The notes under the pieces: generated by a model
What the model saw: the letters and a program-made list of their open reading frames with translations, nothing else
Database searches by the model: none
What the model was told of the DNA's origin: nothing
Position numbers and translations under genes: made by a program
Shown here: piece by piece, positions 1 through 64,000 of the stretch
Layout: the number at the start of each line of letters is the position of its first letter
Numbering within the stretch: position 1 is the first letter of the stretch
Source: Fimbriiglobus ruber
GTDB lineage: Bacteria > Planctomycetota > Planctomycetia > Gemmatales > Gemmataceae
Assembly (NCBI RefSeq): GCF_002197845.1
Contig: NZ_NIDE01000003.1
Location: forward strand, 310,001 to 374,000
Reading direction: 5' to 3'
DNA length: 64,000 nt

Positions 1-96
1 GAGCATCGGTCAAACTGGCAGTCGCAGTAATCGAGACGCCTGCGCGCCAGACCGAACGGTAATTTTCCGGGTTTCGCGCGCCACGGAGGGTCGGAC

Positions 97-294
97 GTGT
101 TGTGTCATCGCTGCTACGGTACCCGATCTATCGTCGTGAACGGCCAGCGCGTGCCGTGCCCCGAGTGCGGGGCGATGGGCGAGGTCCATTGCTGCGACGG
201 GCTACAGTCTCAACCCGACCCCGACCCCGAACTCACATCCCACCCGCAACCGTGTGCCACTCGCACGGGAGACCGGCCACCGAGCCGATTTTGA
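97..294 (+). CDS. small CxxC zinc-ribbon protein, unknown function
   Basis: Encodes 65 aa. Two Cys pairs, C3-x2-C6 and C21-x2-C24, are spaced like a DnaJ-type or rubredoxin-like zinc ribbon, and an adjacent Cys-Cys (32-33) follows. The tail from about residue 38 is Pro/Asp/Ser rich and probably disordered. A structural zinc site is inferred from the pairs; there is no catalytic motif. It lies just upstream of the sulfatase on the same strand, but nothing shows functional linkage. A second open frame overlaps it (102-377) and lacks the paired Cys, so this frame is preferred. The function is not recognised. Confidence 0.55.
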
Positions 295-373
295 GCGCTT
301 TCCCAATCCCTATGGCGGCAATCCGGCTCGTGACCTCTGGAATCGCATCAGCCGGTGGATTACTTTCGGGAGC

Positions 374-1828
374 ATGAACACGCTCCACATTCTCCGGCCG
401 ATTTTGGCCGTCGCCTTCGCACTCTTTCTGACCGCGCCGATCCTCGGGGCGGGCGCGCCGGAAACAAACACCTTGCCGAACATCGTCGTGATCTTCACCG
501 ACGATCAGGGGTACGGCGACGTGGGCTGTTACGGGGCGAAGGGGTTCGCCACGCCGAACCTCGACAAGATGGCGAAGGACGGCATCCGCTTCACGGACTT
601 CTACGTTTCCCAGCCGGTCTGCTCGGCGAGCCGGTCGTCGCTATTGACCGGGTGCTACGCGAACCGCATCGGCATCCACGGCGCCCTCGGGCCGAACGCC
701 CGGCACGGGATCAGTGCCAACGAAACGACCCTCGCCGAAGTACTGAAGAGCAAAAAGTACGCGACGGCCGCCATTGGGAAGTGGCACCTGGGCCACCACC
801 CGCAGTTCCTGCCGACCCGTCACGGCTTCGACTCGTATTTCGGCCTCCCATACTCCAACGACATGTGGCCGTATCACCCGACCAACAAAGCGTACCCGCC
901 GCTGCCGCTGATCGAAAACGAAACGCCTGCCATTACGAACGTCACCGCGGCGGATCAGGCCCAGCTGACCACGCAGTACACCGAGAAAGCGGTCTCGTTT
1001 ATCCGGAAGAACAAGGACCACCCATTCTTCCTGTACGTCGCCCACTCGATGCCGCACGTGCCGCTGTACGTCAGCGACAAGTTTAAGGGGAAATCGGAAA
1101 ACGGTTTATTCGGCGACGTGATCATGGAGATCGACTGGTCGGTGGGCGAGATCCTGAAAGCCCTCGACGACGCCAAGGTGACCGACAACACGCTGGTGAT
1201 CTTTTCGTGCGACAATGGTCCGTGGCTGAGCTACGGCAACCACTGCGGAACGGCCGGTCCGTTGCGCGAGGGCAAGGGGACGGTCTGGGAAGGCGGGGTG
1301 AGGGAGCCGTTCATCGCCCGGTGGCCCGGGAAGATTCCGCCCGGCAGCGTCTGCCACGAGCCGGCGATGACCATCGACGTTCTCCCGACGGTCGCGAAGA
1401 TCGTCGGCGCGAAGCTCCCGGATCACAAGATCGACGGCCTGGACATCGGCCCGTTGCTAACGGCCGTGCCCGGGGCGAAGTGTCCGCACGAGGCGTTCTA
1501 CTTCTACTACGGCACCAACGAACTCCGGGCGGTCCGCAGCGGCGATTGGAAAGTGATGTTGCCGCAAAACTACCAGACATTGAAGGGCCGGGAGCCGGGC
1601 AAAGACGGGAAACCTGGCGCCTACCAACAGGTGAAGATCGTCGAGCCCGAACTGTACAACCTGAAAGCAGACATGGGTGAAACGAAGAACGTAGCGGCGG
1701 CCCACCCGGATGTGCTGAAGAAGATGCTCGCTTACGCGGAGCAGGCCCGCGAAGACATGGGCGACGCGCTCACCCGCCGCAAGGGCAAGAACAGTCGCGA
1801 GCCGGGGCGGTTGCCGGAGAAGAAGTAG
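374..1828 (+). CDS. secreted type I sulfatase (arylsulfatase family)
   Basis: Encodes 484 aa of the alkaline-phosphatase-superfamily sulfatases, which hydrolyse sulfate esters; planctomycetes use many on algal or host polysaccharides. A signal peptide spans about residues 1-26. The metal-binding DDQGYGD motif is near residues 43-49. The sequence CSASR at 83-87 provides Cys83 for conversion to formylglycine (C-x-A-x-R variant of the usual C-x-P-x-R). GKWHLG lies at about 135-140. An open frame extends upstream to 254, but the ATG at 374 is chosen because it begins directly with the signal peptide. The substrate cannot be read from sequence. Confidence 0.93.
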
Positions 1829-1865
1829 CCGTACCGAAATGTTGCTCTGGGCTGAAAACCAAGCG

Positions 1866-2022
1866 TCCCAGGGCGTTGCCCTGGGCTGAGAACCACCAGT
1901 CCTTCGGACTGAAAACCAATGGGTGGGTCTGCCGGCAGCCGGGGGATGCCTCGGTCTGCGGCTCGTCGCCCTTCTTCACCCCAACGGGGTGACGGTTCTC
2001 AGCCCAGGGCAACGCCCTGGGA
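1866..2022. repeat. intergenic inverted repeat with nested hairpins
   Basis: Two perfect 29-bp arms (1866-1894 and 1994-2022) are exact reverse complements. Each arm contains its own near-palindrome around CCCAGGGC. The 99-bp interior holds two more hairpins: CAGTCC-TTC-GGACTG at 1897-1911 and CACCCC-AAC-GGGGTG at about 1978-1992. The element sits between the convergent sulfatase and hscA genes and may act as a bidirectional terminator or be a REP/MITE-like element. The origin is inferred. Confidence 0.8.
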
Positions 2023-2079
2023 AGACAGCCAGCCGCGTTGATTTACACGAAAAACAGGTGCATCACGGCCTACCCGACC

Positions 2080-2301
2080 CTACTTCCCATCTCCGTACTC
2101 GTCCTTCCATTCCTCGTACCACGCCATCTGAATCGCTTCGAGGATCTTCTCGCTCGACCCGTCCGGCTTGCCCTCGAACCCTTCCAGGTCGAGAACCCAC
2201 TTGTGCATGTCGGTGAAGCGGACGGTCAGCGGGTTCAGGGTGTCGTACCGTTCGAACAGTAATTCGCCGATCTCGCGAGAATTTTGCCAGTTCAGAGACA
2301 T
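2080..2301 (-). promoter_or_regulatory. iscX: possible internal start for stand-alone IscX inside hscA
   Basis: The first IscX residue is encoded by an ATG at 2301-2299 (minus strand). It is preceded by GAGG with a 7-base gap, a plausible Shine-Dalgarno. A free 73-aa IscX could therefore be made as well as the fusion. That product is an inference from spacing only. Confidence 0.4.
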
Positions 2302-4164
2302 CTTGTGGCCTCGTGGGGTGGGTGGGCCTTTCAGGTTTTCCGCGTCCAGTTGGTCTTCCGTCTTGCCGCCGAATAATTGTTGGGCGGCCGCGTTCATCAA
2401 CAATTCGGCGAGCGGCGTCGTGGCCGTGTTGAACGTGGTGGTCGCCTGTTCGAGAGCGTTCGCGTCGGTGCCAGTGAGGGCGGACTGGAGAACGGCTGTC
2501 GTCCGGTCGATGTCCGCTCGCTGGACGGGCGTGAGTTTCTCGCCCAGTGCGGCGAGTGCCTTTTCGGTGTGGCGGAGATCGGCCTCGGCCTTGTTTTTGT
2601 ACTCGATGAACCGGCGGGCGTTGAAGTCCTCGTGGGCGTGGGCAACGCTCTCCAACACCAGCCGTTCGACCTCGTCCTGGCTCAAGCCGTGGGCCGCCTT
2701 CACGTCAACGGACGCCTCGGCGCCGCTCCGCTGCTCCTTCGCGGAGACCCGGAGGATGCCGTTCGCGTCAACCAGGAACGTCACGTCGACCTGCGGCATC
2801 TGGGCGGGCATGGGTGGGATGCCGCCGAGCTTGAACTGGCCGAGCAGGCGGCAGTCGTTGGTCAGCTCGCGCTCGCCCTGGTAGATGTTGACCACGATCG
2901 CCGTCTGGTTTTCGACGAACGTGGTGTACCGTGTGGTCGCCCGGCAGGGGACGGTCGTATTCCGGTGGATCACCTTGTCCACGACGCCGCCGAGCGTTTC
3001 GATGCCCAGCGAAAGCGGGACCACGTCCAGTAGCAGCATGTCCCGGCGGCCGCTGGTCAGGATGTCCGCCTGCACGGCAGCGCCCATCGCCACGACTTCA
3101 TCCGGGTTCAAATCGGTGTGCGGCGTGCGGCCGAAGAATTCGGCCACGCGGCGGCGGACGGCCGGCACCCGCGTCGACCCGCCGACCAGCACGACCTCGT
3201 CGACCTGCTTCGGCGTAAGGCCCGCGTCGCGGAGGGCGGCGCGGCACTTGTCGATCGACCGCGTAATCAGCGGCTCAACAAGCGCCTCGAACTCGGTACG
3301 AGTGAAGGTCCGCGAGAAATGGAGCTTGCGGCCCGGCACGTCGACCACGAACTCCGCGCTTTCAGCGGACGAGAGGGCGATCTTCGTTTTCTCGGCTCCG
3401 TCGCGGAGGTGCTGCAGGAGTTCGGGATCGCGAACGCCGAGGTCGACGCCCATCTCCCGTGCGACCGCGGCCATGATCGTGTGGTCGAAGTCGTCGCCGC
3501 CGAGGTAGGTGTCGCCGTTCGTACTCAGCACCTTGAAGACGCCGTCCGTGAGCGACAGGATCGAGCAGTCGAACGTCCCGCCGCCGAGGTCGTAGACGGC
3601 GACTGTGCCGGCCTTCGTGCGGTCGAGCCCATAGGCGAGGGCGGCGGCCGTCGGCTCGTTCACGATGCGGAGGACGTCGAGCCCGGCGATCCGGCCGGCG
3701 TCCCGTGTGGCCTGCCGCTGGGCGTCGTCGAAGTACGCCGGGACGGTGATGACCGCCTTGGTCGGGTTCCCCGCCCGCTTGCGGACTTCCTTCAGAATCA
3801 ACGCGGACAGTTCTTCCGGCGTGTGTTCCCGCCCGGCGATGCGGACGCGCAGCACCTTCCGCCCATCGCCCGCGTCCCGCTCGACGATCTGGTGCGGGAT
3901 GAGCTTGAGTTCTTTTTCCAGGTCCGCCAGGGTACGACCCATGAGCCGTTTGACGCTGAAGATCGTGTGCTCCGGGTCCGACAGTGCCCGCTCGCGGGCC
4001 GCCGACCCGACGAGGACGGTGCCGTCGTCGTGGAAACTCAGGCAACTCGGGACGAGCGCCGCGCCCCGTTCGTCGCGGACGACGACCGGTTTCCCGTCGG
4101 TCATGTACGCGGCGAGGCTGAACGTGGTGCCAAGGTCGATTCCGACTACGGAAGGGGTACTCAT
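2080..4164 (-). CDS. hscA: HscA-type Hsp70 chaperone fused to an IscX domain
   Basis: Encodes 694 aa. The N-terminal ~600 residues are an Hsp70: phosphate-1 loop GIDLGTTFS near residue 8, DLGGGTFD, and GGSTRVP in the nucleotide-binding domain, followed by a beta-sandwich substrate domain and helical lid. The sequence resembles HscA, which releases Fe-S clusters from the IscU scaffold. Residues 622-694 form a complete 73-aa IscX domain (SREIG near its start, FTDMHKW in the middle, EKILEAI near the end). In E. coli, IscX is a separate protein that binds the IscS desulfurase. A ~20-aa linker joins the two with no stop codon. No other isc gene is near. Confidence 0.92.
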   Translation of the reverse strand: MSTPSVVGIDLGTTFSLAAYMTDGKPVVVRDERGAALVPSCLSFHDDGTVLVGSAARERALSDPEHTIFSVKRLMGRTLADLEKELKLIPHQIVERDAGDGRKVLRVRIAGREHTPEELSALILKEVRKRAGNPTKAVITVPAYFDDAQRQATRDAGRIAGLDVLRIVNEPTAAALAYGLDRTKAGTVAVYDLGGGTFDCSILSLTDGVFKVLSTNGDTYLGGDDFDHTIMAAVAREMGVDLGVRDPELLQHLRDGAEKTKIALSSAESAEFVVDVPGRKLHFSRTFTRTEFEALVEPLITRSIDKCRAALRDAGLTPKQVDEVVLVGGSTRVPAVRRRVAEFFGRTPHTDLNPDEVVAMGAAVQADILTSGRRDMLLLDVVPLSLGIETLGGVVDKVIHRNTTVPCRATTRYTTFVENQTAIVVNIYQGERELTNDCRLLGQFKLGGIPPMPAQMPQVDVTFLVDANGILRVSAKEQRSGAEASVDVKAAHGLSQDEVERLVLESVAHAHEDFNARRFIEYKNKAEADLRHTEKALAALGEKLTPVQRADIDRTTAVLQSALTGTDANALEQATTTFNTATTPLAELLMNAAAQQLFGGKTEDQLDAENLKGPPTPRGHKMSLNWQNSREIGELLFERYDTLNPLTVRFTDMHKWVLDLEGFEGKPDGSSEKILEAIQMAWYEEWKDEYGDGK

Positions 4165-4292
4165 GTGGTGCGGCGGCCGGCTGGTCCAGGTGCGTCAGCC
4201 CGCTCTCGGTCGCCGGCAGTCCGGCGCGAGGCGGGCGGTTAGTTTACTACTAACCGCCCCCGGCGGACGATTTCCAACCGCACGCAAAACCG

Positions 4293-4406
4293 TTTCGCCG
4301 CAGACGCACGCAGATGAACGCGGATCAGAAAAAGCAGATAAGAAAATTCAACCGTTTAGTTTGATCTCTTCTGATCCGCATTCATCTGCGTGCATCTGCG
4401 GCGAAA
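4293..4406. repeat. palindromic intergenic repeat, family A copy 1
   Basis: The 38-bp arms 4293-4330 and 4369-4406 are reverse complements apart from two C/T positions that still allow G-U pairing. The arms begin TTTCGCCGCAGA and end CGCGGATCAGAA. The same sequence recurs at 39957-40050 and 43441-43554. The right arm encodes the last residues and stop codon of the neighbouring minus-strand gene. Confidence 0.9.
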
Positions 4407-5017
4407 TCATTCTTCATCAACCCGATCAACTCGCCCAAGCCCGTGCCGACATCGAGCGACGGGATCGGCGGCAGGGCGAGATAGCGCGCCCGAGCCTCGT
4501 TCACGACCGCCACGTCCGCCGGGTCGCGCTCCGTCTGCTTGGCGACGGCGAATGATAGCAATGCTGTTTTGAGCGTATTCGCCTGCACGCGGGTGGTGCC
4601 GGGCGAATACCGCGCGGGGTGGAGGTGGATGTACCGACCGTCCTCCGGCCCGAGCCGCAACGTCCACCGCGAGCCGTCGTCCGTCAATGTCACCAAAGCG
4701 TAGCCGGCGTTCGCGTCGACCCACACGCGAAACGGCTCGACGGCTAATCTGTCAGCGTCCGCCAGCTGGGCGAGTACGCGGGCGCCGATGGCATCCGGCG
4801 ACAGCGGGCCGTGATACCAGTCCATGAGCCGCGTGCCGATGACGACCATTTCGTCGGCGAGTCGCCGGATCGCGTTTTCCCCGTCGGCGGCCGCATCGAG
4901 TGCCCGTGCCACGCCCCATCTGGCGTGGTGCTTCCAGGCGTTAAAAAGAACCGGATGCGGAGCCACGTCCGCGGTCGGATGAGGAAGTAACGGGTTTATC
5001 GGCGCCTCGGTAGACAT
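4382..5017 (-). CDS. hypothetical protein, 211 aa
   Basis: A soluble protein with no signal peptide or membrane segment and no domain I recognise. The composition is Ala/Arg/Asp rich with a central beta-like stretch (about 90-130) and GC3-biased codons that support expression. The C-terminal residues DFAADARR and the stop lie inside the right arm of the family A palindrome, so the repeat supplied the present end of the protein. It follows hscA's promoter region on the same strand, but no shared role is evident. Confidence 0.65.
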   Translation of the reverse strand: MSTEAPINPLLPHPTADVAPHPVLFNAWKHHARWGVARALDAAADGENAIRRLADEMVVIGTRLMDWYHGPLSPDAIGARVLAQLADADRLAVEPFRVWVDANAGYALVTLTDDGSRWTLRLGPEDGRYIHLHPARYSPGTTRVQANTLKTALLSFAVAKQTERDPADVAVVNEARARYLALPPIPSLDVGTGLGELIGLMKNDFAADARR

Positions 5018-5153
5018 ACACCGGCCTCGATCGAAAAGCGGTCTCTTCGATATGGAGGCGCGAGTGTGAGGAGCGGTTCGCGGGTCCGCAGCAAGTCCCA
5101 GATGCGGGGTGCGGCCGCGAACCCGCCTGACAGAACGCGAACCCGTTATGGGT

Positions 5154-6341
5154 TCACATCACCCGGCAGAATAGGGCTTTCAGATACCGCCCCTCCTGAA
5201 CGTGGGCCAGAAAAGGGTGGTCCGGGGCGGCGCCGGTGATCTTGAAGATTTGCACCGTCCGCCCGGCCTGCCACGCGGCCCGGCGGAGCATTTCCAGAAA
5301 GTCGACTTCACTCACCAGGCCGGTACACGAACAAGTCAGGAAGATGCCGCCCGGGGAAACCACCTGGAGGGCGAGCCGGTTCATATCCGTGTACTTCTTG
5401 AGAGCGCCGAGAACGTCTTCCCGGTCGCGGGTGAGTTTCGCGGGGTCGAGGACGACCACGTCGAACTTTTCGCCGTTCGGGATCACGTCGCGGAGCCAGG
5501 CGAACAGGTCGGCCTGGACGTACCGGATTTGCGCGCGGTTGAGGTTAGCGTTTTGCTTGGCCATGTCGATGGCCTGCTCGTCCAGGTCGAGGCCGACGAC
5601 CTCACCCGCCCCGCCGGCCGCCTTCGCGTAGACGCCGAAGCCGCCGGTGTTGCAGCAGATGTCGAGAACCCGCTTGCTGCCGCAGAGTTCGGAGAGCGCC
5701 TTGCGGTTGTCCCGCTGGTCGACGAAGAACCCGGTCTTGTGCTTGCTCCCAGGGGCGACGCGGAACTTCAGCCCGTGTTCGGTGATGACGTCCGGCGGCG
5801 GCGGCTCGGGCGGCCGGCAGTCGAACGACTCCTGCTTGCCGACGTGTTCCTCGGCGAAGTAGTAGAACCGGCAGTCCGGGAAGTGTACCCGGAGCGCGTC
5901 CTGAATGGCGTTCCGGAACCGGAACATTCCGGCGGCGAAAAACTCGATGACGACCGTCTGGCCGAACCGGTCGACGATCAGCCCGCTCAAACCGTCGGCT
6001 TCCGAGTGGACGAGCCGGTAGGCCGTCGTCACGGCGTCGAGTTTGAGGACATCCCGGCGGAACGACACCGCCTGCCCGATCTTGCGGGCGAAGAACGCGT
6101 CGTCGATGGTTTCGGTCGCGTCCGCGGTGAGGACGCGGAGGGTGATCCGCGAGTGCCCGTTGTAGAACCCGCGTCCGACCCACTGGCCCGTGCGGTCTTG
6201 AATGTCGACTACGCCGCCGTTCGCGATCCGCGAAAACGGCTTCTCGACCATCTTCTGGAAGATCCACGGGTGCGACGACTTCCGCTCGATCTTGAGGCGG
6301 ACGGAGGGGATGGCCGGGGTAGTGTTAACTGCGTCCGTCAT
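5154..6341 (-). CDS. rlmI: class I SAM-dependent rRNA methyltransferase (RlmI-like)
   Basis: Encodes 395 aa. RlmI-family enzymes methylate a cytosine of 23S rRNA at C5. An N-terminal PUA-like RNA-binding segment (about 10-75) is followed by the Rossmann methyltransferase core, with the SAM-binding stretch CCNTGGFGVYA and the acidic VGLDLDEQA after it. The motif IV region reads VVLDPAK. The frame is open up to 6509, but the ATG at 6341 is preferred because conserved PUA sequence starts soon after it. Specificity for the RlmI site rather than a related m5C site is inferred. Confidence 0.85.
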   Translation of the reverse strand: MTDAVNTTPAIPSVRLKIERKSSHPWIFQKMVEKPFSRIANGGVVDIQDRTGQWVGRGFYNGHSRITLRVLTADATETIDDAFFARKIGQAVSFRRDVLKLDAVTTAYRLVHSEADGLSGLIVDRFGQTVVIEFFAAGMFRFRNAIQDALRVHFPDCRFYYFAEEHVGKQESFDCRPPEPPPPDVITEHGLKFRVAPGSKHKTGFFVDQRDNRKALSELCGSKRVLDICCNTGGFGVYAKAAGGAGEVVGLDLDEQAIDMAKQNANLNRAQIRYVQADLFAWLRDVIPNGEKFDVVVLDPAKLTRDREDVLGALKKYTDMNRLALQVVSPGGIFLTCSCTGLVSEVDFLEMLRRAAWQAGRTVQIFKITGAAPDHPFLAHVQEGRYLKALFCRVM

Positions 6342-6606
6342 TTGGTGAACTATGGAGGCTAAAGGAGGAAAGCCGAGCCGTATCCGCGCCCGAGGTACAA
6401 GTTTATTATGGCCGGTTTTACTGTTTTGGAACCGGTCCAGTCGACAAGAAAGCAGCCGAGTTGTGAAGGCGATGGGCATCTGTGCTGGTGTCGTGTAGGA
6501 CCACCACACCGCGAACCCGCCCCCGTGTACCCGCGTCCGTGCGAGGGTATAACGCTATCACACAGTCGCGGTTTGCACCGCGACCACTACCCGGACGGGC
6601 ACAACG

Positions 6607-7128
6607 ATGACGATCAACAGTTACATGGCGGCGATGGTGCGGGACGACGGCGCGCTCGCCCCGGCCGACCTGATCGCCGGCTTTGAACAGTGTGCCGACG
6701 ACCTGCGGGCGGCCGTCGCGGGGATGACGCCGGAACAGATCCTCGCCCGCCCGGTCCTCGGGAAATGGAGTACACTCGAACTCGTCACCCACGTCGCCGA
6801 TACCGACATCTACTTCACCGACCGCATCGAGCGGACGATCGCGCTCGACCGGCCCTTGCTCATCGGCGTGGACGAACGCCCTTACCCCGCACGGTTGAAC
6901 TACCAGGCGTTCGACTTCGCCGAAGAACTCGTGCTGTTCACGACCCTGCGGCGGCGCACCGCCCGCATCCTGCGATTGCAACCCGCCGAGGCGTGGGTCC
7001 GGACTGCCGTCCACACGGAAACCGGCCTCGTGACGCTGCGGCAACTCGTACTCCAGGCCACCCGCCACGCCCGGCACCACCTGCCATTCATCGCCGAGAA
7101 ACGCGCCGCACTGGCGGCCCAGTCGTGA
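6607..7128 (+). CDS. DinB-like metal-dependent hydrolase/transferase
   Basis: Encodes 173 aa, the usual size for the DinB/YfiT four-helix family. The helical pattern and His residues fit the family's metal site: one in ELVTHVADTD (about 59-68) and a cluster RHARHH near 156-161. The family includes thiol-dependent transferases and stress proteins; the substrate is unknown. An in-frame ATG at 6625 is an alternative start. The stop TGA overlaps the GTG start of the next gene by 4 bases, so the two are probably translationally coupled. Confidence 0.75.
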   Translation: MTINSYMAAMVRDDGALAPADLIAGFEQCADDLRAAVAGMTPEQILARPVLGKWSTLELVTHVADTDIYFTDRIERTIALDRPLLIGVDERPYPARLNYQAFDFAEELVLFTTLRRRTARILRLQPAEAWVRTAVHTETGLVTLRQLVLQATRHARHHLPFIAEKRAALAAQS

Positions 7129-9038
7129 CCGCTCGCGTAGTCGCGGTCCTGGCGGCCGTTTGTCTCGCCGCTGTCCCGGCCGCGCTGGGCCAACCGGACT
7201 GGCCGCACCTCCGCGGACCGAATTACGACGCCACCTCGACAGAAACCGGCCTCGTGACCGCGTGGCCGGAGACCGGGCCGCCGGTTTTGTGGGCACGGGA
7301 TCTCGGGCAGGGGTATTCCGGCTTCGTTGCCGCCGCGGATCGGATATTTACACAATTCCAGACTAATCGCGGGCAGTTCGTCGTCGCCCTCGATCCCGAG
7401 ACCGGCGCGGAAATTTGGAAGCAGCGCGTCGACCTGCCGTGGCAGCCCGCCGGTCCGTACCCCGGCCCTTACGCGACACCCACCTGGCACGCCGGGCGAA
7501 TCTACTACTCCACGCCGACGGGAATCGTCGGCTGCCTCGACGCCGCGGACGGGCGGGAAGTGTGGGCCGTGAACGTCCGCAAGTCGTTCCAGGCTGCCGG
7601 GGTCGAGTTCGGGTACGCCGCCACGCCGCTCGTTGAGGACGGGCGGGTCATCCTGCCGGTCGGCGGGCCGGACGCGGGCGTCGTCGCTCTCAATGCGGCG
7701 GATGGAGCAGTCCTCTGGAAAGCCGGGCACGACCCGGCCAGCTACTGTCCCGCGTACCCGATCACGCTGGGCGGGCGACGGCTGATCGTCGCGTTTCTCC
7801 AAAATACCCTGGCCCTGCACGACCCGGCCACCGGCGCCCAGGTATGGCGGCAAAAGCTCAGCAGCAGTTACGACGAACACTCGGCCTGGCCGCTATACGC
7901 GGAGCCGAACTTGTTCGTCGCGGCTCCGTTCCGGGTGGGCGGCCAACTCTTCCGGTTCAGCGCCACGGATACTGGCGTCACGGGCAAATCGGTCTGGGTC
8001 AACAAGAACCTCTCGAACGACGTTTGCTCCAGCGCTCTCGCCAACGGGTATGTTTACGGCTTCGACCTATACCAGTTGCAGTCGAGCCCGCACCGGACGT
8101 CCCGCGGAGTGTTCAAGTGCCTGGAACTCGCCACGGGTCGGGTGGCGTGGGAAACCGAAGAGGTGGGTCAGGCGACGGTCCTGCTGGCCGTCGGTAAACT
8201 CCTGCTCCTCAACGACACCGGCACCCTGATCGTCGCCCGCGCGAGCCCCGAGCGGTACGAGGAATTAGCCCGCGCCCGGGTACTTGACGGCATATGCTGG
8301 ACGCCGCCGCTGCTCTGGCGCAAGCGCCTGTTCGTGCGGAACGCGAAGCAAGCCATGTGCCTCTACCTCGGACCGCCGACGGCTCTCGATCCGAACCGCC
8401 CACTGGCGACTGTCGCCATGACTTCCTCGGCTTTCGACTGGGCCAACATTCTCCCCAGAGAACCGGAGTACCCGCACGACGAGCCCGCGGTCGGCGAGTT
8501 GGTGGTCTGGTTTGCCTGGTGCGTCGGGGGCGTGTTCGGCGTCGCGCTTGTCATCGGCGGCGCCACGTGGCTCCTCGCGAAACTCCGCCGGTCGCTACGA
8601 CCCGGGCTCTGGTTCCGAGTCGTCTTTGTCGTCGCGGCCGCCGGTCTCGGTGTCGTCGGCACCACACTGTTCAGTCGGTGGGCGGACACGTTCGTGCTGA
8701 CGTGGCCGGCCGCCCTGTACGTCGCCTTCCGGCTGACGGTGGCCGCGTCCCGTTGGGCCGGATCGCGCCCGCTCACGCTTCGCACTCGCCTCGCATCCGG
8801 GCCGGTGACGGCCGCGTTCTTGGCCCTTTGCTATGGCTACTACCGGCTCTGCACGGCCACCGGGTACGTCATGGCGTGGGGCTTCCTGATCGGCTTCCTG
8901 CCCGCCGCGCCGGCGGCCGCGCTGGCCGACCGGTGCAAGAACCGGTGGGTGCGGTTGGGAGTTGAAGGGCTCGGGTTTACGATTTACTTTTGGACGTCGG
9001 GGTTGTTTCCCGGGTGGAAGGCCCGTTTGTCGGAGTGA
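7125..9038 (+). CDS. PQQ-like beta-propeller protein with C-terminal membrane domain
   Basis: Encodes 637 aa. The GTG at 7125 overlaps the upstream stop (GTGA) and starts directly at a signal peptide ending near ALG. Residues ~25-430 carry repeated PQQ/WD-like blades (for example LDPETGAEIWKQ, NAADGAVLWKA). From about 455 there are four to six hydrophobic segments. Secreted PQQ-like proteins are abundant in planctomycetes and usually lack bound PQQ. The attached membrane domain suggests anchoring at the cytoplasmic membrane with the propeller outside; the orientation is inferred. No catalytic residue is evident. Confidence 0.8.
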   Translation: MTARVVAVLAAVCLAAVPAALGQPDWPHLRGPNYDATSTETGLVTAWPETGPPVLWARDLGQGYSGFVAAADRIFTQFQTNRGQFVVALDPETGAEIWKQRVDLPWQPAGPYPGPYATPTWHAGRIYYSTPTGIVGCLDAADGREVWAVNVRKSFQAAGVEFGYAATPLVEDGRVILPVGGPDAGVVALNAADGAVLWKAGHDPASYCPAYPITLGGRRLIVAFLQNTLALHDPATGAQVWRQKLSSSYDEHSAWPLYAEPNLFVAAPFRVGGQLFRFSATDTGVTGKSVWVNKNLSNDVCSSALANGYVYGFDLYQLQSSPHRTSRGVFKCLELATGRVAWETEEVGQATVLLAVGKLLLLNDTGTLIVARASPERYEELARARVLDGICWTPPLLWRKRLFVRNAKQAMCLYLGPPTALDPNRPLATVAMTSSAFDWANILPREPEYPHDEPAVGELVVWFAWCVGGVFGVALVIGGATWLLAKLRRSLRPGLWFRVVFVVAAAGLGVVGTTLFSRWADTFVLTWPAALYVAFRLTVAASRWAGSRPLTLRTRLASGPVTAAFLALCYGYYRLCTATGYVMAWGFLIGFLPAAPAAALADRCKNRWVRLGVEGLGFTIYFWTSGLFPGWKARLSE

Positions 9039-9041
9039 ATC

Positions 9042-9335
9042 ATGAGTGCCGCTTCGCCGCCCGATGCCGTGGCCGTCAACGTCTTTTATTCCGGTCGCGT
9101 TCAGGGCGTCGGGTTCCGCGTAACGGTCTCGCACCTGGCCCGCCAACTTCCGGTGACCGGCTGGGTCCGCAACCTGCCGGACGGCCGCGTCGAGATGCAC
9201 GCCGAGGGGGTGCGGGCGGACGTGGAATCACTGCTCGGCAAAGTGCGAGAGTACTTCTTCGATAACATCCGGGACGAGGCGATCGATTGGCATCCGGCGT
9301 CCGGCGCGTACTCAGGATTCGGCGTGGCCGGGTGA
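9042..9335 (+). CDS. acyP: acylphosphatase
   Basis: Encodes 97 aa, the normal family length. Acylphosphatases hydrolyse acyl phosphates such as acetyl phosphate and 1,3-bisphosphoglycerate. The signature GRVQGVGFR holds catalytic Arg26, and GWVRNLPDG holds catalytic Asn44. It begins 3 bases after the stop of the propeller gene, so it is likely cotranscribed with the DinB-like and propeller genes. Cytoplasmic. Confidence 0.93.
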   Translation: MSAASPPDAVAVNVFYSGRVQGVGFRVTVSHLARQLPVTGWVRNLPDGRVEMHAEGVRADVESLLGKVREYFFDNIRDEAIDWHPASGAYSGFGVAG

Positions 9336-9470
9336 AGCGGGTTGAACGGAGCGTACCGATCGCCGGGCAAACGCCTTCACAAACGGCGGTCGAAGAGATC
9401 ACGCCTCGCGTCGTAGGGTGACGATGAAGAAAGAGCCCAGTTCCCCCAGATTCTCGCCGCACGAATCATC

Positions 9471-9908
9471 ATGCGCCACACCCTTTCGTTCGCGACCGTC
9501 ACCGTGATCATCGGCCTCGCCCCGCTCGCCGGTCGATGCGACGATCCGATTCCGGTAGTGGTGTCCGCACCGCCGGTTCAAGCCGTCGACCTGACGGGGC
9601 GGTGGTCGGGATACTGGATCAGCGACAAGAACGGGCACCAGGGGCCGCTGAACGGTACTTTCGAGAAAGTTTCCTGCGATCAGTACCGGGTCCGGTTCAC
9701 GGGCCGGTTCTGGAAAGTGTTTCCCTTTCTCTATTCCGTCAAATTGAACGTCGTCGAAAACCGAGGCGACACGGTGATTCTGGCCGGCGAAACGAAGCTC
9801 GGGCCGGTCATGGGTACGTTCCGGTACGACGTCACCGCCAGCGCGAACAATTTCGAAGCGAGATTCACTTCCAAGGGCGATCACGGGCGGTTCGTACTCA
9901 GCCGGTAG
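9471..9908 (+). CDS. secreted hypothetical protein, 145 aa
   Basis: A signal peptide (about 1-22) is followed by a Pro/Val linker and a beta-rich domain starting LTGRWSGYWIS, which resembles small lipocalin-like barrels that begin with a G-x-W motif. There is no catalytic motif. It lies 135 bp after the acylphosphatase on the same strand. The function is not recognised; a small extracellular binding protein is possible. Confidence 0.6.
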   Translation: MRHTLSFATVTVIIGLAPLAGRCDDPIPVVVSAPPVQAVDLTGRWSGYWISDKNGHQGPLNGTFEKVSCDQYRVRFTGRFWKVFPFLYSVKLNVVENRGDTVILAGETKLGPVMGTFRYDVTASANNFEARFTSKGDHGRFVLSR

Positions 9909-10304
9909 AGCCGGACGAAAGTGTCCGAAAACTTACGATGCTGGCGCGACTGGTCGTTCGGCGCTGCCTGGTCAGGACGCCGAGTTTTTTCCCTTTTTTC
10001 CCCCACCTCGGGGGTTTGAAACACCACACCGCAAACAAAGGATCACCTGGACCGACGAGTGCGCACCGAGAGGGTGGCCTGCGGACGGCGAATCGGGCAG
10101 TTCGCGTAAGATGTATTGATCGCGAAGATTCTGCTTTCTATTCGTGACACATCGGTTATAGCAATTAGTTGAGCTCTCTCACTTAACATTCCGATGTAAT
10201 TACTGCGAATCACCAAACTACCCGTCCCCGCCAAAGGGGTCGAGTGGCAAGGTGGCGCGACTATTGATCTGCCGGATGTGTACGTCCGACTGCGGGGGTT
10301 AGGG
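9909..10304. other. non-coding stretch
   Basis: No convincing gene. It contains T-runs around 9985-10000 followed by CCCCACCTCGGGG, a weak hairpin that could terminate the preceding gene. Nothing else stands out. Confidence 0.5.
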
Positions 10305-10484
10305 ATGTGGAGTTTCGTTGCGCGCATAACCGCCGGCACCCTCGCCCTCCTGGTGTTCGGCGTCGGCGCGTCACGGTCCCAATCACCGCCCGAACTGCCG
10401 GTCGTTAAGATTCCGGACGTGCCGCTGACGGTCGTCAACATTCCGGACGTGCCGCTGACGGCCGTCACAGTGCCGGACATAGGC
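10305..10484 (+). pseudogene. small secreted repeat protein, split by an insertion sequence (5' part)
   Basis: The ATG at 10305 starts a signal peptide (to about GASRSQS) followed by near-identical 10-residue repeats of the form IPDVPLTxVx. The reading frame is cut at 10484 by the insertion sequence. On the far side, at 11881-11901, an in-frame LTSPAR-stop resumes with the same LT of the repeat. Joined, the parts give an intact ORF of about 66 residues. A longer start at 10278 (GTG) is possible. The function is unknown. Confidence 0.65.
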
Positions 10485-10504
10485 TCCCATAGGCGTCAGG
10501 TTAG
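10485..10504. repeat. terminal inverted repeat, left
   Basis: Twenty bases identical to the reverse complement of 11861-11880. The transposase stop codon lies inside this repeat. Confidence 0.93.
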
Positions 10505-11799
10505 GGAGTAAGGTGTTTGCGCGACAGGAGTTTCAGCGTCGATGCGCGCCGCCGCTTGGGAACACCCATACGATCCATGAACTTTTTGAGATTTGTGATG
10601 ACCAGGTTTAATTGATCCCCCGCGGCGGCGATCGCGATCCGGCTCGCCATCGCGTGGTGCTGGACCTGCTTCCGGGCAGCCGTCTGGTTCACCCCGGTCA
10701 GGGGGCCGCCCCGCAGGAGCATCCCCCACTGGCACACGATCTGGCCGATCAACTTGGCCAGGATCTCGCACTCGACCCGATCCCCCGTCGTCCCCTTCGA
10801 CGCGGCTAATCCGCCGACGCTCTTCCACCCTTTGAAGAGCAATTCGATTTGCCAACGCGCCCGGGACACCATCCACACCTCGACCGGGTTGAGAACCCGG
10901 GCCGGGATGTCGGTCGCGTGGACCGTCCACTCGCACATGACCCGCTGGGCGGGGCTCACCGCTCGCTGCTTGCGGCGGGCGGTCTCGATCACCCGGGCCA
11001 ACCGCTGGGCCACCACCGCGGGCGGACACCGGCGGACGACCAACCGGCACGGGACGGCGTTCGCACCCAGTTCAATGGCCAGATCCCGAGCGTCCTCGGA
11101 CGACCCACTCAGGAACGTGTGGAGGGATTGGGTGCGACCGTCGTAGGTCACGGTGATTCCGGTCGGGACGCGGGAAATCCAGGCAATCCCGGCCGCGTTC
11201 CATGCGGTCAGGCGGTCCGTATCGAAGAGCCCCAAGTCGGCCCGCACGAGGGCTCCCGATGGGGGATCGGGAATCGCCCGGGCGGACGGGTGATCGGACG
11301 GCTTGCCGGCCGACAGGATGAGGCGATCGATGGCTCCGGTGGTCCGCTCCCAGCGGGTGAAGATCTTGACGGCGGCGGCTCCGACCTCCGGCCCGTTCCC
11401 CGTGGTCCCCGGCCGCCGGTCGGCGGCATCGGGCGGAAGGGCGACCGTCGTTCCGTCCTCCGCGTAGGCCCCGGTGAACGTCGTCAGCAGTCGCGGGAGA
11501 ATCGGGGTGGCCGCCAACGCTCGATCGATCGCATGGGCGAGAAGGGACTCCAGGAATGCCCGCCCGCGTTCATTAAACCGGTCGTGGACGGACTGGGGGT
11601 GGACCCCGAGCGCGGCGGCCAATTCGTCCACGGTGGCCGCCGGGTTGTGGGCCCATCCGAACACGACGGCCTGAGCGAACGAGCCGCCGGTAATGGTCCA
11701 GACACGTTGAACGAACTGGGTCTCCCGAGCCAACCGGTCGGCGGTGGCGGTGAACAGAGTCTGCAAGGTCGAAGCGAGGTTTGCTACACTAATCTGCAC
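10501..11799 (-). CDS. IS4-family-like DDE transposase
   Basis: Encodes 432 aa and starts at GTG 11799 behind a good Shine-Dalgarno (AAGGAG, 6-base gap). It catalyses cut-and-paste transposition of its own element. The candidate DDE triad is Asp115 (in AEDGTT), Asp188 (in RADLGLF) and Glu319. The last lies in R315-x3-E319-x6-K326, the R-E-K signature typical of IS4 transposases. An N-terminal helix-turn-helix-like segment (about 55-80, DELAAALGVHPQSVHDRF) probably binds the ends. The gene is full length without frameshifts, so the element may still be active. Confidence 0.9.
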   Translation of the reverse strand: MQISVANLASTLQTLFTATADRLARETQFVQRVWTITGGSFAQAVVFGWAHNPAATVDELAAALGVHPQSVHDRFNERGRAFLESLLAHAIDRALAATPILPRLLTTFTGAYAEDGTTVALPPDAADRRPGTTGNGPEVGAAAVKIFTRWERTTGAIDRLILSAGKPSDHPSARAIPDPPSGALVRADLGLFDTDRLTAWNAAGIAWISRVPTGITVTYDGRTQSLHTFLSGSSEDARDLAIELGANAVPCRLVVRRCPPAVVAQRLARVIETARRKQRAVSPAQRVMCEWTVHATDIPARVLNPVEVWMVSRARWQIELLFKGWKSVGGLAASKGTTGDRVECEILAKLIGQIVCQWGMLLRGGPLTGVNQTAARKQVQHHAMASRIAIAAAGDQLNLVITNLKKFMDRMGVPKRRRASTLKLLSRKHLTP

Positions 11800-11860
11800 G
11801 GGGAACTCCTTTCCGGTCGCAGGAAGCGTGGTAACTTCATGCTATGGAAGGAGTTGCCCT

Positions 11861-11880
11861 CTAACCTGACGCCTATGGGA
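11861..11880. repeat. terminal inverted repeat, right
   Basis: Twenty-base partner of 10485-10504, on the side upstream of the transposase start. Confidence 0.93.
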
Positions 11881-11897
11881 CTGACGTCCCCCGCTCG

Positions 11898-13211
11898 CTA
11901 AATCGACTGCATTTCATCCGGCGGAAGGGGTGTCTCCCCCGGCCCCGGGGTGGCGACCACGTGGCCGTTTTCCTCGACCTTGAGGAACCGCACGCGGACC
12001 TCTGGCCCCTCAATGTGGCGGAGCAGGTGCCGCGGGAGGTAACAGCGGAGGACGATGCTGTTGCCGCGAAACTCCTGGCGGAATATCTCCGCGTGGGCGT
12101 TGAGGTACGCGAGTACCTTGCCGTTCCCGGCGGGCGTCGTCACCTCGGCCGGGGCGAAGTCGGCGGACAGCGCCCCGATCACGGCCTCCTGCAGGTCGGC
12201 CAACCCCTCGCCGGTGAGCCCGCTGATCGCGATCGCCCGCGGGTGGTGGGCCCGGAGAACGTCGACGACCGACCGGTCGGCCACCCGGTCGATCTTGTTC
12301 AGGACCAGGATCGACGGCTTCTTGTCGCAGCCGAGTTCGGTCAACACTTCGTTCACGGCCCGGATCTGCTCCTCGGCCATCGGGTTGCTCGCGTCGACGA
12401 CGTGCAAGAGCAGCCGGGCTTGCCGGGTCTCTTCCAGCGTCGCCTTGAACGAGGCCACCAGCCCGTGCGGGAGCTGCCGGATGAAGCCGACCGTGTCGGA
12501 CAGGAGAACCCGGCCGAAGTCCTTGATGTGCCACTGGCGGGTCCGGGTGTCGAGCGTGGAGAACAGCTTGTTTTCCACGTACACGCCGGCCTTGGTCAGC
12601 GCGTTCATGAGCCGCGACTTGCCCGCGTTCGTGTACCCGACGAGCGAGACGGTGTACTCCTCGCCGCGGCTGCGGACTTCCCGCTCCTTCCGCGCCTGGA
12701 CGTCCGCGAGCCGCTGCTTGAGGTCGCGGATGCGCCCCCCAGCGAGCCGCCGGTCGGACTCGAGCTGTGTTTCGCCCGGCCCGCGGAGGCCGATCCCGCC
12801 CCCCTTCTGCCGGGACAAGTGCGACCACATGTTTTTCAGCCGCGGGAGCGAGTATTCGAGCTGCGCGAGTTCGACCTGCAATCGGGCTTCGAGCGTCTGC
12901 GCCCGGGTGGCGAAGATGTCCAGGATCACCTCGGACCGGTCGAGAACCTTGACACCGACCGCTTTTTCCAGGTTCCGGGCCTGGGCCGGCCCCAGGTCGT
13001 TGTCGAAGACGACCACGTCCGCGCCGGTCGTCTCGACCAACTCCTGAAGTTCCCGGAGCTTGCCCGACCCGATGTAGGTCGCCAGCTGGATGTCCTGCCG
13101 TTTCTGGGTGAGTTCCCCGACCACGACCGCGCCGGCCGACTCGGCCAGCCCGCGGATTTCGTCGCACGGGTCGTCGGTCACCCACGGGCGGTCGGGCAGG
13201 GCGACCGACAC
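11898..13211 (-). CDS. hflX: ribosome-associated GTPase HflX
   Basis: Encodes 437 aa from the GTG at 13211. HflX binds 50S subunits and splits stalled or hibernating ribosomes. An N-terminal HflX domain (with FDNDLGPAQARNLE) and a glycine-rich helical linker (GGGIGLRGPGETQLE) precede the G domain, with G1 GYTNAGKS, G3 DTVGF and G4 NKID. The conserved sequence continues upstream of 13211 in frame (SQERAVLV) with no ATG, GTG or TTG. An ideal Shine-Dalgarno points to an ATC at 13274, which would give 458 aa. The true start is therefore uncertain; the product is not. Confidence 0.93.
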   Translation of the reverse strand: MSVALPDRPWVTDDPCDEIRGLAESAGAVVVGELTQKRQDIQLATYIGSGKLRELQELVETTGADVVVFDNDLGPAQARNLEKAVGVKVLDRSEVILDIFATRAQTLEARLQVELAQLEYSLPRLKNMWSHLSRQKGGGIGLRGPGETQLESDRRLAGGRIRDLKQRLADVQARKEREVRSRGEEYTVSLVGYTNAGKSRLMNALTKAGVYVENKLFSTLDTRTRQWHIKDFGRVLLSDTVGFIRQLPHGLVASFKATLEETRQARLLLHVVDASNPMAEEQIRAVNEVLTELGCDKKPSILVLNKIDRVADRSVVDVLRAHHPRAIAISGLTGEGLADLQEAVIGALSADFAPAEVTTPAGNGKVLAYLNAHAEIFRQEFRGNSIVLRCYLPRHLLRHIEGPEVRVRFLKVEENGHVVATPGPGETPLPPDEMQSI

Positions 13212-13369
13212 GAGAACAGCCCGTTCCTGGCTGACCGAGAATTCCGCCCGCTGGGTTTCGAACGCTTTACTGATGGCGAACTCCTTTTTAATACCTACGC
13301 ACCACTTTACGCGTCCGACCCACCCGACCGCAACGGCGAGATTCCGGCGGCGGTCGGCGGGAAACGAAA

Positions 13370-13408
13370 CCGGCCCGCCCGAACAGTCTGACTGTTCGGG
13401 CGGGCCGG
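13370..13408 (-). terminator. strong hairpin after vWA gene copy A
   Basis: A perfect 19-bp stem with a 1-base centre, starting CCGGCCCGCCCGAACAGTC. It lies 27 bp downstream of the stop of the 13436-17995 gene, between it and hflX. There is no long T-run. The matching hairpin after copy B differs by one compensatory base pair. Confidence 0.8.
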
Positions 13409-13435
13409 AGGTTCACGGTCGAGTCCCGCCGCGGG

Positions 13436-16400
13436 TCAGTTGGTGCCCCCCGGGATCAGGTCGAACTTGGGCACCGGGATGTCCCTGGCCGGGCCGGTGA
13501 AGACCGGCTTGGCCGCCATCACGACATTTTTCCGGTCGGCCGACACCCGGGCCTCGACGCGGAGGCCCGGCATCCCGACCACGGCGCCCATCGCCCGGTT
13601 CTCCCGGACTTCACTCACCAGCGGGATCGCCGCCTGGCGGGCGACCGGGAGACTCTCCACGTCCCCGACCCCGACCCCGGCGAGCATGGTCTTCGGCTTG
13701 CCGACGGCGACCGGTTCGAGGGTCGTGTCGATCCGAGTGGGCTTGTACTCCTCGGCCGGGATGGTGGCCAATTCGGTCCGCGCCCCGGTGTCCAACTGGA
13801 TCACGATCGGCTTCGGGGCCGCCAGGTCGACACTGAAGATCTCGACCGTCTCGCGGTCGGTCCCCTGGTGCCGGGTCACCTTGACCGTCGCCCGGTTCCC
13901 GAGTGGGCGGCCCAGCGCCTTGACCACGCTCACCGTGTACGTCCCGGGGAACGCCTGGGCATCGGTATACAGCTCCGACCGGTTGTCGTCGGCCTGCTCG
14001 AGGATGTCGGACTTGAGGACGCCGCCGCTTGTCGTCCGCCTGTGGGTCGCCGAGCAGACGGCCCCGGTCGGCTCGGCCACGATCAGGTCGAGGTCGGCCT
14101 GCCCCTGGAACAGGAGTTCGACGACCAAGTCCCGGACCTTCTCGCCGGTGACGACCCGGTTCAGGTCGTCGGCCTCGTCCTTGCGGCCGGCGGCGGCGAA
14201 CGTCTTGGCAATGACGGTGACCCGCTTCTTGGCCTGGGCGTGGTAGTCGACGGTGTCGTCGGCCCAGTCCCGTTGGAGCAGGTTGGCGGTCGCCCAGTGG
14301 ACGACGTCGGCCCGGACGTCGGACGCCTTCTCGGCGTACGCCAGGGCGTTGGCGTAGACGGCCGGGTTGTTCGGCTCGAGGGCGGCCGCCCGCTGGCAGT
14401 AGGCGACGGCCTGGGCTTGGTGCCCGAGGTCGCTCTCGGCCCGGGCCGCCTTGAGGAACGTGGTCGGATCCTCGGGGTCGAGGTCGACGGCCGACAGGGC
14501 GGCCCGCTCGACCTCGGCCGGGGCGGCCTGGCCGGCCCGCAGGGCGATGGCCAGGGCGTCGTGGACCCACCAGTCGTTGACCCGGCCCTTCCGCAGGGCC
14601 GCCTTGATCGCCTCGGTCGCGTGGGCATACTCCTTGGCCTCGAACAGGGCGTCGACGGCGGCCACGATGTACTGGGGGTCGGTCAGGGGCCCGCCGATGG
14701 CCTCGTTCCACACCTTCTGGGGGTCGGTCCCGGTCTTCTTGAGCAGGGCCGCGACGTTCTCCTTGGCCGCGTTCATCTTGCCGGCGAACTGGCCCTGCCG
14801 CTCGAGCCCGGGCCCGCCGGCCCCCATCTGCTCGTTCCGCCGGAGCTTGAACGACGGGGTCGTGTGATACCGGCCGCTGCCGCGGATAACAAGGGCCCGG
14901 GACGGCGGGTAGAACCCGAGGGAGTTCAATTGCTTCTGGGTGATCTCGCCGCCCTGCTCGTCCTCGAGCTGGGTTTGGCTGAAGATCTGCTGCTGGACAC
15001 CGCCGATCTGTCGGAGGTCCCACTCGCCGCGGGCGACGACGGACGTCACCAGGGTGATGAGGAACCGGCTCTGGTCGTTCCCTTGGATGCCGAACTGTCC
15101 GGTCAGGCCGCCGCCCTGGAACCCGCCCCGGCCGGCGAACCCGCCGCCCCCTTGGGCCTGGAACCCGCCCTGGAACTGGCCGCCCTGGAATCCGCCCTGT
15201 TGTTGGCCGCCAAACCCGCCGCCGCCGAACCCGCCACCGCCGCCACCAAATCCCCCACCACCAAATCCCCCACCACCAAATCCCCCACCACCGAACCCGC
15301 CCTGGATTTGGCCGCCGAATCCGCCGCCGAACCCGCCGACGCCGCCGATCCCGGCCCCGGCGAACGTGTTGAACGAGGATCCGAAGATGGTGGCCTGCTG
15401 GCCGATGAACTGGAGGTTCTGGCGGAGCGTCTGCGGGTTAACAGACTGCGGGATGCCGATGACAAGTTCACTAACGTCGAACACCCGGGTGACTTTGTCG
15501 TCGTACCGGAGCGAGTACGTCGTCGAGTTCGGCCCGATCTCGATGAACTCGGGCCGCGCGATCCAACTCATGCTCTGGTCGCGGAGGAGGGTGTCGAGGA
15601 ACGCCCCGAGGGGCAACCCGGACAGGTTGCTGGTCGTCTTGATCTTCTCGTCCCCCGGCTTGAAGTCGGCCGGGAACAGGTCGTTGCGGAAGACGAACTG
15701 GAGGCCGTAGTCCTGGAACTGGCCCTCCAGTTCCCTAAGCACGTCGTACAGCGTTCGGTTCGCGATGTCCTTCAGGTTGACCCGCCGGTCGACTTCGCCT
15801 TCGAGAAGGGACTTCATCCGCCGGAACGCCGGGGCGACGTTGTACCCGAGCGAACTGGTGCTGTACCTCTCGGCCCGACTGCCGGTCAGTTCCCGCCAGA
15901 CGCCGGCCGGCGGGAAGTGGACGGGGGGCTCGTCCGGGTACGGGATGAACGACTTCTCGACCTGCATCATGGTGAGCAGGAACCGGTCCTCGCGGAGGCG
16001 GCGGAGTTCGGTCAACTCGCGGAGGTTGGTGGCCGACTGCCCGATCCGGTAGCTGGCGTGGATCTCCGGGGGGATCGACAGCCCGCGGGACACCCGCTCC
16101 TGCCGCATCAGTTCGGCCTCCTGCTGGGCCAACTCGTACCGGGCCTGGATCATCAGTTGCTTGAACGCCCCGATCCGCTGCTCGGTCTGCTTGTCGAGCG
16201 TCTCCTGCTGGTCGAACTCGTTGATGCGGAGCCGGGCGGCCGCCACCCGCTCCCGCTGGGACGCGAGTTGACGCTTGATCTCGGCCCCCTTGAGTTGGAC
16301 CTCCCGCATGGCCGTCTCGAGGTCCTGGGCCAACCGCTGGCGGACGGCCTCGGAGAGTTGGTCGTTCTGGCGGACGCTGTCCCGCTGCCGCTTGAGGTCT

Positions 16401-17995
16401 TCGTAGGCCGAGTCGGGGTCGGTCGCGAGGAGCCGGCGGGTGCGCCGGAGGGTGTCGTCGACAAGGAGCCGGTATTCGCCCTCGAGGACCGACTGGGCGG
16501 CCTTGGCCTGGGCGATCAGATCCCGCTCGGCCGGCGCCGGGGCTTTTAAGGGTGGGGGCACCGGAGCCTGATCAGCCCGAGCCGGTTGTTTCGCGCCCGG
16601 GGCCGGGGCGTCCTTCTCGGCCGGTACGTCCTGAAGTTGTTCGAGCTTGTGCCCTTTAGTCAGCTCGATTTTCACTTTCCTGGCCCCGAGTTCGCCGGCC
16701 TTGATGCGGGCCACGATTTTTAACCCGGCCTTGGCCTCGGTTGATTGGGGGTCGATCTTGGCAGCGGCCTCGAAGTACTTCTCGGCGTGGTCCAGGCGGT
16801 CGGCCCCGATGGCCCAGACGGCGTGGATGTTGAACTCGTCGCGGAACATGCGGAACTGCTCGCTGGCCATGACCAAGGTGCGGTCGGCGGCCAGGAGTGC
16901 CGGGGCGTCCTTGACGGGGGCGGCCCGCCACTGGTCGAGGATGGCGTTCAGGAAGTAGTGATCCGCGTCGGCGGTCGGGAGTCGCTCGGACAGGTCCACG
17001 GTGACGCGAACCCCGGCAACGCGGCCGTCGATGCGGGCGGACACGGTTTGGGGGAGTCCCTTGAGCTTGCCGACGACCAAGGTGGCGCGGTCGGCCCGGA
17101 GTGGGGGGAGGCGGGTCGGGTAGGTCTCGGCCCCGTCGGGTCCGAACGTGGCCTTGTCGGCCCGGAGGACCGGGGTATCGAAGGCGGCCTTGAGTTGAGC
17201 CACGAGGGCGGACCGCGGCTCGCTCCTCTGGCGGACGACGGTCCCGCCGGTCAGCGTGGCCAACCCGTGCAAGTTCTCGGCGCCGATCTTCATTCCGAGG
17301 GGGACGGCGAAGAAGGCGATGTCGCGGTCGGCCAGGCGGTTCCCGAGTTCGACCCGAGTCGTCTCCGTCAGGGCCTTCGCGCTGGCCGCGCTTTTCCCGT
17401 CGCCCAGGTAGAGCAGGATCTGTTGCCGCGCGCCGCCCGGGAACTGGGCAGCTGCTTTCTCAAGACCGGCTTTCAGGTCCACGGCCCCGTATCCGTACTC
17501 GGATTCGTTGAGGCGGGTGAGGGCGGCCTTGACCGGTTCGCTGGTCGGCGGGTGGAACCCGCCGGACAGGGAGCGGGTGGCCGAAGCGTCGTTGATGTTG
17601 ATGGTCCAGACGTCGATCCGGTCATCCACTCCGGCCGCCGCAACGAGGGCGGCGGTGATCGCCCGGGCGTCGTTCAGGACGGGTCCGGCCTGGCTGGCGG
17701 ACGTGTCCACCATGACCAGGATGTCGCGGGGGCGGGGGGCCCGGGCCTCCAGCGTGGGCTTGACCTGCCACGCGAAGATGGTGTCCCCGGACGCCGACTT
17801 GTACGTCAGGGCCGGTTGGTTGGTGAACTTCGTGATGGCCACTTCGGCGGGGGCCGGTGTTCCGGCGGCCCCGCGGGCGGGCGCGGCTGCCGTCCGGGCC
17901 CGGAGGTTACTGAACACGGCGGACCCGACTACGGCCGTCACGGCGGCGAGGCCGAGGGCGGTAGTCAGGAGCCGGAGCCGTCTGACAAAAGTCAT
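13436..17995 (-). CDS. large vWA / coiled-coil / Gly-rich / TPR envelope protein, copy A
   Basis: Encodes 1519 aa. One N-terminal membrane or signal segment (about 9-30) is followed by a von Willebrand A domain whose MIDAS motif D97-T-S-A-S is intact. After it come a helical Q/E/R-rich coiled coil (~480-640), a segment resembling the short beta domain found before secretin-type repeats (~740-860), a Gly-Phe-Gln-rich low-complexity region (~880-960), TPR-like helices (~1040-1250) and a C-terminal beta region. The likely role is an exported scaffold or adhesion protein; no enzyme site is seen. It is nearly identical to the adjacent 18591-23150 gene outside the N-terminal third and Gly-rich region. 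A GGAG lies 11 bases before the ATG. Confidence 0.85.
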   Translation of the reverse strand: MTFVRRLRLLTTALGLAAVTAVVGSAVFSNLRARTAAAPARGAAGTPAPAEVAITKFTNQPALTYKSASGDTIFAWQVKPTLEARAPRPRDILVMVDTSASQAGPVLNDARAITAALVAAAGVDDRIDVWTININDASATRSLSGGFHPPTSEPVKAALTRLNESEYGYGAVDLKAGLEKAAAQFPGGARQQILLYLGDGKSAASAKALTETTRVELGNRLADRDIAFFAVPLGMKIGAENLHGLATLTGGTVVRQRSEPRSALVAQLKAAFDTPVLRADKATFGPDGAETYPTRLPPLRADRATLVVGKLKGLPQTVSARIDGRVAGVRVTVDLSERLPTADADHYFLNAILDQWRAAPVKDAPALLAADRTLVMASEQFRMFRDEFNIHAVWAIGADRLDHAEKYFEAAAKIDPQSTEAKAGLKIVARIKAGELGARKVKIELTKGHKLEQLQDVPAEKDAPAPGAKQPARADQAPVPPPLKAPAPAERDLIAQAKAAQSVLEGEYRLLVDDTLRRTRRLLATDPDSAYEDLKRQRDSVRQNDQLSEAVRQRLAQDLETAMREVQLKGAEIKRQLASQRERVAAARLRINEFDQQETLDKQTEQRIGAFKQLMIQARYELAQQEAELMRQERVSRGLSIPPEIHASYRIGQSATNLRELTELRRLREDRFLLTMMQVEKSFIPYPDEPPVHFPPAGVWRELTGSRAERYSTSSLGYNVAPAFRRMKSLLEGEVDRRVNLKDIANRTLYDVLRELEGQFQDYGLQFVFRNDLFPADFKPGDEKIKTTSNLSGLPLGAFLDTLLRDQSMSWIARPEFIEIGPNSTTYSLRYDDKVTRVFDVSELVIGIPQSVNPQTLRQNLQFIGQQATIFGSSFNTFAGAGIGGVGGFGGGFGGQIQGGFGGGGFGGGGFGGGGFGGGGGGFGGGGFGGQQQGGFQGGQFQGGFQAQGGGGFAGRGGFQGGGLTGQFGIQGNDQSRFLITLVTSVVARGEWDLRQIGGVQQQIFSQTQLEDEQGGEITQKQLNSLGFYPPSRALVIRGSGRYHTTPSFKLRRNEQMGAGGPGLERQGQFAGKMNAAKENVAALLKKTGTDPQKVWNEAIGGPLTDPQYIVAAVDALFEAKEYAHATEAIKAALRKGRVNDWWVHDALAIALRAGQAAPAEVERAALSAVDLDPEDPTTFLKAARAESDLGHQAQAVAYCQRAAALEPNNPAVYANALAYAEKASDVRADVVHWATANLLQRDWADDTVDYHAQAKKRVTVIAKTFAAAGRKDEADDLNRVVTGEKVRDLVVELLFQGQADLDLIVAEPTGAVCSATHRRTTSGGVLKSDILEQADDNRSELYTDAQAFPGTYTVSVVKALGRPLGNRATVKVTRHQGTDRETVEIFSVDLAAPKPIVIQLDTGARTELATIPAEEYKPTRIDTTLEPVAVGKPKTMLAGVGVGDVESLPVARQAAIPLVSEVRENRAMGAVVGMPGLRVEARVSADRKNVVMAAKPVFTGPARDIPVPKFDLIPGGTN

Positions 17996-18524
17996 CGCTC
18001 GAGCACTCCAGAGGGAAAGAAGCCGGAGGCGGGGCGAGATCCCCCGGTCGGAAAAAAAGGGCGATACGACAGCTAAAGAAGGCAGGCGGTAGAACCGCCG
18101 TGCCCTCTAACTTGTTCAGCGGACTGAGTGTTACAAGCGGCTATTTCGGCAGCGACCTTGTCGGCGCAGGCGGGCCACCTGTCGAAAGCCGGAAGTCGAT
18201 CGATTCGGTCGGAAACGAAGATTGTTTCGTGGTGTACCGCTGCTTCTACGGGCGAGTCGTCGCGTCGCGAGGAAGTGAATTAATTTTAATGTTAGATTCC
18301 CTGTCGCTGCCAGAAGAATTTGCCGCGAAATCGACGCCCTAACTTGTGACGTGCGGGTACGATCGAAAAACTCGGACCGATCCTCCCACCCGCGCGGGAT
18401 CTTTTAGGAACGCGAAAAATCAGACGTGCCCGGTCCCGGCTGAACGAAAGCTCTCGCCATAAAATTCCCCACTCTCCTCGCCCCGAATTCCCGCGGAAAG
18501 GGAATCGGTGGATGGGAAACGAAA
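17996..18524. other. intergenic region between the twin vWA genes
   Basis: About 530 bp that should hold the promoter of copy A. It is less GC-rich around 18200-18330. A plus-strand ORF (18100-18342, 80 codons) has no ribosome site or recognisable sequence and is not called. The motif AATTTGCCGCGAAA near 18317 has a close counterpart near 23270 upstream of copy B. Confidence 0.45.
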
Positions 18525-18563
18525 CCGGCCCGCCCGAGCAGTCTGACTGCTCGGGCGGGCCGG
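18525..18563 (-). terminator. strong hairpin after vWA gene copy B
   Basis: A perfect 19-bp stem, CCGGCCCGCCCGAGCAGTC with its complement and a 1-base centre, 27 bp after the stop of copy B. It differs from the 13370-13408 hairpin by an A-T to G-C change made on both arms. Confidence 0.8.
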
Positions 18564-18590
18564 AGGCTCACGGTCGCGTCCCGCCGCGGG

Positions 18591-21500
18591 TCAGTTGGTG
18601 CCCCCCGGGATCAAGCCGAACGTGGGCATCGGCATGTCCTTGGCCGGACCGGTGAAGACCGGCTTGGCCGCCATCACGACATTCTTCCGGTCGGCCGACA
18701 CCCGGGCCTCGACGCGGAGGCCGGGCATGCCGGGGGCGCTGCCCAGAGCCCGATTCTCCCGCACTTCGCTCACGAGCGGGACGGCCGTCTGACGGGCGAC
18801 CGGGAGGCCGCCCACGTCTTCCGCCCCGGCCCCGGCCCCGGCGAGCATCGTCTTCGGCTTGCCGACGGCGACAGGTTCGAGGGTCGTGTCGATCCGGGCC
18901 GGCTTGTACTCCTCGGCCGGGATCGTGGCCAGTTCGGTCCGCCCCCCGGTGTCCAACTGGATCACGATCGGCTTCGGCGCCGCCAGGTCGACGCTGAAGA
19001 TCTCGACCGTCTCGCGGTCGGTCCCCTGGTGCCGGGTCACCTTGACGGTGGCCCGGTTCCCGAGCGGCCGGCCGAGGGCCTTCACCACGCTCACCGTGTA
19101 CGCCCCGGGGAACGCCTGGGCGGCCGTGTACAACTCGGACCGGTTGTCGTCGGTCTGCTCGAGGATGTCGGACTTGAGGACGCCGCCGCTGGTCGTCCGC
19201 CTGTGGGTCGCCGAGCAGACGGCCCCGGTCGGCTCGGCCACGATCAGGTCGAGGTCGGCCTGCCCCTGGAACAGGAGTTCGACGACCAAGTCCCGGACCT
19301 TCTCGCCGGTGACGACCCGGGTCAGGTCGTCGGCCTCGTCCTTGCGGCCGGCCGCGGCGAACGTCTTGGCGATGGCGGTGACCCGCTTCTTGGCCTGGGC
19401 GTGGTAGTCGACGGTGTCGTCGGCCCAGTCCCGTTGGAGCAGGTTGGCGGTCGCCCAGTGGACGACGTCGGCCCGGACGTCGGACGCCTTCTCGGTGTAC
19501 GCCAGGGCGTTGGCGTAGACGGCCGGGTTGTTCGGCTCGAGGGCGGCCGCCCGCTGGCAGTAGGCGACGGCCTGGGCTTGGTGCCCGAGGTCGCTCTCGG
19601 CCCGGGCCGCCTTGAGGAACGTGGTCGGGTCCTCGGGGTCGAGGTCGACGGCCGACAGGGCGGCCCGCTCGACCTCGGCCGGGGCGGCCTGGCCGGCCCG
19701 CAGGGCGATGGCCAGGGCGTCGTGGACCCACCAGTCGTTGACCCGGCTCTTCCGCAGGGTCGCCTTGATCGCCTCGGTCGCGTGGGCGTACTCCTTGGCC
19801 TCGAACAGGGCGTCGACGGCGGCCACGATGTACTGGGGGTCGGTGAGGGGCCCGCCGATGGCCTCGTTCCACACCTTCTGGGGGTCGGTCCCGGTCTTCT
19901 TGAGCAGGGCCGCGACGTTCTCCTTGGCCGCGTTCATCTTGCCGGCGAACTGGCCCTGCCGCTCGAGCCCGGGCCCGCCGGCCCCCATCTGCTCGTTCCG
20001 CCGGAGCTTGAACGACGGGGTCGTGTGGTACCGGGAACTGCCGCGGATGATGAGGGCCCGGGACGGCGGGTAGAACCCGAGGGAGTTCAATTGCTTCTGG
20101 GTGATCTCGCCGCCCTGCTCGTCCTCGACCTGGGTTTGGCTGAAGATCTGCTGCTGGACGCCGCCGATCTGTCGGAGGTCCCACTCGCCGCGGGCGACGA
20201 CGGACGTCACCAGGGTGATGAGGAACCGGCTCTGGTCGTTCCCCTGGATGCCGAACTGGCCGGTCAGGCCGCCGCCCTGGAACCCGCCCTGGCCGGCGAA
20301 CCCGCCGCCCCCTTGGGCCTGGAACCCGCCCTGGAACTGGCCGCCCTGGAACCCGCCCTGCTGTTGGCCGCCGAACCCGCCCTGTTGGCCGCCGAACCCG
20401 CCGCCGCCGATCCCGCCGCCACCGAATCCACCGCCGCCGAATCCACCGCCACCGAATCCACCCTGGATTTGGCCGCCGAATCCGCCGCCGCCGACGCCGC
20501 CGATGCCGGCCCCCGCGAACGTGTTGAACGAGGATCCGAAGATGGTGGCCTGCTGTCCGATGAACTGGAGGTTCTGGCGGAGCGTCTGGGGGTTAACCGA
20601 CTGCGGGATGCCGATGACCAACTCGGCCACGTCGAACACCCGGGTCACCTTGTCGTCGTACCGGAGCGAGTACGTCGTCGAGTTCGGCCCGATCTCGATG
20701 AACTCGGGCCGCGCGATCCAACTCATGTTCTGGTCGCGGAGGAGGGTGTCGAGGAACGCCCCGAGGGGCAACCCAGACAGGTTGCTGGTCGTCTTGATCT
20801 TCTCGTCCCCCGGCTTGAAGTCGGCCGGGAACAGGTCGTTGCGGAAGATGAACTGGAGGCCGTAGTCCTGGAACTGGCCCTCCAGTTCCTTCAGCACGTC
20901 GTATAGCGTTCGGTTCGCGATGTCCTTGAGGTTGACCCGCCGGTCGACCTCGCCTTCGAGGAGGGACTTCATCCGCCGGAACGCCGGGGCGACGTTGTAC
21001 CCGAGCGAACTGGTGCTGTACCTCTCGGCCCGGCTGCCGGTCAGTTCCCGCCAGACGCCGGCCGGCGGGAAGTGGACGGGGGGCTCGTCCGGGTACGGGA
21101 TGAACGACTTCTCGACCTGCATCATGGTGAGCAGGAACCGGTCCTCGCGGAGGCGGCGGAGTTCGGTCAACTCGCGGAGGTTGGTGGCCGACTGCCCGAT
21201 CCGGTAGCTGGCGTGAATTTCCGCGGGAATCGGGAGGCCGCGGGAGACCCGCTCCTGCCGCATCAGTTCGGCCTCCTGCTGGGCCAACTCGTACCGGGCC
21301 TGGATCATCAGTTGCTTGAACGCCCCGATCCGCTGCTCGGTCTGCTTGTCGAGCGTCTCCTGCTGGTCGAACTCGTTGATGCGGAGGCGGGCGGCCGCCA
21401 CACGCTCCCGCTGGGACGCGAGTTGCCGCTTGATCTCGGCCCCCTTGAGTTGGACCTCCCGCATGGCCGTCTCGAGGTCCTGGGCCAACCGCTGGCGAAC

Positions 21501-23150
21501 GGCCTCGGAGAGTTGGTCATTCTGGCGGACGCTGTCCCGCTGGCGCTTGAGGTCTTCGTAGGCCGAGTCGGGGTCGGTCGCGAGGAGCCGGCGGGTGCGC
21601 CGGAGGGTGTCGTCGACGAGGAGCCGGTATTCGCCCTCGAGGACCGACTGGGCGGCCTTGGCCTGGGCGATCAGATCCCGCTCGGCCGGCACCGGGGCTC
21701 CCGGAGGCGCGGCTCCGGCCGCGGGGGCTTGGGGAGCCGGGGGCGGTTGTTTCGCGCCGGGGGCCGGGGCGTCCTTCTTCTCGTCATCTTGGAGCCGTTC
21801 GAGCTTTTGACCCTTGGTGAGCCCGATCTTGACCTTGTCGGCACCGAGTTCGCCGGCCCGGATGCGGGTGACGATCCGCATGCCGGCCTTGGCCTCGGTC
21901 GACTGGGGGTCGATCTTGGCGGCGGCCTGGAAGTACTTCTCGGCGTGGTCCAGGCGGTCGGCCCCGATGGCCCAGACGGCGTGGATGTTGAACTCGTCGC
22001 GGAACATACGGAACTGCTCGCTGGCCATGACCAGGGTGCGGTCGGCGGCCAGGAGTGCGGGGGCGTCCTTGACGGGGGCGGCCCGCCACTGGTCGAGGAT
22101 GGCGCTCAGGAAGTAGTGATCCGCGTCGGCGGTCGGGAGTCGCTCGGACAGGTCGACGGTGACGCGAACCCCGGCGACGCGGCCCTCGATGCGGGCGGAC
22201 ACGGTCTGCGGCAGGCCCTTGAGTTTGCCGACGACCAGGGTCGCGCGGTCGGCCCGGAGCGGGGGCAGCCGGGTCGGGTAGATCTCGGCCCCCTCGGGGC
22301 CGAACGTGGCCTTGTCCGGGCGGAGGACCGGGGCGTCGAACGCGGCCGTCAATTGGGCCACGAACACGGACTGCGGATCACTCGTCTGGCGGACCACGGT
22401 CCCGCCGGTCAGCGTGGCCAGGCCGTGAAGATTTTGGGCTTCAATTTTCATTCCGAGGGGGACGGCGAAGAAGGCGATGTCCCGGTCGGCCAGCCGGTTC
22501 CCGAGTTCGACCCGGGTCGTCTCCGTGAGAGCCTTCGCGCTGGCCGCGCTCTCGCCGTCGCCCAGGTAGAGCAGGATCTGTTGGCGGGCGCCGCCCGGGA
22601 ACTGGGCGGCCGCCTTCTCGAGACCGGCTTTCAGGTCCACGGCCCCGGAACCGTATTCGGACTCCGCGAGCTTGGTCTGGGCCGCCTTGATTGGTTCGCT
22701 GGTCGGCGGGTGGAACCCGCCGGACAGGGAGCGGGTGGCCGAGACGTCGTTGATGTTAATCGTCCAGACGTCGATCCGGTCGTCCTGGCCGGCACCTGTG
22801 GCCAGGGCGGCGAGGATCGACCGGGCGTCGTTCATGGCGGCCCCGGCCTGGCTGGCGGACGTGTCCACCATGACCAGGATGTCGCGGGGGCGGGGGGCCT
22901 CCAGCGTGGGCTTGACCTGCCACGCGAAGATGGTGTCCCCGGACGCCGACTTGTACGTCAGGGTCGGTTGGTTGGTGAACTTGGTGATGACGGTTTCCGC
23001 CGGGGCCGCCTTGCCGGCGGCCCCGCGGGCGGGTGTGGCGGCGGTCCGGGCGGCCCGGAGGTTACTGAACACGGCGGACCCGACTACGGCCGTCACGGCG
23101 GCGAGGCCGAGGGCGGTAGTCAGTAGCCGGAGCCGTTTGACGAGAGTCAT
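18591..23150 (-). CDS. large vWA / coiled-coil / Gly-rich / TPR envelope protein, copy B
   Basis: Encodes 1519 aa with the same architecture as copy A: N-terminal membrane or signal segment, vWA domain with intact D-x-S-x-S, coiled coil, Gly-rich stretch, TPR-like helices and C-terminal beta region. From the coiled coil to the C-terminus only scattered residues differ. The Pro/Ala linker before the coiled coil and the Gly-rich block differ in sequence and repeat number but compensate to the same total length. An AGGAG lies 10 bases before the ATG. It is the upstream member of the pair and has its own terminator, so the copies may be transcribed separately. Confidence 0.85.
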   Translation of the reverse strand: MTLVKRLRLLTTALGLAAVTAVVGSAVFSNLRAARTAATPARGAAGKAAPAETVITKFTNQPTLTYKSASGDTIFAWQVKPTLEAPRPRDILVMVDTSASQAGAAMNDARSILAALATGAGQDDRIDVWTININDVSATRSLSGGFHPPTSEPIKAAQTKLAESEYGSGAVDLKAGLEKAAAQFPGGARQQILLYLGDGESAASAKALTETTRVELGNRLADRDIAFFAVPLGMKIEAQNLHGLATLTGGTVVRQTSDPQSVFVAQLTAAFDAPVLRPDKATFGPEGAEIYPTRLPPLRADRATLVVGKLKGLPQTVSARIEGRVAGVRVTVDLSERLPTADADHYFLSAILDQWRAAPVKDAPALLAADRTLVMASEQFRMFRDEFNIHAVWAIGADRLDHAEKYFQAAAKIDPQSTEAKAGMRIVTRIRAGELGADKVKIGLTKGQKLERLQDDEKKDAPAPGAKQPPPAPQAPAAGAAPPGAPVPAERDLIAQAKAAQSVLEGEYRLLVDDTLRRTRRLLATDPDSAYEDLKRQRDSVRQNDQLSEAVRQRLAQDLETAMREVQLKGAEIKRQLASQRERVAAARLRINEFDQQETLDKQTEQRIGAFKQLMIQARYELAQQEAELMRQERVSRGLPIPAEIHASYRIGQSATNLRELTELRRLREDRFLLTMMQVEKSFIPYPDEPPVHFPPAGVWRELTGSRAERYSTSSLGYNVAPAFRRMKSLLEGEVDRRVNLKDIANRTLYDVLKELEGQFQDYGLQFIFRNDLFPADFKPGDEKIKTTSNLSGLPLGAFLDTLLRDQNMSWIARPEFIEIGPNSTTYSLRYDDKVTRVFDVAELVIGIPQSVNPQTLRQNLQFIGQQATIFGSSFNTFAGAGIGGVGGGGFGGQIQGGFGGGGFGGGGFGGGGIGGGGFGGQQGGFGGQQQGGFQGGQFQGGFQAQGGGGFAGQGGFQGGGLTGQFGIQGNDQSRFLITLVTSVVARGEWDLRQIGGVQQQIFSQTQVEDEQGGEITQKQLNSLGFYPPSRALIIRGSSRYHTTPSFKLRRNEQMGAGGPGLERQGQFAGKMNAAKENVAALLKKTGTDPQKVWNEAIGGPLTDPQYIVAAVDALFEAKEYAHATEAIKATLRKSRVNDWWVHDALAIALRAGQAAPAEVERAALSAVDLDPEDPTTFLKAARAESDLGHQAQAVAYCQRAAALEPNNPAVYANALAYTEKASDVRADVVHWATANLLQRDWADDTVDYHAQAKKRVTAIAKTFAAAGRKDEADDLTRVVTGEKVRDLVVELLFQGQADLDLIVAEPTGAVCSATHRRTTSGGVLKSDILEQTDDNRSELYTAAQAFPGAYTVSVVKALGRPLGNRATVKVTRHQGTDRETVEIFSVDLAAPKPIVIQLDTGGRTELATIPAEEYKPARIDTTLEPVAVGKPKTMLAGAGAGAEDVGGLPVARQTAVPLVSEVRENRALGSAPGMPGLRVEARVSADRKNVVMAAKPVFTGPAKDMPMPTFGLIPGGTN

Positions 23151-23751
23151 TGCCCGGACGCTCCTCTTGAGATCGGGTCCGGGGCGAAAGGGCGGAGCCC
23201 CGGACGGAAAGACGGTGAATACGAGTGCGTAAGAGAAATTCTACCTGTCGGTTCCCCACCGCCGCCAAAACAATTTACCGCGAAACCGGTTCGGGCGCCG
23301 AGGGCAGGGTGGGTACGGTCGAAAAAGTCGGACCGACCCGACCGCCCCAACTCGACCGAACCGGCGCAACTCTACCCGGGCTAACGGCGGGCGGTGAAAG
23401 TTGTTTGCGGGAAACCTCTCCGCCGGCGTCCGGCCGAGCCCTCACGACCCGCCCCGCGAGCGAAACCGGCACGCCCGGTGCATTGCGCCAGCCGGTCGGT
23501 CTACTAATCAATGGGGGGCAAGGCTCGGGGGCGCCGAACAGCTCACGCCCGGTTCGCGCCGGGCCATAACATGGTCGTATACCCAGCACGTGCCCGGGAT
23601 TTTGATTTGACTTGCCTACCCCACAACCTACTTTCATTCTGTCCAGACGCGAATCGTTCTGCCCGGGTTTGGCGTCACTCTGCATCCGTTTTTCACACGG
23701 AGGAGTGACGACCGCCCGGGCGAAAAGCATTCGCAGGAGAGGTCCGCAGAT
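23151..23751. other. divergent intergenic region
   Basis: About 600 bp between vWA copy B (minus) and the coiled-coil gene (plus). It must carry promoters for both. No RNA gene, repeat or convincing ORF was seen. Confidence 0.5.
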
Positions 23752-24840
23752 ATGGCGAACCCCAACCTGCCACCCGACCCGCCACCATCGATATCGGCGG
23801 CGGAGTTGCGCCGCCGGTTACTCGCATCCACGCCGCCGCCGATCGCGGCGTCGGTGGCGGCGTCACCGCTCGATTTGGAGTCCTATACCCCCGCCGGTGG
23901 GTCTCAGGCGACCCGCGGCTTGGGCGACATGATGAGCCGGCTCCGGCTCCCCTCGAGTCAACAACCGGGCTCGCCGCCCGCGGACGAGCCGCCCGCCGGG
24001 TCGTCCCTCGGCACCCCGTTTCTGCCGCAGGCGTCGATCGGTAAGCGCCCGCCCGCGAGCAACGTCCGGCTCCAGGGCATGGAGCCGGCGAACTCGATAA
24101 CACCGAGTACGGGCTCCGGCCCGGTCCGCGTGCCCCCCGCTCGCTCGCCGGGCGAAGGTTCCGGCGTTCGGTCGGCCCCGCCGAGTCGTTCTCATTCCGA
24201 AGACGACCCGGCGGGCGAAGTCCGCCGCTTGAAGTCCGAGAACAAAGAACTGCGGAAGCTTCTCCAGGAGATGAAACACCTCCTTCAGGAAGCGAGCGAC
24301 ACCGAGCAGCAGTACGCCACACGCGAACAAGAACTCCAAACTTCAATGGCGGAGCGGCAGCGGCAGATCGACGAGCTTTCGGCCCAGCTCCAGTCGATCG
24401 AAGACCAGATCGCCAGCGGCGCGCTGGCCCCGCAACAAGCTCAAGTCGTTCCGAAGACGCGGACCGAACTCGAAGACTGGGCCGACGAACTCGAGAAAGA
24501 CAGCTCGAAACTCGCCCAGGAACGTCGGCGGCTGGACGACGAGCGAAAGCAACTGCGGGAAGACGAAGAGTCGCTCGAAAAGCAGATGCGGGACATGGAA
24601 GTGGCGATGGCCCGCGAGCGGGCCATCATGGCCCGCCAGGAAACCGAACTCAAGCGCCTCAGTGCGGAAATCCAACACGAACTGGAAATCATGCAGCGGG
24701 GCGACGCGACGTTGCGGGACCAGATGCAGAAATTCCAGCGCCGCGCCCAGGACGTCCTGCAAAGCCGGCCGGGCAACATGGGCGGACCGGGGGCTTCGAA
24801 CCCCGGCATCGGCGGCGGCGGTCCGCCACGACGGCCGTAA
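23752..24840 (+). CDS. coiled-coil protein, 362 aa
   Basis: The N-terminal ~150 residues are Pro/Ser/Gly rich and likely disordered. Residues ~155-335 are a long Glu/Arg/Gln/Leu coiled coil (for example ELRKLLQEMKHLLQEA), and the last 25 residues are Gly/Pro rich. There is no signal peptide or catalytic motif. GGAGAGG lies about 10 bases before the ATG at 23752. It could be a cytoskeletal or scaffold protein; the function is not recognised. Confidence 0.7.
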   Translation: MANPNLPPDPPPSISAAELRRRLLASTPPPIAASVAASPLDLESYTPAGGSQATRGLGDMMSRLRLPSSQQPGSPPADEPPAGSSLGTPFLPQASIGKRPPASNVRLQGMEPANSITPSTGSGPVRVPPARSPGEGSGVRSAPPSRSHSEDDPAGEVRRLKSENKELRKLLQEMKHLLQEASDTEQQYATREQELQTSMAERQRQIDELSAQLQSIEDQIASGALAPQQAQVVPKTRTELEDWADELEKDSSKLAQERRRLDDERKQLREDEESLEKQMRDMEVAMARERAIMARQETELKRLSAEIQHELEIMQRGDATLRDQMQKFQRRAQDVLQSRPGNMGGPGASNPGIGGGGPPRRP

Positions 24841-24865
24841 GGTTACAGCGTAAGTACACTCGCCG

Positions 24866-24898
24866 CACGTGCCCGGGGACAATCTCCCCGGGCACGTG
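24866..24898. terminator. bidirectional hairpin terminator
   Basis: A perfect 14-bp stem (24866-24879 with 24885-24898, CACGTGCCCGGGGA) and 5-base loop. It sits between the convergent coiled-coil and OPT transporter genes and could end both transcripts. Confidence 0.75.
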
Positions 24899-24902
24899 TC
24901 GT

Positions 24903-27317
24903 TTACGCCACACCGTTCTTCTTGCCGAACCGCTCCGATCCCACGAGCACGAGTACCACGATCAGCACGCCGAAGGCGAGCGTGACCGGCAGGTTGCTGT
25001 CGGGCCACGGTCCGCCGAGCGCCCGCGTCACCGCCTCGCTCCCCTTGAGTTGCTCGCCGAAGTCGAGGGCGTCTTTCACCTCCTTCGGTGCGAACTCCAG
25101 GAACGCGGCCAGGAGTGCGGCGATCGACCCGCCGGCGATGTACCCGGAACTGAGTAGAACCCCGGGGCTGGAATCGCCCCCGTCGGGCGAGCGGCGGATC
25201 TTGTCGACCAGCCACCGGAGCGCGCCGCCGAGGAAGATCGGAGTCGAAGACGAGATCGGCAGGTACACCCCGACCGCGAACGGCAGCGACGGCACGCCCG
25301 ATAATTCGAGCGTTAACGCGATCAGGACGCCGATCAGGACGAGCCCCCACGGGAGTTTCCGGTCGAGGATGCCGTTGATGATCAGCGCCATGAGTTGCGT
25401 CTTGGGCGCCTCGAACTTCTTGACGGTCCGCCGCTCGCCGTCCGGCTTGTCGGCCTCGGAATCCTGGTACGCGAGCTTTCCGTTCACCGCCGGGTCACAG
25501 AGGTAGGTGATGGTCCCGTCGGCGGCCACGAGGTACCGCCCCGGCGGCACGTCCGCCTGATGTCCGGGCGTGGCCACGAACAATGCCGCGTCCGGTGTCT
25601 CCTCCTTGCCGATGTTGAGCACGTGGTACGTGGTCGCGTCGTCCGCGTACTCGCCGCTGCGGACGTGGTCCGTCGCGGTTAGCTGCGACACATCAACGCG
25701 GACGCTCGGAAGGTTCTTCTTGCTGTAAACCGTCCCCGCCTGATTAAGCAGGATGAGTACCAGTCCGACGACCAGAGCCGAGGTGAGCGAACCGACCAGG
25801 ATCGCGTACTGTTGCGCCCGCGGCGTCGCCCCGACCAGGTACCCGGTCTTGAGCGCCTGCGAGGTCGTACCCCCGTTGCTGGACGCAATACAAACGACCC
25901 CGGCGATGGTCAGGGCGAGCAACTTCACCTCCTTGCTAATCGCAATCACGCCGAATTCTCCCAGCGCGAGCAGGATCAAGCAGGTGAGAAGCAGGGTGGC
26001 GACCGTCATACCCGAGATCGGGTTGGACGACGATCCGATCTCGCCCGTGAGGCGCGACGAGACGGTGACGAAGAGGAAGCCGAAGAGCAGAATCATCACC
26101 GCCCCGGCGATCCCGGCCGGGTTCAACCCGAGCCCGAACTGGGGGGCCGCCGCCAGCGCGACCACCAGGCCGAGGCTGCCGAACACCACCACCTTCATCG
26201 ACAGATCCCGCTCGGTCCGCGGGACCACGGAGGCCGCCCCGTTGTCCGCGGCTCCCCGCGACGCGCGTAAATCGCGGAAGCCGGCAATGACCGACCCGAA
26301 GATGACCGGCAGTGCCTGGATCATGCTGATAATCCCGCCCGCCGCCACGGCGCCCGCCCCGATGTACAGGACGTATTCCTGGCGGATCGCCGAAACGCTC
26401 ATGTTCTTGATGAGGCCTTTGTCCGCCGTCTGCTGGGAGGCGGCCGCCGCGCCGCCGGCCAGGGCCCCGAGGGGGTTCACGTCCGCCACCTGCATTTTGG
26501 CCGGCGCGAGTGCGTGGTCCAGGGAATCGCCGAAGTAAACGATCGTCGGCACCAGCACGAGGTACGCGAGCACCCCGCCGGCAGCCATGATGCAGGCGAT
26601 CCGCGGCCCGATGATGTACCCGACCCCGAGCAAAGGGGCGGACATCTCGCACCCGAGCACCCCGCCCTTGAGCCCGACGGTCGCACCCGCCGGGGTGGTG
26701 GTAAACAGATTCTTCTCCGCCACTTCCCTAAACAGCTTGAAAGCCTGCATCAGGAACTGGAAAACGAACCCGAACCCGAACCCGACGAACAACATCTGAG
26801 CCGTCGACCCGCCCTTCTCGCCGGCAATGAGTACCTCCGCGCAGGCCGTCCCTTCGGGGTACTTCAGTTCCCCGTGCTTCTTGACCACGAACGCCCGGCG
26901 GAGGGGAATCATCATCAGGATGCCGAGCAACCCGCCGAGGACCCCGACGGTCATGACCCGGACGACGTGGATGTCGAACCCGAGGACCAGCAGCGCCGGC
27001 ATCACCAGGCCGACCCCGAACGCGATCGATTCGCCCGCGCTGCCGGTGGTCTGGACGATGTTGTTTTCGAGGATGGTCGCCCGCCGCAATCCGAGAACCC
27101 GCGAGAAGAGGCGGAACAGGGTGATCGCGAGCACGGCGACCGGGATCGACGCCGAGATCGTCAGCCCGACTTTCAAGACCAAGTAAATGGACGAGGCCCC
27201 GAACACGATTCCGAGGAGGGCTCCGATCACGACCGGAGCGAGTGTGAATTCGGGCGGCGACTCGTCGTCGGGGACGAACGGCCGGAACGCCACGGGTTGA
27301 TCGGGCGGGGCAGACAT
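24903..27317 (-). CDS. OPT-family oligopeptide/metal-chelate transporter
   Basis: Encodes 804 aa from the ATG at 27317, which directly precedes conserved sequence; the frame is open to 27392. Oligopeptide transporters (OPT/YSL) import peptides or metal chelates by proton coupling. About 14-16 hydrophobic segments are visible. The early SIYLVLKVGLTISASIPVAV segment and KYPEGTACAE loop are typical of prokaryotic OPT proteins. A soluble insertion of about 110 residues (~560-670) sits between two late membrane segments. The substrate cannot be read from sequence. Confidence 0.9.
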   Translation of the reverse strand: MSAPPDQPVAFRPFVPDDESPPEFTLAPVVIGALLGIVFGASSIYLVLKVGLTISASIPVAVLAITLFRLFSRVLGLRRATILENNIVQTTGSAGESIAFGVGLVMPALLVLGFDIHVVRVMTVGVLGGLLGILMMIPLRRAFVVKKHGELKYPEGTACAEVLIAGEKGGSTAQMLFVGFGFGFVFQFLMQAFKLFREVAEKNLFTTTPAGATVGLKGGVLGCEMSAPLLGVGYIIGPRIACIMAAGGVLAYLVLVPTIVYFGDSLDHALAPAKMQVADVNPLGALAGGAAAASQQTADKGLIKNMSVSAIRQEYVLYIGAGAVAAGGIISMIQALPVIFGSVIAGFRDLRASRGAADNGAASVVPRTERDLSMKVVVFGSLGLVVALAAAPQFGLGLNPAGIAGAVMILLFGFLFVTVSSRLTGEIGSSSNPISGMTVATLLLTCLILLALGEFGVIAISKEVKLLALTIAGVVCIASSNGGTTSQALKTGYLVGATPRAQQYAILVGSLTSALVVGLVLILLNQAGTVYSKKNLPSVRVDVSQLTATDHVRSGEYADDATTYHVLNIGKEETPDAALFVATPGHQADVPPGRYLVAADGTITYLCDPAVNGKLAYQDSEADKPDGERRTVKKFEAPKTQLMALIINGILDRKLPWGLVLIGVLIALTLELSGVPSLPFAVGVYLPISSSTPIFLGGALRWLVDKIRRSPDGGDSSPGVLLSSGYIAGGSIAALLAAFLEFAPKEVKDALDFGEQLKGSEAVTRALGGPWPDSNLPVTLAFGVLIVVLVLVGSERFGKKNGVA

Positions 27318-27955
27318 CAGTGCGTCTCGGGTGCCAGGGGTTGTGCTACGAGGAGATAGGTTCGCCGCCCGCGTGGGGTGTGGCAAGTGCAAAAGCGGGC
27401 AGCCGATTGCGCGGGCAGAAGTCGACGTGTTTAACCTGGTTACCGAGAATGTCTGGAAGACCTCGCCGGTTGTCGCAACCTCACGTCCCTCGATCTAGCG
27501 GACACGCAGATTACAGACGACGGATTGAAGCGCCTGGCCTCCCGGACAAACCTTAACAGGTTGAGTTTAACGTTGAGCGAGGTGACCGACGCGGGCGTAC
27601 AGGAACTGGCCGCCCTTAAACGGCTTACGGTCCTGAAGTTATCCCACCAAGGCCACCAAAGCTGGTATCGATAAGCTCCAGAACGCACTCCCGTCGCGTC
27701 TGATTTTGTTACTGCCATGAACGACGCGCCAGACCACTTCGCGGTTGTAGTGATCAAAGGCAACGGAAATATCCTGGCCCCGAAGACGAACTGATCGTCG
27801 CGGCTCGTGGGTGACGTCCGGAAACCTAAGCCCTTCCCTCTTAGGATCTATAACGGTCGTGTCATACCACTGGTAAAGAACGCCCCGTACCGAGGGGCAT
27901 TGTCGACGTGAAGGTTGGTGGTCGAGACAACAAGCGAACAAGTGGTCCTTCCGCA
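27318..27955. other. degenerate region holding an LRR gene remnant
   Basis: The stretch contains the LRR fragment listed separately at 27435-27674. A minus-strand ORF at 27639-27959 (106 codons) has no homology I recognise, overlaps the remnant's end and is not called. Confidence 0.45.
27435..27674 (+). pseudogene. leucine-rich-repeat protein fragment
   Basis: An open frame of 79 codons without a start codon, bounded by stops. It reads as three planctomycete-type LRR units: LTSLDLADTQITDDGLKRL, a diverged LNRLSLTLSEVTDAGVQEL, and the start of a third (LKRLTVLKLS), then goes off frame. The family is usually much longer and secreted. It is interpreted as a leftover of a deleted LRR gene. Confidence 0.6.
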
Positions 27956-28492
27956 TCACGGCTTCTCAAACAACTTCGGCACTTCCTTCAACACCCCACC
28001 CACCTGCTCCGCGTTCAGTTCGCCCGGCTTGAATGTGAGGTTCGCCACCACTTTCTGTTTCACGAACAGGATCACGGTCACGTCCGCGGCGGGATTCAAC
28101 TTGTAAGCGGGCGGCCCGTCCGCGTCTTCAAGCGCGCCGACCGGGACGGCTTTCAACCCCTGCCGCTGAGCCCACTTGGCCAGTACGTCCAGGTCGGCCG
28201 TCTCGGTCAGGTGCGTCATCCACACCTTGAGGCCGGCATCCTTCCGCTTGGCGACTTCGGTGTCGAGCCCGGCAAGCAATTTCCCGAGTGGATCGCTCAG
28301 CGACCGGGCGAAGACGACGACCGTCGGCTTGTCCGCCTGTTCGCAGACGTAACAGGTCTGCTGCCCGCGCTGGGGGCCGGTCGCCACGAGGAAGCTGTAC
28401 GGCCCCGGACGTTGCCCCACCGGAAGGCCGGGCGTGAGAGGAGCGGCCGGGAACGACAATGCCAGGGCCAGAGTGAGGGTCGGAAGGCTCAT
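27956..28492 (-). CDS. secreted thioredoxin-like protein
   Basis: Encodes 178 aa. A hydrophobic signal sequence (about 1-20) is followed by a compact alpha/beta domain with C47-Y-V-C50 after a short strand, and a terminal strand/helix like the thioredoxin fold (VTVILFVKQKVV near 137-148). The CxxC could be redox active in the periplasm. No partner gene is adjacent apart from the TPR gene upstream on the same strand. The assignment to the thioredoxin fold is inferred from pattern only. Confidence 0.6.
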   Translation of the reverse strand: MSLPTLTLALALSFPAAPLTPGLPVGQRPGPYSFLVATGPQRGQQTCYVCEQADKPTVVVFARSLSDPLGKLLAGLDTEVAKRKDAGLKVWMTHLTETADLDVLAKWAQRQGLKAVPVGALEDADGPPAYKLNPAADVTVILFVKQKVVANLTFKPGELNAEQVGGVLKEVPKLFEKP

Positions 28493-28560
28493 GGTGTGAA
28501 TCGGTGAATGTCGTGTAGTGGTGAAATCGCGTGTGTGGTGATTGTTCGCCGAAAGCCGGG

Positions 28561-30222
28561 TTACTCGCCGGCCGCCACTTCGGTCGCTCCCGCGACGTGG
28601 CTCGCCCGCCGGGCGTAGTCATCGCGCAATGCGTCGAAGTCCTTGGAGTCGGCCTTGGCCCAGCAACGGCGGGCGACCTTCAGGAACCGCTCGGCCTCCT
28701 CGGTCCGTCCACGGCGGACGTTCAGCGCCCACATTCCGAGTGCCCCGCGGACGCTGCCCGCGTCGTGGGCGAGAGCTTCCTGGAACGCCTCCTCGGCCTC
28801 GGCGGGCAAGCCCGCTTCGAGGGCCGCCGTCCCCCAGACCTCCATGTAATACGCGCCGCCGCCCCAGGCGTGGTGGGCGAAGTCGTCCTTGGTTTTGTCG
28901 ATCGTCCGGCGGAGGAGTTTGACGCCGGCTTCGCCCTGCCCCGTCGCGCACAGGAGCCGCCCGCTCGCTTCCCAGAGTCGGAGTTCTTGCTGCTTGTTGC
29001 CGCGCTGCTTGGACTGACCGAGTTGCCGCATCACGTCGACTTCCGCCGTCGCCCGTTTGGTGTCGCCCTGGTCGAGGGCGAGCAGGGCGGCGTGGTAGGC
29101 GGCGTTGAACTTGTCCCCCTTGCGGTGGAAGTCGACGATCTGCTGCGCGGCGGCCCAGTCTCGTTGCCCGAGGGCCATGCGGAACCACTCGCCGCGGAAG
29201 TGCTGGTTGTACCCGACCGCTTCCTTCTGGATCGCCTTGGCCTCCGCGAACCGCCCGTCGTGAACGAGGGCGCGGGTCAGGGTTTCCATGTGGTGGAAGA
29301 ACTGGTGGTCGTCGGCCGGCTTGACGTTCGCCTGCTTGTGGTACGCCCGTTCGAGTTCGACCGCCTTCGCGCTCCAATCGGTCGTCGGCTTCCACTTCCC
29401 AATCCGCATGGCGAGGTGGGCCTGCATGTGCAGCGCGTGCGGGATGCCGGGCGACGACTTGATGTACCCCTCGGCGAACGGCCAGCCCAGCGCGGGTCGT
29501 CGAATGTTCTCGTAGAAGTGGACGAGTTCGTGATTGGCCCCGGGGTTGAGCGGGTTGATCCGGAGTAGTGCCTGGTAGATCGGCGCGGAGGCGTTCGGCC
29601 CCTCCGCGATCTGGGCCCGCCAGAACCAGCCCTCTTCGTCGTCGCCGTAGAGGGTCAGGAGTTCGTCGAGGGACGCCTGCGCCTTCTTCTTCCGTTCCTC
29701 CGGTCCGACCCCGGGTAGCATCCCCTTCTCTTGCAATTTCGCCTGAATAAGGAGCTGCTCCCGCGGGCCGGCTTTGGGCATGAGTTCCTTCGCCTTGTCC
29801 AGCGCGTAATCGCGGGGCGACTTGGTGTACTGGTCGGGCAACTTCCCCTGGCCGGCCGCGCCGATCACCGCCAGAAGCGGCGCGGCAGCCGGCTTGTCGC
29901 CCTTGCCCCACTTTTCGAGCGAGCGGTGCAAACCGAGCCACGCGTAGGCACAGTTCGGGTCGTGCCGCAGTGCTGTCTCAAAGCAACGAGCGGCTTCCAT
30001 CCAGACGTACGAGTAGTAATACCCGAACGCCTGGTCGCAGAACGTCTGACACTCCGGCGAGGTCGTACTCACGTGGTACGAGTACACACAGAGGTCCGGC
30101 ACCGCACGAGCCGGAGCGAGCCCGGTGAGCGGCATGGCACCCGGCGCGGGCGCGGCTCCGGAGTTCTGCGACCACCCGAAGCCGCTCAAGAAGATTAGCA
30201 GTCCGATCAAAGCGCGGTGCAT
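28561..30222 (-). CDS. secreted tetratricopeptide-repeat protein, 553 aa
   Basis: The frame is open to 30306, but the ATG at 30222 starts directly with a signal peptide (to about WSQ). The protein is a chain of TPR-like helix pairs; an early unit with A-x-R-C-F-E-T-A-L-R-H-D-P is clear, and later ones are diverged. Cys residues at the start of the mature part (VYSYHVSTTSPECQTFC) suggest export. It lies 68 bp upstream of the thioredoxin-like gene on the same strand and may be cotranscribed. The partner is unknown. Confidence 0.75.
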   Translation of the reverse strand: MHRALIGLLIFLSGFGWSQNSGAAPAPGAMPLTGLAPARAVPDLCVYSYHVSTTSPECQTFCDQAFGYYYSYVWMEAARCFETALRHDPNCAYAWLGLHRSLEKWGKGDKPAAAPLLAVIGAAGQGKLPDQYTKSPRDYALDKAKELMPKAGPREQLLIQAKLQEKGMLPGVGPEERKKKAQASLDELLTLYGDDEEGWFWRAQIAEGPNASAPIYQALLRINPLNPGANHELVHFYENIRRPALGWPFAEGYIKSSPGIPHALHMQAHLAMRIGKWKPTTDWSAKAVELERAYHKQANVKPADDHQFFHHMETLTRALVHDGRFAEAKAIQKEAVGYNQHFRGEWFRMALGQRDWAAAQQIVDFHRKGDKFNAAYHAALLALDQGDTKRATAEVDVMRQLGQSKQRGNKQQELRLWEASGRLLCATGQGEAGVKLLRRTIDKTKDDFAHHAWGGGAYYMEVWGTAALEAGLPAEAEEAFQEALAHDAGSVRGALGMWALNVRRGRTEEAERFLKVARRCWAKADSKDFDALRDDYARRASHVAGATEVAAGE

Positions 30223-30692
30223 GGCATGGCATCTCGGCAACGCGGAGAGGCGAGCAAGATGAAAGCTTACCGCACCGGACAGCGCGACGGAAGGGGCGGA
30301 ACGCAAGTCTTGACCCGCAAATCTGTTTCGCGGGCGGCGCCTTGAAACTCATGAGAGTTCACTCACTTCAGTGGTTCCGGCGTGCGATCACAGTCAACCG
30401 CGCTCGGCGGGAGTCTCCGGACCGCGCCGATTCGCCGACCGCAGGTCATCCTCCCCACGACCCCACGGCCCTCTCGGGGTCCGTCACCTCGCGAACGGCG
30501 GGGTCGGAGACCCGCTCCGAGCGCCGGTGTAGCGCGTAACAGACGAGTCGGTGCTGAATTGAGACATGACGAAACCGGGTGTGTCGGGGCAGGCGGAGAC
30601 GTGCGATTGTGACCCGGCCGCGGCGCGGGGTCAACGGGCAAACGCGAACGCGCCGAACCGATCGCGTTCGCGACGAATAACGATGATCCGCT
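30223..30692. other. intergenic region without recognisable genes
   Basis: About 470 bp between the TPR gene and the end of the AraC-type regulator. Small overlapping ORFs exist on both strands, but none has a ribosome site or recognisable sequence. Confidence 0.5.
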
Positions 30693-31448
30693 TCAGGGCC
30701 CCGAAGTCGTGCGGAACGTCCGGCGGTACTCGCCGGGGGTTAACCCGGTCGTCAACCGAAACTGCCGCGTGAACGAACTCTGGTCGGCGTACCCGCACGC
30801 CAAGCCGATCTCGACAATCGCACGGTTTGTGTCGCGGAGTTGCTCGGCGGCCGAATCCATGCGGAGCTTGAGCAGTAGCTGTCCGGTCGTCAACCGAAAC
30901 AGGTGGCGAATTTTTTGGTCGACTTGATAAGCGGACAATCCGGCGACGCCCCCCAACTCGTCGGCCGTCAGTCGGCGGTCCAGGTGATCGCCCGCGTACT
31001 TCACGGCCGCGGCCACACTTTCGTACTCGCCCGCGGTCTCGTTGGGTTGGTGGAGGTCGTGGGACACCCCGACCAACCCGACGACCCTCTCGTCGGCACT
31101 CCGGAGCGGGAACTTGTCGGTCAGACACCACCCGGTCATGCCGGTCGGGTACAGGTGTAATTCGAGTTGGTTGAGGACCGGCTTCCCTGTGCGCAGAAGT
31201 CGCATGTCCTGCTCCCAGAACGTCCGCCCGAGGGGCGGCGGGAACGCCTGCTCGGCCGACTTTCCGAGTAAGGCCCTCTTGTCCTTCAGCCCACACCTCT
31301 CGGCCAGCGTTCGGTTCACAACGACGTATTCTGCACGCTCGTTCTTCACGAAGAACACGACCTCGACCAGGCAGTCGAACACCGTTTCGGCCGTGAACGG
31401 TTCGGCCAGTAGGGAGAACAGGCGGCGAACCGCGTCGGGAGAAGACAT
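30693..31448 (-). CDS. AraC-family regulator with PAS-like sensor domain
   Basis: Encodes 251 aa. Residues ~25-125 form a PAS-like domain (VFFVKNERAEYVVVNRTLA and GLVGVSHDL), a common small-ligand or redox sensor. Residues ~150-248 form the AraC/XylS double helix-turn-helix, with GYADQSSFTRQFR and the C-terminal G-x-x-P-x-x-Y-R signature (GLTPGEYRR). It is divergent from the DapA-like gene, with a 128-bp shared promoter region, so it probably controls that operon. The inducer is unknown; hydroxyproline or a D-amino acid is an inference from context. Confidence 0.88.
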   Translation of the reverse strand: MSSPDAVRRLFSLLAEPFTAETVFDCLVEVVFFVKNERAEYVVVNRTLAERCGLKDKRALLGKSAEQAFPPPLGRTFWEQDMRLLRTGKPVLNQLELHLYPTGMTGWCLTDKFPLRSADERVVGLVGVSHDLHQPNETAGEYESVAAAVKYAGDHLDRRLTADELGGVAGLSAYQVDQKIRHLFRLTTGQLLLKLRMDSAAEQLRDTNRAIVEIGLACGYADQSSFTRQFRLTTGLTPGEYRRTFRTTSGP

Positions 31449-31517
31449 GTAAAAAATCCCGGGGAATGTGCGCCGAATCTAATTCCGGTCGAGCCTTCTG
31501 TCAATACCCGGGGCGGG

Positions 31518-31546
31518 TGTGAGATTAAACTACATTCACATTTAAC
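31518..31546. promoter_or_regulatory. candidate operator between AraC regulator and DapA-like gene
   Basis: A dyad TGTGA (31518-31522) and TCACA (31536-31540) overlaps two AT-rich half-similar blocks, GTGAGATTAAAC and TTCACATTTAAC, 16 bp apart as direct repeats. The site is inside the divergent promoter region. Binding by the AraC-type protein is inferred only. Confidence 0.35.
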
Positions 31547-31576
31547 CCGACCTCCTCGGCACTCTCAAAGTAGACC

Positions 31577-32479
31577 ATGCGCATGGAATTCAGTTGGGCT
31601 GGTGTGTTCCCGGCCGCCACCACTCAGTTCCGACAAGACCTGTCACTCGACCACGAGGCGACGGCCCGTCATCTCGAAGCGTTAATCGCTTCCGGGGTGA
31701 GCGGGTTGGTCGTGTGCGGGTCGCTCGGGGAGAATCAGGTACTCGACCCGGACGAGAAGCGGGCCGTGGTGGCGACCGCCGTCCGGGCGGCCCGCGGGCG
31801 GGTGCCGGTGGTGGCCGGGGTGGCCGAGGCGTCGACCGTCGCCGCGGTCCGGTACGTCCGGGATTGCGCGAGGGGCGGGGCGGCCGGGTTCATGGTCATG
31901 CCGCCGATGGTGTACCGGGCGGACGCGGACGAAGCGGCGGCGTACTTCCGGGCGGTGGCCGCCGCCACGGACCTGCCGTGGATGCTGTACAACAACCCGC
32001 TCGCCTACACCGTCGATGTCACCCCGGAACGGCTGACGGAGTACGTCGACATCGTCACCCTGAAAGCGATCAAGGAAAGTTCGGGCGACCCCCGCCGGGT
32101 GACCGAGATCCGACTCGCCCTCGGCGACCGACTGGCGATTTTTGCCGGGGTCGACGACCTGATTTTGGAGTCCGCGGTCTCGGGCATCGACGGCTGGGTG
32201 GCCGGGTCGGGGATCGCTTTCCCCCAACAAAATCAGCACTTGTGGAATTTGATTCGGGCCGGCCGGTGGGACGAAGCCCGCCGCGTGTACCGCTGGTGCG
32301 CCCCGCTGATGAAGCTGGACACGCACCCCAAATTCGTCCAGTACATCAAGTTGATGGTCCAGGAGGCCGGGCTCGGCTCGGAATGGGTGCGGGAACCGCG
32401 GCGCCCGCTCGTCGGGGCCGAACGGGAGCGCGTCCTCGGGATCATCCGGCGCGGCTTGGACGCCCGCCCCGCGGTGTAA
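31577..32479 (+). CDS. DapA-family lyase/deaminase (possible hydroxyproline pathway)
   Basis: Encodes 300 aa of the dihydrodipicolinate-synthase superfamily, whose members form a Schiff base between a lysine and a 2-oxo acid. The catalytic Lys is K166 in AIKESSGD, and Tyr138 lies in YNNP. The usual GTTGE is GSLGEN here, which argues against a true lysine-pathway DapA. With the DadA-like oxidase and epimerase remnant downstream and an AraC regulator upstream, the best guess is 1-pyrroline-4-hydroxy-2-carboxylate deaminase. The ATG at 31583 is an alternative start. Confidence 0.8.
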
Positions 32480-32690
32480 GTCACTTGGTGACCGCCGGTC
32501 TCCCCAATCGGATACTGTTGCCCGCCGAGCAACCCGTGCGCTCTCGCCCGCACGGTTCGGTCGGCTCGCGGTCCGCGCGCGACGACGGGTTTTGACGACG
32601 AAGGGGGCACTTCTCCCTCTCCCTTCGTGTGATTCGGTTCGTTGGTTCCGACCTCTCATCTATCGATTCCTTTCGTCCGAGGGTCCGTTC

Positions 32691-33641
32691 ATGGCTACGC
32701 CAACCAGGAAGGCCGCGGGGTTCACGCTGATCGAGTTGCTGGTCGTGATCGCGATCATCGCGATCCTGATCGGCCTGCTCCTGCCGGCCGTTCAGAAAGT
32801 CCGCGAGGCGGCCGCGCGGTCGAAATGCCAGAATAACCTCAAGCAACTGTCGCTGGCCGCCCTCAATTACGAGTCGGCGAATAACTCCCTCCCGCCGGGC
32901 TTTAACAGCGACACCTACGTCGGCGTGCTCGTCTATTTATTGCCGTACATTGAACAGAACGCCCTCTATAACAACGTTCCCACCGCGCTCTTCAAACTCC
33001 CCGCGACGCAGCCGACGACGTACGCCGCTTCGACCCTGCCGTGGGCGAGCACCTGGCCCGGGAACGCCGGCAACACCTATTTCACCGTGGCCTCCGTCCG
33101 CGTGCCGACATTTGAGTGCCCATCGGACAACTTATACGACGGCTCGATCACGTCGGTCTTCGCGGTCCGAAATCGGACGTACAGCTTCACCTGGTCGACC
33201 CCGTCGCCGCTGGCCCGCACGAACTACATGGGAAGTGCCGGGGCGTTCGGCCTGCTCGATTCCGAGAACAGCTACTGGAACATGTTCAACGGGCCGTATT
33301 TGACGAGCAAGATGGTGGGCCTGAACCGGATTACCGACGGCACGTCGCAGACCATGGGCTTCAGCGAGATCGTGGGCGGCGACTGCGGGTCGCCGGCCGC
33401 GCGCACCAACGCCGTGGCGTGGATGGGGGCCGGCGGGATGGAGGTCGGGTACTCGTTCGACACCGACGCCGGCTTCTGCTGGTACAAGGTCGGGAGCAAA
33501 CACACCGGCGTTATCAACATCGCGTTGTGCGACGGGAGCGTGAAATCGGTCCGCAAAATTCTATCGCCGCTCGACCCCGCGCTCGACCTCGCGGGCGCCC
33601 AGGACGGGACCGTTCTCGATACGACCCAGCTCGGCTTTTAA
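32691..33641 (+). CDS. DUF1559 pilin-like secreted protein
   Basis: Encodes 316 aa. The N-terminus [17 protein letters not shown] is a type IV pilin/pseudopilin prepilin signal: cleavage by a prepilin peptidase after Gly and an N-methylated Phe are expected. The segment then follows the DUF1559 pattern [21 protein letters not shown]. The C-terminal H-x-G-x-x-N-x-x-x-x-D-G-S-V-K motif is typical of the family. DUF1559 proteins are planctomycete hallmarks of unknown function. The ATG at 32691 is chosen over 32592 because it starts the prepilin signal. It lies in the middle of the presumed hydroxyproline operon. Confidence 0.93.
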
Positions 33642-33691
33642 CGACCGCGGCAAGGTGTTACCGGCGCGACAAGGACAGACGGGGAGACCTC

Positions 33692-33915
33692 ATGATTATC
33701 CGCGCGTGTTTGTTGGTCATCTGTGCCCTCGTGTGCGGGTGCGGGGATCGAGTTCGACCACGGGGCCCTCGGCGGACGGCAAATCTGCCCCGGGAGGAGG
33801 CGCGGAGCGTTCGGCGCGGTTCGGCCTCCATCCGCCCCCGCCGCCCCCCTCGCCGCCGGGCGGTCGGAAGAACGACCCGCCGCCCCCACCGCCAATGCCT
33901 CCCGCGGGCCAGTGA
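33692..33915 (+). pseudogene. frameshifted small lipoprotein gene
   Basis: The ATG at 33692 has GGGAGA 5 bases upstream and encodes a lipoprotein-type signal (MIIRACLLVICALVCGCG). Immediately after, at a GGGG run near 33742-33745, the meaningful frame shifts. One extra G would join the signal to a Ser/Gly/Pro-rich tail (SSSTTGPSADGKS, then poly-Pro blocks) that ends at 33915. Small lipoproteins commonly follow DUF1559 genes. The shift is either a real mutation, a sequencing error in the G-run, or slippage. Confidence 0.55.
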
Positions 33916-33981
33916 CGGCCCGCCGGCGACGGCGTACCGTGTTCACTCCCCTTGCACCCCACGACCCGAAGCCATTCCTCT

Positions 33982-34140
33982 ATGCCCGCGCGAACACCTT
34001 TCCCCCAGAAAAAATCTGCGGACATTCGTACCAACTCCATCCGGGTCATCGATCCCCACACCGGAGAGGCGTACGTGACCGCCGAGACGGCCCTGCTGTT
34101 CCACCCCGTCACCCCGTTCCGGTCGGGGGTGCGGGCGTGA
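33982..34140 (+). pseudogene. 3' remnant of a proline racemase / hydroxyproline epimerase gene
   Basis: About 52 codons. The last ~30 residues (TGEAYVTAETALLF, then TPFRSGVRA) match the C-terminal pattern of proline racemases and 4-hydroxyproline 2-epimerases, G-x-A-Y-V-T-x-E-x-x-L-L and PFxxG(I/V)R. The catalytic Cys domains are absent; the intact enzyme is about 310-340 aa. Its TGA overlaps the GTG of the DadA-like oxidase, as expected for a former operon member. The family match is from memory of its conserved end, so confidence is moderate. Confidence 0.5.
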
Positions 34141-35390
34141 GCGGATTCAAGGGGCGTGTCGTGGTGGTCGGGGGCGGCGTCGTCGGGGCCGCGTGCGCGT
34201 ACTATCTGGCGAAGGCCGGGCGGACGGTCACCGTCCTGGACCGGGCCGGTTTCGGGGCCGGGTGTTCGCACGCCAACTGCGGTTACGTTTGCCCCAGCCA
34301 CGTTCTGCCGCTCGCCGGGCCGGGGGCGATCTGGTCCACGCTCAAAACGATGTTTAGCCGGAACTCTCCACTCAAAGTCCGGCTCGGGGTCGTACTCCGG
34401 AACCCGGGCTGGTTTCTCGGATTCGCCCGCCGGTGTACTGACCGCCGCATGATGTCCGCGGGGGGCGCCATCCACGGCCTGCTGACCTCGTCCCGCCGGT
34501 TGTACGACGACCTGATTCGGGGCGAGCAGGTCGAATGCGAGTGGGAAACGAAGGGCCTCCTATTCGTGTACCGGTCGCAACAGGCGATGGACCACTACGC
34601 CGCGACCGACCGGTTGCTCCGGGAACGGTTCGACACACCGGCCCGCCGGCTCGACGGGGACTCTCTGACCGCCCTCGAGCCTTCGCTGAAGCCGGGGTTG
34701 GCCGGCGGTTGGCTGTACGAGGGAGACGCCCACTTACGGCCGGACCGGCTCATGGGAGAGTTCCGCCGGGTTCTGACCGGGCTCGGAGTCGAGATACGGG
34801 AACATTCCCCGGTGGCTGGGTTTTTGTACAGTGGCGGTCGGGCGGCCGGCGTTCGCACCGCGACGGGTGACGTGCCGGCCGACGACGTGGTGGTCGCCAC
34901 CGGGGCGTGGACCCCGAAGTTCGCTCGCGAATTGGGGTGTCGGATCCCGATCCAGCCGGGTAAGGGGTATTCGGTCACTTTCCCGCGGTCGACCACCGGG
35001 CCGGCGTATCCCATGATCTTCGAGGAAGACCGCGTGGCGGTCACCCCATTCCGGTCCGGGTTCCGGATCGGTTCGACGATGGAATTTGCCGGGTACGACG
35101 AGCGGTTGAACCGGGGCCGGCTCGCGCTACTGACCGCGGCGGCCGGCGAATACCTACGCGACCCCGCGTTCGGCCCGGCCACCGACGAATGGTGGGGTTG
35201 GCGCCCGATGACGCCGGACGGGGTGCCGGTGATCGGCCCGAGTCCGGCCCTGCCGAACGTGTGGCTCGCCGCCGGGCACAACATGCTCGGACTGTCGATG
35301 GCCCCCGCCACCGGCAAACTGGTGGCCGAGATGATTACCGGTAGCCGTCCCCACCTGGACCCGTCTCCCTACGCGGCTACCCGTTTTTAG
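34137..35390 (+). CDS. FAD-dependent D-amino-acid dehydrogenase/oxidase (DadA-like)
   Basis: Encodes 417 aa. The GTG at 34137 overlaps the upstream TGA, and the FAD dinucleotide motif follows at once (VVVGGGVVGAACAYYLAK, about residues 7-24). The C-terminal part has WWGWRPMTPDGVPVIGP and GHNMLGLSMAPATGK, characteristic of DadA-like D-amino-acid dehydrogenases that oxidise D-amino acids or cis-4-hydroxy-D-proline to imino acids. The product would be the substrate of the DapA-like deaminase encoded upstream. The substrate assignment is inferred from context. Confidence 0.88.
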   Translation: MSGFKGRVVVVGGGVVGAACAYYLAKAGRTVTVLDRAGFGAGCSHANCGYVCPSHVLPLAGPGAIWSTLKTMFSRNSPLKVRLGVVLRNPGWFLGFARRCTDRRMMSAGGAIHGLLTSSRRLYDDLIRGEQVECEWETKGLLFVYRSQQAMDHYAATDRLLRERFDTPARRLDGDSLTALEPSLKPGLAGGWLYEGDAHLRPDRLMGEFRRVLTGLGVEIREHSPVAGFLYSGGRAAGVRTATGDVPADDVVVATGAWTPKFARELGCRIPIQPGKGYSVTFPRSTTGPAYPMIFEEDRVAVTPFRSGFRIGSTMEFAGYDERLNRGRLALLTAAAGEYLRDPAFGPATDEWWGWRPMTPDGVPVIGPSPALPNVWLAAGHNMLGLSMAPATGKLVAEMITGSRPHLDPSPYAATRF

Positions 35391-35457
35391 CCCGCCTGCT
35401 TTTCGCCTTTGGACGCACGACGCTGCGGCTTCGGCGGCGCGCTCGACGCCCGCCTCT

Positions 35458-35802
35458 TTATTGCCGCCAGTTCGTCCGGCGGCCGTAGTAGGACGGCCGG
35501 GAGTAGAAGAAGCCGCTGGAAGATCGGCCATAGTACATGGAGGGCGGGAACGAGGTGTTGCCGTAGTAATATTGGCCCGTTCCGTAGGAGTTACCCCGGG
35601 AGAGCCCCGGGTAAGACGGATAAAAGCCGGATGGCGACAACACGGGTGAATAGGTTCCCGGGTAGGACGGGGAGAAACTGGCCGGCACCAGACCTTGGGA
35701 ATACGAGCCGTTTCCCGGGTAATACTGTGCGCGGGCTTCGCCAGTCATGGCGACCATCGATCCGATCGCGAGCCCGAAGCCCAATACGATTTTTGAGCCC
35801 AC
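35458..35802 (-). CDS. small secreted Tyr/Ser/Gly-rich protein
   Basis: Encodes 114 aa from the GTG at 35802, which has an excellent ribosome site (GGAGG, 7-base gap). A signal peptide runs to about EARAQ. The mature part is low complexity, with repeated YYPGNG, SYPG and FYPSYPG-like units rich in Tyr, Pro, Ser and Gly. Such composition suggests an extracellular structural or matrix protein. The frame extends upstream to 36027, but that part lacks a ribosome site. Confidence 0.6.
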   Translation of the reverse strand: MGSKIVLGFGLAIGSMVAMTGEARAQYYPGNGSYSQGLVPASFSPSYPGTYSPVLSPSGFYPSYPGLSRGNSYGTGQYYYGNTSFPPSMYYGRSSSGFFYSRPSYYGRRTNWRQ

Positions 35803-36044
35803 TTTTTGTCCTCCTCTAACAAGTTCACTCCAGCACACGGCTGGCGTTACACGTAAACGATAAGCGATGGTTGTGCCAAACACACGATCCCTTTGGCATC
35901 TATCTTGCAATTTAATCCATTCGCTCGTTCGCGATTCTTTGGACAAAGGCATGGCCCGAAACGAGCGGCTGATCCGGTTGCGAATGAATTTGAACAGTGC
36001 GGCACGACTGACGACACCGTTTGACACAAAGCCAGGAGGAGATC

Positions 36045-36248
36045 ATGGATCATCAATCCCATACCCCCGAGAACTCGAACCCACCGAAACCCCGGTCCAC
36101 GACGGATTCCGAGGAGTGGGGCGAGCGGATCGAGACGGGCCGGCAGATCGCCCGCGGCGGTAAAGATCAGGGACACGTGCCGGGGGCAACGGGCGACGAC
36201 CAGACCGATCCCCGATCGGGTCAAGAAGAGCCCAAGAAAGAGGAATAA
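36045..36248 (+). CDS. small hydrophilic protein, 67 aa
   Basis: The ATG at 36045 is preceded by AGGAGGAGATC, a very strong ribosome site, which supports a real gene. The product is very charged and polar (Asp/Glu/Lys/Gln/Gly/Pro), with no membrane segment and probable disorder. The function is not recognised; the composition is like small stress or desiccation proteins, but no known motif is present. Confidence 0.55.
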   Translation: MDHQSHTPENSNPPKPRSTTDSEEWGERIETGRQIARGGKDQGHVPGATGDDQTDPRSGQEEPKKEE

Positions 36249-37029
36249 TTCGACCCCACTGCGGCATGACGTGCCGGTGTCCGCACACATGCCGGTGTCG
36301 GTTCGGTCTCTTCGCGATTGTCCATTTTCTGCTACCGCTCTTCGTTTACTCGACGCCGCCGACAAACCATTTAACTGCTTCCGCCCCCTATCCCCGACCG
36401 CAATATCGCGACCGTGAGTTAATAAAAAACGCGCATTCACGAACCCCTGAATCGGCTGCGACACGACTTCTTGAAACGAGATCCCAATGTCCGAGGGTAC
36501 GCCCCAGACGTAGGTGAGTGAAGCAAACCAAGCGACGCGCGAGCCCGCTCGCGCATCAAACAAACCGAAAGGATGCAAGGAACTTCGCATACCCCCCGGC
36601 CAGTGTACGATAGCGGCGAGCAGGGCCTTCGTCCCCGCTCACCTAAAATGCCCCCAAGCAGTTTGCTAGAGCATTTTCACTACCAATCTGGCGACTGACC
36701 CGTGATCGTTGGCCTTCGAGCGTTACGGCCGATTCCGCGTGCTTTCGGTCTTTACGCCGGAGGCGTGGCAGCGATTAGCCGTTGGTTGAGCGCAGCGACA
36801 CCACCGGTTCCCTGCGACCCCGATCGGGGTCACGAGTTATGGCCATCGCGAACCGGTGGTGTCGCTGCGCTCAACCACCGGCTAATCGCTGCCACGCCTC
36901 CGGCGTAACGATCAGAACATTTTCACGACCAATCTGGCGGCTGACCCGTGATCGTCGGCCTCCAAGACCAAGGTTGGGCCGCCAGACTGAGAGTAAAAAT
37001 GCTCTAACGTCTCTTCCGATCCCGTTGCG
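36249..37029. other. long intergenic region with a composite palindrome
   Basis: About 780 bp. The right half is the repeat element listed at 36667-37006. In the left half I see nothing but AT-richer sequence and short non-significant ORFs. Confidence 0.55.
36667..37006. repeat. composite palindromic element with nested direct repeats
   Basis: The core is a giant hairpin: 59-bp arms 36752-36810 and 36850-36908 with one mismatch and a 39-bp loop. It is flanked by direct repeats of 44 bp (36672-36715 and 36918-36961, three differences). A further imperfect inverted pair, 36667-36693 with 36980-37006, closes the outside. This organisation is like a MITE or a tandemly rearranged REP element. Confidence 0.85.
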
Positions 37030-38673
37030 TCAATCCTTCGCGCCCCCGAGCGTGACGGTGATTTTGTACTTGTCGTTCAGGTGGGCGTGGGCCTGGCTAC
37101 CCTCACCGGTCTTCGGGAAACGGTCGCAGACCTGCTTAAACACCTTGATCGCCGGCTCCGTGCGGCCGGCTTGCTCGTGCGTGTACCCGATCTGGATCAA
37201 GGCCGCCGACGCGTGCGGCGGCGACGTGGCGATGACCTGCTGGTACAGGCTGATCGCCTCGTCGTACTGCTTGAGCTGCCGGTGGGCGGCCGCCATGTGC
37301 AGGTAGTTGTGCGGGAACCGGTCGGTGCCGCGGTAGGCGGTGATGCAGTCCTTCCAGCGCTGGGCGTAATACAGCGTCTCGGCCGTCTGGAAGTGCCACT
37401 CGTTCGCGTGTTCGGCGTCGGCCGTCAGCAGCTCGCGGTAGACGGCGATGGCCTGGTCGGGCTTGCCGGCGTGGCGGTACGCGAGTGCCGCCGCCGCCAG
37501 CCACTTCGGGGCCGTCTTCGCGTCCCGGACCGCGAGGCGGCGGTAGACTTCGACGGCCTTATCGTACTGCTGCTCTTCCGAGAAACTGTACGCGATCTGG
37601 CCTTCGCCCTCGGCCGCGTCCTTGAACTTGGCGTAGGTCGCGCGGGCGAGGGCGCGCTGCTTGTTGTCCTTGTACCACTGGGCGAGGTGGCCCAGGAGTT
37701 GGTCGCTCGTACCCAGCGCCGCGAGCATTTCGTCGTACACGAGCTTCTGCTTGTCCGGCTGTCGGGCCTGCCGCCGCACTTCGGCGACCCAATACCACGT
37801 CTCGATCGCCTTGGGCTTCAACTTCTCGTCCTTCATCCACTCGCCGGCCTTCACTTTCAACCACCCGGCCGCGCCGTCCGCGAGCTTTTCGCCCAACTTC
37901 TTCGTCGGCTCGTCCATCGCGCCGGTCAACTCATGGACGGTTGCCGACAACCGGCCGAGGCCGTCGTGCATCAGGTGCGCGGGCACGTCCGTCTCCGCGC
38001 AGGTCGTGGCGAGTGCCTTCAGCCCTTCGTCAAAGTTGCCGCCACGGAACGACAGCTGGGCGAGTTGCCGGGCGGCCGTGGTGCAGGGCTCGACGGCCAG
38101 GCCCTTACGGTCGACGTTGTAGGTCAGTTCTTGAAGAAGCGCAAGACGGGTCGGCTGATCGTTTTCTTTCACGGCGATGTCGACGAGGTCGAGCCGGGCC
38201 ATGACGGCCGCGAAATGTTTCGGGTAGCTCGTTACCGCCTTGGTGTAAGCCTTCTTCGCCGGCTTGGTGTCGCCCATGTCGCGGTAGGTCCGGCCGATGA
38301 GCAGTGCGGCGATCGGGGCTTCGGGCGAGTCTGGGAAGTAGTCGAGGACCGTCTGGTACCCATCTTTAATCGCGGCGTTCTGCTTTCGCAGCTCGATCTG
38401 ACAGTGCGACCACTTGAGTTGCGCGTACGGCGCGCCCTCGCTGCGCTCGTACAGCTTGAGGAACTTCTCGTACTCGTCGGCCGCGACCTTCCACTGGTGT
38501 TCGCGGTAGAACCGCTCGGCCACGTTGAGCTGATACCGTTCCGCTTCCCGCAGTTTGGCCCAGCGTTCGATGGACATCTCGTCGAGCGGGCCAGCCCAGG
38601 CTTGTAAATTAAGAGAGCCGAGGGCGAGCGCGACGAGGACCGTCCGGGTCACGGTTTTTGCGAAATCAGCCAC
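37030..38673 (-). CDS. secreted TPR protein (YbgF/outer-membrane-lipoprotein-like)
   Basis: Encodes 547 aa. A signal peptide (about 1-27) precedes TPR-like helices throughout (for example AAKVAADEYEKFLKLYE-like, then QYDEAISLYQQVIA and PAIKVFKQVCDRFP near the end). Such periplasmic TPR proteins act in envelope complex assembly. Its start lies inside the DUF4159 gene with a 25-bp overlap (38649-38673), so the two are translationally coupled. It is the last gene of the 40580-37030 operon. Confidence 0.8.
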   Translation of the reverse strand: MADFAKTVTRTVLVALALGSLNLQAWAGPLDEMSIERWAKLREAERYQLNVAERFYREHQWKVAADEYEKFLKLYERSEGAPYAQLKWSHCQIELRKQNAAIKDGYQTVLDYFPDSPEAPIAALLIGRTYRDMGDTKPAKKAYTKAVTSYPKHFAAVMARLDLVDIAVKENDQPTRLALLQELTYNVDRKGLAVEPCTTAARQLAQLSFRGGNFDEGLKALATTCAETDVPAHLMHDGLGRLSATVHELTGAMDEPTKKLGEKLADGAAGWLKVKAGEWMKDEKLKPKAIETWYWVAEVRRQARQPDKQKLVYDEMLAALGTSDQLLGHLAQWYKDNKQRALARATYAKFKDAAEGEGQIAYSFSEEQQYDKAVEVYRRLAVRDAKTAPKWLAAAALAYRHAGKPDQAIAVYRELLTADAEHANEWHFQTAETLYYAQRWKDCITAYRGTDRFPHNYLHMAAAHRQLKQYDEAISLYQQVIATSPPHASAALIQIGYTHEQAGRTEPAIKVFKQVCDRFPKTGEGSQAHAHLNDKYKITVTLGGAKD

Positions 38674-39935
38674 TGGTTATACTCCCGGTGGGCGTAGTAG
38701 ATGATGTTCACGCCAAGTTGATAGCACATCTCGTAAACGTCTTTCTTGATCCCCGCGTGGTCGTCCCGCCAGGCATCGCCGAGCGCGCCGGGGTGGTAAT
38801 AGACGACCCACCGGCCGTCGATCTTCCAGCCCAGCGGCGTCGTCCCGCCGTGAGCTACCACGACCGGCAGCTGTGGGATCGCGTACGGCCGCTGGTGGAT
38901 GCGGTCGTCGCGCGGGATCGCGACCGGCGTGGTTCCGGTGACTTCGTTCATCACGGCGATGAAGTTGTGGTGGAAGCCCTGCCCGCCGAGGTTGTCGCCC
39001 AAGATCATGCCGTGCCGTTCGGTGAGGTACTGGTTGAGAACCCTCTTGTCGGCCGGCGTCAGCGGGAGCGACTGCGTCCCCGAGACGTAGATGAGTGGCG
39101 GGCTCTTCTTCGCTGGGAAGGCGGCCAGTTGCGCGGGGTCGAGGTATTCGGTCTCCTCGCCCACTTTCTGCCGGGTCCGCGCGGCGTATTCGGCCAACAT
39201 GTTCCGGTCGCCGCCGATGCCAAAGTTCTTGTCCCACCCGCGGTCGCTGTGCCGGAGGCGGAGGAAGCGGACCTTCCCGGTGCCGGTGCCGCCGCCGAAC
39301 CCAGCCCCCTCGCCAGCGCCGTCTCCGGTCCCCGCGCTCCCCTGGCCCACCTGATAGAGATTCTGCGTCTCTTCGGTCAGCTTGACCTCAACCTTGTCGA
39401 GCGGCGGGGGCGAGAAGAGGATCGAACTGTACGGGTTGATGACGTACTTCTTGCGGACGACTTTCTGCACCTTCACGGTCGTCGCCTGGATCGAGTCCGA
39501 CCCACCGCCCGAGGGCAACTCGTAAGGCTCCAGCGCGCCCTTGGGGAGGCTCAAGTGGGCGAGGAAATAGACGCCGAGAAAGAATAGGGAATACGCGGCT
39601 AACACGACAAAAGACTGCCGCAGGCGCTGACCGGAGCGGCCGTAGAGCCGGGCGGCCGGGTCGAGCGGGTTCCACCCGCGGCCGCCCGCGGTTGCCTCGC
39701 CGCCGACCGAAACGACTACCCGGCCGGATGTCGCCAGTGCGCGTCGTCGTTCGATTCGCTGCGCTGCACGCTCGACGCCGAAAACCGCCCATGCCAGGCC
39801 CAGCACGTACGCGATGACCCAAGCGGCGGAGATCGCCAGGCCGTTCCGTGTCACGGCGGCCAGGGCGGTGCAGAGCGCGAGAACCAGAACCGTTCCCAGC
39901 GCGGCCCGAAGTGGGGTCAGGCGAAAGCGGGGCAT
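38649..39935 (-). CDS. DUF4159 membrane protein
   Basis: Encodes 428 aa from the ATG at 39935; the frame opens at 40043 but that segment is encoded by the family A repeat, so the shorter start is used. Three hydrophobic segments (about 10-27, 33-50 and 105-125) are followed by a Gly-rich hinge (~195-220) and a soluble C-terminal DUF4159 domain, including LIYVSGTQSLPLTPADKR and the Tyr/His-rich end. DUF4159 proteins occur with MoxR/vWA systems in other bacteria; the function is unknown. Confidence 0.8.
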   Translation of the reverse strand: MPRFRLTPLRAALGTVLVLALCTALAAVTRNGLAISAAWVIAYVLGLAWAVFGVERAAQRIERRRALATSGRVVVSVGGEATAGGRGWNPLDPAARLYGRSGQRLRQSFVVLAAYSLFFLGVYFLAHLSLPKGALEPYELPSGGGSDSIQATTVKVQKVVRKKYVINPYSSILFSPPPLDKVEVKLTEETQNLYQVGQGSAGTGDGAGEGAGFGGGTGTGKVRFLRLRHSDRGWDKNFGIGGDRNMLAEYAARTRQKVGEETEYLDPAQLAAFPAKKSPPLIYVSGTQSLPLTPADKRVLNQYLTERHGMILGDNLGGQGFHHNFIAVMNEVTGTTPVAIPRDDRIHQRPYAIPQLPVVVAHGGTTPLGWKIDGRWVVYYHPGALGDAWRDDHAGIKKDVYEMCYQLGVNIIYYAHREYNQWLISQKP

Positions 39936-39956
39936 GAAGGCGCTCAAAACTTGTTG

Positions 39957-40050
39957 GCCGCAGATGAACGCGGATAAACGCGGATCAGAAGAGATAAAAT
40001 AACCGATTCTTATCTTTTCTGATCCGCGTTTATCCGCGTTCATCTGCGGC
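39957..40050. repeat. palindromic intergenic repeat, family A copy 2
   Basis: Arms GCCGCAGATGAACGCGG... (from 39957) and the matching complement ending at 40050 around a short AT-rich centre. It shares the CGCGGATCAGAA ends and GCCGCAGAT core with copies at 4293-4406 and 43441-43554. It lies between the DUF4159 gene and the preceding membrane gene. Confidence 0.9.
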
Positions 40051-40064
40051 GAAAATAGGCGGGG

Positions 40065-40580
40065 TTATTTCAGTTCCTTAAGCAGGTCGTCGTCTTTCTT
40101 GTCCAGAGGGTTTACCTTGGAGTTCGACGTCTTCGTGCCATTCTCGCCGAGTTTGTTCAAGATGTCCGATTTGGCCCCGACGGGCGGCTTCGTCGCGTCG
40201 GCGGCTACGGACGAACCGTTCGGCGCCTTCTTCGGGCCGGCATCGGGCGTGTTCGGTGTACCCGCATCGGCCTTCGGCTGGTCGGCCGCGGCGGCGGGCG
40301 TATCTGGTTTCGCGGCGGCCGCGGGGTTGCCGTCGCCCGTGTTTTGCTTCGCCAAAAAGTACGGAATGACCGTGAGCGCGGCGAACAGGATCGCAATGAC
40401 GACCCCCGCCTGAATGCACGGGCGGAGCAAGCCGCCTTCCTGACTCAGGCCCAGCGCCTCCTGCGGGTCTTGCGTGCGGAAGCGGCGGAGGGCATCGGAG
40501 ACGTCCGGCACGCGGCCGCGGTCGGCCGTGGCCGTTCGCGAACCCGGCGTCTGGTCGCCGTTAGGGTGGTTCGGAGTCAT
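40065..40580 (-). CDS. single-pass membrane protein, 171 aa
   Basis: ATG at 40580. One transmembrane segment (about residues 58-78, VVIAILFAALTVIPYFLA) separates a short cytoplasmic N-terminus from a long Ala/Pro/Asp/Lys-rich tail. The tail looks disordered and is probably exported. It is the first gene of the operon with the DUF4159 and TPR genes; it may serve as an envelope anchor. No conserved domain is recognised. Confidence 0.65.
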   Translation of the reverse strand: MTPNHPNGDQTPGSRTATADRGRVPDVSDALRRFRTQDPQEALGLSQEGGLLRPCIQAGVVIAILFAALTVIPYFLAKQNTGDGNPAAAAKPDTPAAAADQPKADAGTPNTPDAGPKKAPNGSSVAADATKPPVGAKSDILNKLGENGTKTSNSKVNPLDKKDDDLLKELK

Positions 40581-40794
40581 GGGGTTAATGGTCAGAACTC
40601 CGGGGGAAAGGGCGTATCGGCAGCCGGGACGGGCGCGACCCGTTGCGAACAAGTTTAACCGGAAGCCGGCCTCTCGCAACCCGCCCGCGTGCGAAGTCGC
40701 TCGTTCATCGGGCGGACATCAATTGATGCACCGGGCGGCAGTGTCCAAGAATTAAGACGGTCGCGGGTGGAAATCAGTTCCCTGCTCGGGTTAC

Positions 40795-41181
40795 TCACTT
40801 GGCAAAAGCGAAGAACGCGCCGATTCCAATCACGTAGAGGAGCATCAACAAGATCTGCACGGCAAACAGAATCGACGCGGCGATGCCGAGGATTTTCCCG
40901 GCCTGGGTCGTTTGTCGGCCCTCCGGGTCCATCCGCCCTTCGTCCATCGCGCGGATGTCGGCGGCCCCCAACACCCACGCCACGATCCCGACCATCGGGC
41001 ACTGCAGCGCGAGGCCGAGTATTCCGAGAACCAGGATCAGCATCCCGCGGTGAGGCTCGTCGTAGTGTGGGTCATCGTAATCATCATACTCGTCGTCGTC
41101 GTACTCCTCCTCTTCGACTGGCCGACGTTCGGCGGGTTTCTCTTCGGCGGGCCGTCCCTCGTCGGGCGTGTCTGTGGACAT
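40795..41181 (-). CDS. DUF4190-type membrane protein with acidic N-terminus
   Basis: Encodes 128 aa. The first ~45 residues are very acidic (EEEEYDDDEYDDYDD), followed by two hydrophobic segments (about 47-72 and 97-125) separated by a short cytoplasmic loop (DEGRMDPEGRQTTQAGKILG). The arrangement matches small DUF4190 proteins of unknown function. It starts 11 bases after the AI-2E gene stop and is likely cotranscribed with it. Confidence 0.7.
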   Translation of the reverse strand: MSTDTPDEGRPAEEKPAERRPVEEEEYDDDEYDDYDDPHYDEPHRGMLILVLGILGLALQCPMVGIVAWVLGAADIRAMDEGRMDPEGRQTTQAGKILGIAASILFAVQILLMLLYVIGIGAFFAFAK

Positions 41182-41192
41182 GGATGGCCCCC

Positions 41193-42518
41193 TCACGGGT
41201 TCGGGTGTTCGGACGGTTTGGCCGCGTCGGCCCCCGGCTTCTCGCCCGTCCCGTTCGCGACCGACTCGTGGTGGTGGGCGTGGTGGTGATCGTGATGATG
41301 ATCGTAGTGGGCCGCCTTCTTCGCCAGGGCTTGTTCGTCGGCGGCCGTCATCACGGCCGTTTTGTCCGCGTCCGGATCGCCGTCGCTGCCCAGAACCACG
41401 GCCAGTTCGATCTCGGCTTCGTCCTTCGGCGGCGGGTCTTCGCCGGACCCCATCAGTCGGCCCCACGGCCGCCACCCGTCGACTTGTAGGCAGACGGCTT
41501 TGATCGCGGCCATCAACGGCATCGCCAGGAACAGCCCGGCCGTCCCCCACACGTACTCCCAGAACAGGCACGCCATGATGACGGTGGTGGCGTTCAGGTC
41601 CATGCTCCGGCCCATCACCCAGGGGACGATGATGTACCCCTCGAACGTCACGACGGCGGTGTAGAACACGGCGATTCCGAACGCCGCCCCGGGGCCGACG
41701 TGCAAAAGCGCGTCCAGCACGGGCGGGATGCCGGCGGCCATCGTCCCGAGGTACGGGACGTAGCAGAGGACTGCCGTCAGGAGACCCCAGAGTAACGCTT
41801 GCTTGAGCCCGATGGCGTGGTACACGGCCCCGAGAACGGTCCCCAAGCCGATGTTCACGACCGTTCGCCAGACGAGGTAGGCGCGGACGGCGTCGGCTAT
41901 CTGGGCGAGGGCGGTCGTCACCCGCGACTGGGTGTCCGGGCTGGGGCCGAAGATGTTGCGAATCTTCCGGGCGAGCATTTCCCCTTCGAGCAACAGAAAC
42001 AGGAGGATGAATAAGATCAGCACGCCCTGGAGGAGAAGTTCCCCACCCAGCCGGCTGAGGTCGAGTAGCGCGTTGGTGATGTAGTTCCCGTCGAAGGTCT
42101 TGCTCACGTACTGGTAGAACGCGGAGTTGTTCGGGTCGGGCGGAAACGCTTCCTCGGTCGGGAACGGGATCGAGTTCTGGGCGGCCGAGCGGAACTTGTT
42201 GTAGAACGCGTTCTTCGCAGCCTCGTCCCCCGGGCGGGGGAGGTCGGCGATGAGGCCGGGGATCGCGGTCGCGAAAATCGTGAAGATGGCCAGGCTGAAT
42301 ACCACGACCGCCATGACGACCGACAGGCAGGCGAAGAACCACGGGAATCGCCACCCGTCGCGGAGTCGCACGGCGTACGGCCAGAGGATCGCCGCGAGCA
42401 GGGCGGAGATCGTGAGCGGGACGAACATCGACCGCCCGAGATAAAGGGCGATGCTCGACCCGAGGAGGGCGAGGACGTTCAACCCGTACCGCGTGGCCGT
42501 CGTCAGGTTCAGGTTCAT
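41193..42518 (-). CDS. AI-2E family transporter with His-rich tail
   Basis: Encodes 441 aa of the AI-2E/TqsA/PerM family, whose members export autoinducer-2 or act as sodium/proton antiporters. About eight hydrophobic segments, with the family-typical VLCYVPYLGTMAAGIPPVLDA-like region, are present. Residues 404-418 form a His cluster with two HHH-D/A-HHH blocks, absent from most family members and possibly metal-binding. The substrate is unknown. Gene order suggests an operon with the downstream DUF4190 gene. Confidence 0.85.
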   Translation of the reverse strand: MNLNLTTATRYGLNVLALLGSSIALYLGRSMFVPLTISALLAAILWPYAVRLRDGWRFPWFFACLSVVMAVVVFSLAIFTIFATAIPGLIADLPRPGDEAAKNAFYNKFRSAAQNSIPFPTEEAFPPDPNNSAFYQYVSKTFDGNYITNALLDLSRLGGELLLQGVLILFILLFLLLEGEMLARKIRNIFGPSPDTQSRVTTALAQIADAVRAYLVWRTVVNIGLGTVLGAVYHAIGLKQALLWGLLTAVLCYVPYLGTMAAGIPPVLDALLHVGPGAAFGIAVFYTAVVTFEGYIIVPWVMGRSMDLNATTVIMACLFWEYVWGTAGLFLAMPLMAAIKAVCLQVDGWRPWGRLMGSGEDPPPKDEAEIELAVVLGSDGDPDADKTAVMTAADEQALAKKAAHYDHHHDHHHAHHHESVANGTGEKPGADAAKPSEHPNP

Positions 42519-42543
42519 ATCCGATGTCCCGGGGCGGAGGCGG

Positions 42544-43422
42544 TTACCCGTCGAGCAGTTCGGCGGCCCGTAGCGTGTTGGCCAGGAGCATGGTAATCGT
42601 CATCGGCCCGACGCCCCCGGGGACCGGCGACAGCGCGCCGGCGACGCCCGCCACCGCGGGGTCGACATCCCCGACGAGTTTGCCCGCGGCCCCGGGGTTG
42701 GTCCCGACGTCCACGACCGCGGCCCCCGACTTGACCATATCCGGCGTGATCAATCCGGCCCGCCCGACGGCGGCCACCAGCACGTCCGCGCGGCGACAGA
42801 CGGCCGCCAGGTCCGGCGTCCGGGTGTGGGCCACCGTCACCGTCGCGTCACACCCGGCGGGGTTCGCCGTGGTCGCCTTCTGCATCATCAGGAGCGCTAA
42901 GGGTTTGCCGACGATGTTGCTCCGCCCGACCACGACGACCTCCCGCCCGGCGAGCGGCACGTCGTTTCGGCGGAGGAGGTGGACAACACCGTGCGGGGTA
43001 CACGGGACGAACCGCGGGAACCCGGCGGCTAGCAGGCCGACGTTTTCGGGGTGGAACGCGTCCACGTCCTTGCGCGGGCCGACCGCGTGGATGACTGCGT
43101 CCTCGCGGATCTGCGGCGGGAGAGGGAGTTGAACCAGAATGCCGTGGACCGCAGGGTCGGTGTTCAGTGTATCCAACAACGCCAGTAAATGCGACTCCGA
43201 AGTGTGGACCGGCAGGTGGTGGAGCCAACTCCCCATCCCGACCTCGGCACACCCCTTTTGCTTGTTCCGCACGTAGGCAGCGCTCGCCTTGTTGTCCCCG
43301 ATCAGGACCACGGCGAGCCCGGGCGGGCGCTTGCCGGCAGCGGTGCGGGCGGCCACGGCTGCCGCGATCTCGACCCGCATCGTCTGGGCCAGCTGCTTGC
43401 CGTCGAGAACCCGCGCGGTCAT
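42544..43422 (-). CDS. folD: FolD: methylene-THF dehydrogenase/cyclohydrolase
   Basis: Encodes 292 aa, normal length. It interconverts 5,10-methylene-, methenyl- and 10-formyl-tetrahydrofolate with NADP. The catalytic Y50-x3-K54 is present (AYVRNK), as are the substrate motif QLPLPP, the nucleotide motif GRSNIVGKPLALLM and the C-terminal PVPGGVGPMTI. It lies 25 bp upstream of the AI-2E gene on the same strand. Cytoplasmic. Confidence 0.96.
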   Translation of the reverse strand: MTARVLDGKQLAQTMRVEIAAAVAARTAAGKRPPGLAVVLIGDNKASAAYVRNKQKGCAEVGMGSWLHHLPVHTSESHLLALLDTLNTDPAVHGILVQLPLPPQIREDAVIHAVGPRKDVDAFHPENVGLLAAGFPRFVPCTPHGVVHLLRRNDVPLAGREVVVVGRSNIVGKPLALLMMQKATTANPAGCDATVTVAHTRTPDLAAVCRRADVLVAAVGRAGLITPDMVKSGAAVVDVGTNPGAAGKLVGDVDPAVAGVAGALSPVPGGVGPMTITMLLANTLRAAELLDG

Positions 43423-43440
43423 GCAAAGCCTCCGTCAATT

Positions 43441-43554
43441 TTTTCGCCGCAGATACACGCGGATGAACGCGGATCAGAAGAAAGATCAAACAAGAATCCT
43501 ATTTTCTAATCTCTGTTCTGATCCGCGTTCATCCGCGTGTATCTACGGCGAAAA
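43441..43554. repeat. palindromic intergenic repeat, family A copy 3
   Basis: 39-bp arms 43441-43479 and 43516-43554 pair with one mismatch (TTTTCGCCGCAGAT... with its complement). It shares ends and core with the copies at 4293-4406 and 39957-40050 and lies between folD and the sirtuin gene, both on the minus strand. Confidence 0.92.
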
Positions 43555-43567
43555 TTCCTGTTCGCGC

Positions 43568-44347
43568 TTACAGCCCGAGCCGCTCGCACAACCGCGGGAG
43601 CGTCTGCCCGGACGGTCCGAAGACGCAGATATCAGCTTGCGAGCTGGCCTCGGTCTGGGTCAGGTTGAACTCGATCACGGTCCCCGGGACCGGCTTGAGC
43701 GAGCGGTCCCCCTTGGCGATCGGGATCAGGCTGGCGGCCGGGTATACGACCGCGGACGTGCCGGCCACGAGCAACACGTCGGCCTCGTGGGCCGCGAACA
43801 TCGCCGCTTCCCACACGCCCTCCGGCAGCGCCTCGTGGAACCAGACGATGTCCGGGCGGAGCATCGCGGTACAGGTCGGGCACGCCGGCAGGTCGCCCAG
43901 GTCGAGCAGCCCGCGGTCCTCGATCTTCTTACAGCCGGTACAGCGGGTGCGGTACAGGCTGCCGTGGATTTCGAGAACCTTCTTACTTCCGGCGAACCTG
44001 TGCAACCCGTCCACGTTCTGCGTGACCAGTGTAAACTTGTCGCCCCACCGCTGCTCCAGTTTCACAAGCGCGAGGTGGCCGGGGTTGGGCCGCACGGTGC
44101 GGACGTTCGCGCGGCGGGCGTTGTAGAACTTCCACACCAGTCCCGGGTCTTTCCGAAACCCGGTCGGCGTGGCCACGTCCTCAATGCGGTGCCCTTCCCA
44201 GAGCCCGTCGCTGGCGCGGAAGGTCGGCACCCCACTCTCAGCTGACACCCCGGCTCCGGTGAGGACCGCCACGGACTTCGCGGCTTTCAGCGCGCCCGCG
44301 GCGCGGTCGAGGGCTTCGTTCAAAACGCGATCTGCGGTGTCGGACAT
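43568..44347 (-). CDS. cobB: sirtuin, NAD-dependent protein deacylase
   Basis: Encodes 259 aa. Sirtuins remove acyl groups from lysine using NAD+. GAGVSAESGVPTFR (about 31-44), TQNVDGLH and catalytic His128 (in EIHG) are present, with two zinc pairs C-x2-C. Tyr75 and Arg78 (FYNAR) match the YxxR pair of CobB/SIRT5-type enzymes that prefer succinyl or malonyl groups. The ATG at 44347 has CTGGAG upstream and is preferred over the longer start at 44386. Confidence 0.9.
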   Translation of the reverse strand: MSDTADRVLNEALDRAAGALKAAKSVAVLTGAGVSAESGVPTFRASDGLWEGHRIEDVATPTGFRKDPGLVWKFYNARRANVRTVRPNPGHLALVKLEQRWGDKFTLVTQNVDGLHRFAGSKKVLEIHGSLYRTRCTGCKKIEDRGLLDLGDLPACPTCTAMLRPDIVWFHEALPEGVWEAAMFAAHEADVLLVAGTSAVVYPAASLIPIAKGDRSLKPVPGTVIEFNLTQTEASSQADICVFGPSGQTLPRLCERLGL

Positions 44348-44466
44348 GGGCGCGAACTCCAGAACGCTACCGGGGGCGTCCGTCAAGACGGGGCGCCCAG
44401 CGGGGACAAATGTGCCACAAATCTCTTACGATGACAGATCCAGGTTATCGCGAAAAAGTTCGCGGC

Positions 44467-45816
44467 CTACAGAAGTTCTTCGGCCTGTTTGCACAGCGCG
44501 GCGGCCTGCTCTGCTGTCGGCGCTTCAGCAATGACCCGGACGACCGGCTCCGTATTGCTCGGGCGGACGTGTAGCCACCAGTCGGGGCCGTCGAGGCGGA
44601 GGCCGTCGAGCTTGTCCGCGGTCGCCTCCGGCCACTTCTTCTCAATCGCCGCGAGGGCGGCCGCGAGGCGATCGCGGGGGACGGCGAACTTGGTCTTGAG
44701 CATCGAATAAGTGGGCAAGGCGGCGATGAGTTCGCTCAACGGCCGGTTGTCTTCGGCCATCAGGCTGAGGATCAGAGCCATGCCGATGAACGGGTCGCGG
44801 ACCCAGCCGACCCGCGGGTCGATGACGCCGCCGTTCCCCTCGCCGCCGATGACGGCTTTCGTGCCCCGCATCCGCTCGACGACGTTCGCCTCGCCCACGG
44901 CGGACCGGGAGAACGTCCCGCCGGCCCGCTCCGCGAGGTCCTGAATGACCCGGGAGGTCGACATGTTCACGACCACCGGCCCGCACTGCTCGCGGAGCCG
45001 GTGTTTGACGGCGAGGGCGAGCGTCAGTTCTTCGCTCACGCACGTCCCGGTCTCGTCGATCAGGGCGAGCCGGTCGGCGTCCGGGTCGAGTACGAACCCC
45101 ACCGCCGACCCAGTCTGCTTGACCCACGGGGCGACGTCCGTGAGGTTGGCGGGCGTCGGCTCGGGGTCGTGCGCGAAGTTCCCGTCCGCCCCGCAGTTGT
45201 GCTGCACCACCTCGCAGCCGAGTTCCTGGAGCAGTCGGGCGCCGAGCGGCCCGCCCGCGCCACCGTTGGCGTCGAGAAACACGCGGAAGTTCTTCGATGC
45301 GACGACGGCGACGTGAACCTGATCCAGCACCAGCTGGGCGTGTTCTTCCAAAACGTCCGGTGGGACGCGAACCCCCGAGCCGACCTTGTCCCACGTCGCC
45401 CGGGCGAACTGGCCGGATTCGAACAGCTTCTGGACCTGTTTCCCCTTCTCCGCCGACAGGACCGCGCCGTCCGGGCCGAACAGTTTGAGGCCGTTCCACG
45501 GGGCCGGATTGTGGCTCGCGGTGATCATGACGGCCCCGGCCGCTCCAAGATTCCTGACGGCGACGCCGACCGTGGGCGTCGGGACGACGCCGATGTCGTC
45601 GACATGGCAGCCGGCGCTGAAGAGCCCGGCGAAGACGGCGTGCTTGAGCATTTCCCCGCTGGGCCGGCTGTCGCGGGCCACCACCACGCGGCCGCCGTGC
45701 AGGTAAGTGCCGAGCGCGGCGGCGAACCGGGCGGCCGGCTCCGGGGTCAGGCTGTCGCCCACGACCCCGCGGATTCCGGACACGCTCACGATGAGTTCGC
45801 TGGAGACTGCGGCCAT
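44467..45816 (-). CDS. phosphohexosamine mutase (GlmM/ManB family)
   Basis: Encodes 449 aa from the ATG at 45816; upstream open sequence (to 46353) is not conserved. The alpha-D-phosphohexomutase family interconverts C1 and C6 phosphates. The phosphoserine loop is TASHNP with Ser101, the Mg loop is DPDADRL, and the sugar and phosphate loops are GEGNGG and RPSNTEP. GlmM would make glucosamine-1-phosphate for peptidoglycan and LPS; a phosphomannomutase or phosphoglucomutase role cannot be excluded. Divergent from the 46088 gene. Confidence 0.85.
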   Translation of the reverse strand: MAAVSSELIVSVSGIRGVVGDSLTPEPAARFAAALGTYLHGGRVVVARDSRPSGEMLKHAVFAGLFSAGCHVDDIGVVPTPTVGVAVRNLGAAGAVMITASHNPAPWNGLKLFGPDGAVLSAEKGKQVQKLFESGQFARATWDKVGSGVRVPPDVLEEHAQLVLDQVHVAVVASKNFRVFLDANGGAGGPLGARLLQELGCEVVQHNCGADGNFAHDPEPTPANLTDVAPWVKQTGSAVGFVLDPDADRLALIDETGTCVSEELTLALAVKHRLREQCGPVVVNMSTSRVIQDLAERAGGTFSRSAVGEANVVERMRGTKAVIGGEGNGGVIDPRVGWVRDPFIGMALILSLMAEDNRPLSELIAALPTYSMLKTKFAVPRDRLAAALAAIEKKWPEATADKLDGLRLDGPDWWLHVRPSNTEPVVRVIAEAPTAEQAAALCKQAEELL

Positions 45817-46087
45817 GAGTTCGGCTCTGACTGTGCGGGACAGACAATACGTGTAGGTATTGTGCGACACGAACGACACGCGGGCTATCGGCCGAGGCAC
45901 GAAATGAGCGCAGCACCCGCTTCGGAGCTTGACCGCATTGGTTTTCGGCAGCAGCCGGTTTAAAACATTGTGGTAACGGCTCGACCGCTCCCTAAACCGT
46001 AGCGACGGCGACCGACCGGGTAGCCAGACATACGATTTTCTGAGTTGGCCCAATTGCCGTTCAAATAACCATCGCCGGTGAACGACC

Positions 46088-47200
46088 ATGCTACTCATCC
46101 CGAAAGACGCGGACCTCTTTTTCAAGTTGCACAAGGCGCTGATGGCGTTCGTGAACCAGAAGCTCGCGATACTTCCCGGTATCAAGACAGCGCAGGAGTT
46201 CGGCCTACTTTCACCCGACGATCGGTACAAGGTCAGCCAGGCTTTGTTTTCCAACTTGCAGCTCATTGAAGAATTCATCGGCGAAAATCCGGCCCGCTTG
46301 CCCGACGACGAACTCGCGATCGTCCATTCCTGGCGACACTTCGTAACCGGCAAGTTTTATGTCTTCCGCGAACTGAAAAAGTACACGGTCTTTCTCTCGT
46401 CCGAAAAGCATCCGGTCGCCTACGGCGTTCTCGCGATGACGACCCCGTTCGAGGAGATAGTCGGGTCTTACCTGCCGGTCTGGATCGAGACCACTCTCTT
46501 GCCGTTCAAGGATCAAATCATTTACGAGGGGACGCTGCGCAAGTACCCCATTTCGTTCGGCCCCGGCATCCGGCGGTCCCTGAACGAGGAGTTTAAAAAG
46601 GCCAAGGACGCGCACGGAATCGTCACGTCGCTGCCGATGTCGGAGGAGGCACCCAAGGCGAAAAAGCCGCCGGCCAAACCGCGGGTGAAAGTGAAACCGA
46701 AGGGGAAAGATGACGCCGCGGCGGAAACGATTTACGATCTCGTCGACCGATTTTGCCGCACCCACTTGAACGACGAGTATGCCGTACTGTGCCGCCGGCT
46801 GGCCGAGAAATTGGCTCGCAAGCGGCCGTCCCCGCTCGCCAGTGGCAAGCCCGAGACGTGGGCCTGTGGCATTGTCCGAACAATTGGGTGGGTCAACTTC
46901 CTGGACGACCGGGCCAGTAAACCACACATGAAATTGACGGCCATCGACAAAGCCTTCGGCGTCGGCGAAAGCACCGGCCAGGGCAAATCGATGTTGATTC
47001 GTAAGACGCTGAAAATTCGGTCGTTCGACCCGCAATGGACCCTACCGAGTCGCCAGGGAAAGAACCCGCTGACCTGGATGCTGTCGGTGAACGGCATGAT
47101 GATGGACATCCGCCACGCGCCGCGAGAAGTGCAAGAAGTCGCCTTCGCGCGGGGGCTCATTCCATACATTCCAGCGGACCAGGATAGCGCGGGCAAATGA
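46088..47200 (+). CDS. DUF6398-containing protein, 370 aa
   Basis: The C-terminal ~130 residues carry the DUF6398 pattern (ETIYDLVDRFCRTHLNDEY, LARKRPSPL, GRVNFL-like GWVNFLDD, and a helix-turn-helix-like end with STGQGKSMLIRKTLKI). A Lys/Pro-rich linker (~200-225) separates it from an N-terminal helical domain of unknown type. The C-terminal part looks like a DNA-binding fold, but no family role is established. Not exported. Confidence 0.75.
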   Translation: MLLIPKDADLFFKLHKALMAFVNQKLAILPGIKTAQEFGLLSPDDRYKVSQALFSNLQLIEEFIGENPARLPDDELAIVHSWRHFVTGKFYVFRELKKYTVFLSSEKHPVAYGVLAMTTPFEEIVGSYLPVWIETTLLPFKDQIIYEGTLRKYPISFGPGIRRSLNEEFKKAKDAHGIVTSLPMSEEAPKAKKPPAKPRVKVKPKGKDDAAAETIYDLVDRFCRTHLNDEYAVLCRRLAEKLARKRPSPLASGKPETWACGIVRTIGWVNFLDDRASKPHMKLTAIDKAFGVGESTGQGKSMLIRKTLKIRSFDPQWTLPSRQGKNPLTWMLSVNGMMMDIRHAPREVQEVAFARGLIPYIPADQDSAGK

Positions 47201-47235
47201 CCCGGGCACGGGTTCGTTCGGGAATTCGCCGTTCC

Positions 47236-47317
47236 GCAAATTTGGAGTGCGGCGCTTGACCGCCGCTTTGGTTTTTAAAAGCAAAAGCGGCGGTCAAGCG
47301 CCGCACTCCAAATTTGC
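47236..47317. repeat. 34-bp inverted repeat / hairpin
   Basis: Perfect 34-bp arms 47236-47269 and 47284-47317 with a 14-base loop rich in T and A. The arms read GCAAATTTGGAGTGCGGCGC... It sits between the DUF6398 gene and the protease gene and ends 22 bp before the protease ATG, so it may terminate the former or influence the latter. Confidence 0.9.
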
Positions 47318-47338
47318 ACAGCTTGCGCAAGGTTGCCG

Positions 47339-48172
47339 ATGGTCAACTCAAGGCGTTCGTTTCTCGCCCTGGCAACGCTGTTGTTTTTCATCGCCCCGCT
47401 CAGAGCGGACGACGAGGATTTCAACACTCAACTCATGCGGGCCACCGTCAAAGTTGGCCACGAGAAGTCGACCGGCACCGGCTTCATTCTGACCCGCCCC
47501 GACCCCGCGGCCCCCAAGCGGGTGCAATACGTACTAATCACTGCCGCCCACGTTTTCGAGCGCATGACCGGGGACGAGGCGACTCTCTCGTTCCGCAAGA
47601 AAGAGGCGGAGGGGGTTTTCAAGAAAGAGTCGCAAACGATCGCGGTCCGCGCGGCCGGCAAACCCGCGTGGACGCAACACCCGTCCGAAGACGTGGCCGT
47701 GATGGTCGTTACCCCGCCGGCGGGCGTGGACCTGCCCGCCCTCTCCGTCGACCTGCTCGCGACGGACGACACACTCGCGCGCTTCAAGGTCCACCCCGGC
47801 GATACCGTCTCGTGCCTGGGCTACCCGCACCGCGTCGAGGCGAACGACGCCGGGTTTCCCGTTCTCCGAACCGGCGCGATCGCCGGTTATCCCCTCACGC
47901 CGACCAAAGTGACCAAGACGTTTCTGCTCAGCATCAACTCGTTCGAAGGAGACAGCGGCGGACCCGTTTACCTTGCCGACCCGAACCGGGCGACCGCCGG
48001 GCCGGGAAAGCGGGAGGACGCGCGACTGATTCTGGGCCTCATCGTGAGCCAGCAATTTCTGGACGAAGAATTGAAGACGATTTACGGGACCACGAAGGTG
48101 CGCCACCGCCTGGGTTTGGCCGCCGCGGTCCATGCCGCTTACGTGCGGGAAACCGTGAACCGCGTGCGATGA
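47339..48172 (+). CDS. secreted trypsin-like serine protease
   Basis: Encodes 277 aa from the ATG at 47339 (AAGG, 6-base gap); a TTG at 47333 is an alternative. A signal peptide covers about 1-23. The catalytic triad of the trypsin/DegP-like fold is visible: His71 in LITAAHVF, Asp118 in SEDVAVMVV and Ser206 in EGDSGGPVY. There is no PDZ domain, so it differs from HtrA/DegP. Substrates are unknown. A 13-bp stem hairpin downstream (48189-48224) probably ends the transcript. Confidence 0.88.
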   Translation: MVNSRRSFLALATLLFFIAPLRADDEDFNTQLMRATVKVGHEKSTGTGFILTRPDPAAPKRVQYVLITAAHVFERMTGDEATLSFRKKEAEGVFKKESQTIAVRAAGKPAWTQHPSEDVAVMVVTPPAGVDLPALSVDLLATDDTLARFKVHPGDTVSCLGYPHRVEANDAGFPVLRTGAIAGYPLTPTKVTKTFLLSINSFEGDSGGPVYLADPNRATAGPGKREDARLILGLIVSQQFLDEELKTIYGTTKVRHRLGLAAAVHAAYVRETVNRVR

Positions 48173-48188
48173 AGTGGCCGGCGGCCGC

Positions 48189-48224
48189 CGCGTCTGCCGA
48201 CTGTCGCGAACGTCGGCAGACGCG
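48189..48224 (+). terminator. hairpin downstream of the protease gene
   Basis: A perfect 13-bp stem (CGCGTCTGCCGAC, 48189-48201, with 48212-48224) and 10-base loop, 17 bp after the protease stop. There is no T-run, so Rho-independent function is uncertain. Confidence 0.6.
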
Positions 48225-48473
48225 GATCGGTTTGCCGACCCGAGCGGAAAGGACGCCTTGATGCCGCTTGGTCCAGGCCCCCACGTGATGGAGGCGGTGG
48301 TCCGGTTGCGAGATGATAAAGAGGAGCCACACGCCCAGCACCTCGCCGATGGTGAGCGGCCCTGTCTAGTGGAGCGGGACGGGAAACGGTTGATCCAAGT
48401 GGTCCATCCGGCCCATCGTTTGGATGAAAGACCAAAAGACCGGAAGGTCGGCCAGGTGTTCAACGCGAATCAA
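48221..48473 (-). pseudogene. transposase remnant (IS1634/DUF4277-like), N-terminal part
   Basis: The minus frame from 48473 reads VEHLADLPVFWSFIQTMGRMDHLDQPFP, then an in-frame TAG, then LTIGEVLGVWLLFIISQPDHRLHHVGAW in the same frame. This is the N-terminal region of a transposase family with the LPL...LGL and EGDHR-like motif. The stop and loss of the catalytic domain show it is dead. The family name is from recall and uncertain. Confidence 0.6.
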
Positions 48474-48564
48474 GCGGGGTTCGGTATTCGTGCCGCCAAA
48501 TACCCACACCTCCTATTCCTTCCTGTGAACCCAAAGTTAAAACCACCCCCAACACGAGCGAACG

Positions 48565-48951
48565 GTAAGTTACTACTTCCTGAAAAAGCAATTCGACGCG
48601 GCCCTCAAGGGCGTCGACACGTTAGAAAAGCTAGTCGGCGGCGATCCCTACCTCAACGTCATCCGCAGCGGGCTCTTGATCGAAGCGGGCCGGCTCGCGG
48701 AGGCAAAAACGGCGACCGGGAAAGCGATCGCGGACGAACCGACGTTAGAAAACGCGTACTTGTCGCGTCTCACCATTGCCCTCAAGGAGAAGAATCATGC
48801 CGACGCCTCGGCGTGGATCAAGAAGGGGGCCGAGGCGGCTGGCCTCCAGTCCGACCTCGATGCCGCCAAGGACGATCCGGATTGGGCCGACTTCCTCAAG
48901 TCGCCGGAATGCGCGAAGGTAAAAGTCTGGCTCGCCGGGCAGAAGAAGTAA
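48565..48951 (+). pseudogene. 5'-truncated TPR protein gene
   Basis: The open frame runs from about 48565 to the stop at 48951 (~128 codons) with TPR-like helices (YFLKKQFDAALKGVDTLEKL, then IEAGRLAEAKTATGKAI). There is no ATG or ribosome site before the first in-frame TTG at 48676, and the sequence starts in mid-helix. It is interpreted as the surviving 3' end of a larger gene cut by the rearrangement that left the transposase remnant next to it. Confidence 0.6.
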
Positions 48952-48960
48952 TGCTCGCCG

Positions 48961-49794
48961 TCATTCCTCGCCCGGTCGCGGGCGGTTCGCCCAGTGGTCC
49001 GCCGGGGGGCCGGCGGCCACCACGCCTTTGTCGTGCCACCCCAGGTAAGCGTGGACGTCGGTGGGCGTGTACCGCAACGTCAGCCCGCACCGGCGGCGGG
49101 CGGACGTGTTGACGTCGGACCCGTGCAGAAGTAGGTCCGAGTGAACGGACGCCTCGCCGGCTTTCAGTTCGACGTACACCGGCAACCCGTATTGCTCGAC
49201 ATCCGGGACGGTCTGGTTGAGGACGTTCGCGGCGTCGGTCTCGCTCAACTTCCAGGTGAGGTGGCCGAGGGTGTGTGTGCGGGGGATGAACTTCATGCAT
49301 GCGTTGCCGCGGTCCGCGTCGTCGATCGCCAGCCACACCGTCACCGCCTTCGACGGCGTGAGCGGCCAATAGCTTGAGTCCTGGTGCCACGACACGTTCT
49401 TCCCGTCGCCCGGCATTTTGCAAAAGAAGTGCGACCCCCAGGCGACCACGTTCGGCCCGAGCAGGTCGGACACGACGGCGACGATCTTCGGGTTCGTCAG
49501 CACGTCCCACACGCGGCCGTGCCGCAGGTGCGCGGAGCTGATCGAGTAGCTGTCCTTGCCTTCAGCCAGGTAGCTGGCGAGGAGCCGGTCGAAGTACCCG
49601 CGGAGGTCGGTGACCTCGACCGCGTCGAAAAACCGGAACGGCATCAGGTAGCCGTCGCGGTTGAACTGGTCGATCTGGGATCGCGTCAGGACTTTGGGGT
49701 CCGCGCTGGTACTCGGGTGGAAGCGCAGGTCGCGCTCGACGCGGCCCAGATCGTCGGTCCCGGGGAGAGGCTGGAAGGTATTCGGCGAGTTCAT
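48961..49794 (-). CDS. phytanoyl-CoA-dioxygenase-like Fe(II)/2-oxoglutarate oxygenase
   Basis: Encodes 277 aa from the ATG at 49794 (open to 49956). The Fe(II) facial triad is visible: His137-x-Asp139 in SWHQDSSYW and His224 in LLLHGSDVN, followed by an Arg cluster (233-235) for 2-oxoglutarate. PhyH-family enzymes hydroxylate varied small molecules. The substrate is unknown, and the adjacent TPR and transposase remnants give no clue. Confidence 0.88.
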   Translation of the reverse strand: MNSPNTFQPLPGTDDLGRVERDLRFHPSTSADPKVLTRSQIDQFNRDGYLMPFRFFDAVEVTDLRGYFDRLLASYLAEGKDSYSISSAHLRHGRVWDVLTNPKIVAVVSDLLGPNVVAWGSHFFCKMPGDGKNVSWHQDSSYWPLTPSKAVTVWLAIDDADRGNACMKFIPRTHTLGHLTWKLSETDAANVLNQTVPDVEQYGLPVYVELKAGEASVHSDLLLHGSDVNTSARRRCGLTLRYTPTDVHAYLGWHDKGVVAAGPPADHWANRPRPGEE

Positions 49795-49950
49795 GGCTTC
49801 GTTCCCGGAGAGGGCGGAGCAAGCACGGTGCGGTCGGCGGTTTGGTGAAACAAGATAACACCGCCCCGGTTCACCGGACATGGCTACCGTACCAATTCCA
49901 GTACCCCTCGTCACGAGATGTTGTCCGGTCGGGGAACACGTTCCGAACAA

Positions 49951-50005
49951 ATACAAAACGCCCTGCCCCGGTGCTTCCTTTGCGGGACAGAACCGGGACA
50001 GGGCG
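49951..50005 (-). terminator. Rho-independent terminator of the 2130-aa gene
   Basis: On the minus strand a stem with CGCCCTGTCCCGG (50005-49993) pairs with CCGGGGCAGGGCG (49971-49959), one wobble pair, and is followed by TTTTGT. It lies 21 bp after the stop of the large gene. Confidence 0.75.
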
Positions 50006-50025
50006 CGAGTTTCGGGCGCGTCAGC

Positions 50026-53000
50026 TTACTGCTGGGGCGGCGCGGTATCTCGGATCGTCGCCCCGCGATCATCGCTCAGCACGAGAATCGCGAACCGCTC
50101 GATCGGCTGTCGCTCGGGCGTGCTCACGGTCGCGTAGTCGAACCGCCCGCGGAGGTCGGTGTACCCGTCCTTGTGGAACTTCACCTCGCCGTTCGCCAGC
50201 TTCGCGTACACCTTCACGTACACCTTCGGTAGGGCCGCCCCGCCGGCCGCGTCGGCCACTCGGACCTGGCCGTAGTTCTCGGTCACCTTCACGTCCATCG
50301 CGTTCGCGTAGTACGCCTTCGACCGGGTTACGCCGCCGGCGGTGATCTCCACCAACACGTTCCGTTTGACCAGGTCGGCCGGCAGCGGGACGGCGAGTTG
50401 GGTCTTGCCGGCCGGGAGCTTGACGACCTGCGTCGCGTTCGGCTTGATCGACGCGAACTGCCCGCCGGACTGCTGAACGAACGGGTTCCGGCTGAACAGT
50501 AGCTCCACGTCCATCAGGTAGAAGTTCACCCGGGCCGTGTCGGCGTTCTGCCAGGTCATGTTGATCTGGCCGGCGTCGATCGTAAACTCGACCCCCGGCT
50601 CGGTCGCCGCGAGTTGGCCCTGTTGCTGGCCGCGGTCCGTCGGGTCGACGACCTTTGGCCCCTTCCCCTCGATCTCGTCCAGTTGGGCGGACAGCGCGCC
50701 GAACGTGTTCCGCCACCGGTCGACCGGGTGGTTGGCGTACCGCAGCGCGACCTCCCGGGCCTTGAGCGGCTCGCCGGTGTACAGGTCGAGGTAGGCGGCG
50801 CAGTAGTCGTACTGGACCCGCGTCGGGATCTTGTCCGGGTTCACGCGGGCGAAGGTCGTCAAAGCCTCGTCGACCCGGTCCTGGAGGAGCAGGTAGTAGA
50901 CGACCGCGAGTTCGTCTGCGTCGTCCAACGTCTGGTGGTACGACAGCAGCTTGAGGTAGCGGTGGTACTGCTCGAACAGCCGGTCGTTGACGATCTGCCG
51001 CTGCTTGCCGAGGGAGTGGGCGCGGGCGTTGACGAGCGGCTTGTATTCCAGGTGTTCGTACTGGTGCCGCTCGACCGGGTCGATCGTCAGGAGCGGGCTG
51101 ACGATCGGGCCGGCGCACTCGTTCACGATCTGGTCGATGTGCTGGAGGTACTGCCGCGTGGCCGGCACATCCGCGTGCAACAGAGAGTACGACCAGAGCG
51201 TCGGTTGGTAGACGTGCCGCTCGCGGAGGAGCGTCACGACCGCCTCGAACGCCGCCCGGTCGCGCATGCGGAACGCGATCTTGTCCAGGTTCAGGGCGTT
51301 CACGTTCTCCCGGCCCAGGAAGGCGAGGACTTCGTCCGTCGTCCCGTGCTGGGAGACGTAGTCCCATGAGGTCGTGTCGAGCTTGGTCGGCTTTTCGACC
51401 ACGTCGAACGTCGTCGCCTGGGCGGCCGCGACGAATTGTTCGTTCTTGGCCACGTGGGCCGGGAAGTGGGCGAACCGGCCGGGCTTGGGGAAGTAGAACA
51501 GGTAGTCGAGCGTGTGTGTTCGGTACGGCTCCAGGTCGACCACCACGGTCTTCGTGAACTGGCCGTTGGCGACCGGGATCGCCCCAACCGGCAATTGCAC
51601 GAGGACGGACAGCTTCTGCCGGGACGAGGTCGGGTTGGTGACGACGACCTGGCAGCCGTAGACCGTGTGGACGACGAACTCGCCGGTGACGAACTTGTCG
51701 TGCCGCTCGCCGTTCTCCTCGCGGAAGCGGTCGCCGTTCCGGTAAGCGTTCTCGCTCACGAGAATGTTGATCTGGCCGCCCTTCCCGTCGACCGGGCGGA
51801 CTTCCTCGTGGAACGCGATGACCGGCCCCTTGGGCGTCAAGGTCATCTTCCCGCCGTCGAATTTGACGTCGTGCTTGCCGGCCTCGAACGGGAGGTCGAG
51901 GACGGAGAGGGCGAACATCATTTCGGTGAAGTTGCGCGACGAATCGGCCAGGTTCTTGGAGAGGAACGGGCCGTCGCCCGCGTGGTTCGCGTAGTCCCGC
52001 CAGAACGGGTTAACCGAGACGAGGTCGGCGACCTGCTGTTGGATGAGCAGGTGGTAGTAGTTGTTCTCGGCCCACTCCTGGGTCGGGTCGACCTTGCGGT
52101 AAAGCTGACGGACTACCCCTCGCGCGGCTCGGTCGTCGTCGTGGAAAAGCCCCTCTCGCTCGGCCGCGTTTAGACCCTCTAGGACCATTTTTTCTTTGTC
52201 CGACTTCAGCTCTCTCATTTCCTCGGATTTCTTCGCCATGTCTTTGGCCGCCGCGCTACGGCCGTCGCGGGCGCGAGACAGACTATCAGCGGACTGAGGC
52301 TTAGCCGCAGCGGCCGGGGTTGGTATTCCAGGGACCCGCCCGCCGCCCATTCCTCCGGGGCCGTTGTATCCTCCAAATGGAGGTGTCGCCTGACCCACGC
52401 CCGGCTGATCGGCCGGCACTTGGGGATCGCCCTTACGCTCCATGAGTTGCTTTTCGTCCCGCTTGGAACGGTATTCGAGCGAATCGCTCCGCCCGAGTTC
52501 GCCGTTGCTCAGCGCCGTGTCGAACAGGACGAGCGACCGGTCGGTCTGCGGGGGCAGGAGGCGGAGGAGATCGTTCAGGTGGCGGGCCGTCTTGCCCGGT
52601 TCACCCGCGACCTTCTGGGCGAGCAACACGCGTTCGACGGTGTTCAACCGGCCGTACTCCCAGGATTGGAGATACCGGCCCACATCGTCCGCGAGAAACC
52701 AGCGATCGAGGAAAGTTTTGTCCTTCTTGTTCGCCAGGTACGGCTTCACCACCGCGGTAAAGAACGCGGGGTCTTTTTTCAGCAGGAAGAAGTGCAACTC
52801 GTGACAGGCGTACTTCGAGTACATCGCCTTCTTCTCTTCCGGCTTGAGTTTGGGCCACGTCGCCACGAAGGCGAATTCGGCCAGTTTGGGGTCTCGCGAA
52901 AGAGTCGCGTACAGGGAGTAAACCTTGGGCAGACTGTCGTAAGCCTCGAACCGGCTGGCCGCCACGTCGTCGATGGTGAACGCCTTGCCCGGTTCCAGAA

Positions 53001-56000
53001 TCGTGACCTGCTTTTGTTGGGTGTAGTGCTTCGTCGGGTCGAGCCCGGTCCGGAGCCTCAAGTCGGCGAACAGGGTTTTGGGCTCGGGCAGGGCGACGAA
53101 CCGGGAGGTCGTGCTCAGCGGGTCGACGGCGACGGCGTTGAGCAGCGCGTGCGGCCCGACGTCCTTCCGGGCGACGCGAACGACGCCGTCTTTATCCGGG
53201 ACGAGGTTGAGGAGTACGGCCGACGTGTCGGCCAGGAAGTCGAGGTCGGCGAAGTCCGCGCGCCCAGCAGGCGGGGATATCGGCGCGGGTAAAGATCCGG
53301 GCGCACCAAGTACACCCCCGGCACCGCCGCCGCCCTTGGCGCCGAACATCTCGCCCCCGGCCGCCGCCTGCTCGCCCGTCTCGGTCGATCGGACGGCCCA
53401 GGGATTCAACAGCAGCATCGGCCGTTCGAGCATGTTGCCCGGGAACTTCTTCTGCCCCCGGCGATCGAGTACGTACCGGTATTCGTCGCCGATGTTCCGC
53501 CCGGTCAGATAGACCGATTCGGAGAACCCGAGTTCCGCCCCCTCCAGTTCCGCACCGCGGATCCGGCCCAGGTCGGCGTAGGCCGAATACGCGGGCCGAT
53601 AGCGGGTGGCGAACAGGTGAACGCGAGTGAATTTGGACGCGCCCGTGAGTCGGATGGTCACCGCGTCCGCGTCGGCCGCCACCGTCCGGATCTGGACCGG
53701 CTTGAGCGGCGAGACTTCCAGGAACCGGGTCTTGCCGAGGACGTGCCCGGCCACGACCGCCCCGTCCGTCACGCGGACGCGAATCCGGTCGCCCAACCGC
53801 TTCAGCCACAGGTCGTAGTCCCCGGCCGTCAGCCCGTGCAGTTCGAGCATTCCGTCCTTGACCACCAGGGCGTCAAACTTGTCGGCCCGAATGTCGCTAC
53901 CGCGAACCTCGAACAGGGCCACTTCGGATCGAGCCGGAGGTGTGGTGCCGAAATACGGCACGGTGATCGTTTCCCCGACCTTGGCGTGGACGACCGTCCG
54001 ATAGGTGTGGTGGTCGGTCGGCGGGGTCCATGTGTGGGCCGTCCCTTCCGGCCCGGTCGCGGTCACGCTGTCGATGTCCGCCAGCGACCCGAGGACAACT
54101 CGGCCGCGGGCGTCGCTTTTGAGGGTAACGTTGATTAACTCGCGGAAGTCCCGGTGCTTGAGCGCCACCCGGACGGCTCGGTCCGCCTTGGACTCCCCGG
54201 TCCGGCCGAGCAGTTCGACGACGTAGTCGTCGCCGAACCGGGCGAAATGCAGATCCTCGATTTTGTCCGTCCGGTCGATCTCGTTGAGCGCGAACGTCTC
54301 GCCCGCGGACAGGGTCACCTGTTGGCCGGTGCCCAGGTTCTTGACCTTCGCCGTCAGTGCCACGTTCAACGCCGCGAGCCGGGCCGGGACGCGAATTTCG
54401 TGAACCGATTCGCGGTCCTCGAACAGTGGGAAGTCCGGGATCTCGACCGACGACGAGATGTTGTTCAGGTCGGTCGACGTGATCCGCAGGCGGACGTCTT
54501 CGAGCAATTTGACGGACACCGGCGAAGAGTTCAGAAACAGGCTCGGGCGGACGAGTACGGCCGCCAACCGCTGGCCGAGGAGGGCTTCCCGGTCGATGTG
54601 GATGCCGGCCAGCAAACGGTAAGCTTCCGGTTGGTGTTGGAGGTAGTCGAGGCTGGAGAAGTCCCTTTGCGAGACCACGATCGGGTGCCGGCCCGGGGCC
54701 GTCGTGAACGGAACGACAATCCTCCCATCAGGGTCCGCCTTGTACTCCTGGCCGCCGACCCAGACAGTCGCGTCGGAGACGAGCTTGTTGGCGTCGTCCA
54801 CGACGCGGACGATCTGGCCGGCCGTCCCGGTGGTCACGACCGGGCGGAGCCGGCCCTTGCGGATCAGCGCCCGGCTGCTCTTGCCCGCCCCAATGAAGTC
54901 AACGACGTACACCCCCGGCCTGGTCATCTCCGGGAAGGTGAATCGGCGGGCATTCCGGCGGAGCGGCGGGTCGTCGTACTTGTGGACCGCCTCGGCGTTG
55001 GCGACCAGGCCGTCCAGGTTAATGTCCGTGTCCACTTCGCGGAGTTGCGTCCGGTAAACGGTCCTGGTGTTGATCTCGAACACCTTCACAAGCAACGTCG
55101 GGACGTTCTTGACGAACAGGTCGAGCGTGACCGGCTCAGCGGTCGCGAAGTCGGTTTTGTTCGTGAACGCGAAGTCGATGTCGCTGCGGTCCTTGATCGC
55201 CCGGAACAATTCCGGCGGCAGCTGGGCCGCCCACGCCTCGGCGTCGCCCAGGCCGTTCTCGATCTTGGTTTCGGCGAACAGGTGCTTGAGGTACGTGTCG
55301 TCGACAAACGGCTCGTATTCCTTGGGCGAGGTGGCAGTCAGGAAGAAGTGCTGGAGATAACTCCTCACCAGGGGTTCGTCCGACCCGACGCGGGGCAGGA
55401 GGGTGATCGGGAGGAAGTCGGCGTTCAGGTCGGCCGGGTGCCGGCGGGACTCGTCCTTCTCGTTCAACGCGCGGGCCATGTACGGCTGGTACCGCGGCAG
55501 CTTGAGGTAGGCGAGGAATCGAGCCGCATCATAAACACCCTGGGCGCGGTCGAACGCGAGCCGGTGGTAGAGAACGTGAGCCTTGAGAGCGTTGTGGACC
55601 GGGTCGAGGCGGTCGGTGAACGCCTGGAGGCGTTCGAGATAGGCGCGGGTCACGGCACGGTCGCGCTTCCAGTCGTCGTCGGCCCCGGGTTGCAGCTTGG
55701 TCACGTACGCGCGGACGTAGGCCGTTTCGTTCAATAGGTTCGGGCGGAGTTTGACCAATTCGTCGAGTTGTGCCAGCGTGAGCATCGCGTGGACCGGATA
55801 CGATCCGAAGCCTGGGGCATTCTGGGAGGTCAAGTCGTCGACGATCAACTTGGGAAGGTTCGGCACATCCGGGCGTTGCAGCCGTTGGAGTAGGTTCCGC
55901 CGGCGCTGCCAGGTCAGGTCGGCGGCGGACAGCCAATCGAGGGCGGCGTCCTCGAAGTTGTCGAGCCCTTGCCACCGGGCGAACGAGTTGGCCCGGAGCG

Positions 56001-56418
56001 TGTCGCGGGAAATCAGCTTCTGGTCGAGGGCGACCGGCAGGTCGGGCGCGGCGCCGACCACTTCCTTCTGGTGGTCGAAGCGCAAGCCGAGTCGATTCTT
56101 GAGGTAAGCGAGGGTCTTGGCCTGCTGCTTTTCGTAAGTGAGCAGGGCGTAGCGGGTTTGGATCTCGGTCAGCCGGGGCGTTTGGTTGTAGCGCTGGTGC
56201 CATGCGCCGGTAATCGCCTCGATCTTGTCGAATTGCTCGGTGTTGAGGTAGTGGAGGGCGTGGTAGTAGTAAGAATCCTCGGTGCCCGGAATGAGCTGCT
56301 GCAGGCTGGCCTCGCGATCCCGGGCGAGGGCGAACGATTCGATGAACCCCACGTCGGCCGCGGTCGCGGTCGACAGAACGGCGAGGGTGATCGCAAGTCC
56401 TGCTAGTTCCTTCTTCAT
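50026..56418 (-). CDS. very large secreted protein with macroglobulin-like beta domains
   Basis: Encodes 2130 aa from the ATG at 56418 (GAGG, 7-base gap); the frame is open to 56523. A signal peptide (about 1-20) leads to an alpha-helical N-terminal region (~20-430), then a long run of beta domains (from ~430) that resemble the MG domains of alpha-2-macroglobulin-type proteins (for example RPGVYVVDFIGAG, VWVGGQEYKADPDGRIVVPF). A Gly/Pro/Ala low-complexity linker follows at ~1335-1400. No thioester motif C-x-E-Q was found. It likely acts in the periplasm or at the surface. Family assignment is tentative. Confidence 0.75.
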   Translation of the reverse strand: MKKELAGLAITLAVLSTATAADVGFIESFALARDREASLQQLIPGTEDSYYYHALHYLNTEQFDKIEAITGAWHQRYNQTPRLTEIQTRYALLTYEKQQAKTLAYLKNRLGLRFDHQKEVVGAAPDLPVALDQKLISRDTLRANSFARWQGLDNFEDAALDWLSAADLTWQRRRNLLQRLQRPDVPNLPKLIVDDLTSQNAPGFGSYPVHAMLTLAQLDELVKLRPNLLNETAYVRAYVTKLQPGADDDWKRDRAVTRAYLERLQAFTDRLDPVHNALKAHVLYHRLAFDRAQGVYDAARFLAYLKLPRYQPYMARALNEKDESRRHPADLNADFLPITLLPRVGSDEPLVRSYLQHFFLTATSPKEYEPFVDDTYLKHLFAETKIENGLGDAEAWAAQLPPELFRAIKDRSDIDFAFTNKTDFATAEPVTLDLFVKNVPTLLVKVFEINTRTVYRTQLREVDTDINLDGLVANAEAVHKYDDPPLRRNARRFTFPEMTRPGVYVVDFIGAGKSSRALIRKGRLRPVVTTGTAGQIVRVVDDANKLVSDATVWVGGQEYKADPDGRIVVPFTTAPGRHPIVVSQRDFSSLDYLQHQPEAYRLLAGIHIDREALLGQRLAAVLVRPSLFLNSSPVSVKLLEDVRLRITSTDLNNISSSVEIPDFPLFEDRESVHEIRVPARLAALNVALTAKVKNLGTGQQVTLSAGETFALNEIDRTDKIEDLHFARFGDDYVVELLGRTGESKADRAVRVALKHRDFRELINVTLKSDARGRVVLGSLADIDSVTATGPEGTAHTWTPPTDHHTYRTVVHAKVGETITVPYFGTTPPARSEVALFEVRGSDIRADKFDALVVKDGMLELHGLTAGDYDLWLKRLGDRIRVRVTDGAVVAGHVLGKTRFLEVSPLKPVQIRTVAADADAVTIRLTGASKFTRVHLFATRYRPAYSAYADLGRIRGAELEGAELGFSESVYLTGRNIGDEYRYVLDRRGQKKFPGNMLERPMLLLNPWAVRSTETGEQAAAGGEMFGAKGGGGAGGVLGAPGSLPAPISPPAGRADFADLDFLADTSAVLLNLVPDKDGVVRVARKDVGPHALLNAVAVDPLSTTSRFVALPEPKTLFADLRLRTGLDPTKHYTQQKQVTILEPGKAFTIDDVAASRFEAYDSLPKVYSLYATLSRDPKLAEFAFVATWPKLKPEEKKAMYSKYACHELHFFLLKKDPAFFTAVVKPYLANKKDKTFLDRWFLADDVGRYLQSWEYGRLNTVERVLLAQKVAGEPGKTARHLNDLLRLLPPQTDRSLVLFDTALSNGELGRSDSLEYRSKRDEKQLMERKGDPQVPADQPGVGQATPPFGGYNGPGGMGGGRVPGIPTPAAAAKPQSADSLSRARDGRSAAAKDMAKKSEEMRELKSDKEKMVLEGLNAAEREGLFHDDDRAARGVVRQLYRKVDPTQEWAENNYYHLLIQQQVADLVSVNPFWRDYANHAGDGPFLSKNLADSSRNFTEMMFALSVLDLPFEAGKHDVKFDGGKMTLTPKGPVIAFHEEVRPVDGKGGQINILVSENAYRNGDRFREENGERHDKFVTGEFVVHTVYGCQVVVTNPTSSRQKLSVLVQLPVGAIPVANGQFTKTVVVDLEPYRTHTLDYLFYFPKPGRFAHFPAHVAKNEQFVAAAQATTFDVVEKPTKLDTTSWDYVSQHGTTDEVLAFLGRENVNALNLDKIAFRMRDRAAFEAVVTLLRERHVYQPTLWSYSLLHADVPATRQYLQHIDQIVNECAGPIVSPLLTIDPVERHQYEHLEYKPLVNARAHSLGKQRQIVNDRLFEQYHRYLKLLSYHQTLDDADELAVVYYLLLQDRVDEALTTFARVNPDKIPTRVQYDYCAAYLDLYTGEPLKAREVALRYANHPVDRWRNTFGALSAQLDEIEGKGPKVVDPTDRGQQQGQLAATEPGVEFTIDAGQINMTWQNADTARVNFYLMDVELLFSRNPFVQQSGGQFASIKPNATQVVKLPAGKTQLAVPLPADLVKRNVLVEITAGGVTRSKAYYANAMDVKVTENYGQVRVADAAGGAALPKVYVKVYAKLANGEVKFHKDGYTDLRGRFDYATVSTPERQPIERFAILVLSDDRGATIRDTAPPQQ

Positions 56419-56839
56419 CGGGCACCTCGGAGAGGGGGCAGAAGCCGGTTCACACATTAAGACGACATCGGCCCGTCGATCGCCTGAAAACGTAGCCGGA
56501 ATTGTGTATCGAGTCTGTAACAAATGGTAATAGATTTGTCGCTATGATCAGCACACGAGCAATCTGTGAAGGGTGTTTTTGCAAAACGAAGCCAATTCGT
56601 CGCAAGTGATTTGATGCGATTCGGTTCTTACGCGAAGTGCCGGGCAAGGAGACTCGAATCCGGAAGGACTGGCCGTTCATTATCGATTGGCCCAAATCGC
56701 CAGGATTTTATTTTTTGTGCTTAATAGACATGCAATTCGTGCCGCAAAATTGGGACGCCGAACGTAAATGCATTCGGAAGTGATTTCAAATCTTTCGATT
56801 TGCTAAATCGCAGACTCTTTACTGATAGAAACTTACGTC

Positions 56840-57038
56840 TTCGTGGCCTTGGCAACCGGCGAAATGCCCAGAAAGTGGCACCGCTCATGCTCTAGAGATG
56901 TGTGTCTAACAAAAGTCGAAGTGACTTGCCTGAGTGGAGGGGAGAGGCCACAAGGGTTTGTCGTTCGGCCAAGCTTAGCGAACATCACCGGGGTTCTGAC
57001 AGAGGGAGAGGCTGTCAGTGCCCCGGTGGTTTTTTGCG
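56840..57038 (+). ncRNA. candidate small RNA with intrinsic terminator
   Basis: No plus-strand protein gene precedes the terminator at 56994-57036, so a short transcript is inferred. The 5' boundary is unknown; 56840 is a guess based on the local drop in AT content. It does not match tmRNA, SRP RNA or RNase P signatures that I can recognise. Confidence 0.3.
56994..57036 (+). terminator. intrinsic terminator on the plus strand
   Basis: The stem CACCGGGG...CTGACAG pairs with CTGTCAG...CCCCGGTG across a 9-base loop and is followed by GGTTTTTTGC. The T-run lies on the plus side only, which sets its direction. It is about 80 bp past the stop of the minus-strand phosphoesterase. Confidence 0.7.
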
Positions 57039-57118
57039 CTGAGGGACAAATCTCAAACGGCTTCAGTAACAACCCCGCCCATTCAGCCGACATCCCCTTT
57101 AGTTACTGCTCTTACTCG

Positions 57119-57964
57119 TCAGATTGTACCCACGCACGCCACCAGCTCAGCATGCGTTAACGGCCGGTCCGTCGGGAAAAGGACATATCCCCCAGGGGAC
57201 TCGGAACACTCGACGATCAACTGGCGGTCGTTCGGGACGTGATACCCGGCGTCGTTTGCAATGTGGCCGGTGACGGACAGGTCGGCATCGACCTTGTCCA
57301 GAAACGCCACCGCGGTCGCGGCCGACACGTCCCGCCCCCACAGGATACCGTAGACGAGTCCGCCCGGTTCGTACTCCTGGGGGGCGTACTCCTCGGCTTC
57401 CAGACTGGCAGGGTCGAAGTTGTCGAGTTGCTTGCCGGGGACGAGCGTGTGCGTGATGAACACACGGTTCGGCGTGCGTAGCGCGAGCGGGAGGGCGGTG
57501 AACAGATCGGTGTACGCCCGGTAAATGTCGACGGCCGCGGACCCATAAGCGGCGCGCACGCCGAGGCTGAACTGGGCATTCAGGTCGTCCGTCCCCTTGC
57601 CCACCTTGCGCCCCTTCCACTGGGCCATTTCGTGGTTTCCGGGCAGGTAGTGAACCCTGTCTGGGAACTGGCACTTGAGGGCCGCGAACAAATCGACCAG
57701 CTGGTGCGACTTGTCCGTGCCGTCCGGGTATTTGAACGGCCCGTGGACCAGTTCCTGGACCACGAGGTGTCGGCCGGGGTTCGCCGCCAGGGCTGCTTTC
57801 TCCAACGCGGCGCGGAAGTTCGGAACGTGTCCGTGCAAATCGCCAACGACCATCACCTCGGCGCAGTTTTGCAAGTGGACCAGGTGCCCGCGCCGGCCGG
57901 GCGTGGCGGCCACGTAATCGATCGCACGGCGAAGGGTCGTCAGCATCCGGTCCGGGGGCGGCAT
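57119..57964 (-). CDS. metallophosphoesterase, unusual second metal motif
   Basis: Encodes 281 aa of the calcineurin-like phosphoesterase fold. GDLHGH is at 41-46 and GNHE at 109-112; later ITH and GHI complete metal motifs IV and V. The second motif, normally GDxVDRG, reads VVQELVHG here, so the usual bridging Asp is missing. Substrates may be phosphoproteins, nucleotides or diadenosine polyphosphates. It may be catalytically altered. It lies divergent from the CBS gene. Confidence 0.85.
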   Translation of the reverse strand: MPPPDRMLTTLRRAIDYVAATPGRRGHLVHLQNCAEVMVVGDLHGHVPNFRAALEKAALAANPGRHLVVQELVHGPFKYPDGTDKSHQLVDLFAALKCQFPDRVHYLPGNHEMAQWKGRKVGKGTDDLNAQFSLGVRAAYGSAAVDIYRAYTDLFTALPLALRTPNRVFITHTLVPGKQLDNFDPASLEAEEYAPQEYEPGGLVYGILWGRDVSAATAVAFLDKVDADLSVTGHIANDAGYHVPNDRQLIVECSESPGGYVLFPTDRPLTHAELVACVGTI

Positions 57965-58247
57965 CGAACGGTTCCTCGGGAATCACATTCGGGTGATTGT
58001 ACGTCGCGGCGGCCCCTCTCGCGAAGGGTTTCGGACAGGTCTGCTCAGGTGGGGGCTTGCCGAGGTCGCCAACGGTCCGAGAATGCCGAGGAATCGCACG
58101 ACGCGCAAAGAATCGTCGGGCGTGTCCGACCGGACGGAGTCCGGCGGCACCGGGCCCACCGAATCGTCACACACTCCCCCCTCACCCTTAATTCCCGACC
58201 CGGGGCCGGCAGCCCCGCCCGCGAGACCGAGGACGGCAGGACGCGGC

Positions 58248-58718
58248 ATGGAGTTGTCCCGGAATTTGATCGTCGAGAGCGTGTCCCGGTTGGGTCCGAC
58301 GCCGCCGCGCCAGGTCGAGGTCGACCGCGCCGTGGCCGACGCGGTCGCGGCCATGCGGCAGTACCGGGTCGGGTGCCTCCTGGTGACGCAGGGCGGAAAA
58401 CTCGTCGGGATTTTTACCGAGCGCGATTTGCTGACGCGGGTGCTGGCCGCCAGCCTCCCGCTCACGACCCCGTTGCGGGCGTGCATGACGCCCGACCCGA
58501 TCGCGGTCGGCCCGAAAGACCCGGTCCGCGTGGCCATCGAGCGGATGCAGACCGGGAGCTACCGGCACCTGCCCGTCGTGGACGGGTCGAACCGCCCGAT
58601 CGGCATCCTGTCCGCCAAACGGGTCGTGCGGTACATCGTCGAACACTTCCCGGCGACGGTCTACTGCCTCCCGCCCGACCCGCACAACAACTTCCCCGCG
58701 AGTGCGGAGGGGGCGTGA
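58248..58718 (+). CDS. CBS-domain-pair protein
   Basis: Encodes 156 aa. Two CBS modules: AMRQYRVGCLLVTQGGKLVGIFTERDLL and IERMQTGSYRHLPVVDGSNRPIGILSAK. CBS pairs bind adenosyl nucleotides such as AMP or ATP and regulate partner proteins. The ATG at 58248 is preferred. A longer frame from 58083 exists, but its codons (TTA, ATT, TCA, AGA) are unlike the GC3-rich coding sequence after 58248, and its product is Pro/Ser rich and low complexity. Confidence 0.85.
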   Translation: MELSRNLIVESVSRLGPTPPRQVEVDRAVADAVAAMRQYRVGCLLVTQGGKLVGIFTERDLLTRVLAASLPLTTPLRACMTPDPIAVGPKDPVRVAIERMQTGSYRHLPVVDGSNRPIGILSAKRVVRYIVEHFPATVYCLPPDPHNNFPASAEGA

Positions 58719-59067
58719 ACGCGGTGGGCCGCCTCGTGGAGTTCGGCGGGCCGGCCGATTCGCGGGAGCATCATCCCAATATCGCCGCCCGTTTTTGACG
58801 TGTCGGACAAATCAGGCAACGGCCAGATCGTTCGCACCACCCGCCTTTGCCAGCGGCAGTCCGCGTTCTAACTAATGCACCACATCGACGATCGTCCCGT
58901 CTGAACATCGGTCCGGAGCCATCGGCAGGCTCGAGCCCACCATTTCACCATGCAGATTTAAATCGACCCCGAATCATCAATTTACTCGCGCTTCGCCACT
59001 TGATTAGCCACAACTATCTGTTTATGTTAGCCAAGACTAAATAGCCCCACCAAGGAGATTCTCACGT
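58719..59067. other. intergenic region upstream of DUF1559 cassette
   Basis: About 350 bp. The last ~100 bp are AT-richer and should hold the promoter of the DUF1559 cassette. AAGGAG precedes its ATG. Nothing else is recognised. Confidence 0.5.
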
Positions 59068-59868
59068 ATGCGATTGCAAAGGCCGCGAAGAGGCTTCACA
59101 CTGATCGAGCTGCTGGTGGTGATCGCCATCATCGCCATTTTGATTGGGTTGCTGCTGCCCGCCGTGCAAAAAGTCCGGGAGGCGGCCAGCCGCATTCAAT
59201 GTACCAACAACCTGAAACAGATCGGGACCGCGTCCCACAACTTCCACGGCGTCTTCGGGTATTTTCAGAGCGACAACGGCGCCAGCGCTCCCCCCTATCC
59301 GTACCCGAACTCGTGCTGGAACCTACAAACGCTCGCCTACATGGAACAGCAAAATGCGGTTCTGAAGGGGACCGGCGGGAGCGGAGGGGGGAGCGGTAAC
59401 GCGAGCGGAACCGGCTCACTCATTCCCGTCAATAACGGCAACATTCCGCTGAAGTTCTACCTCTGCCCCAGCCGCGGTGTCCGGGGTAACGGGCTGATCG
59501 ATTACGGCTACCTTCAGCAGGATGGCATCATCCTGTACGGCGCGCCGGTTGGCGTCTCCTTGACCGCCATCAGCGGCGCCAACGGGTCTTCCAACACGGT
59601 CATGGTGTCTCACCTCGCGTGCAATGCCCAGGATTATCCCGCCGGCCCGACGACCTGGTACAACTGCCTGCAACCGTTTTCCGCTCAGAGCATGCAGGAC
59701 AATCAAGTCCCGCCGGGTCAACCACTCCTCGGCTTCAGTTCGCCCCATCCGGGCGTCAACGTGGTGCTGTTCGCGGACGGCCACGTGCAATCGATTACCC
59801 ACAGTTGGCTCACGGCCAACCCGACGGTCTGGTACTGGCAAAACACCACTCCCCTTCAGTTCGAGTGA
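59068..59868 (+). CDS. DUF1559 pilin-like secreted protein
   Basis: Encodes 266 aa. The prepilin-type N-terminus [17 protein letters not shown] and [21 protein letters not shown] match the family. A Gly/Ser-rich loop (~100-118) and the terminal [17 protein letters not shown] motif are present. The ribosome site AAGGAG is 11 bases before the ATG. It heads a DUF1559-redoxin-lipoprotein gene set. Expected location: outer face of the cytoplasmic membrane or secreted. Function unknown. Confidence 0.94.
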
Positions 59869-59945
59869 CGCCCGGAGTCCGAAACCGCCGGCGGGCCGAC
59901 CCCGGCCGCGTTGGCGACTCGGGTGGGGTGAAAACGAGGGAAGTT

Positions 59946-60698
59946 ATGGCGAAAATGCAGCCCCAACTCCCGAAGTCTACCCGGCCGTCCCGGGGCGGCC
60001 GACTCAAGTGGGTGCCGGCCTGCGTGGTCGTCTCACTGGTCTTGCCGGCCACCGGCTTTGGGTTGGCGGAGTGGGTACAGGACCGGCCCTCCGCTCGCGC
60101 CGGGGAAGAAACGGCCCCGGTCCCCGTGTTCCCCCGGCCCGACGTGTCCGACCGCCCCCCGGTCCGATCGCTCCAAGAGATTCTGTCGCGCCCCGACCTC
60201 ATTCCCACTCACGACCACCCCCTCTTGGGTAGAGCGGCGCCCGATTTCGACCTCATCGATTCCGAGGGAACGGCGTGGAACCTGAAGGGCTTGCGGGCGG
60301 ACGGCCCGGTGGTGGTGGTCTTTTATCACAGCTATTGCGATCTGTGCGTGCGACAGCTCTTCGACGAGGCCAGAGATTTGCCGCTTTTCCGCGAGGTGGG
60401 CGCGAGGGTGGTTGCGATTAGCGCCGATCCGCCGGAAATGACGCGGCGGCGCGTTCAAGAATCCGACCCGTTCGGCTTCCCGATCCTTTCGGATCCCGAG
60501 AACAAAGTGGCACGAGCGTACCAGGTGTTCCGGCGCGCGCAAGACGGAAACCCGGGGGACCGCCTCCTTCATGGAACATTTATCGTCGACCGGGACGGGA
60601 CAATCCGGTGGGTCAACGTCGGCGACGCCCCGTTTCGTCGCGATCCCGCCTTGCTCTCCCAACTGGCCAGGATTCAGCGTTTGCGGTCCGGCCCGTGA
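59946..60698 (+). CDS. membrane-anchored redoxin (AhpC/TSA-like)
   Basis: Encodes 250 aa from the ATG at 59946 (GAGGGAAG upstream). A single N-terminal anchor or signal (about 22-42) is followed by a thioredoxin-fold domain with Cys131-D-L-Cys134 (YHSYCDLC) and FGFPILSDPENKVARAY, typical of AhpC/TSA proteins. It probably reduces peroxides or disulfides outside the cytoplasm. It follows the DUF1559 gene by 77 bp on the same strand. Confidence 0.85.
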   Translation: MAKMQPQLPKSTRPSRGGRLKWVPACVVVSLVLPATGFGLAEWVQDRPSARAGEETAPVPVFPRPDVSDRPPVRSLQEILSRPDLIPTHDHPLLGRAAPDFDLIDSEGTAWNLKGLRADGPVVVVFYHSYCDLCVRQLFDEARDLPLFREVGARVVAISADPPEMTRRRVQESDPFGFPILSDPENKVARAYQVFRRAQDGNPGDRLLHGTFIVDRDGTIRWVNVGDAPFRRDPALLSQLARIQRLRSGP

Positions 60699-60735
60699 AT
60701 CAGGGAGTGGGCTCTTTTCAAGGAGGTCTATTGTC

Positions 60736-61182
60736 GTGAAGAATGTCGTCCACCGCGCGACGGTGGTGCTGATAATGGCCTGCGCCTCGTGCGACAACAG
60801 GGGGGCCATCTATCCGGTGTCGGGCCGTGTGACGTACAGAGGGGGCCCGGCAGCGGGCGCGGTCCTCTTTTTCCATCGTCAAAGCGGCGAGGCCGGTAAA
60901 GATCCCACAATCATGGGAGTGGTGAAGGAGGACGGTTCCTTCGAACTCGTGTGCGGCTCCGCGGGCAAGGGCGCGCCGCCCGGCGAATACGACGTGCTGG
61001 TCGAATGGACCCGCGTGACCGGCCGGGGAACGTCGCGGCCGCAGACCGGCCGTGACGTACTGAACGGCCGCTACGCCGACCCCAAACGCCCTCTCTTGCA
61101 CGCGACGGTCGGGGCCAATGGCACCAACCCGACTTCTTTTGAATTAACGGACGCGGGGGTGATCCCGACGAGGCCCAGGTAA
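60736..61182 (+). CDS. small lipoprotein with regulatory-like beta domain
   Basis: Encodes 148 aa from the GTG at 60736, 10 bases after AGGAGG. A lipobox-like ACASC (near residue 19) indicates lipidation. The mature part starts VSGRVTYRGGPAAGAVLFF, a pattern common in planctomycete proteins with a transthyretin/carboxypeptidase-regulatory-like beta sandwich. It closes the DUF1559-redoxin-lipoprotein set. Confidence 0.8.
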   Translation: MKNVVHRATVVLIMACASCDNRGAIYPVSGRVTYRGGPAAGAVLFFHRQSGEAGKDPTIMGVVKEDGSFELVCGSAGKGAPPGEYDVLVEWTRVTGRGTSRPQTGRDVLNGRYADPKRPLLHATVGANGTNPTSFELTDAGVIPTRPR

Positions 61183-61532
61183 CTCACCGACGGAGCCCGC
61201 TGCCGGGTGCTTCGCCGACGCTGCAGGAGCCTGCCTCCCAAGCGGCCCGTAATTTTTAATCAGGTCATGTGAACGCGGTCGTTCCGTTCTCCGGAGAGGG
61301 AACGCCACCGTATCAATCCTCAAAATGACGGGACTTGGGCCGAACGGCGCAAGGAGAGTGTTCTGCCGAATGACCTTCGCACTCCGTCTGTTTCGTTAAA
61401 ATGGAAAGGTGGGCGACCCTGGTGTGTAAAATTGGTGTAGGCAGGCGGGTCGATTCGGGATAAAGAGAAAAGAAAGTGGGCTTTTCCGCCCGACACTCCG
61501 TACAGGCCCTTTCCCAGCCCGTCGAGGTTTGT
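61183..61532. other. intergenic region upstream of korA
   Basis: About 350 bp that should contain the korAB promoter. A GAGG lies 5 bases before the korA ATG. No repeat or RNA gene is recognised. Confidence 0.5.
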
Positions 61533-63470
61533 ATGACCCCTCCCAACGGTTCCAGCGGGGTGATAACCCCGCCCGGTACCCCGTCACGCAACGGCCACCA
61601 CACGGTTCAGGAAGTCGAGTCGATCACCATTCGGTTCGCCGGGGACTCCGGGGACGGGATGCAGCTCGCGGGCACGCAGTTCACGAACACGTCCGCCCTG
61701 CTCGGTAACGACATCGCCACCTTCCCGGACTTCCCGGCCGAAATCCGCGCCCCCGCGGGCACCCTGCCCGGCGTGTCAGGCTTCCAGGTCCACTTCTCCA
61801 GCACCGACATCCACACCCCCGGGGACGTCCTCAACGCGCTCGTCGTGATGAACCCGGCGGCCCTGAAAACGAACCTCAAGGATCTGGAGCCGGGCGGGTA
61901 CCTGATCGTCAACGGCGACGCCTTCGGCGTCAGCGACCTGGACAAGGCCCGGTACAAAGTCAGCCCGCTGGACGACGGCTCACTCAAGAACTACCGGGTC
62001 GTCCGGGTGTCGATCGGGAAGCTCACTCGCGAGGCCGTGGCCGAGTGCAAGCTTAGCCCCCGCGAGGCGGACCGCTGCAAGAACTTCTTCGCCCTCGGGC
62101 TCGTCTACTGGATGTACGAGCGGCCGCTCGAGACCACCCTGAAATGGATTCGCGACAAGTTCGGCAAGAACCCGCAATTCGTCGACGCCAACTCCCGCGC
62201 CCTCAAAGCCGGTTACAACTACGGCGAGACGGTCGAACTGCTCCCGGTCCAGTACAAGGTCGCCAAGGCCAAGATCGCCCCGGGCACCTACCGGAAGATC
62301 ACGGGTAACGAAGCCCTGGCCCTCGGCCTCGTCGCCGCCAGCATGAAGGCCAAGAAGACCCTCGTCTTCTCCGGCTACCCGATTACCCCCGCCAGCTCCG
62401 TTCTCGAACAACTCGCGGACATGAAGCGGTTCGGCGTAAAGACCCTCCAGGCGGAAGACGAGATCGCCGCCGCGGGCGTCGCCATCGGGGCGAGCTTCGG
62501 CGGCGCGATCGGCGTGACGGCCACCAGCGGGCCCGGCATCTGTCTGAAGTCCGAAGCCATCGGCCTCGCGGTGATGACCGAACTCCCGCTCGTCATCCTG
62601 GACATCCAACGGGGCGGGCCGAGTACCGGCCTCCCGACCAAGACCGAGCAGGCCGACCTGCTCCAGGCGATGTTCGGCCGCAACGGCGAGTGCCCGGCCG
62701 CCATCATCGCCCCGCAGTCCCCGAGCGATTGCTTCGACATCGCCCTGGAAGCCGTCCGCATCGCGACGCGGTTCATGTGCCCCGTGTTCCTCCTGTCCGA
62801 CGGGTACATCGCGAACGGGGCCGAGCCGTGGAAGGTGCCGGCCGTGGCCAACCTGCCGAACCTGGAAGTGAAAAACATCACCGAGCCCAACGGGGCAGGG
62901 TGGGGCGGAGCCGCGCACGAGAACGGGGCCGGCGACGCGGCCAAGTACCTGCCGTATAAGCGGGACGAATTGCTCGCCCGACCTTGGGCGCTGCCCGGAA
63001 CTCCGGGACTCGAACACCGGATCGGTGGGATCGAGAAGCAGGACGTAACCGGGAACATCAACTACGACCCGGAAAACCACGAACACATGGTCCGCACCCG
63101 GGCGCAGAAGATCGAGAACATCGCGCTGACGATCCCGGACCTGGACGTCATCGGCCCGGCCGACGCGGACCTGCTCGTGATCGGCTGGGGCGGGACGCAT
63201 GGGACGATCACCACGGCCATCGAGCGGGCCCGGCGGAAGGGCCAGAAGGTCGCCCAGGCGCACTTCCGGTACCTGAACCCGATGCCCAAGAACACGGCCG
63301 AGGTACTCGCCCGGTTCAAGAAAATCCTGGTCCCCGAATTGAACTCCGGGCAACTCCTCTGGCTGCTCCGGGCCAAGTTCCTCGCCCCCGCCCAGGGGTT
63401 GAATAAAATCCAAGGCCGCCCGTTCCTCGTGTCCGAAATTGAATCGGCCATCGATGGCATGCTGAAGTAA
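61533..63470 (+). CDS. korA: 2-oxoacid:ferredoxin oxidoreductase, alpha (gamma-alpha fusion) subunit
   Basis: Encodes 645 aa from the ATG at 61533 (GAGG upstream). The enzyme oxidatively decarboxylates 2-oxoglutarate or another 2-oxo acid to the acyl-CoA, reducing ferredoxin. Residues ~27-210 are the gamma domain (RFAGDSGDGMQLAG). Residues ~225-640 are the alpha domain, with the GNEALALGL, YPITPAS and QAEDEIAA motifs of the TPP-binding pyrimidine half. The beta subunit follows downstream. The specific acid (2-oxoglutarate likely) is inferred. Confidence 0.92.
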   Translation: MTPPNGSSGVITPPGTPSRNGHHTVQEVESITIRFAGDSGDGMQLAGTQFTNTSALLGNDIATFPDFPAEIRAPAGTLPGVSGFQVHFSSTDIHTPGDVLNALVVMNPAALKTNLKDLEPGGYLIVNGDAFGVSDLDKARYKVSPLDDGSLKNYRVVRVSIGKLTREAVAECKLSPREADRCKNFFALGLVYWMYERPLETTLKWIRDKFGKNPQFVDANSRALKAGYNYGETVELLPVQYKVAKAKIAPGTYRKITGNEALALGLVAASMKAKKTLVFSGYPITPASSVLEQLADMKRFGVKTLQAEDEIAAAGVAIGASFGGAIGVTATSGPGICLKSEAIGLAVMTELPLVILDIQRGGPSTGLPTKTEQADLLQAMFGRNGECPAAIIAPQSPSDCFDIALEAVRIATRFMCPVFLLSDGYIANGAEPWKVPAVANLPNLEVKNITEPNGAGWGGAAHENGAGDAAKYLPYKRDELLARPWALPGTPGLEHRIGGIEKQDVTGNINYDPENHEHMVRTRAQKIENIALTIPDLDVIGPADADLLVIGWGGTHGTITTAIERARRKGQKVAQAHFRYLNPMPKNTAEVLARFKKILVPELNSGQLLWLLRAKFLAPAQGLNKIQGRPFLVSEIESAIDGMLK

Positions 63471-63474
63471 CCCC

Positions 63475-63504
63475 GAAGCCCGCGGTCGCCCGACCGCGGG
63501 CTTC
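63475..63504 (+). terminator. hairpin between korA and korB
   Basis: A perfect 14-bp stem GAAGCCCGCGGTCG (63475-63488 with 63491-63504), 5 bp after the korA stop, followed by TGTCG. It lies inside the korAB pair and could reduce read-through into korB or stabilise korA mRNA; which one is unknown. Confidence 0.65.
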
Positions 63505-63629
63505 TGTCGTGCCGCGCCCCCCGAAAGCGGGTTGCGAACCCAGCAGAGAACATTCCCGAACCCCCGGCCGCCCTCCCCACCTACAGCGGCCGCACGATAC
63601 TTCCGAACAAACGACGAGGCTATTTCCCC

Positions 63630-64000
63630 ATGTCCGCGTCCGCAACTGCTCTGCCGACCCTCAGTACCAAGGATCTTTCCTCCGACCAGGAAGTCCGCTG
63701 GTGCCCCGGGTGCGGCGACTACTCGATCCTCGCCCAGATGAAGAAGGCACTCACGACCGTCGGCGTGCCCCGCGAAAAGATGGCCTTCGTGTCCGGCATC
63801 GGCTGCTCCAGCCGGTTCCCGTACTACATGAACACTTACGGGTTCCACACCATCCACGGCCGCGCGCCGACCTTCGCCACCGGCCTGCGGCTCGCCAACC
63901 CGGACCTCCAGGTCTGGGTCGTGACCGGCGACGGCGACGGCCTGTCGATCGGCGGGAACCACACGATCCACCTCCTCCGGCGGAACGTGGATGTCAAAGT
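63630..64000 (+). CDS. korB: 2-oxoacid:ferredoxin oxidoreductase, beta subunit (partial)
   Basis: The gene starts at ATG 63630 and continues beyond the window. The visible 123 residues carry the [4Fe-4S]/TPP signature WCPGCGDYSIL and TGDGDGLSIGGNH, the TPP-pyrophosphate motif. It partners korA to form the alpha-gamma/beta enzyme. No iron-sulfur delta subunit is visible here. Confidence 0.93.
   Translation, partial: MSASATALPTLSTKDLSSDQEVRWCPGCGDYSILAQMKKALTTVGVPREKMAFVSGIGCSSRFPYYMNTYGFHTIHGRAPTFATGLRLANPDLQVWVVTGDGDGLSIGGNHTIHLLRRNVDVK

Follow-up and report, generated by a model that had tools for sequence, protein, structure and literature searches.

How two neighbouring genes can be nearly identical over most of their length, diverge sharply in a few confined parts and each end in a hairpin of almost the same sequence is the question raised by a 64,000-nucleotide stretch of the Fimbriiglobus ruber genome (contig NZ_NIDE01000003.1, positions 310,001 to 374,000; hereafter the window). 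The answer that we consider very probable is that a whole transcription unit was duplicated in tandem, that gene conversion then acted repeatedly between the copies, and that each copy has its own, separate terminator-like hairpin.

A tandem gene pair at the ancestral locus

Both genes, A (13436..17995) and B (18591..23150), lie on the minus strand and encode vWA/TPR-like proteins of 1519 amino acids (Pfam VWA_3, E 8.3e-9 and 1e-10, respectively). A blastn self comparison delimited two minus-strand homology blocks, one spanning gene A together with 77 bp downstream (13359..17995) and the other its counterpart around gene B (18514..23150), which share 92.4% DNA identity over 4658 columns; the proteins are 93.5% identical. 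The tandem, near-identical 1519-codon vWA genes of the preliminary description are therefore present as open reading frames at these places and are paralogues. Their equal length is a coincidence, since five residues are missing from each copy relative to the other and the indels balance. A third copy was not found in the 12.36-Mb genome, where the sole other match is a 69-residue stretch (E 4.4e-6).

The likeness of the two proteins varies along their length, with 98.5% identity at residues 491-890 and 97.4% at 951-1335, compared with 87.4% at 101-330 and 74.7% at 411-490. A two-state HMM assigned the divergent codons to approximately 34-56, 108-135, 151-327, 411-486, 893-936 (the Gly-rich block), 1338-1372 and 1444-1479, along with a few shorter blocks. 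The differences first described in the N-terminal third and the Gly-rich block are borne out by this partition, which adds the previously unnamed segments 1338-1372 and 1444-1479. The most divergent long block, codons 411-486 of A (16538..16765, minus strand; delimited by the HMM), comprises the end of a helical part and a low-confidence linker, and its counterpart in B lies at 21693..21923 on the same strand (coordinates transferred through the alignment offset).

The gene order in the window is hflX - A - B - ORF - OPT. The downstream neighbour of the ancestral locus is an hflX-like GTPase gene (11898..13211, minus strand; Pfam GTP-bdg_N, E 8e-32, and synteny), and the upstream neighbour is a divergent ORF (23752..24840, plus strand) that matched no Pfam family at E<=0.001 and was recognized by synteny, as was the OPT transporter gene further on (24903..27392, minus strand). 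Among 38 loci compared, many of which were ended early by contig or fetch ends, the hflX-like family occurs at 23, the divergent ORF family at 23 and the OPT family at 9. In single-copy relatives, whose inspection the preliminary description had proposed, the gene is flanked by hflX and the divergent ORF; here A adjoins hflX and B adjoins the divergent ORF. The pair thus has the same flanks and occupies the ancestral locus, and by its gene order is a tandem duplication in place. A DDE transposase gene (10501-11799) adjoins hflX, near the duplicated unit.

The similarity also extends upstream of the genes. A block located 286 nt before the ATG of A (18282..18391, minus strand), a possible promoter or leader region, is a diverged version of the B upstream block, which lies 86 nt before the ATG of B (23237..23347, minus strand); the two are 67.9% identical over 112 columns. 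From this shared block to the ATG, the leader of A (window 17996-18520) exceeds the B leader by about 200 nt. A scan of 11500-25500 detected no sigma-70-type promoters; we infer that each copy has a promoter of its own.

The encoded proteins

The vWA domain (Pfam PF13768) scores 36.1 bits in A and 42.3 bits in B against a gathering score of 27, and spans residues 91-252 of A (17240..17725, minus strand; Pfam and predicted fold) and residues 90-251 of B (22398..22883, minus strand; Pfam). Residues 40-485 of A gave a confident model (mean pLDDT 90.4, pTM 0.84), in which the vWA domain superimposes on that of ANTXR2 (Z 22.5, rmsd 2.1, 170 residues). The last 26 modelled residues (460-485) have a pLDDT of 56-61, as would be the case for a disordered linker.

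The predicted fold of this N-terminal half (window 16541-17878) is like the ArnB/Sec23-24 core and the vWA plus beta-sandwich part of the inter-alpha-inhibitor. In VIA-align, the model is similar to proteins that combine a vWA domain with beta-sandwich and helical parts, namely Catenulispora 4fx5 (Z 21.0), ITIH heavy chain 1 (Z 20.3) and archaeal ArnB (Z 20.1), over 267-274 residues. However, sequence identity is only 12-13% with an rmsd of 4.7-5.3, and lone vWA domains of unrelated proteins score equally (Z 20-22.5, about 170 residues); the resemblance comes from the predicted fold and does not establish membership beyond the vWA domain. Unlike these proteins, A carries long additional helical, Gly-rich, TPR-like and beta parts.

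Modelling of residues 690-1440 gave a poor result (mean pLDDT 60.5). TPR profiles remain under their cut-offs in A and B, and 26 of the 27 members of the family set match TPR_14 at E<=5. The Foldseek matches listed for the C-half model, itself of low confidence, are mostly TPR proteins. With low confidence, the C-terminal half looks TPR-like with a beta domain. Weak matches at E<=5 to the FecR_C profile (6 of 27 members) and the PPC profile (4 of 27) serve as leads only. The host belongs to a group noted for unusual membranes. An N-terminal hydrophobic stretch suggests membrane anchoring, and the protein may act as a membrane-anchored surface or periplasmic vWA/TPR scaffold. An anti-phage defence protein was considered and rejected, with zero PADLOC matches at E<=0.01.

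Terminator-like hairpins downstream of the genes

Inverted-repeat search and folding revealed a terminator-like hairpin with 19-nt arms after each gene, at 13370..13408 for A and 18525..18563 for B, both on the minus strand; the hairpin of B sits between genes A and B. Each starts 28 nt past the stop, leaving 27 nt between, and has arms that are 100% complementary and 1 nt apart, physically forming 18 bp and a 3-nt loop. The two hairpins differ only in one base pair (A-T in that of A, G-C in that of B), altered on both arms, exactly as had been reported from first inspection. Both are followed by the U-rich tail TTTCGTTT (13362..13369 and 18517..18524, minus strand), and the ten bases past the stem hold 6/10 T on the sense side versus 1-2/10 on the opposite side. 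Exact matches in the 12.36-Mb genome are confined to these two sites and, with up to 3 mismatches, the hairpin was matched in 1 of 21 genomes searched, its own. A dispersed repeat was rejected as an identity for the hairpin: its own genome contains the A/B core at two places only, and the core of the Gemmata group was found once each in 5 of 95 genomes, in every case no more than about 60 nt beyond the point where the gene match ends. No known structured RNA was detected at 12900-23900 (zero Rfam matches at the gathering score).

Stems at this position are common in the family. We compared 36 downstream regions, those of A and B plus 34 from loci in relatives (G009 supplying two), leaving out L072 and L075, which have too little downstream sequence, and the broken genes L058 and L059. 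A Watson-Crick stem of at least 9 pairs occurs within 110 nt of the stop in 26 regions and is absent from 10. Dinucleotide shuffles of the 110-nt stretches yielded such stems in 7 of 1080 cases and stems of at least 15 pairs in 0 of 1080, so that the A/B hairpins are not due to chance. An earlier search for U tails on energy folds of all 36 regions, which often overran the tail, gave 3.08 versus 2.28 T of 8 (p 0.076). When the Watson-Crick core was used instead, with outer A-T pairs trimmed and only the 26 stem-bearing regions included, the ten bases after the stem contained 6.27/10 T on the sense side versus 2.77/10 on the other, the sense side being higher in 22 regions, equal in 4 and lower in none.

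In nine relatives picked for their alignable hairpins, 93.5% of cells are paired, 8 cells are changed on both sides and the covariation score is 0.165, each reached in 0 of 500 shuffles; the number of pairs with a both-side change (33/500) and of further pair types (259/500) did not stand out. The exchanges observed are AU/GC/GU and AU/GC/UA. Among six close pairs inspected, both arms changed in three, a single arm in one and only the loop in two; L040, L064, L065 and L067, which make up three of these pairs, also belong to the nine relatives.

The preliminary description had taken the both-arm change between A and B as an indication of selection for the stem. The change agrees with selection, which the covariation in relatives supports, but is insufficient by itself, because a single template switch or quasipalindrome correction could produce it. 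We regard such a mutational origin as on the unlikely side. The arms are perfect with a 1-nt centre, and PMC8794818 describes both-arm changes arising in one step and counts 94.7% of compensatory cases as isolated and uninformative about the process. In addition, the inner hairpin of the dispersed G009 copy is wholly different from that of the other copy and yet again near-palindromic. Against this, the covarying pair 4-40 includes G-U pairings (AU 4, GC 3, GU 2), the three both-arm changes among the six close pairs are A-U/G-C exchanges reachable via G-U, and the one-sided U tail points to a function at the RNA level. Template switching and stem selection can act together, and relatives are needed before a both-arm change is read as selection.

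By their anatomy, the hairpins look like intrinsic terminators. They share with Rho-independent terminators a GC-rich perfect stem soon after the stop, a U-rich run on the sense strand, covariation, and a similar position in 26 of 36 orthologue downstream regions. Unlike in typical intrinsic terminators, the A/B stem is long (18-19 bp) and the U tract is interrupted. Transcription would then end at the hairpins; with a terminator-like hairpin of its own for each copy, A and B should constitute separate transcription units.

Mosaic silent divergence between A and B

Overall, A and B differ by a dS of 0.197 and a dN of 0.038, and silent divergence in 50-codon windows ranges from 0.00 to 0.52. 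It follows two states, 0.04 in long blocks and 0.28 elsewhere (two-state HMM gain, 37 log units), with strong heterogeneity (chi2/df 4.79; 0/1000 permutations as high). The Gly-rich block of A (codons 893-936; 15188..15319, minus strand) is among the segments of high silent divergence in the HMM. By contrast, six orthologue pairs of the vWA gene show near-uniform silent divergence (chi2/df 0.89-1.67), with three mildly uneven (p 0.02, 0.03, 0.05) and the other three not. These pairs are not all independent, as L046 and L064 each enter two, and some are far more diverged than A/B; one is of comparable divergence (dS 0.240 versus 0.197). Plotting substitutions along the copies had been put forward as the check on conversion, and the silent changes proved strongly non-uniform in A/B, unlike in the orthologues.

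Degenerate third positions with unchanged amino acids gave a consistent result. A and B differ at 161 of 1377 such sites, which are clustered (runs test z -6.32; chi2/df 3.80 over all of these sites). A single run of identity exceeds the strict run-length threshold: codons 1177-1260 (14216..14467 in A, minus strand), the longest stretch without a silent difference, with 81 sites (permutation p 0.005). Four orthologue pairs gave z values of -0.26 to -2.59 and zero significant runs, the most comparable pair, L046/L047, having the z of -2.59. After removal of the Gly-rich block and the linker, a weaker signal persists in A/B (chi2/df 2.82, z -3.62; 0/2000 permutations as high).

Gene conversion between A and B, as first proposed, is well supported by this silent-site mosaic, together with the concerted evolution and synteny in relatives described below. 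We found no relative that shares the A/B duplication, the nearest congener being 57% identical, and the case for A/B conversion therefore rests on the pattern rather than on a gene tree. The accompanying claim of a recent duplication holds for the last conversions only: the divergent 50-codon windows, with a silent divergence of about 0.25-0.52, indicate that the duplication itself is older.

In all eight blocks, neither A nor B has a closer relative than the other copy (74.7-98.5% identity, versus 47-65% to the best of 17 other aligned proteins), so that the divergent blocks either are differences of long standing between A and B or were imported from a near relative. Import from a related strain or species into one copy, with little conversion between A and B, would give a similar pattern if a diverged allele had entered. 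At the 29 differing sites in residues 101-330, the nearest relative, L048, matches B at 13 and A at 4, which implies more change in A in this region; the majority state among the 17 relatives leans the same way less strongly (B 15, A 10). However, the mutual closeness of A and B in every block speaks against an outside source, many separate blocks would have to be imported, and a donor was not found. We therefore consider import improbable.

Concerted evolution in relatives

The vWA gene is widespread in the family, with matches at E<=1e-20 in 90 of 95 genomes. A contig scan with a single-protein query returned no loci, and one with an alignment query returned 76. More than one copy is present in at least five of the 95 genomes (G000, G008, G009, G011 and G094, counted by eye from a search that scored no more than five candidates per genome), a lower bound because near-identical copies can collapse in short-read assemblies; for G008 and G094 the count was deduced from fragments at contig ends.

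G009 carries one copy at the ancestral locus and a second about 46 kb away, and G008 has copies at the same two places, with orthologous 5' flanks that are 91.1% and 93.3% identical. Within the comparable 367 bp, the copies within each genome are 99.5% and 98.4% identical, versus 87.5-88.0% between genomes, and the informative sites group by genome at 42 positions, by locus at 2 and crosswise at 0. Across the whole gene, G009 and G011 gave a similar picture (703 by genome, 3 by locus, 0 crosswise), with orthology established for the ancestral loci only. No flank common to the dispersed copies of G011 and G009 was seen, and independent duplication is an alternative for this comparison. Both G011 copies (L058, L059) are interrupted by stops and by numerous indels of 1-2 bases, and may be either two pseudogenes or products of an error-rich assembly. 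Judged by these site patterns, paralogues of the related Gemmata group evolve in concert, being more alike within a genome than between genomes.

The G009 pair is also mosaic (chi2/df 5.44; 0/1000 permutations as high), with zero silent differences at 850 sites across codons 642-1511. Of its 49 nucleotide differences, 31 fall in codons 422-482, the linker that is also most different in A/B. This coincidence is suggestive, and the linker is also fast between some orthologues. At the end of the dispersed G009 copy (L037 5880-5995 compared with L038 5880-5995), homology stops inside the first hairpin arm and a different, longer near-perfect hairpin follows, its outer arm being the same.

A single tandem duplication without conversion, in which the rate of change is simply low in the middle and C-terminal parts and high in the N-terminal part, would explain the fast linker of orthologues (pN 0.40 at codons 451-500 in L041/L063) and the dip that two L046-containing orthologue pairs show at codons 651-700 (0.06 and 0.20), one of the low A/B windows (0.00 there); part of that A/B dip may indeed reflect constraint. 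Yet it predicts roughly even silent divergence, which the orthologues nearly display and the A/B and G009 pairs do not; the other low A/B windows (1051-1100, 1201-1250) are not low in orthologue pairs, and the G009 pair lacks any silent difference over codons 642-1511. This reading is highly improbable.

Proposed history and relation to known systems

In the history that we favour, duplication followed by conversion, the ancestral locus had one copy of the gene (in the order hflX - vwa - divergent ORF - OPT transporter), which would have been duplicated in tandem in the Fimbriiglobus ruber lineage as a whole transcription unit, consisting of upstream region, gene and terminator. Homologous recombination, presumably of the RecA type, would then have repeatedly copied stretches between the paralogues, resetting silent divergence to a few percent across most of the middle and C-terminal parts. 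This overwriting would have spared the linker (411-486), the Gly-rich block, the C-terminal tail and some of the vWA region, which either escaped it or were held apart. Each copy would have retained its own GC-rich, U-tailed hairpin, with the stem maintained by base-pair covariation. A scarcely credible alternative role for the hairpin, as a DNA-level recombination or protein site bounding duplication or conversion, draws on paralogous blocks that end in the hairpin or within about 11 nt of it in A/B, G009 and G094, but a general duplication boundary is rejected by the G011 block, which ends at the stop codon with differing sequences beyond. Selection on a terminator would in any case leave it at the end of every old duplicate, and the U tail is specific to one strand.

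Concerted evolution by gene conversion is known for prokaryotic protein-coding paralogues such as tuf, psbA, ftsH, fla and others (PMC6053082). As in those genes, vWA copies within a genome are closer than orthologues between species, silent sites included, and lie at different genomic places. The vWA family differs in being absent from the 26 genes (19 bacterial, 7 archaeal) covered by that study, in the rarity of its extra copies and in a linker that stays variable. Among the planctomycete papers listed for gene duplication, gene conversion or concerted evolution, none deals with this family, judging by titles and abstract openings. Conversion between paralogues is a familiar process, and the interest lies in its recurrence within one gene family across genomes. 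If the pattern holds, the giant vWA family joins the few bacterial protein genes known for recurring concerted evolution, and offers a natural series of tandem, dispersed and multi-species pairs for probing the limits of conversion. A further, tentative and rather doubtful extension is that the gene is a recurrent target of duplication and subsequent concerted evolution (in tandem in the Fimbriiglobus ruber lineage, at dispersed loci in the Gemmata group, and once more in G094). Selection for dose or co-assembly would preserve a near-identical pair but maintain differences in the disordered linker and in some of the vWA region, giving two versions of a scaffold.

Elsewhere in the window, long inverted repeats with 38-62-nt arms occur at 4293-4406, 39954-40053, 43441-43554 and 36749-36911. 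The cores of the first three are alike (one reads CGCAGATGAACGCGGATAAACGCGGATCAGAA), so these repeats probably belong to a dispersed repeat family.
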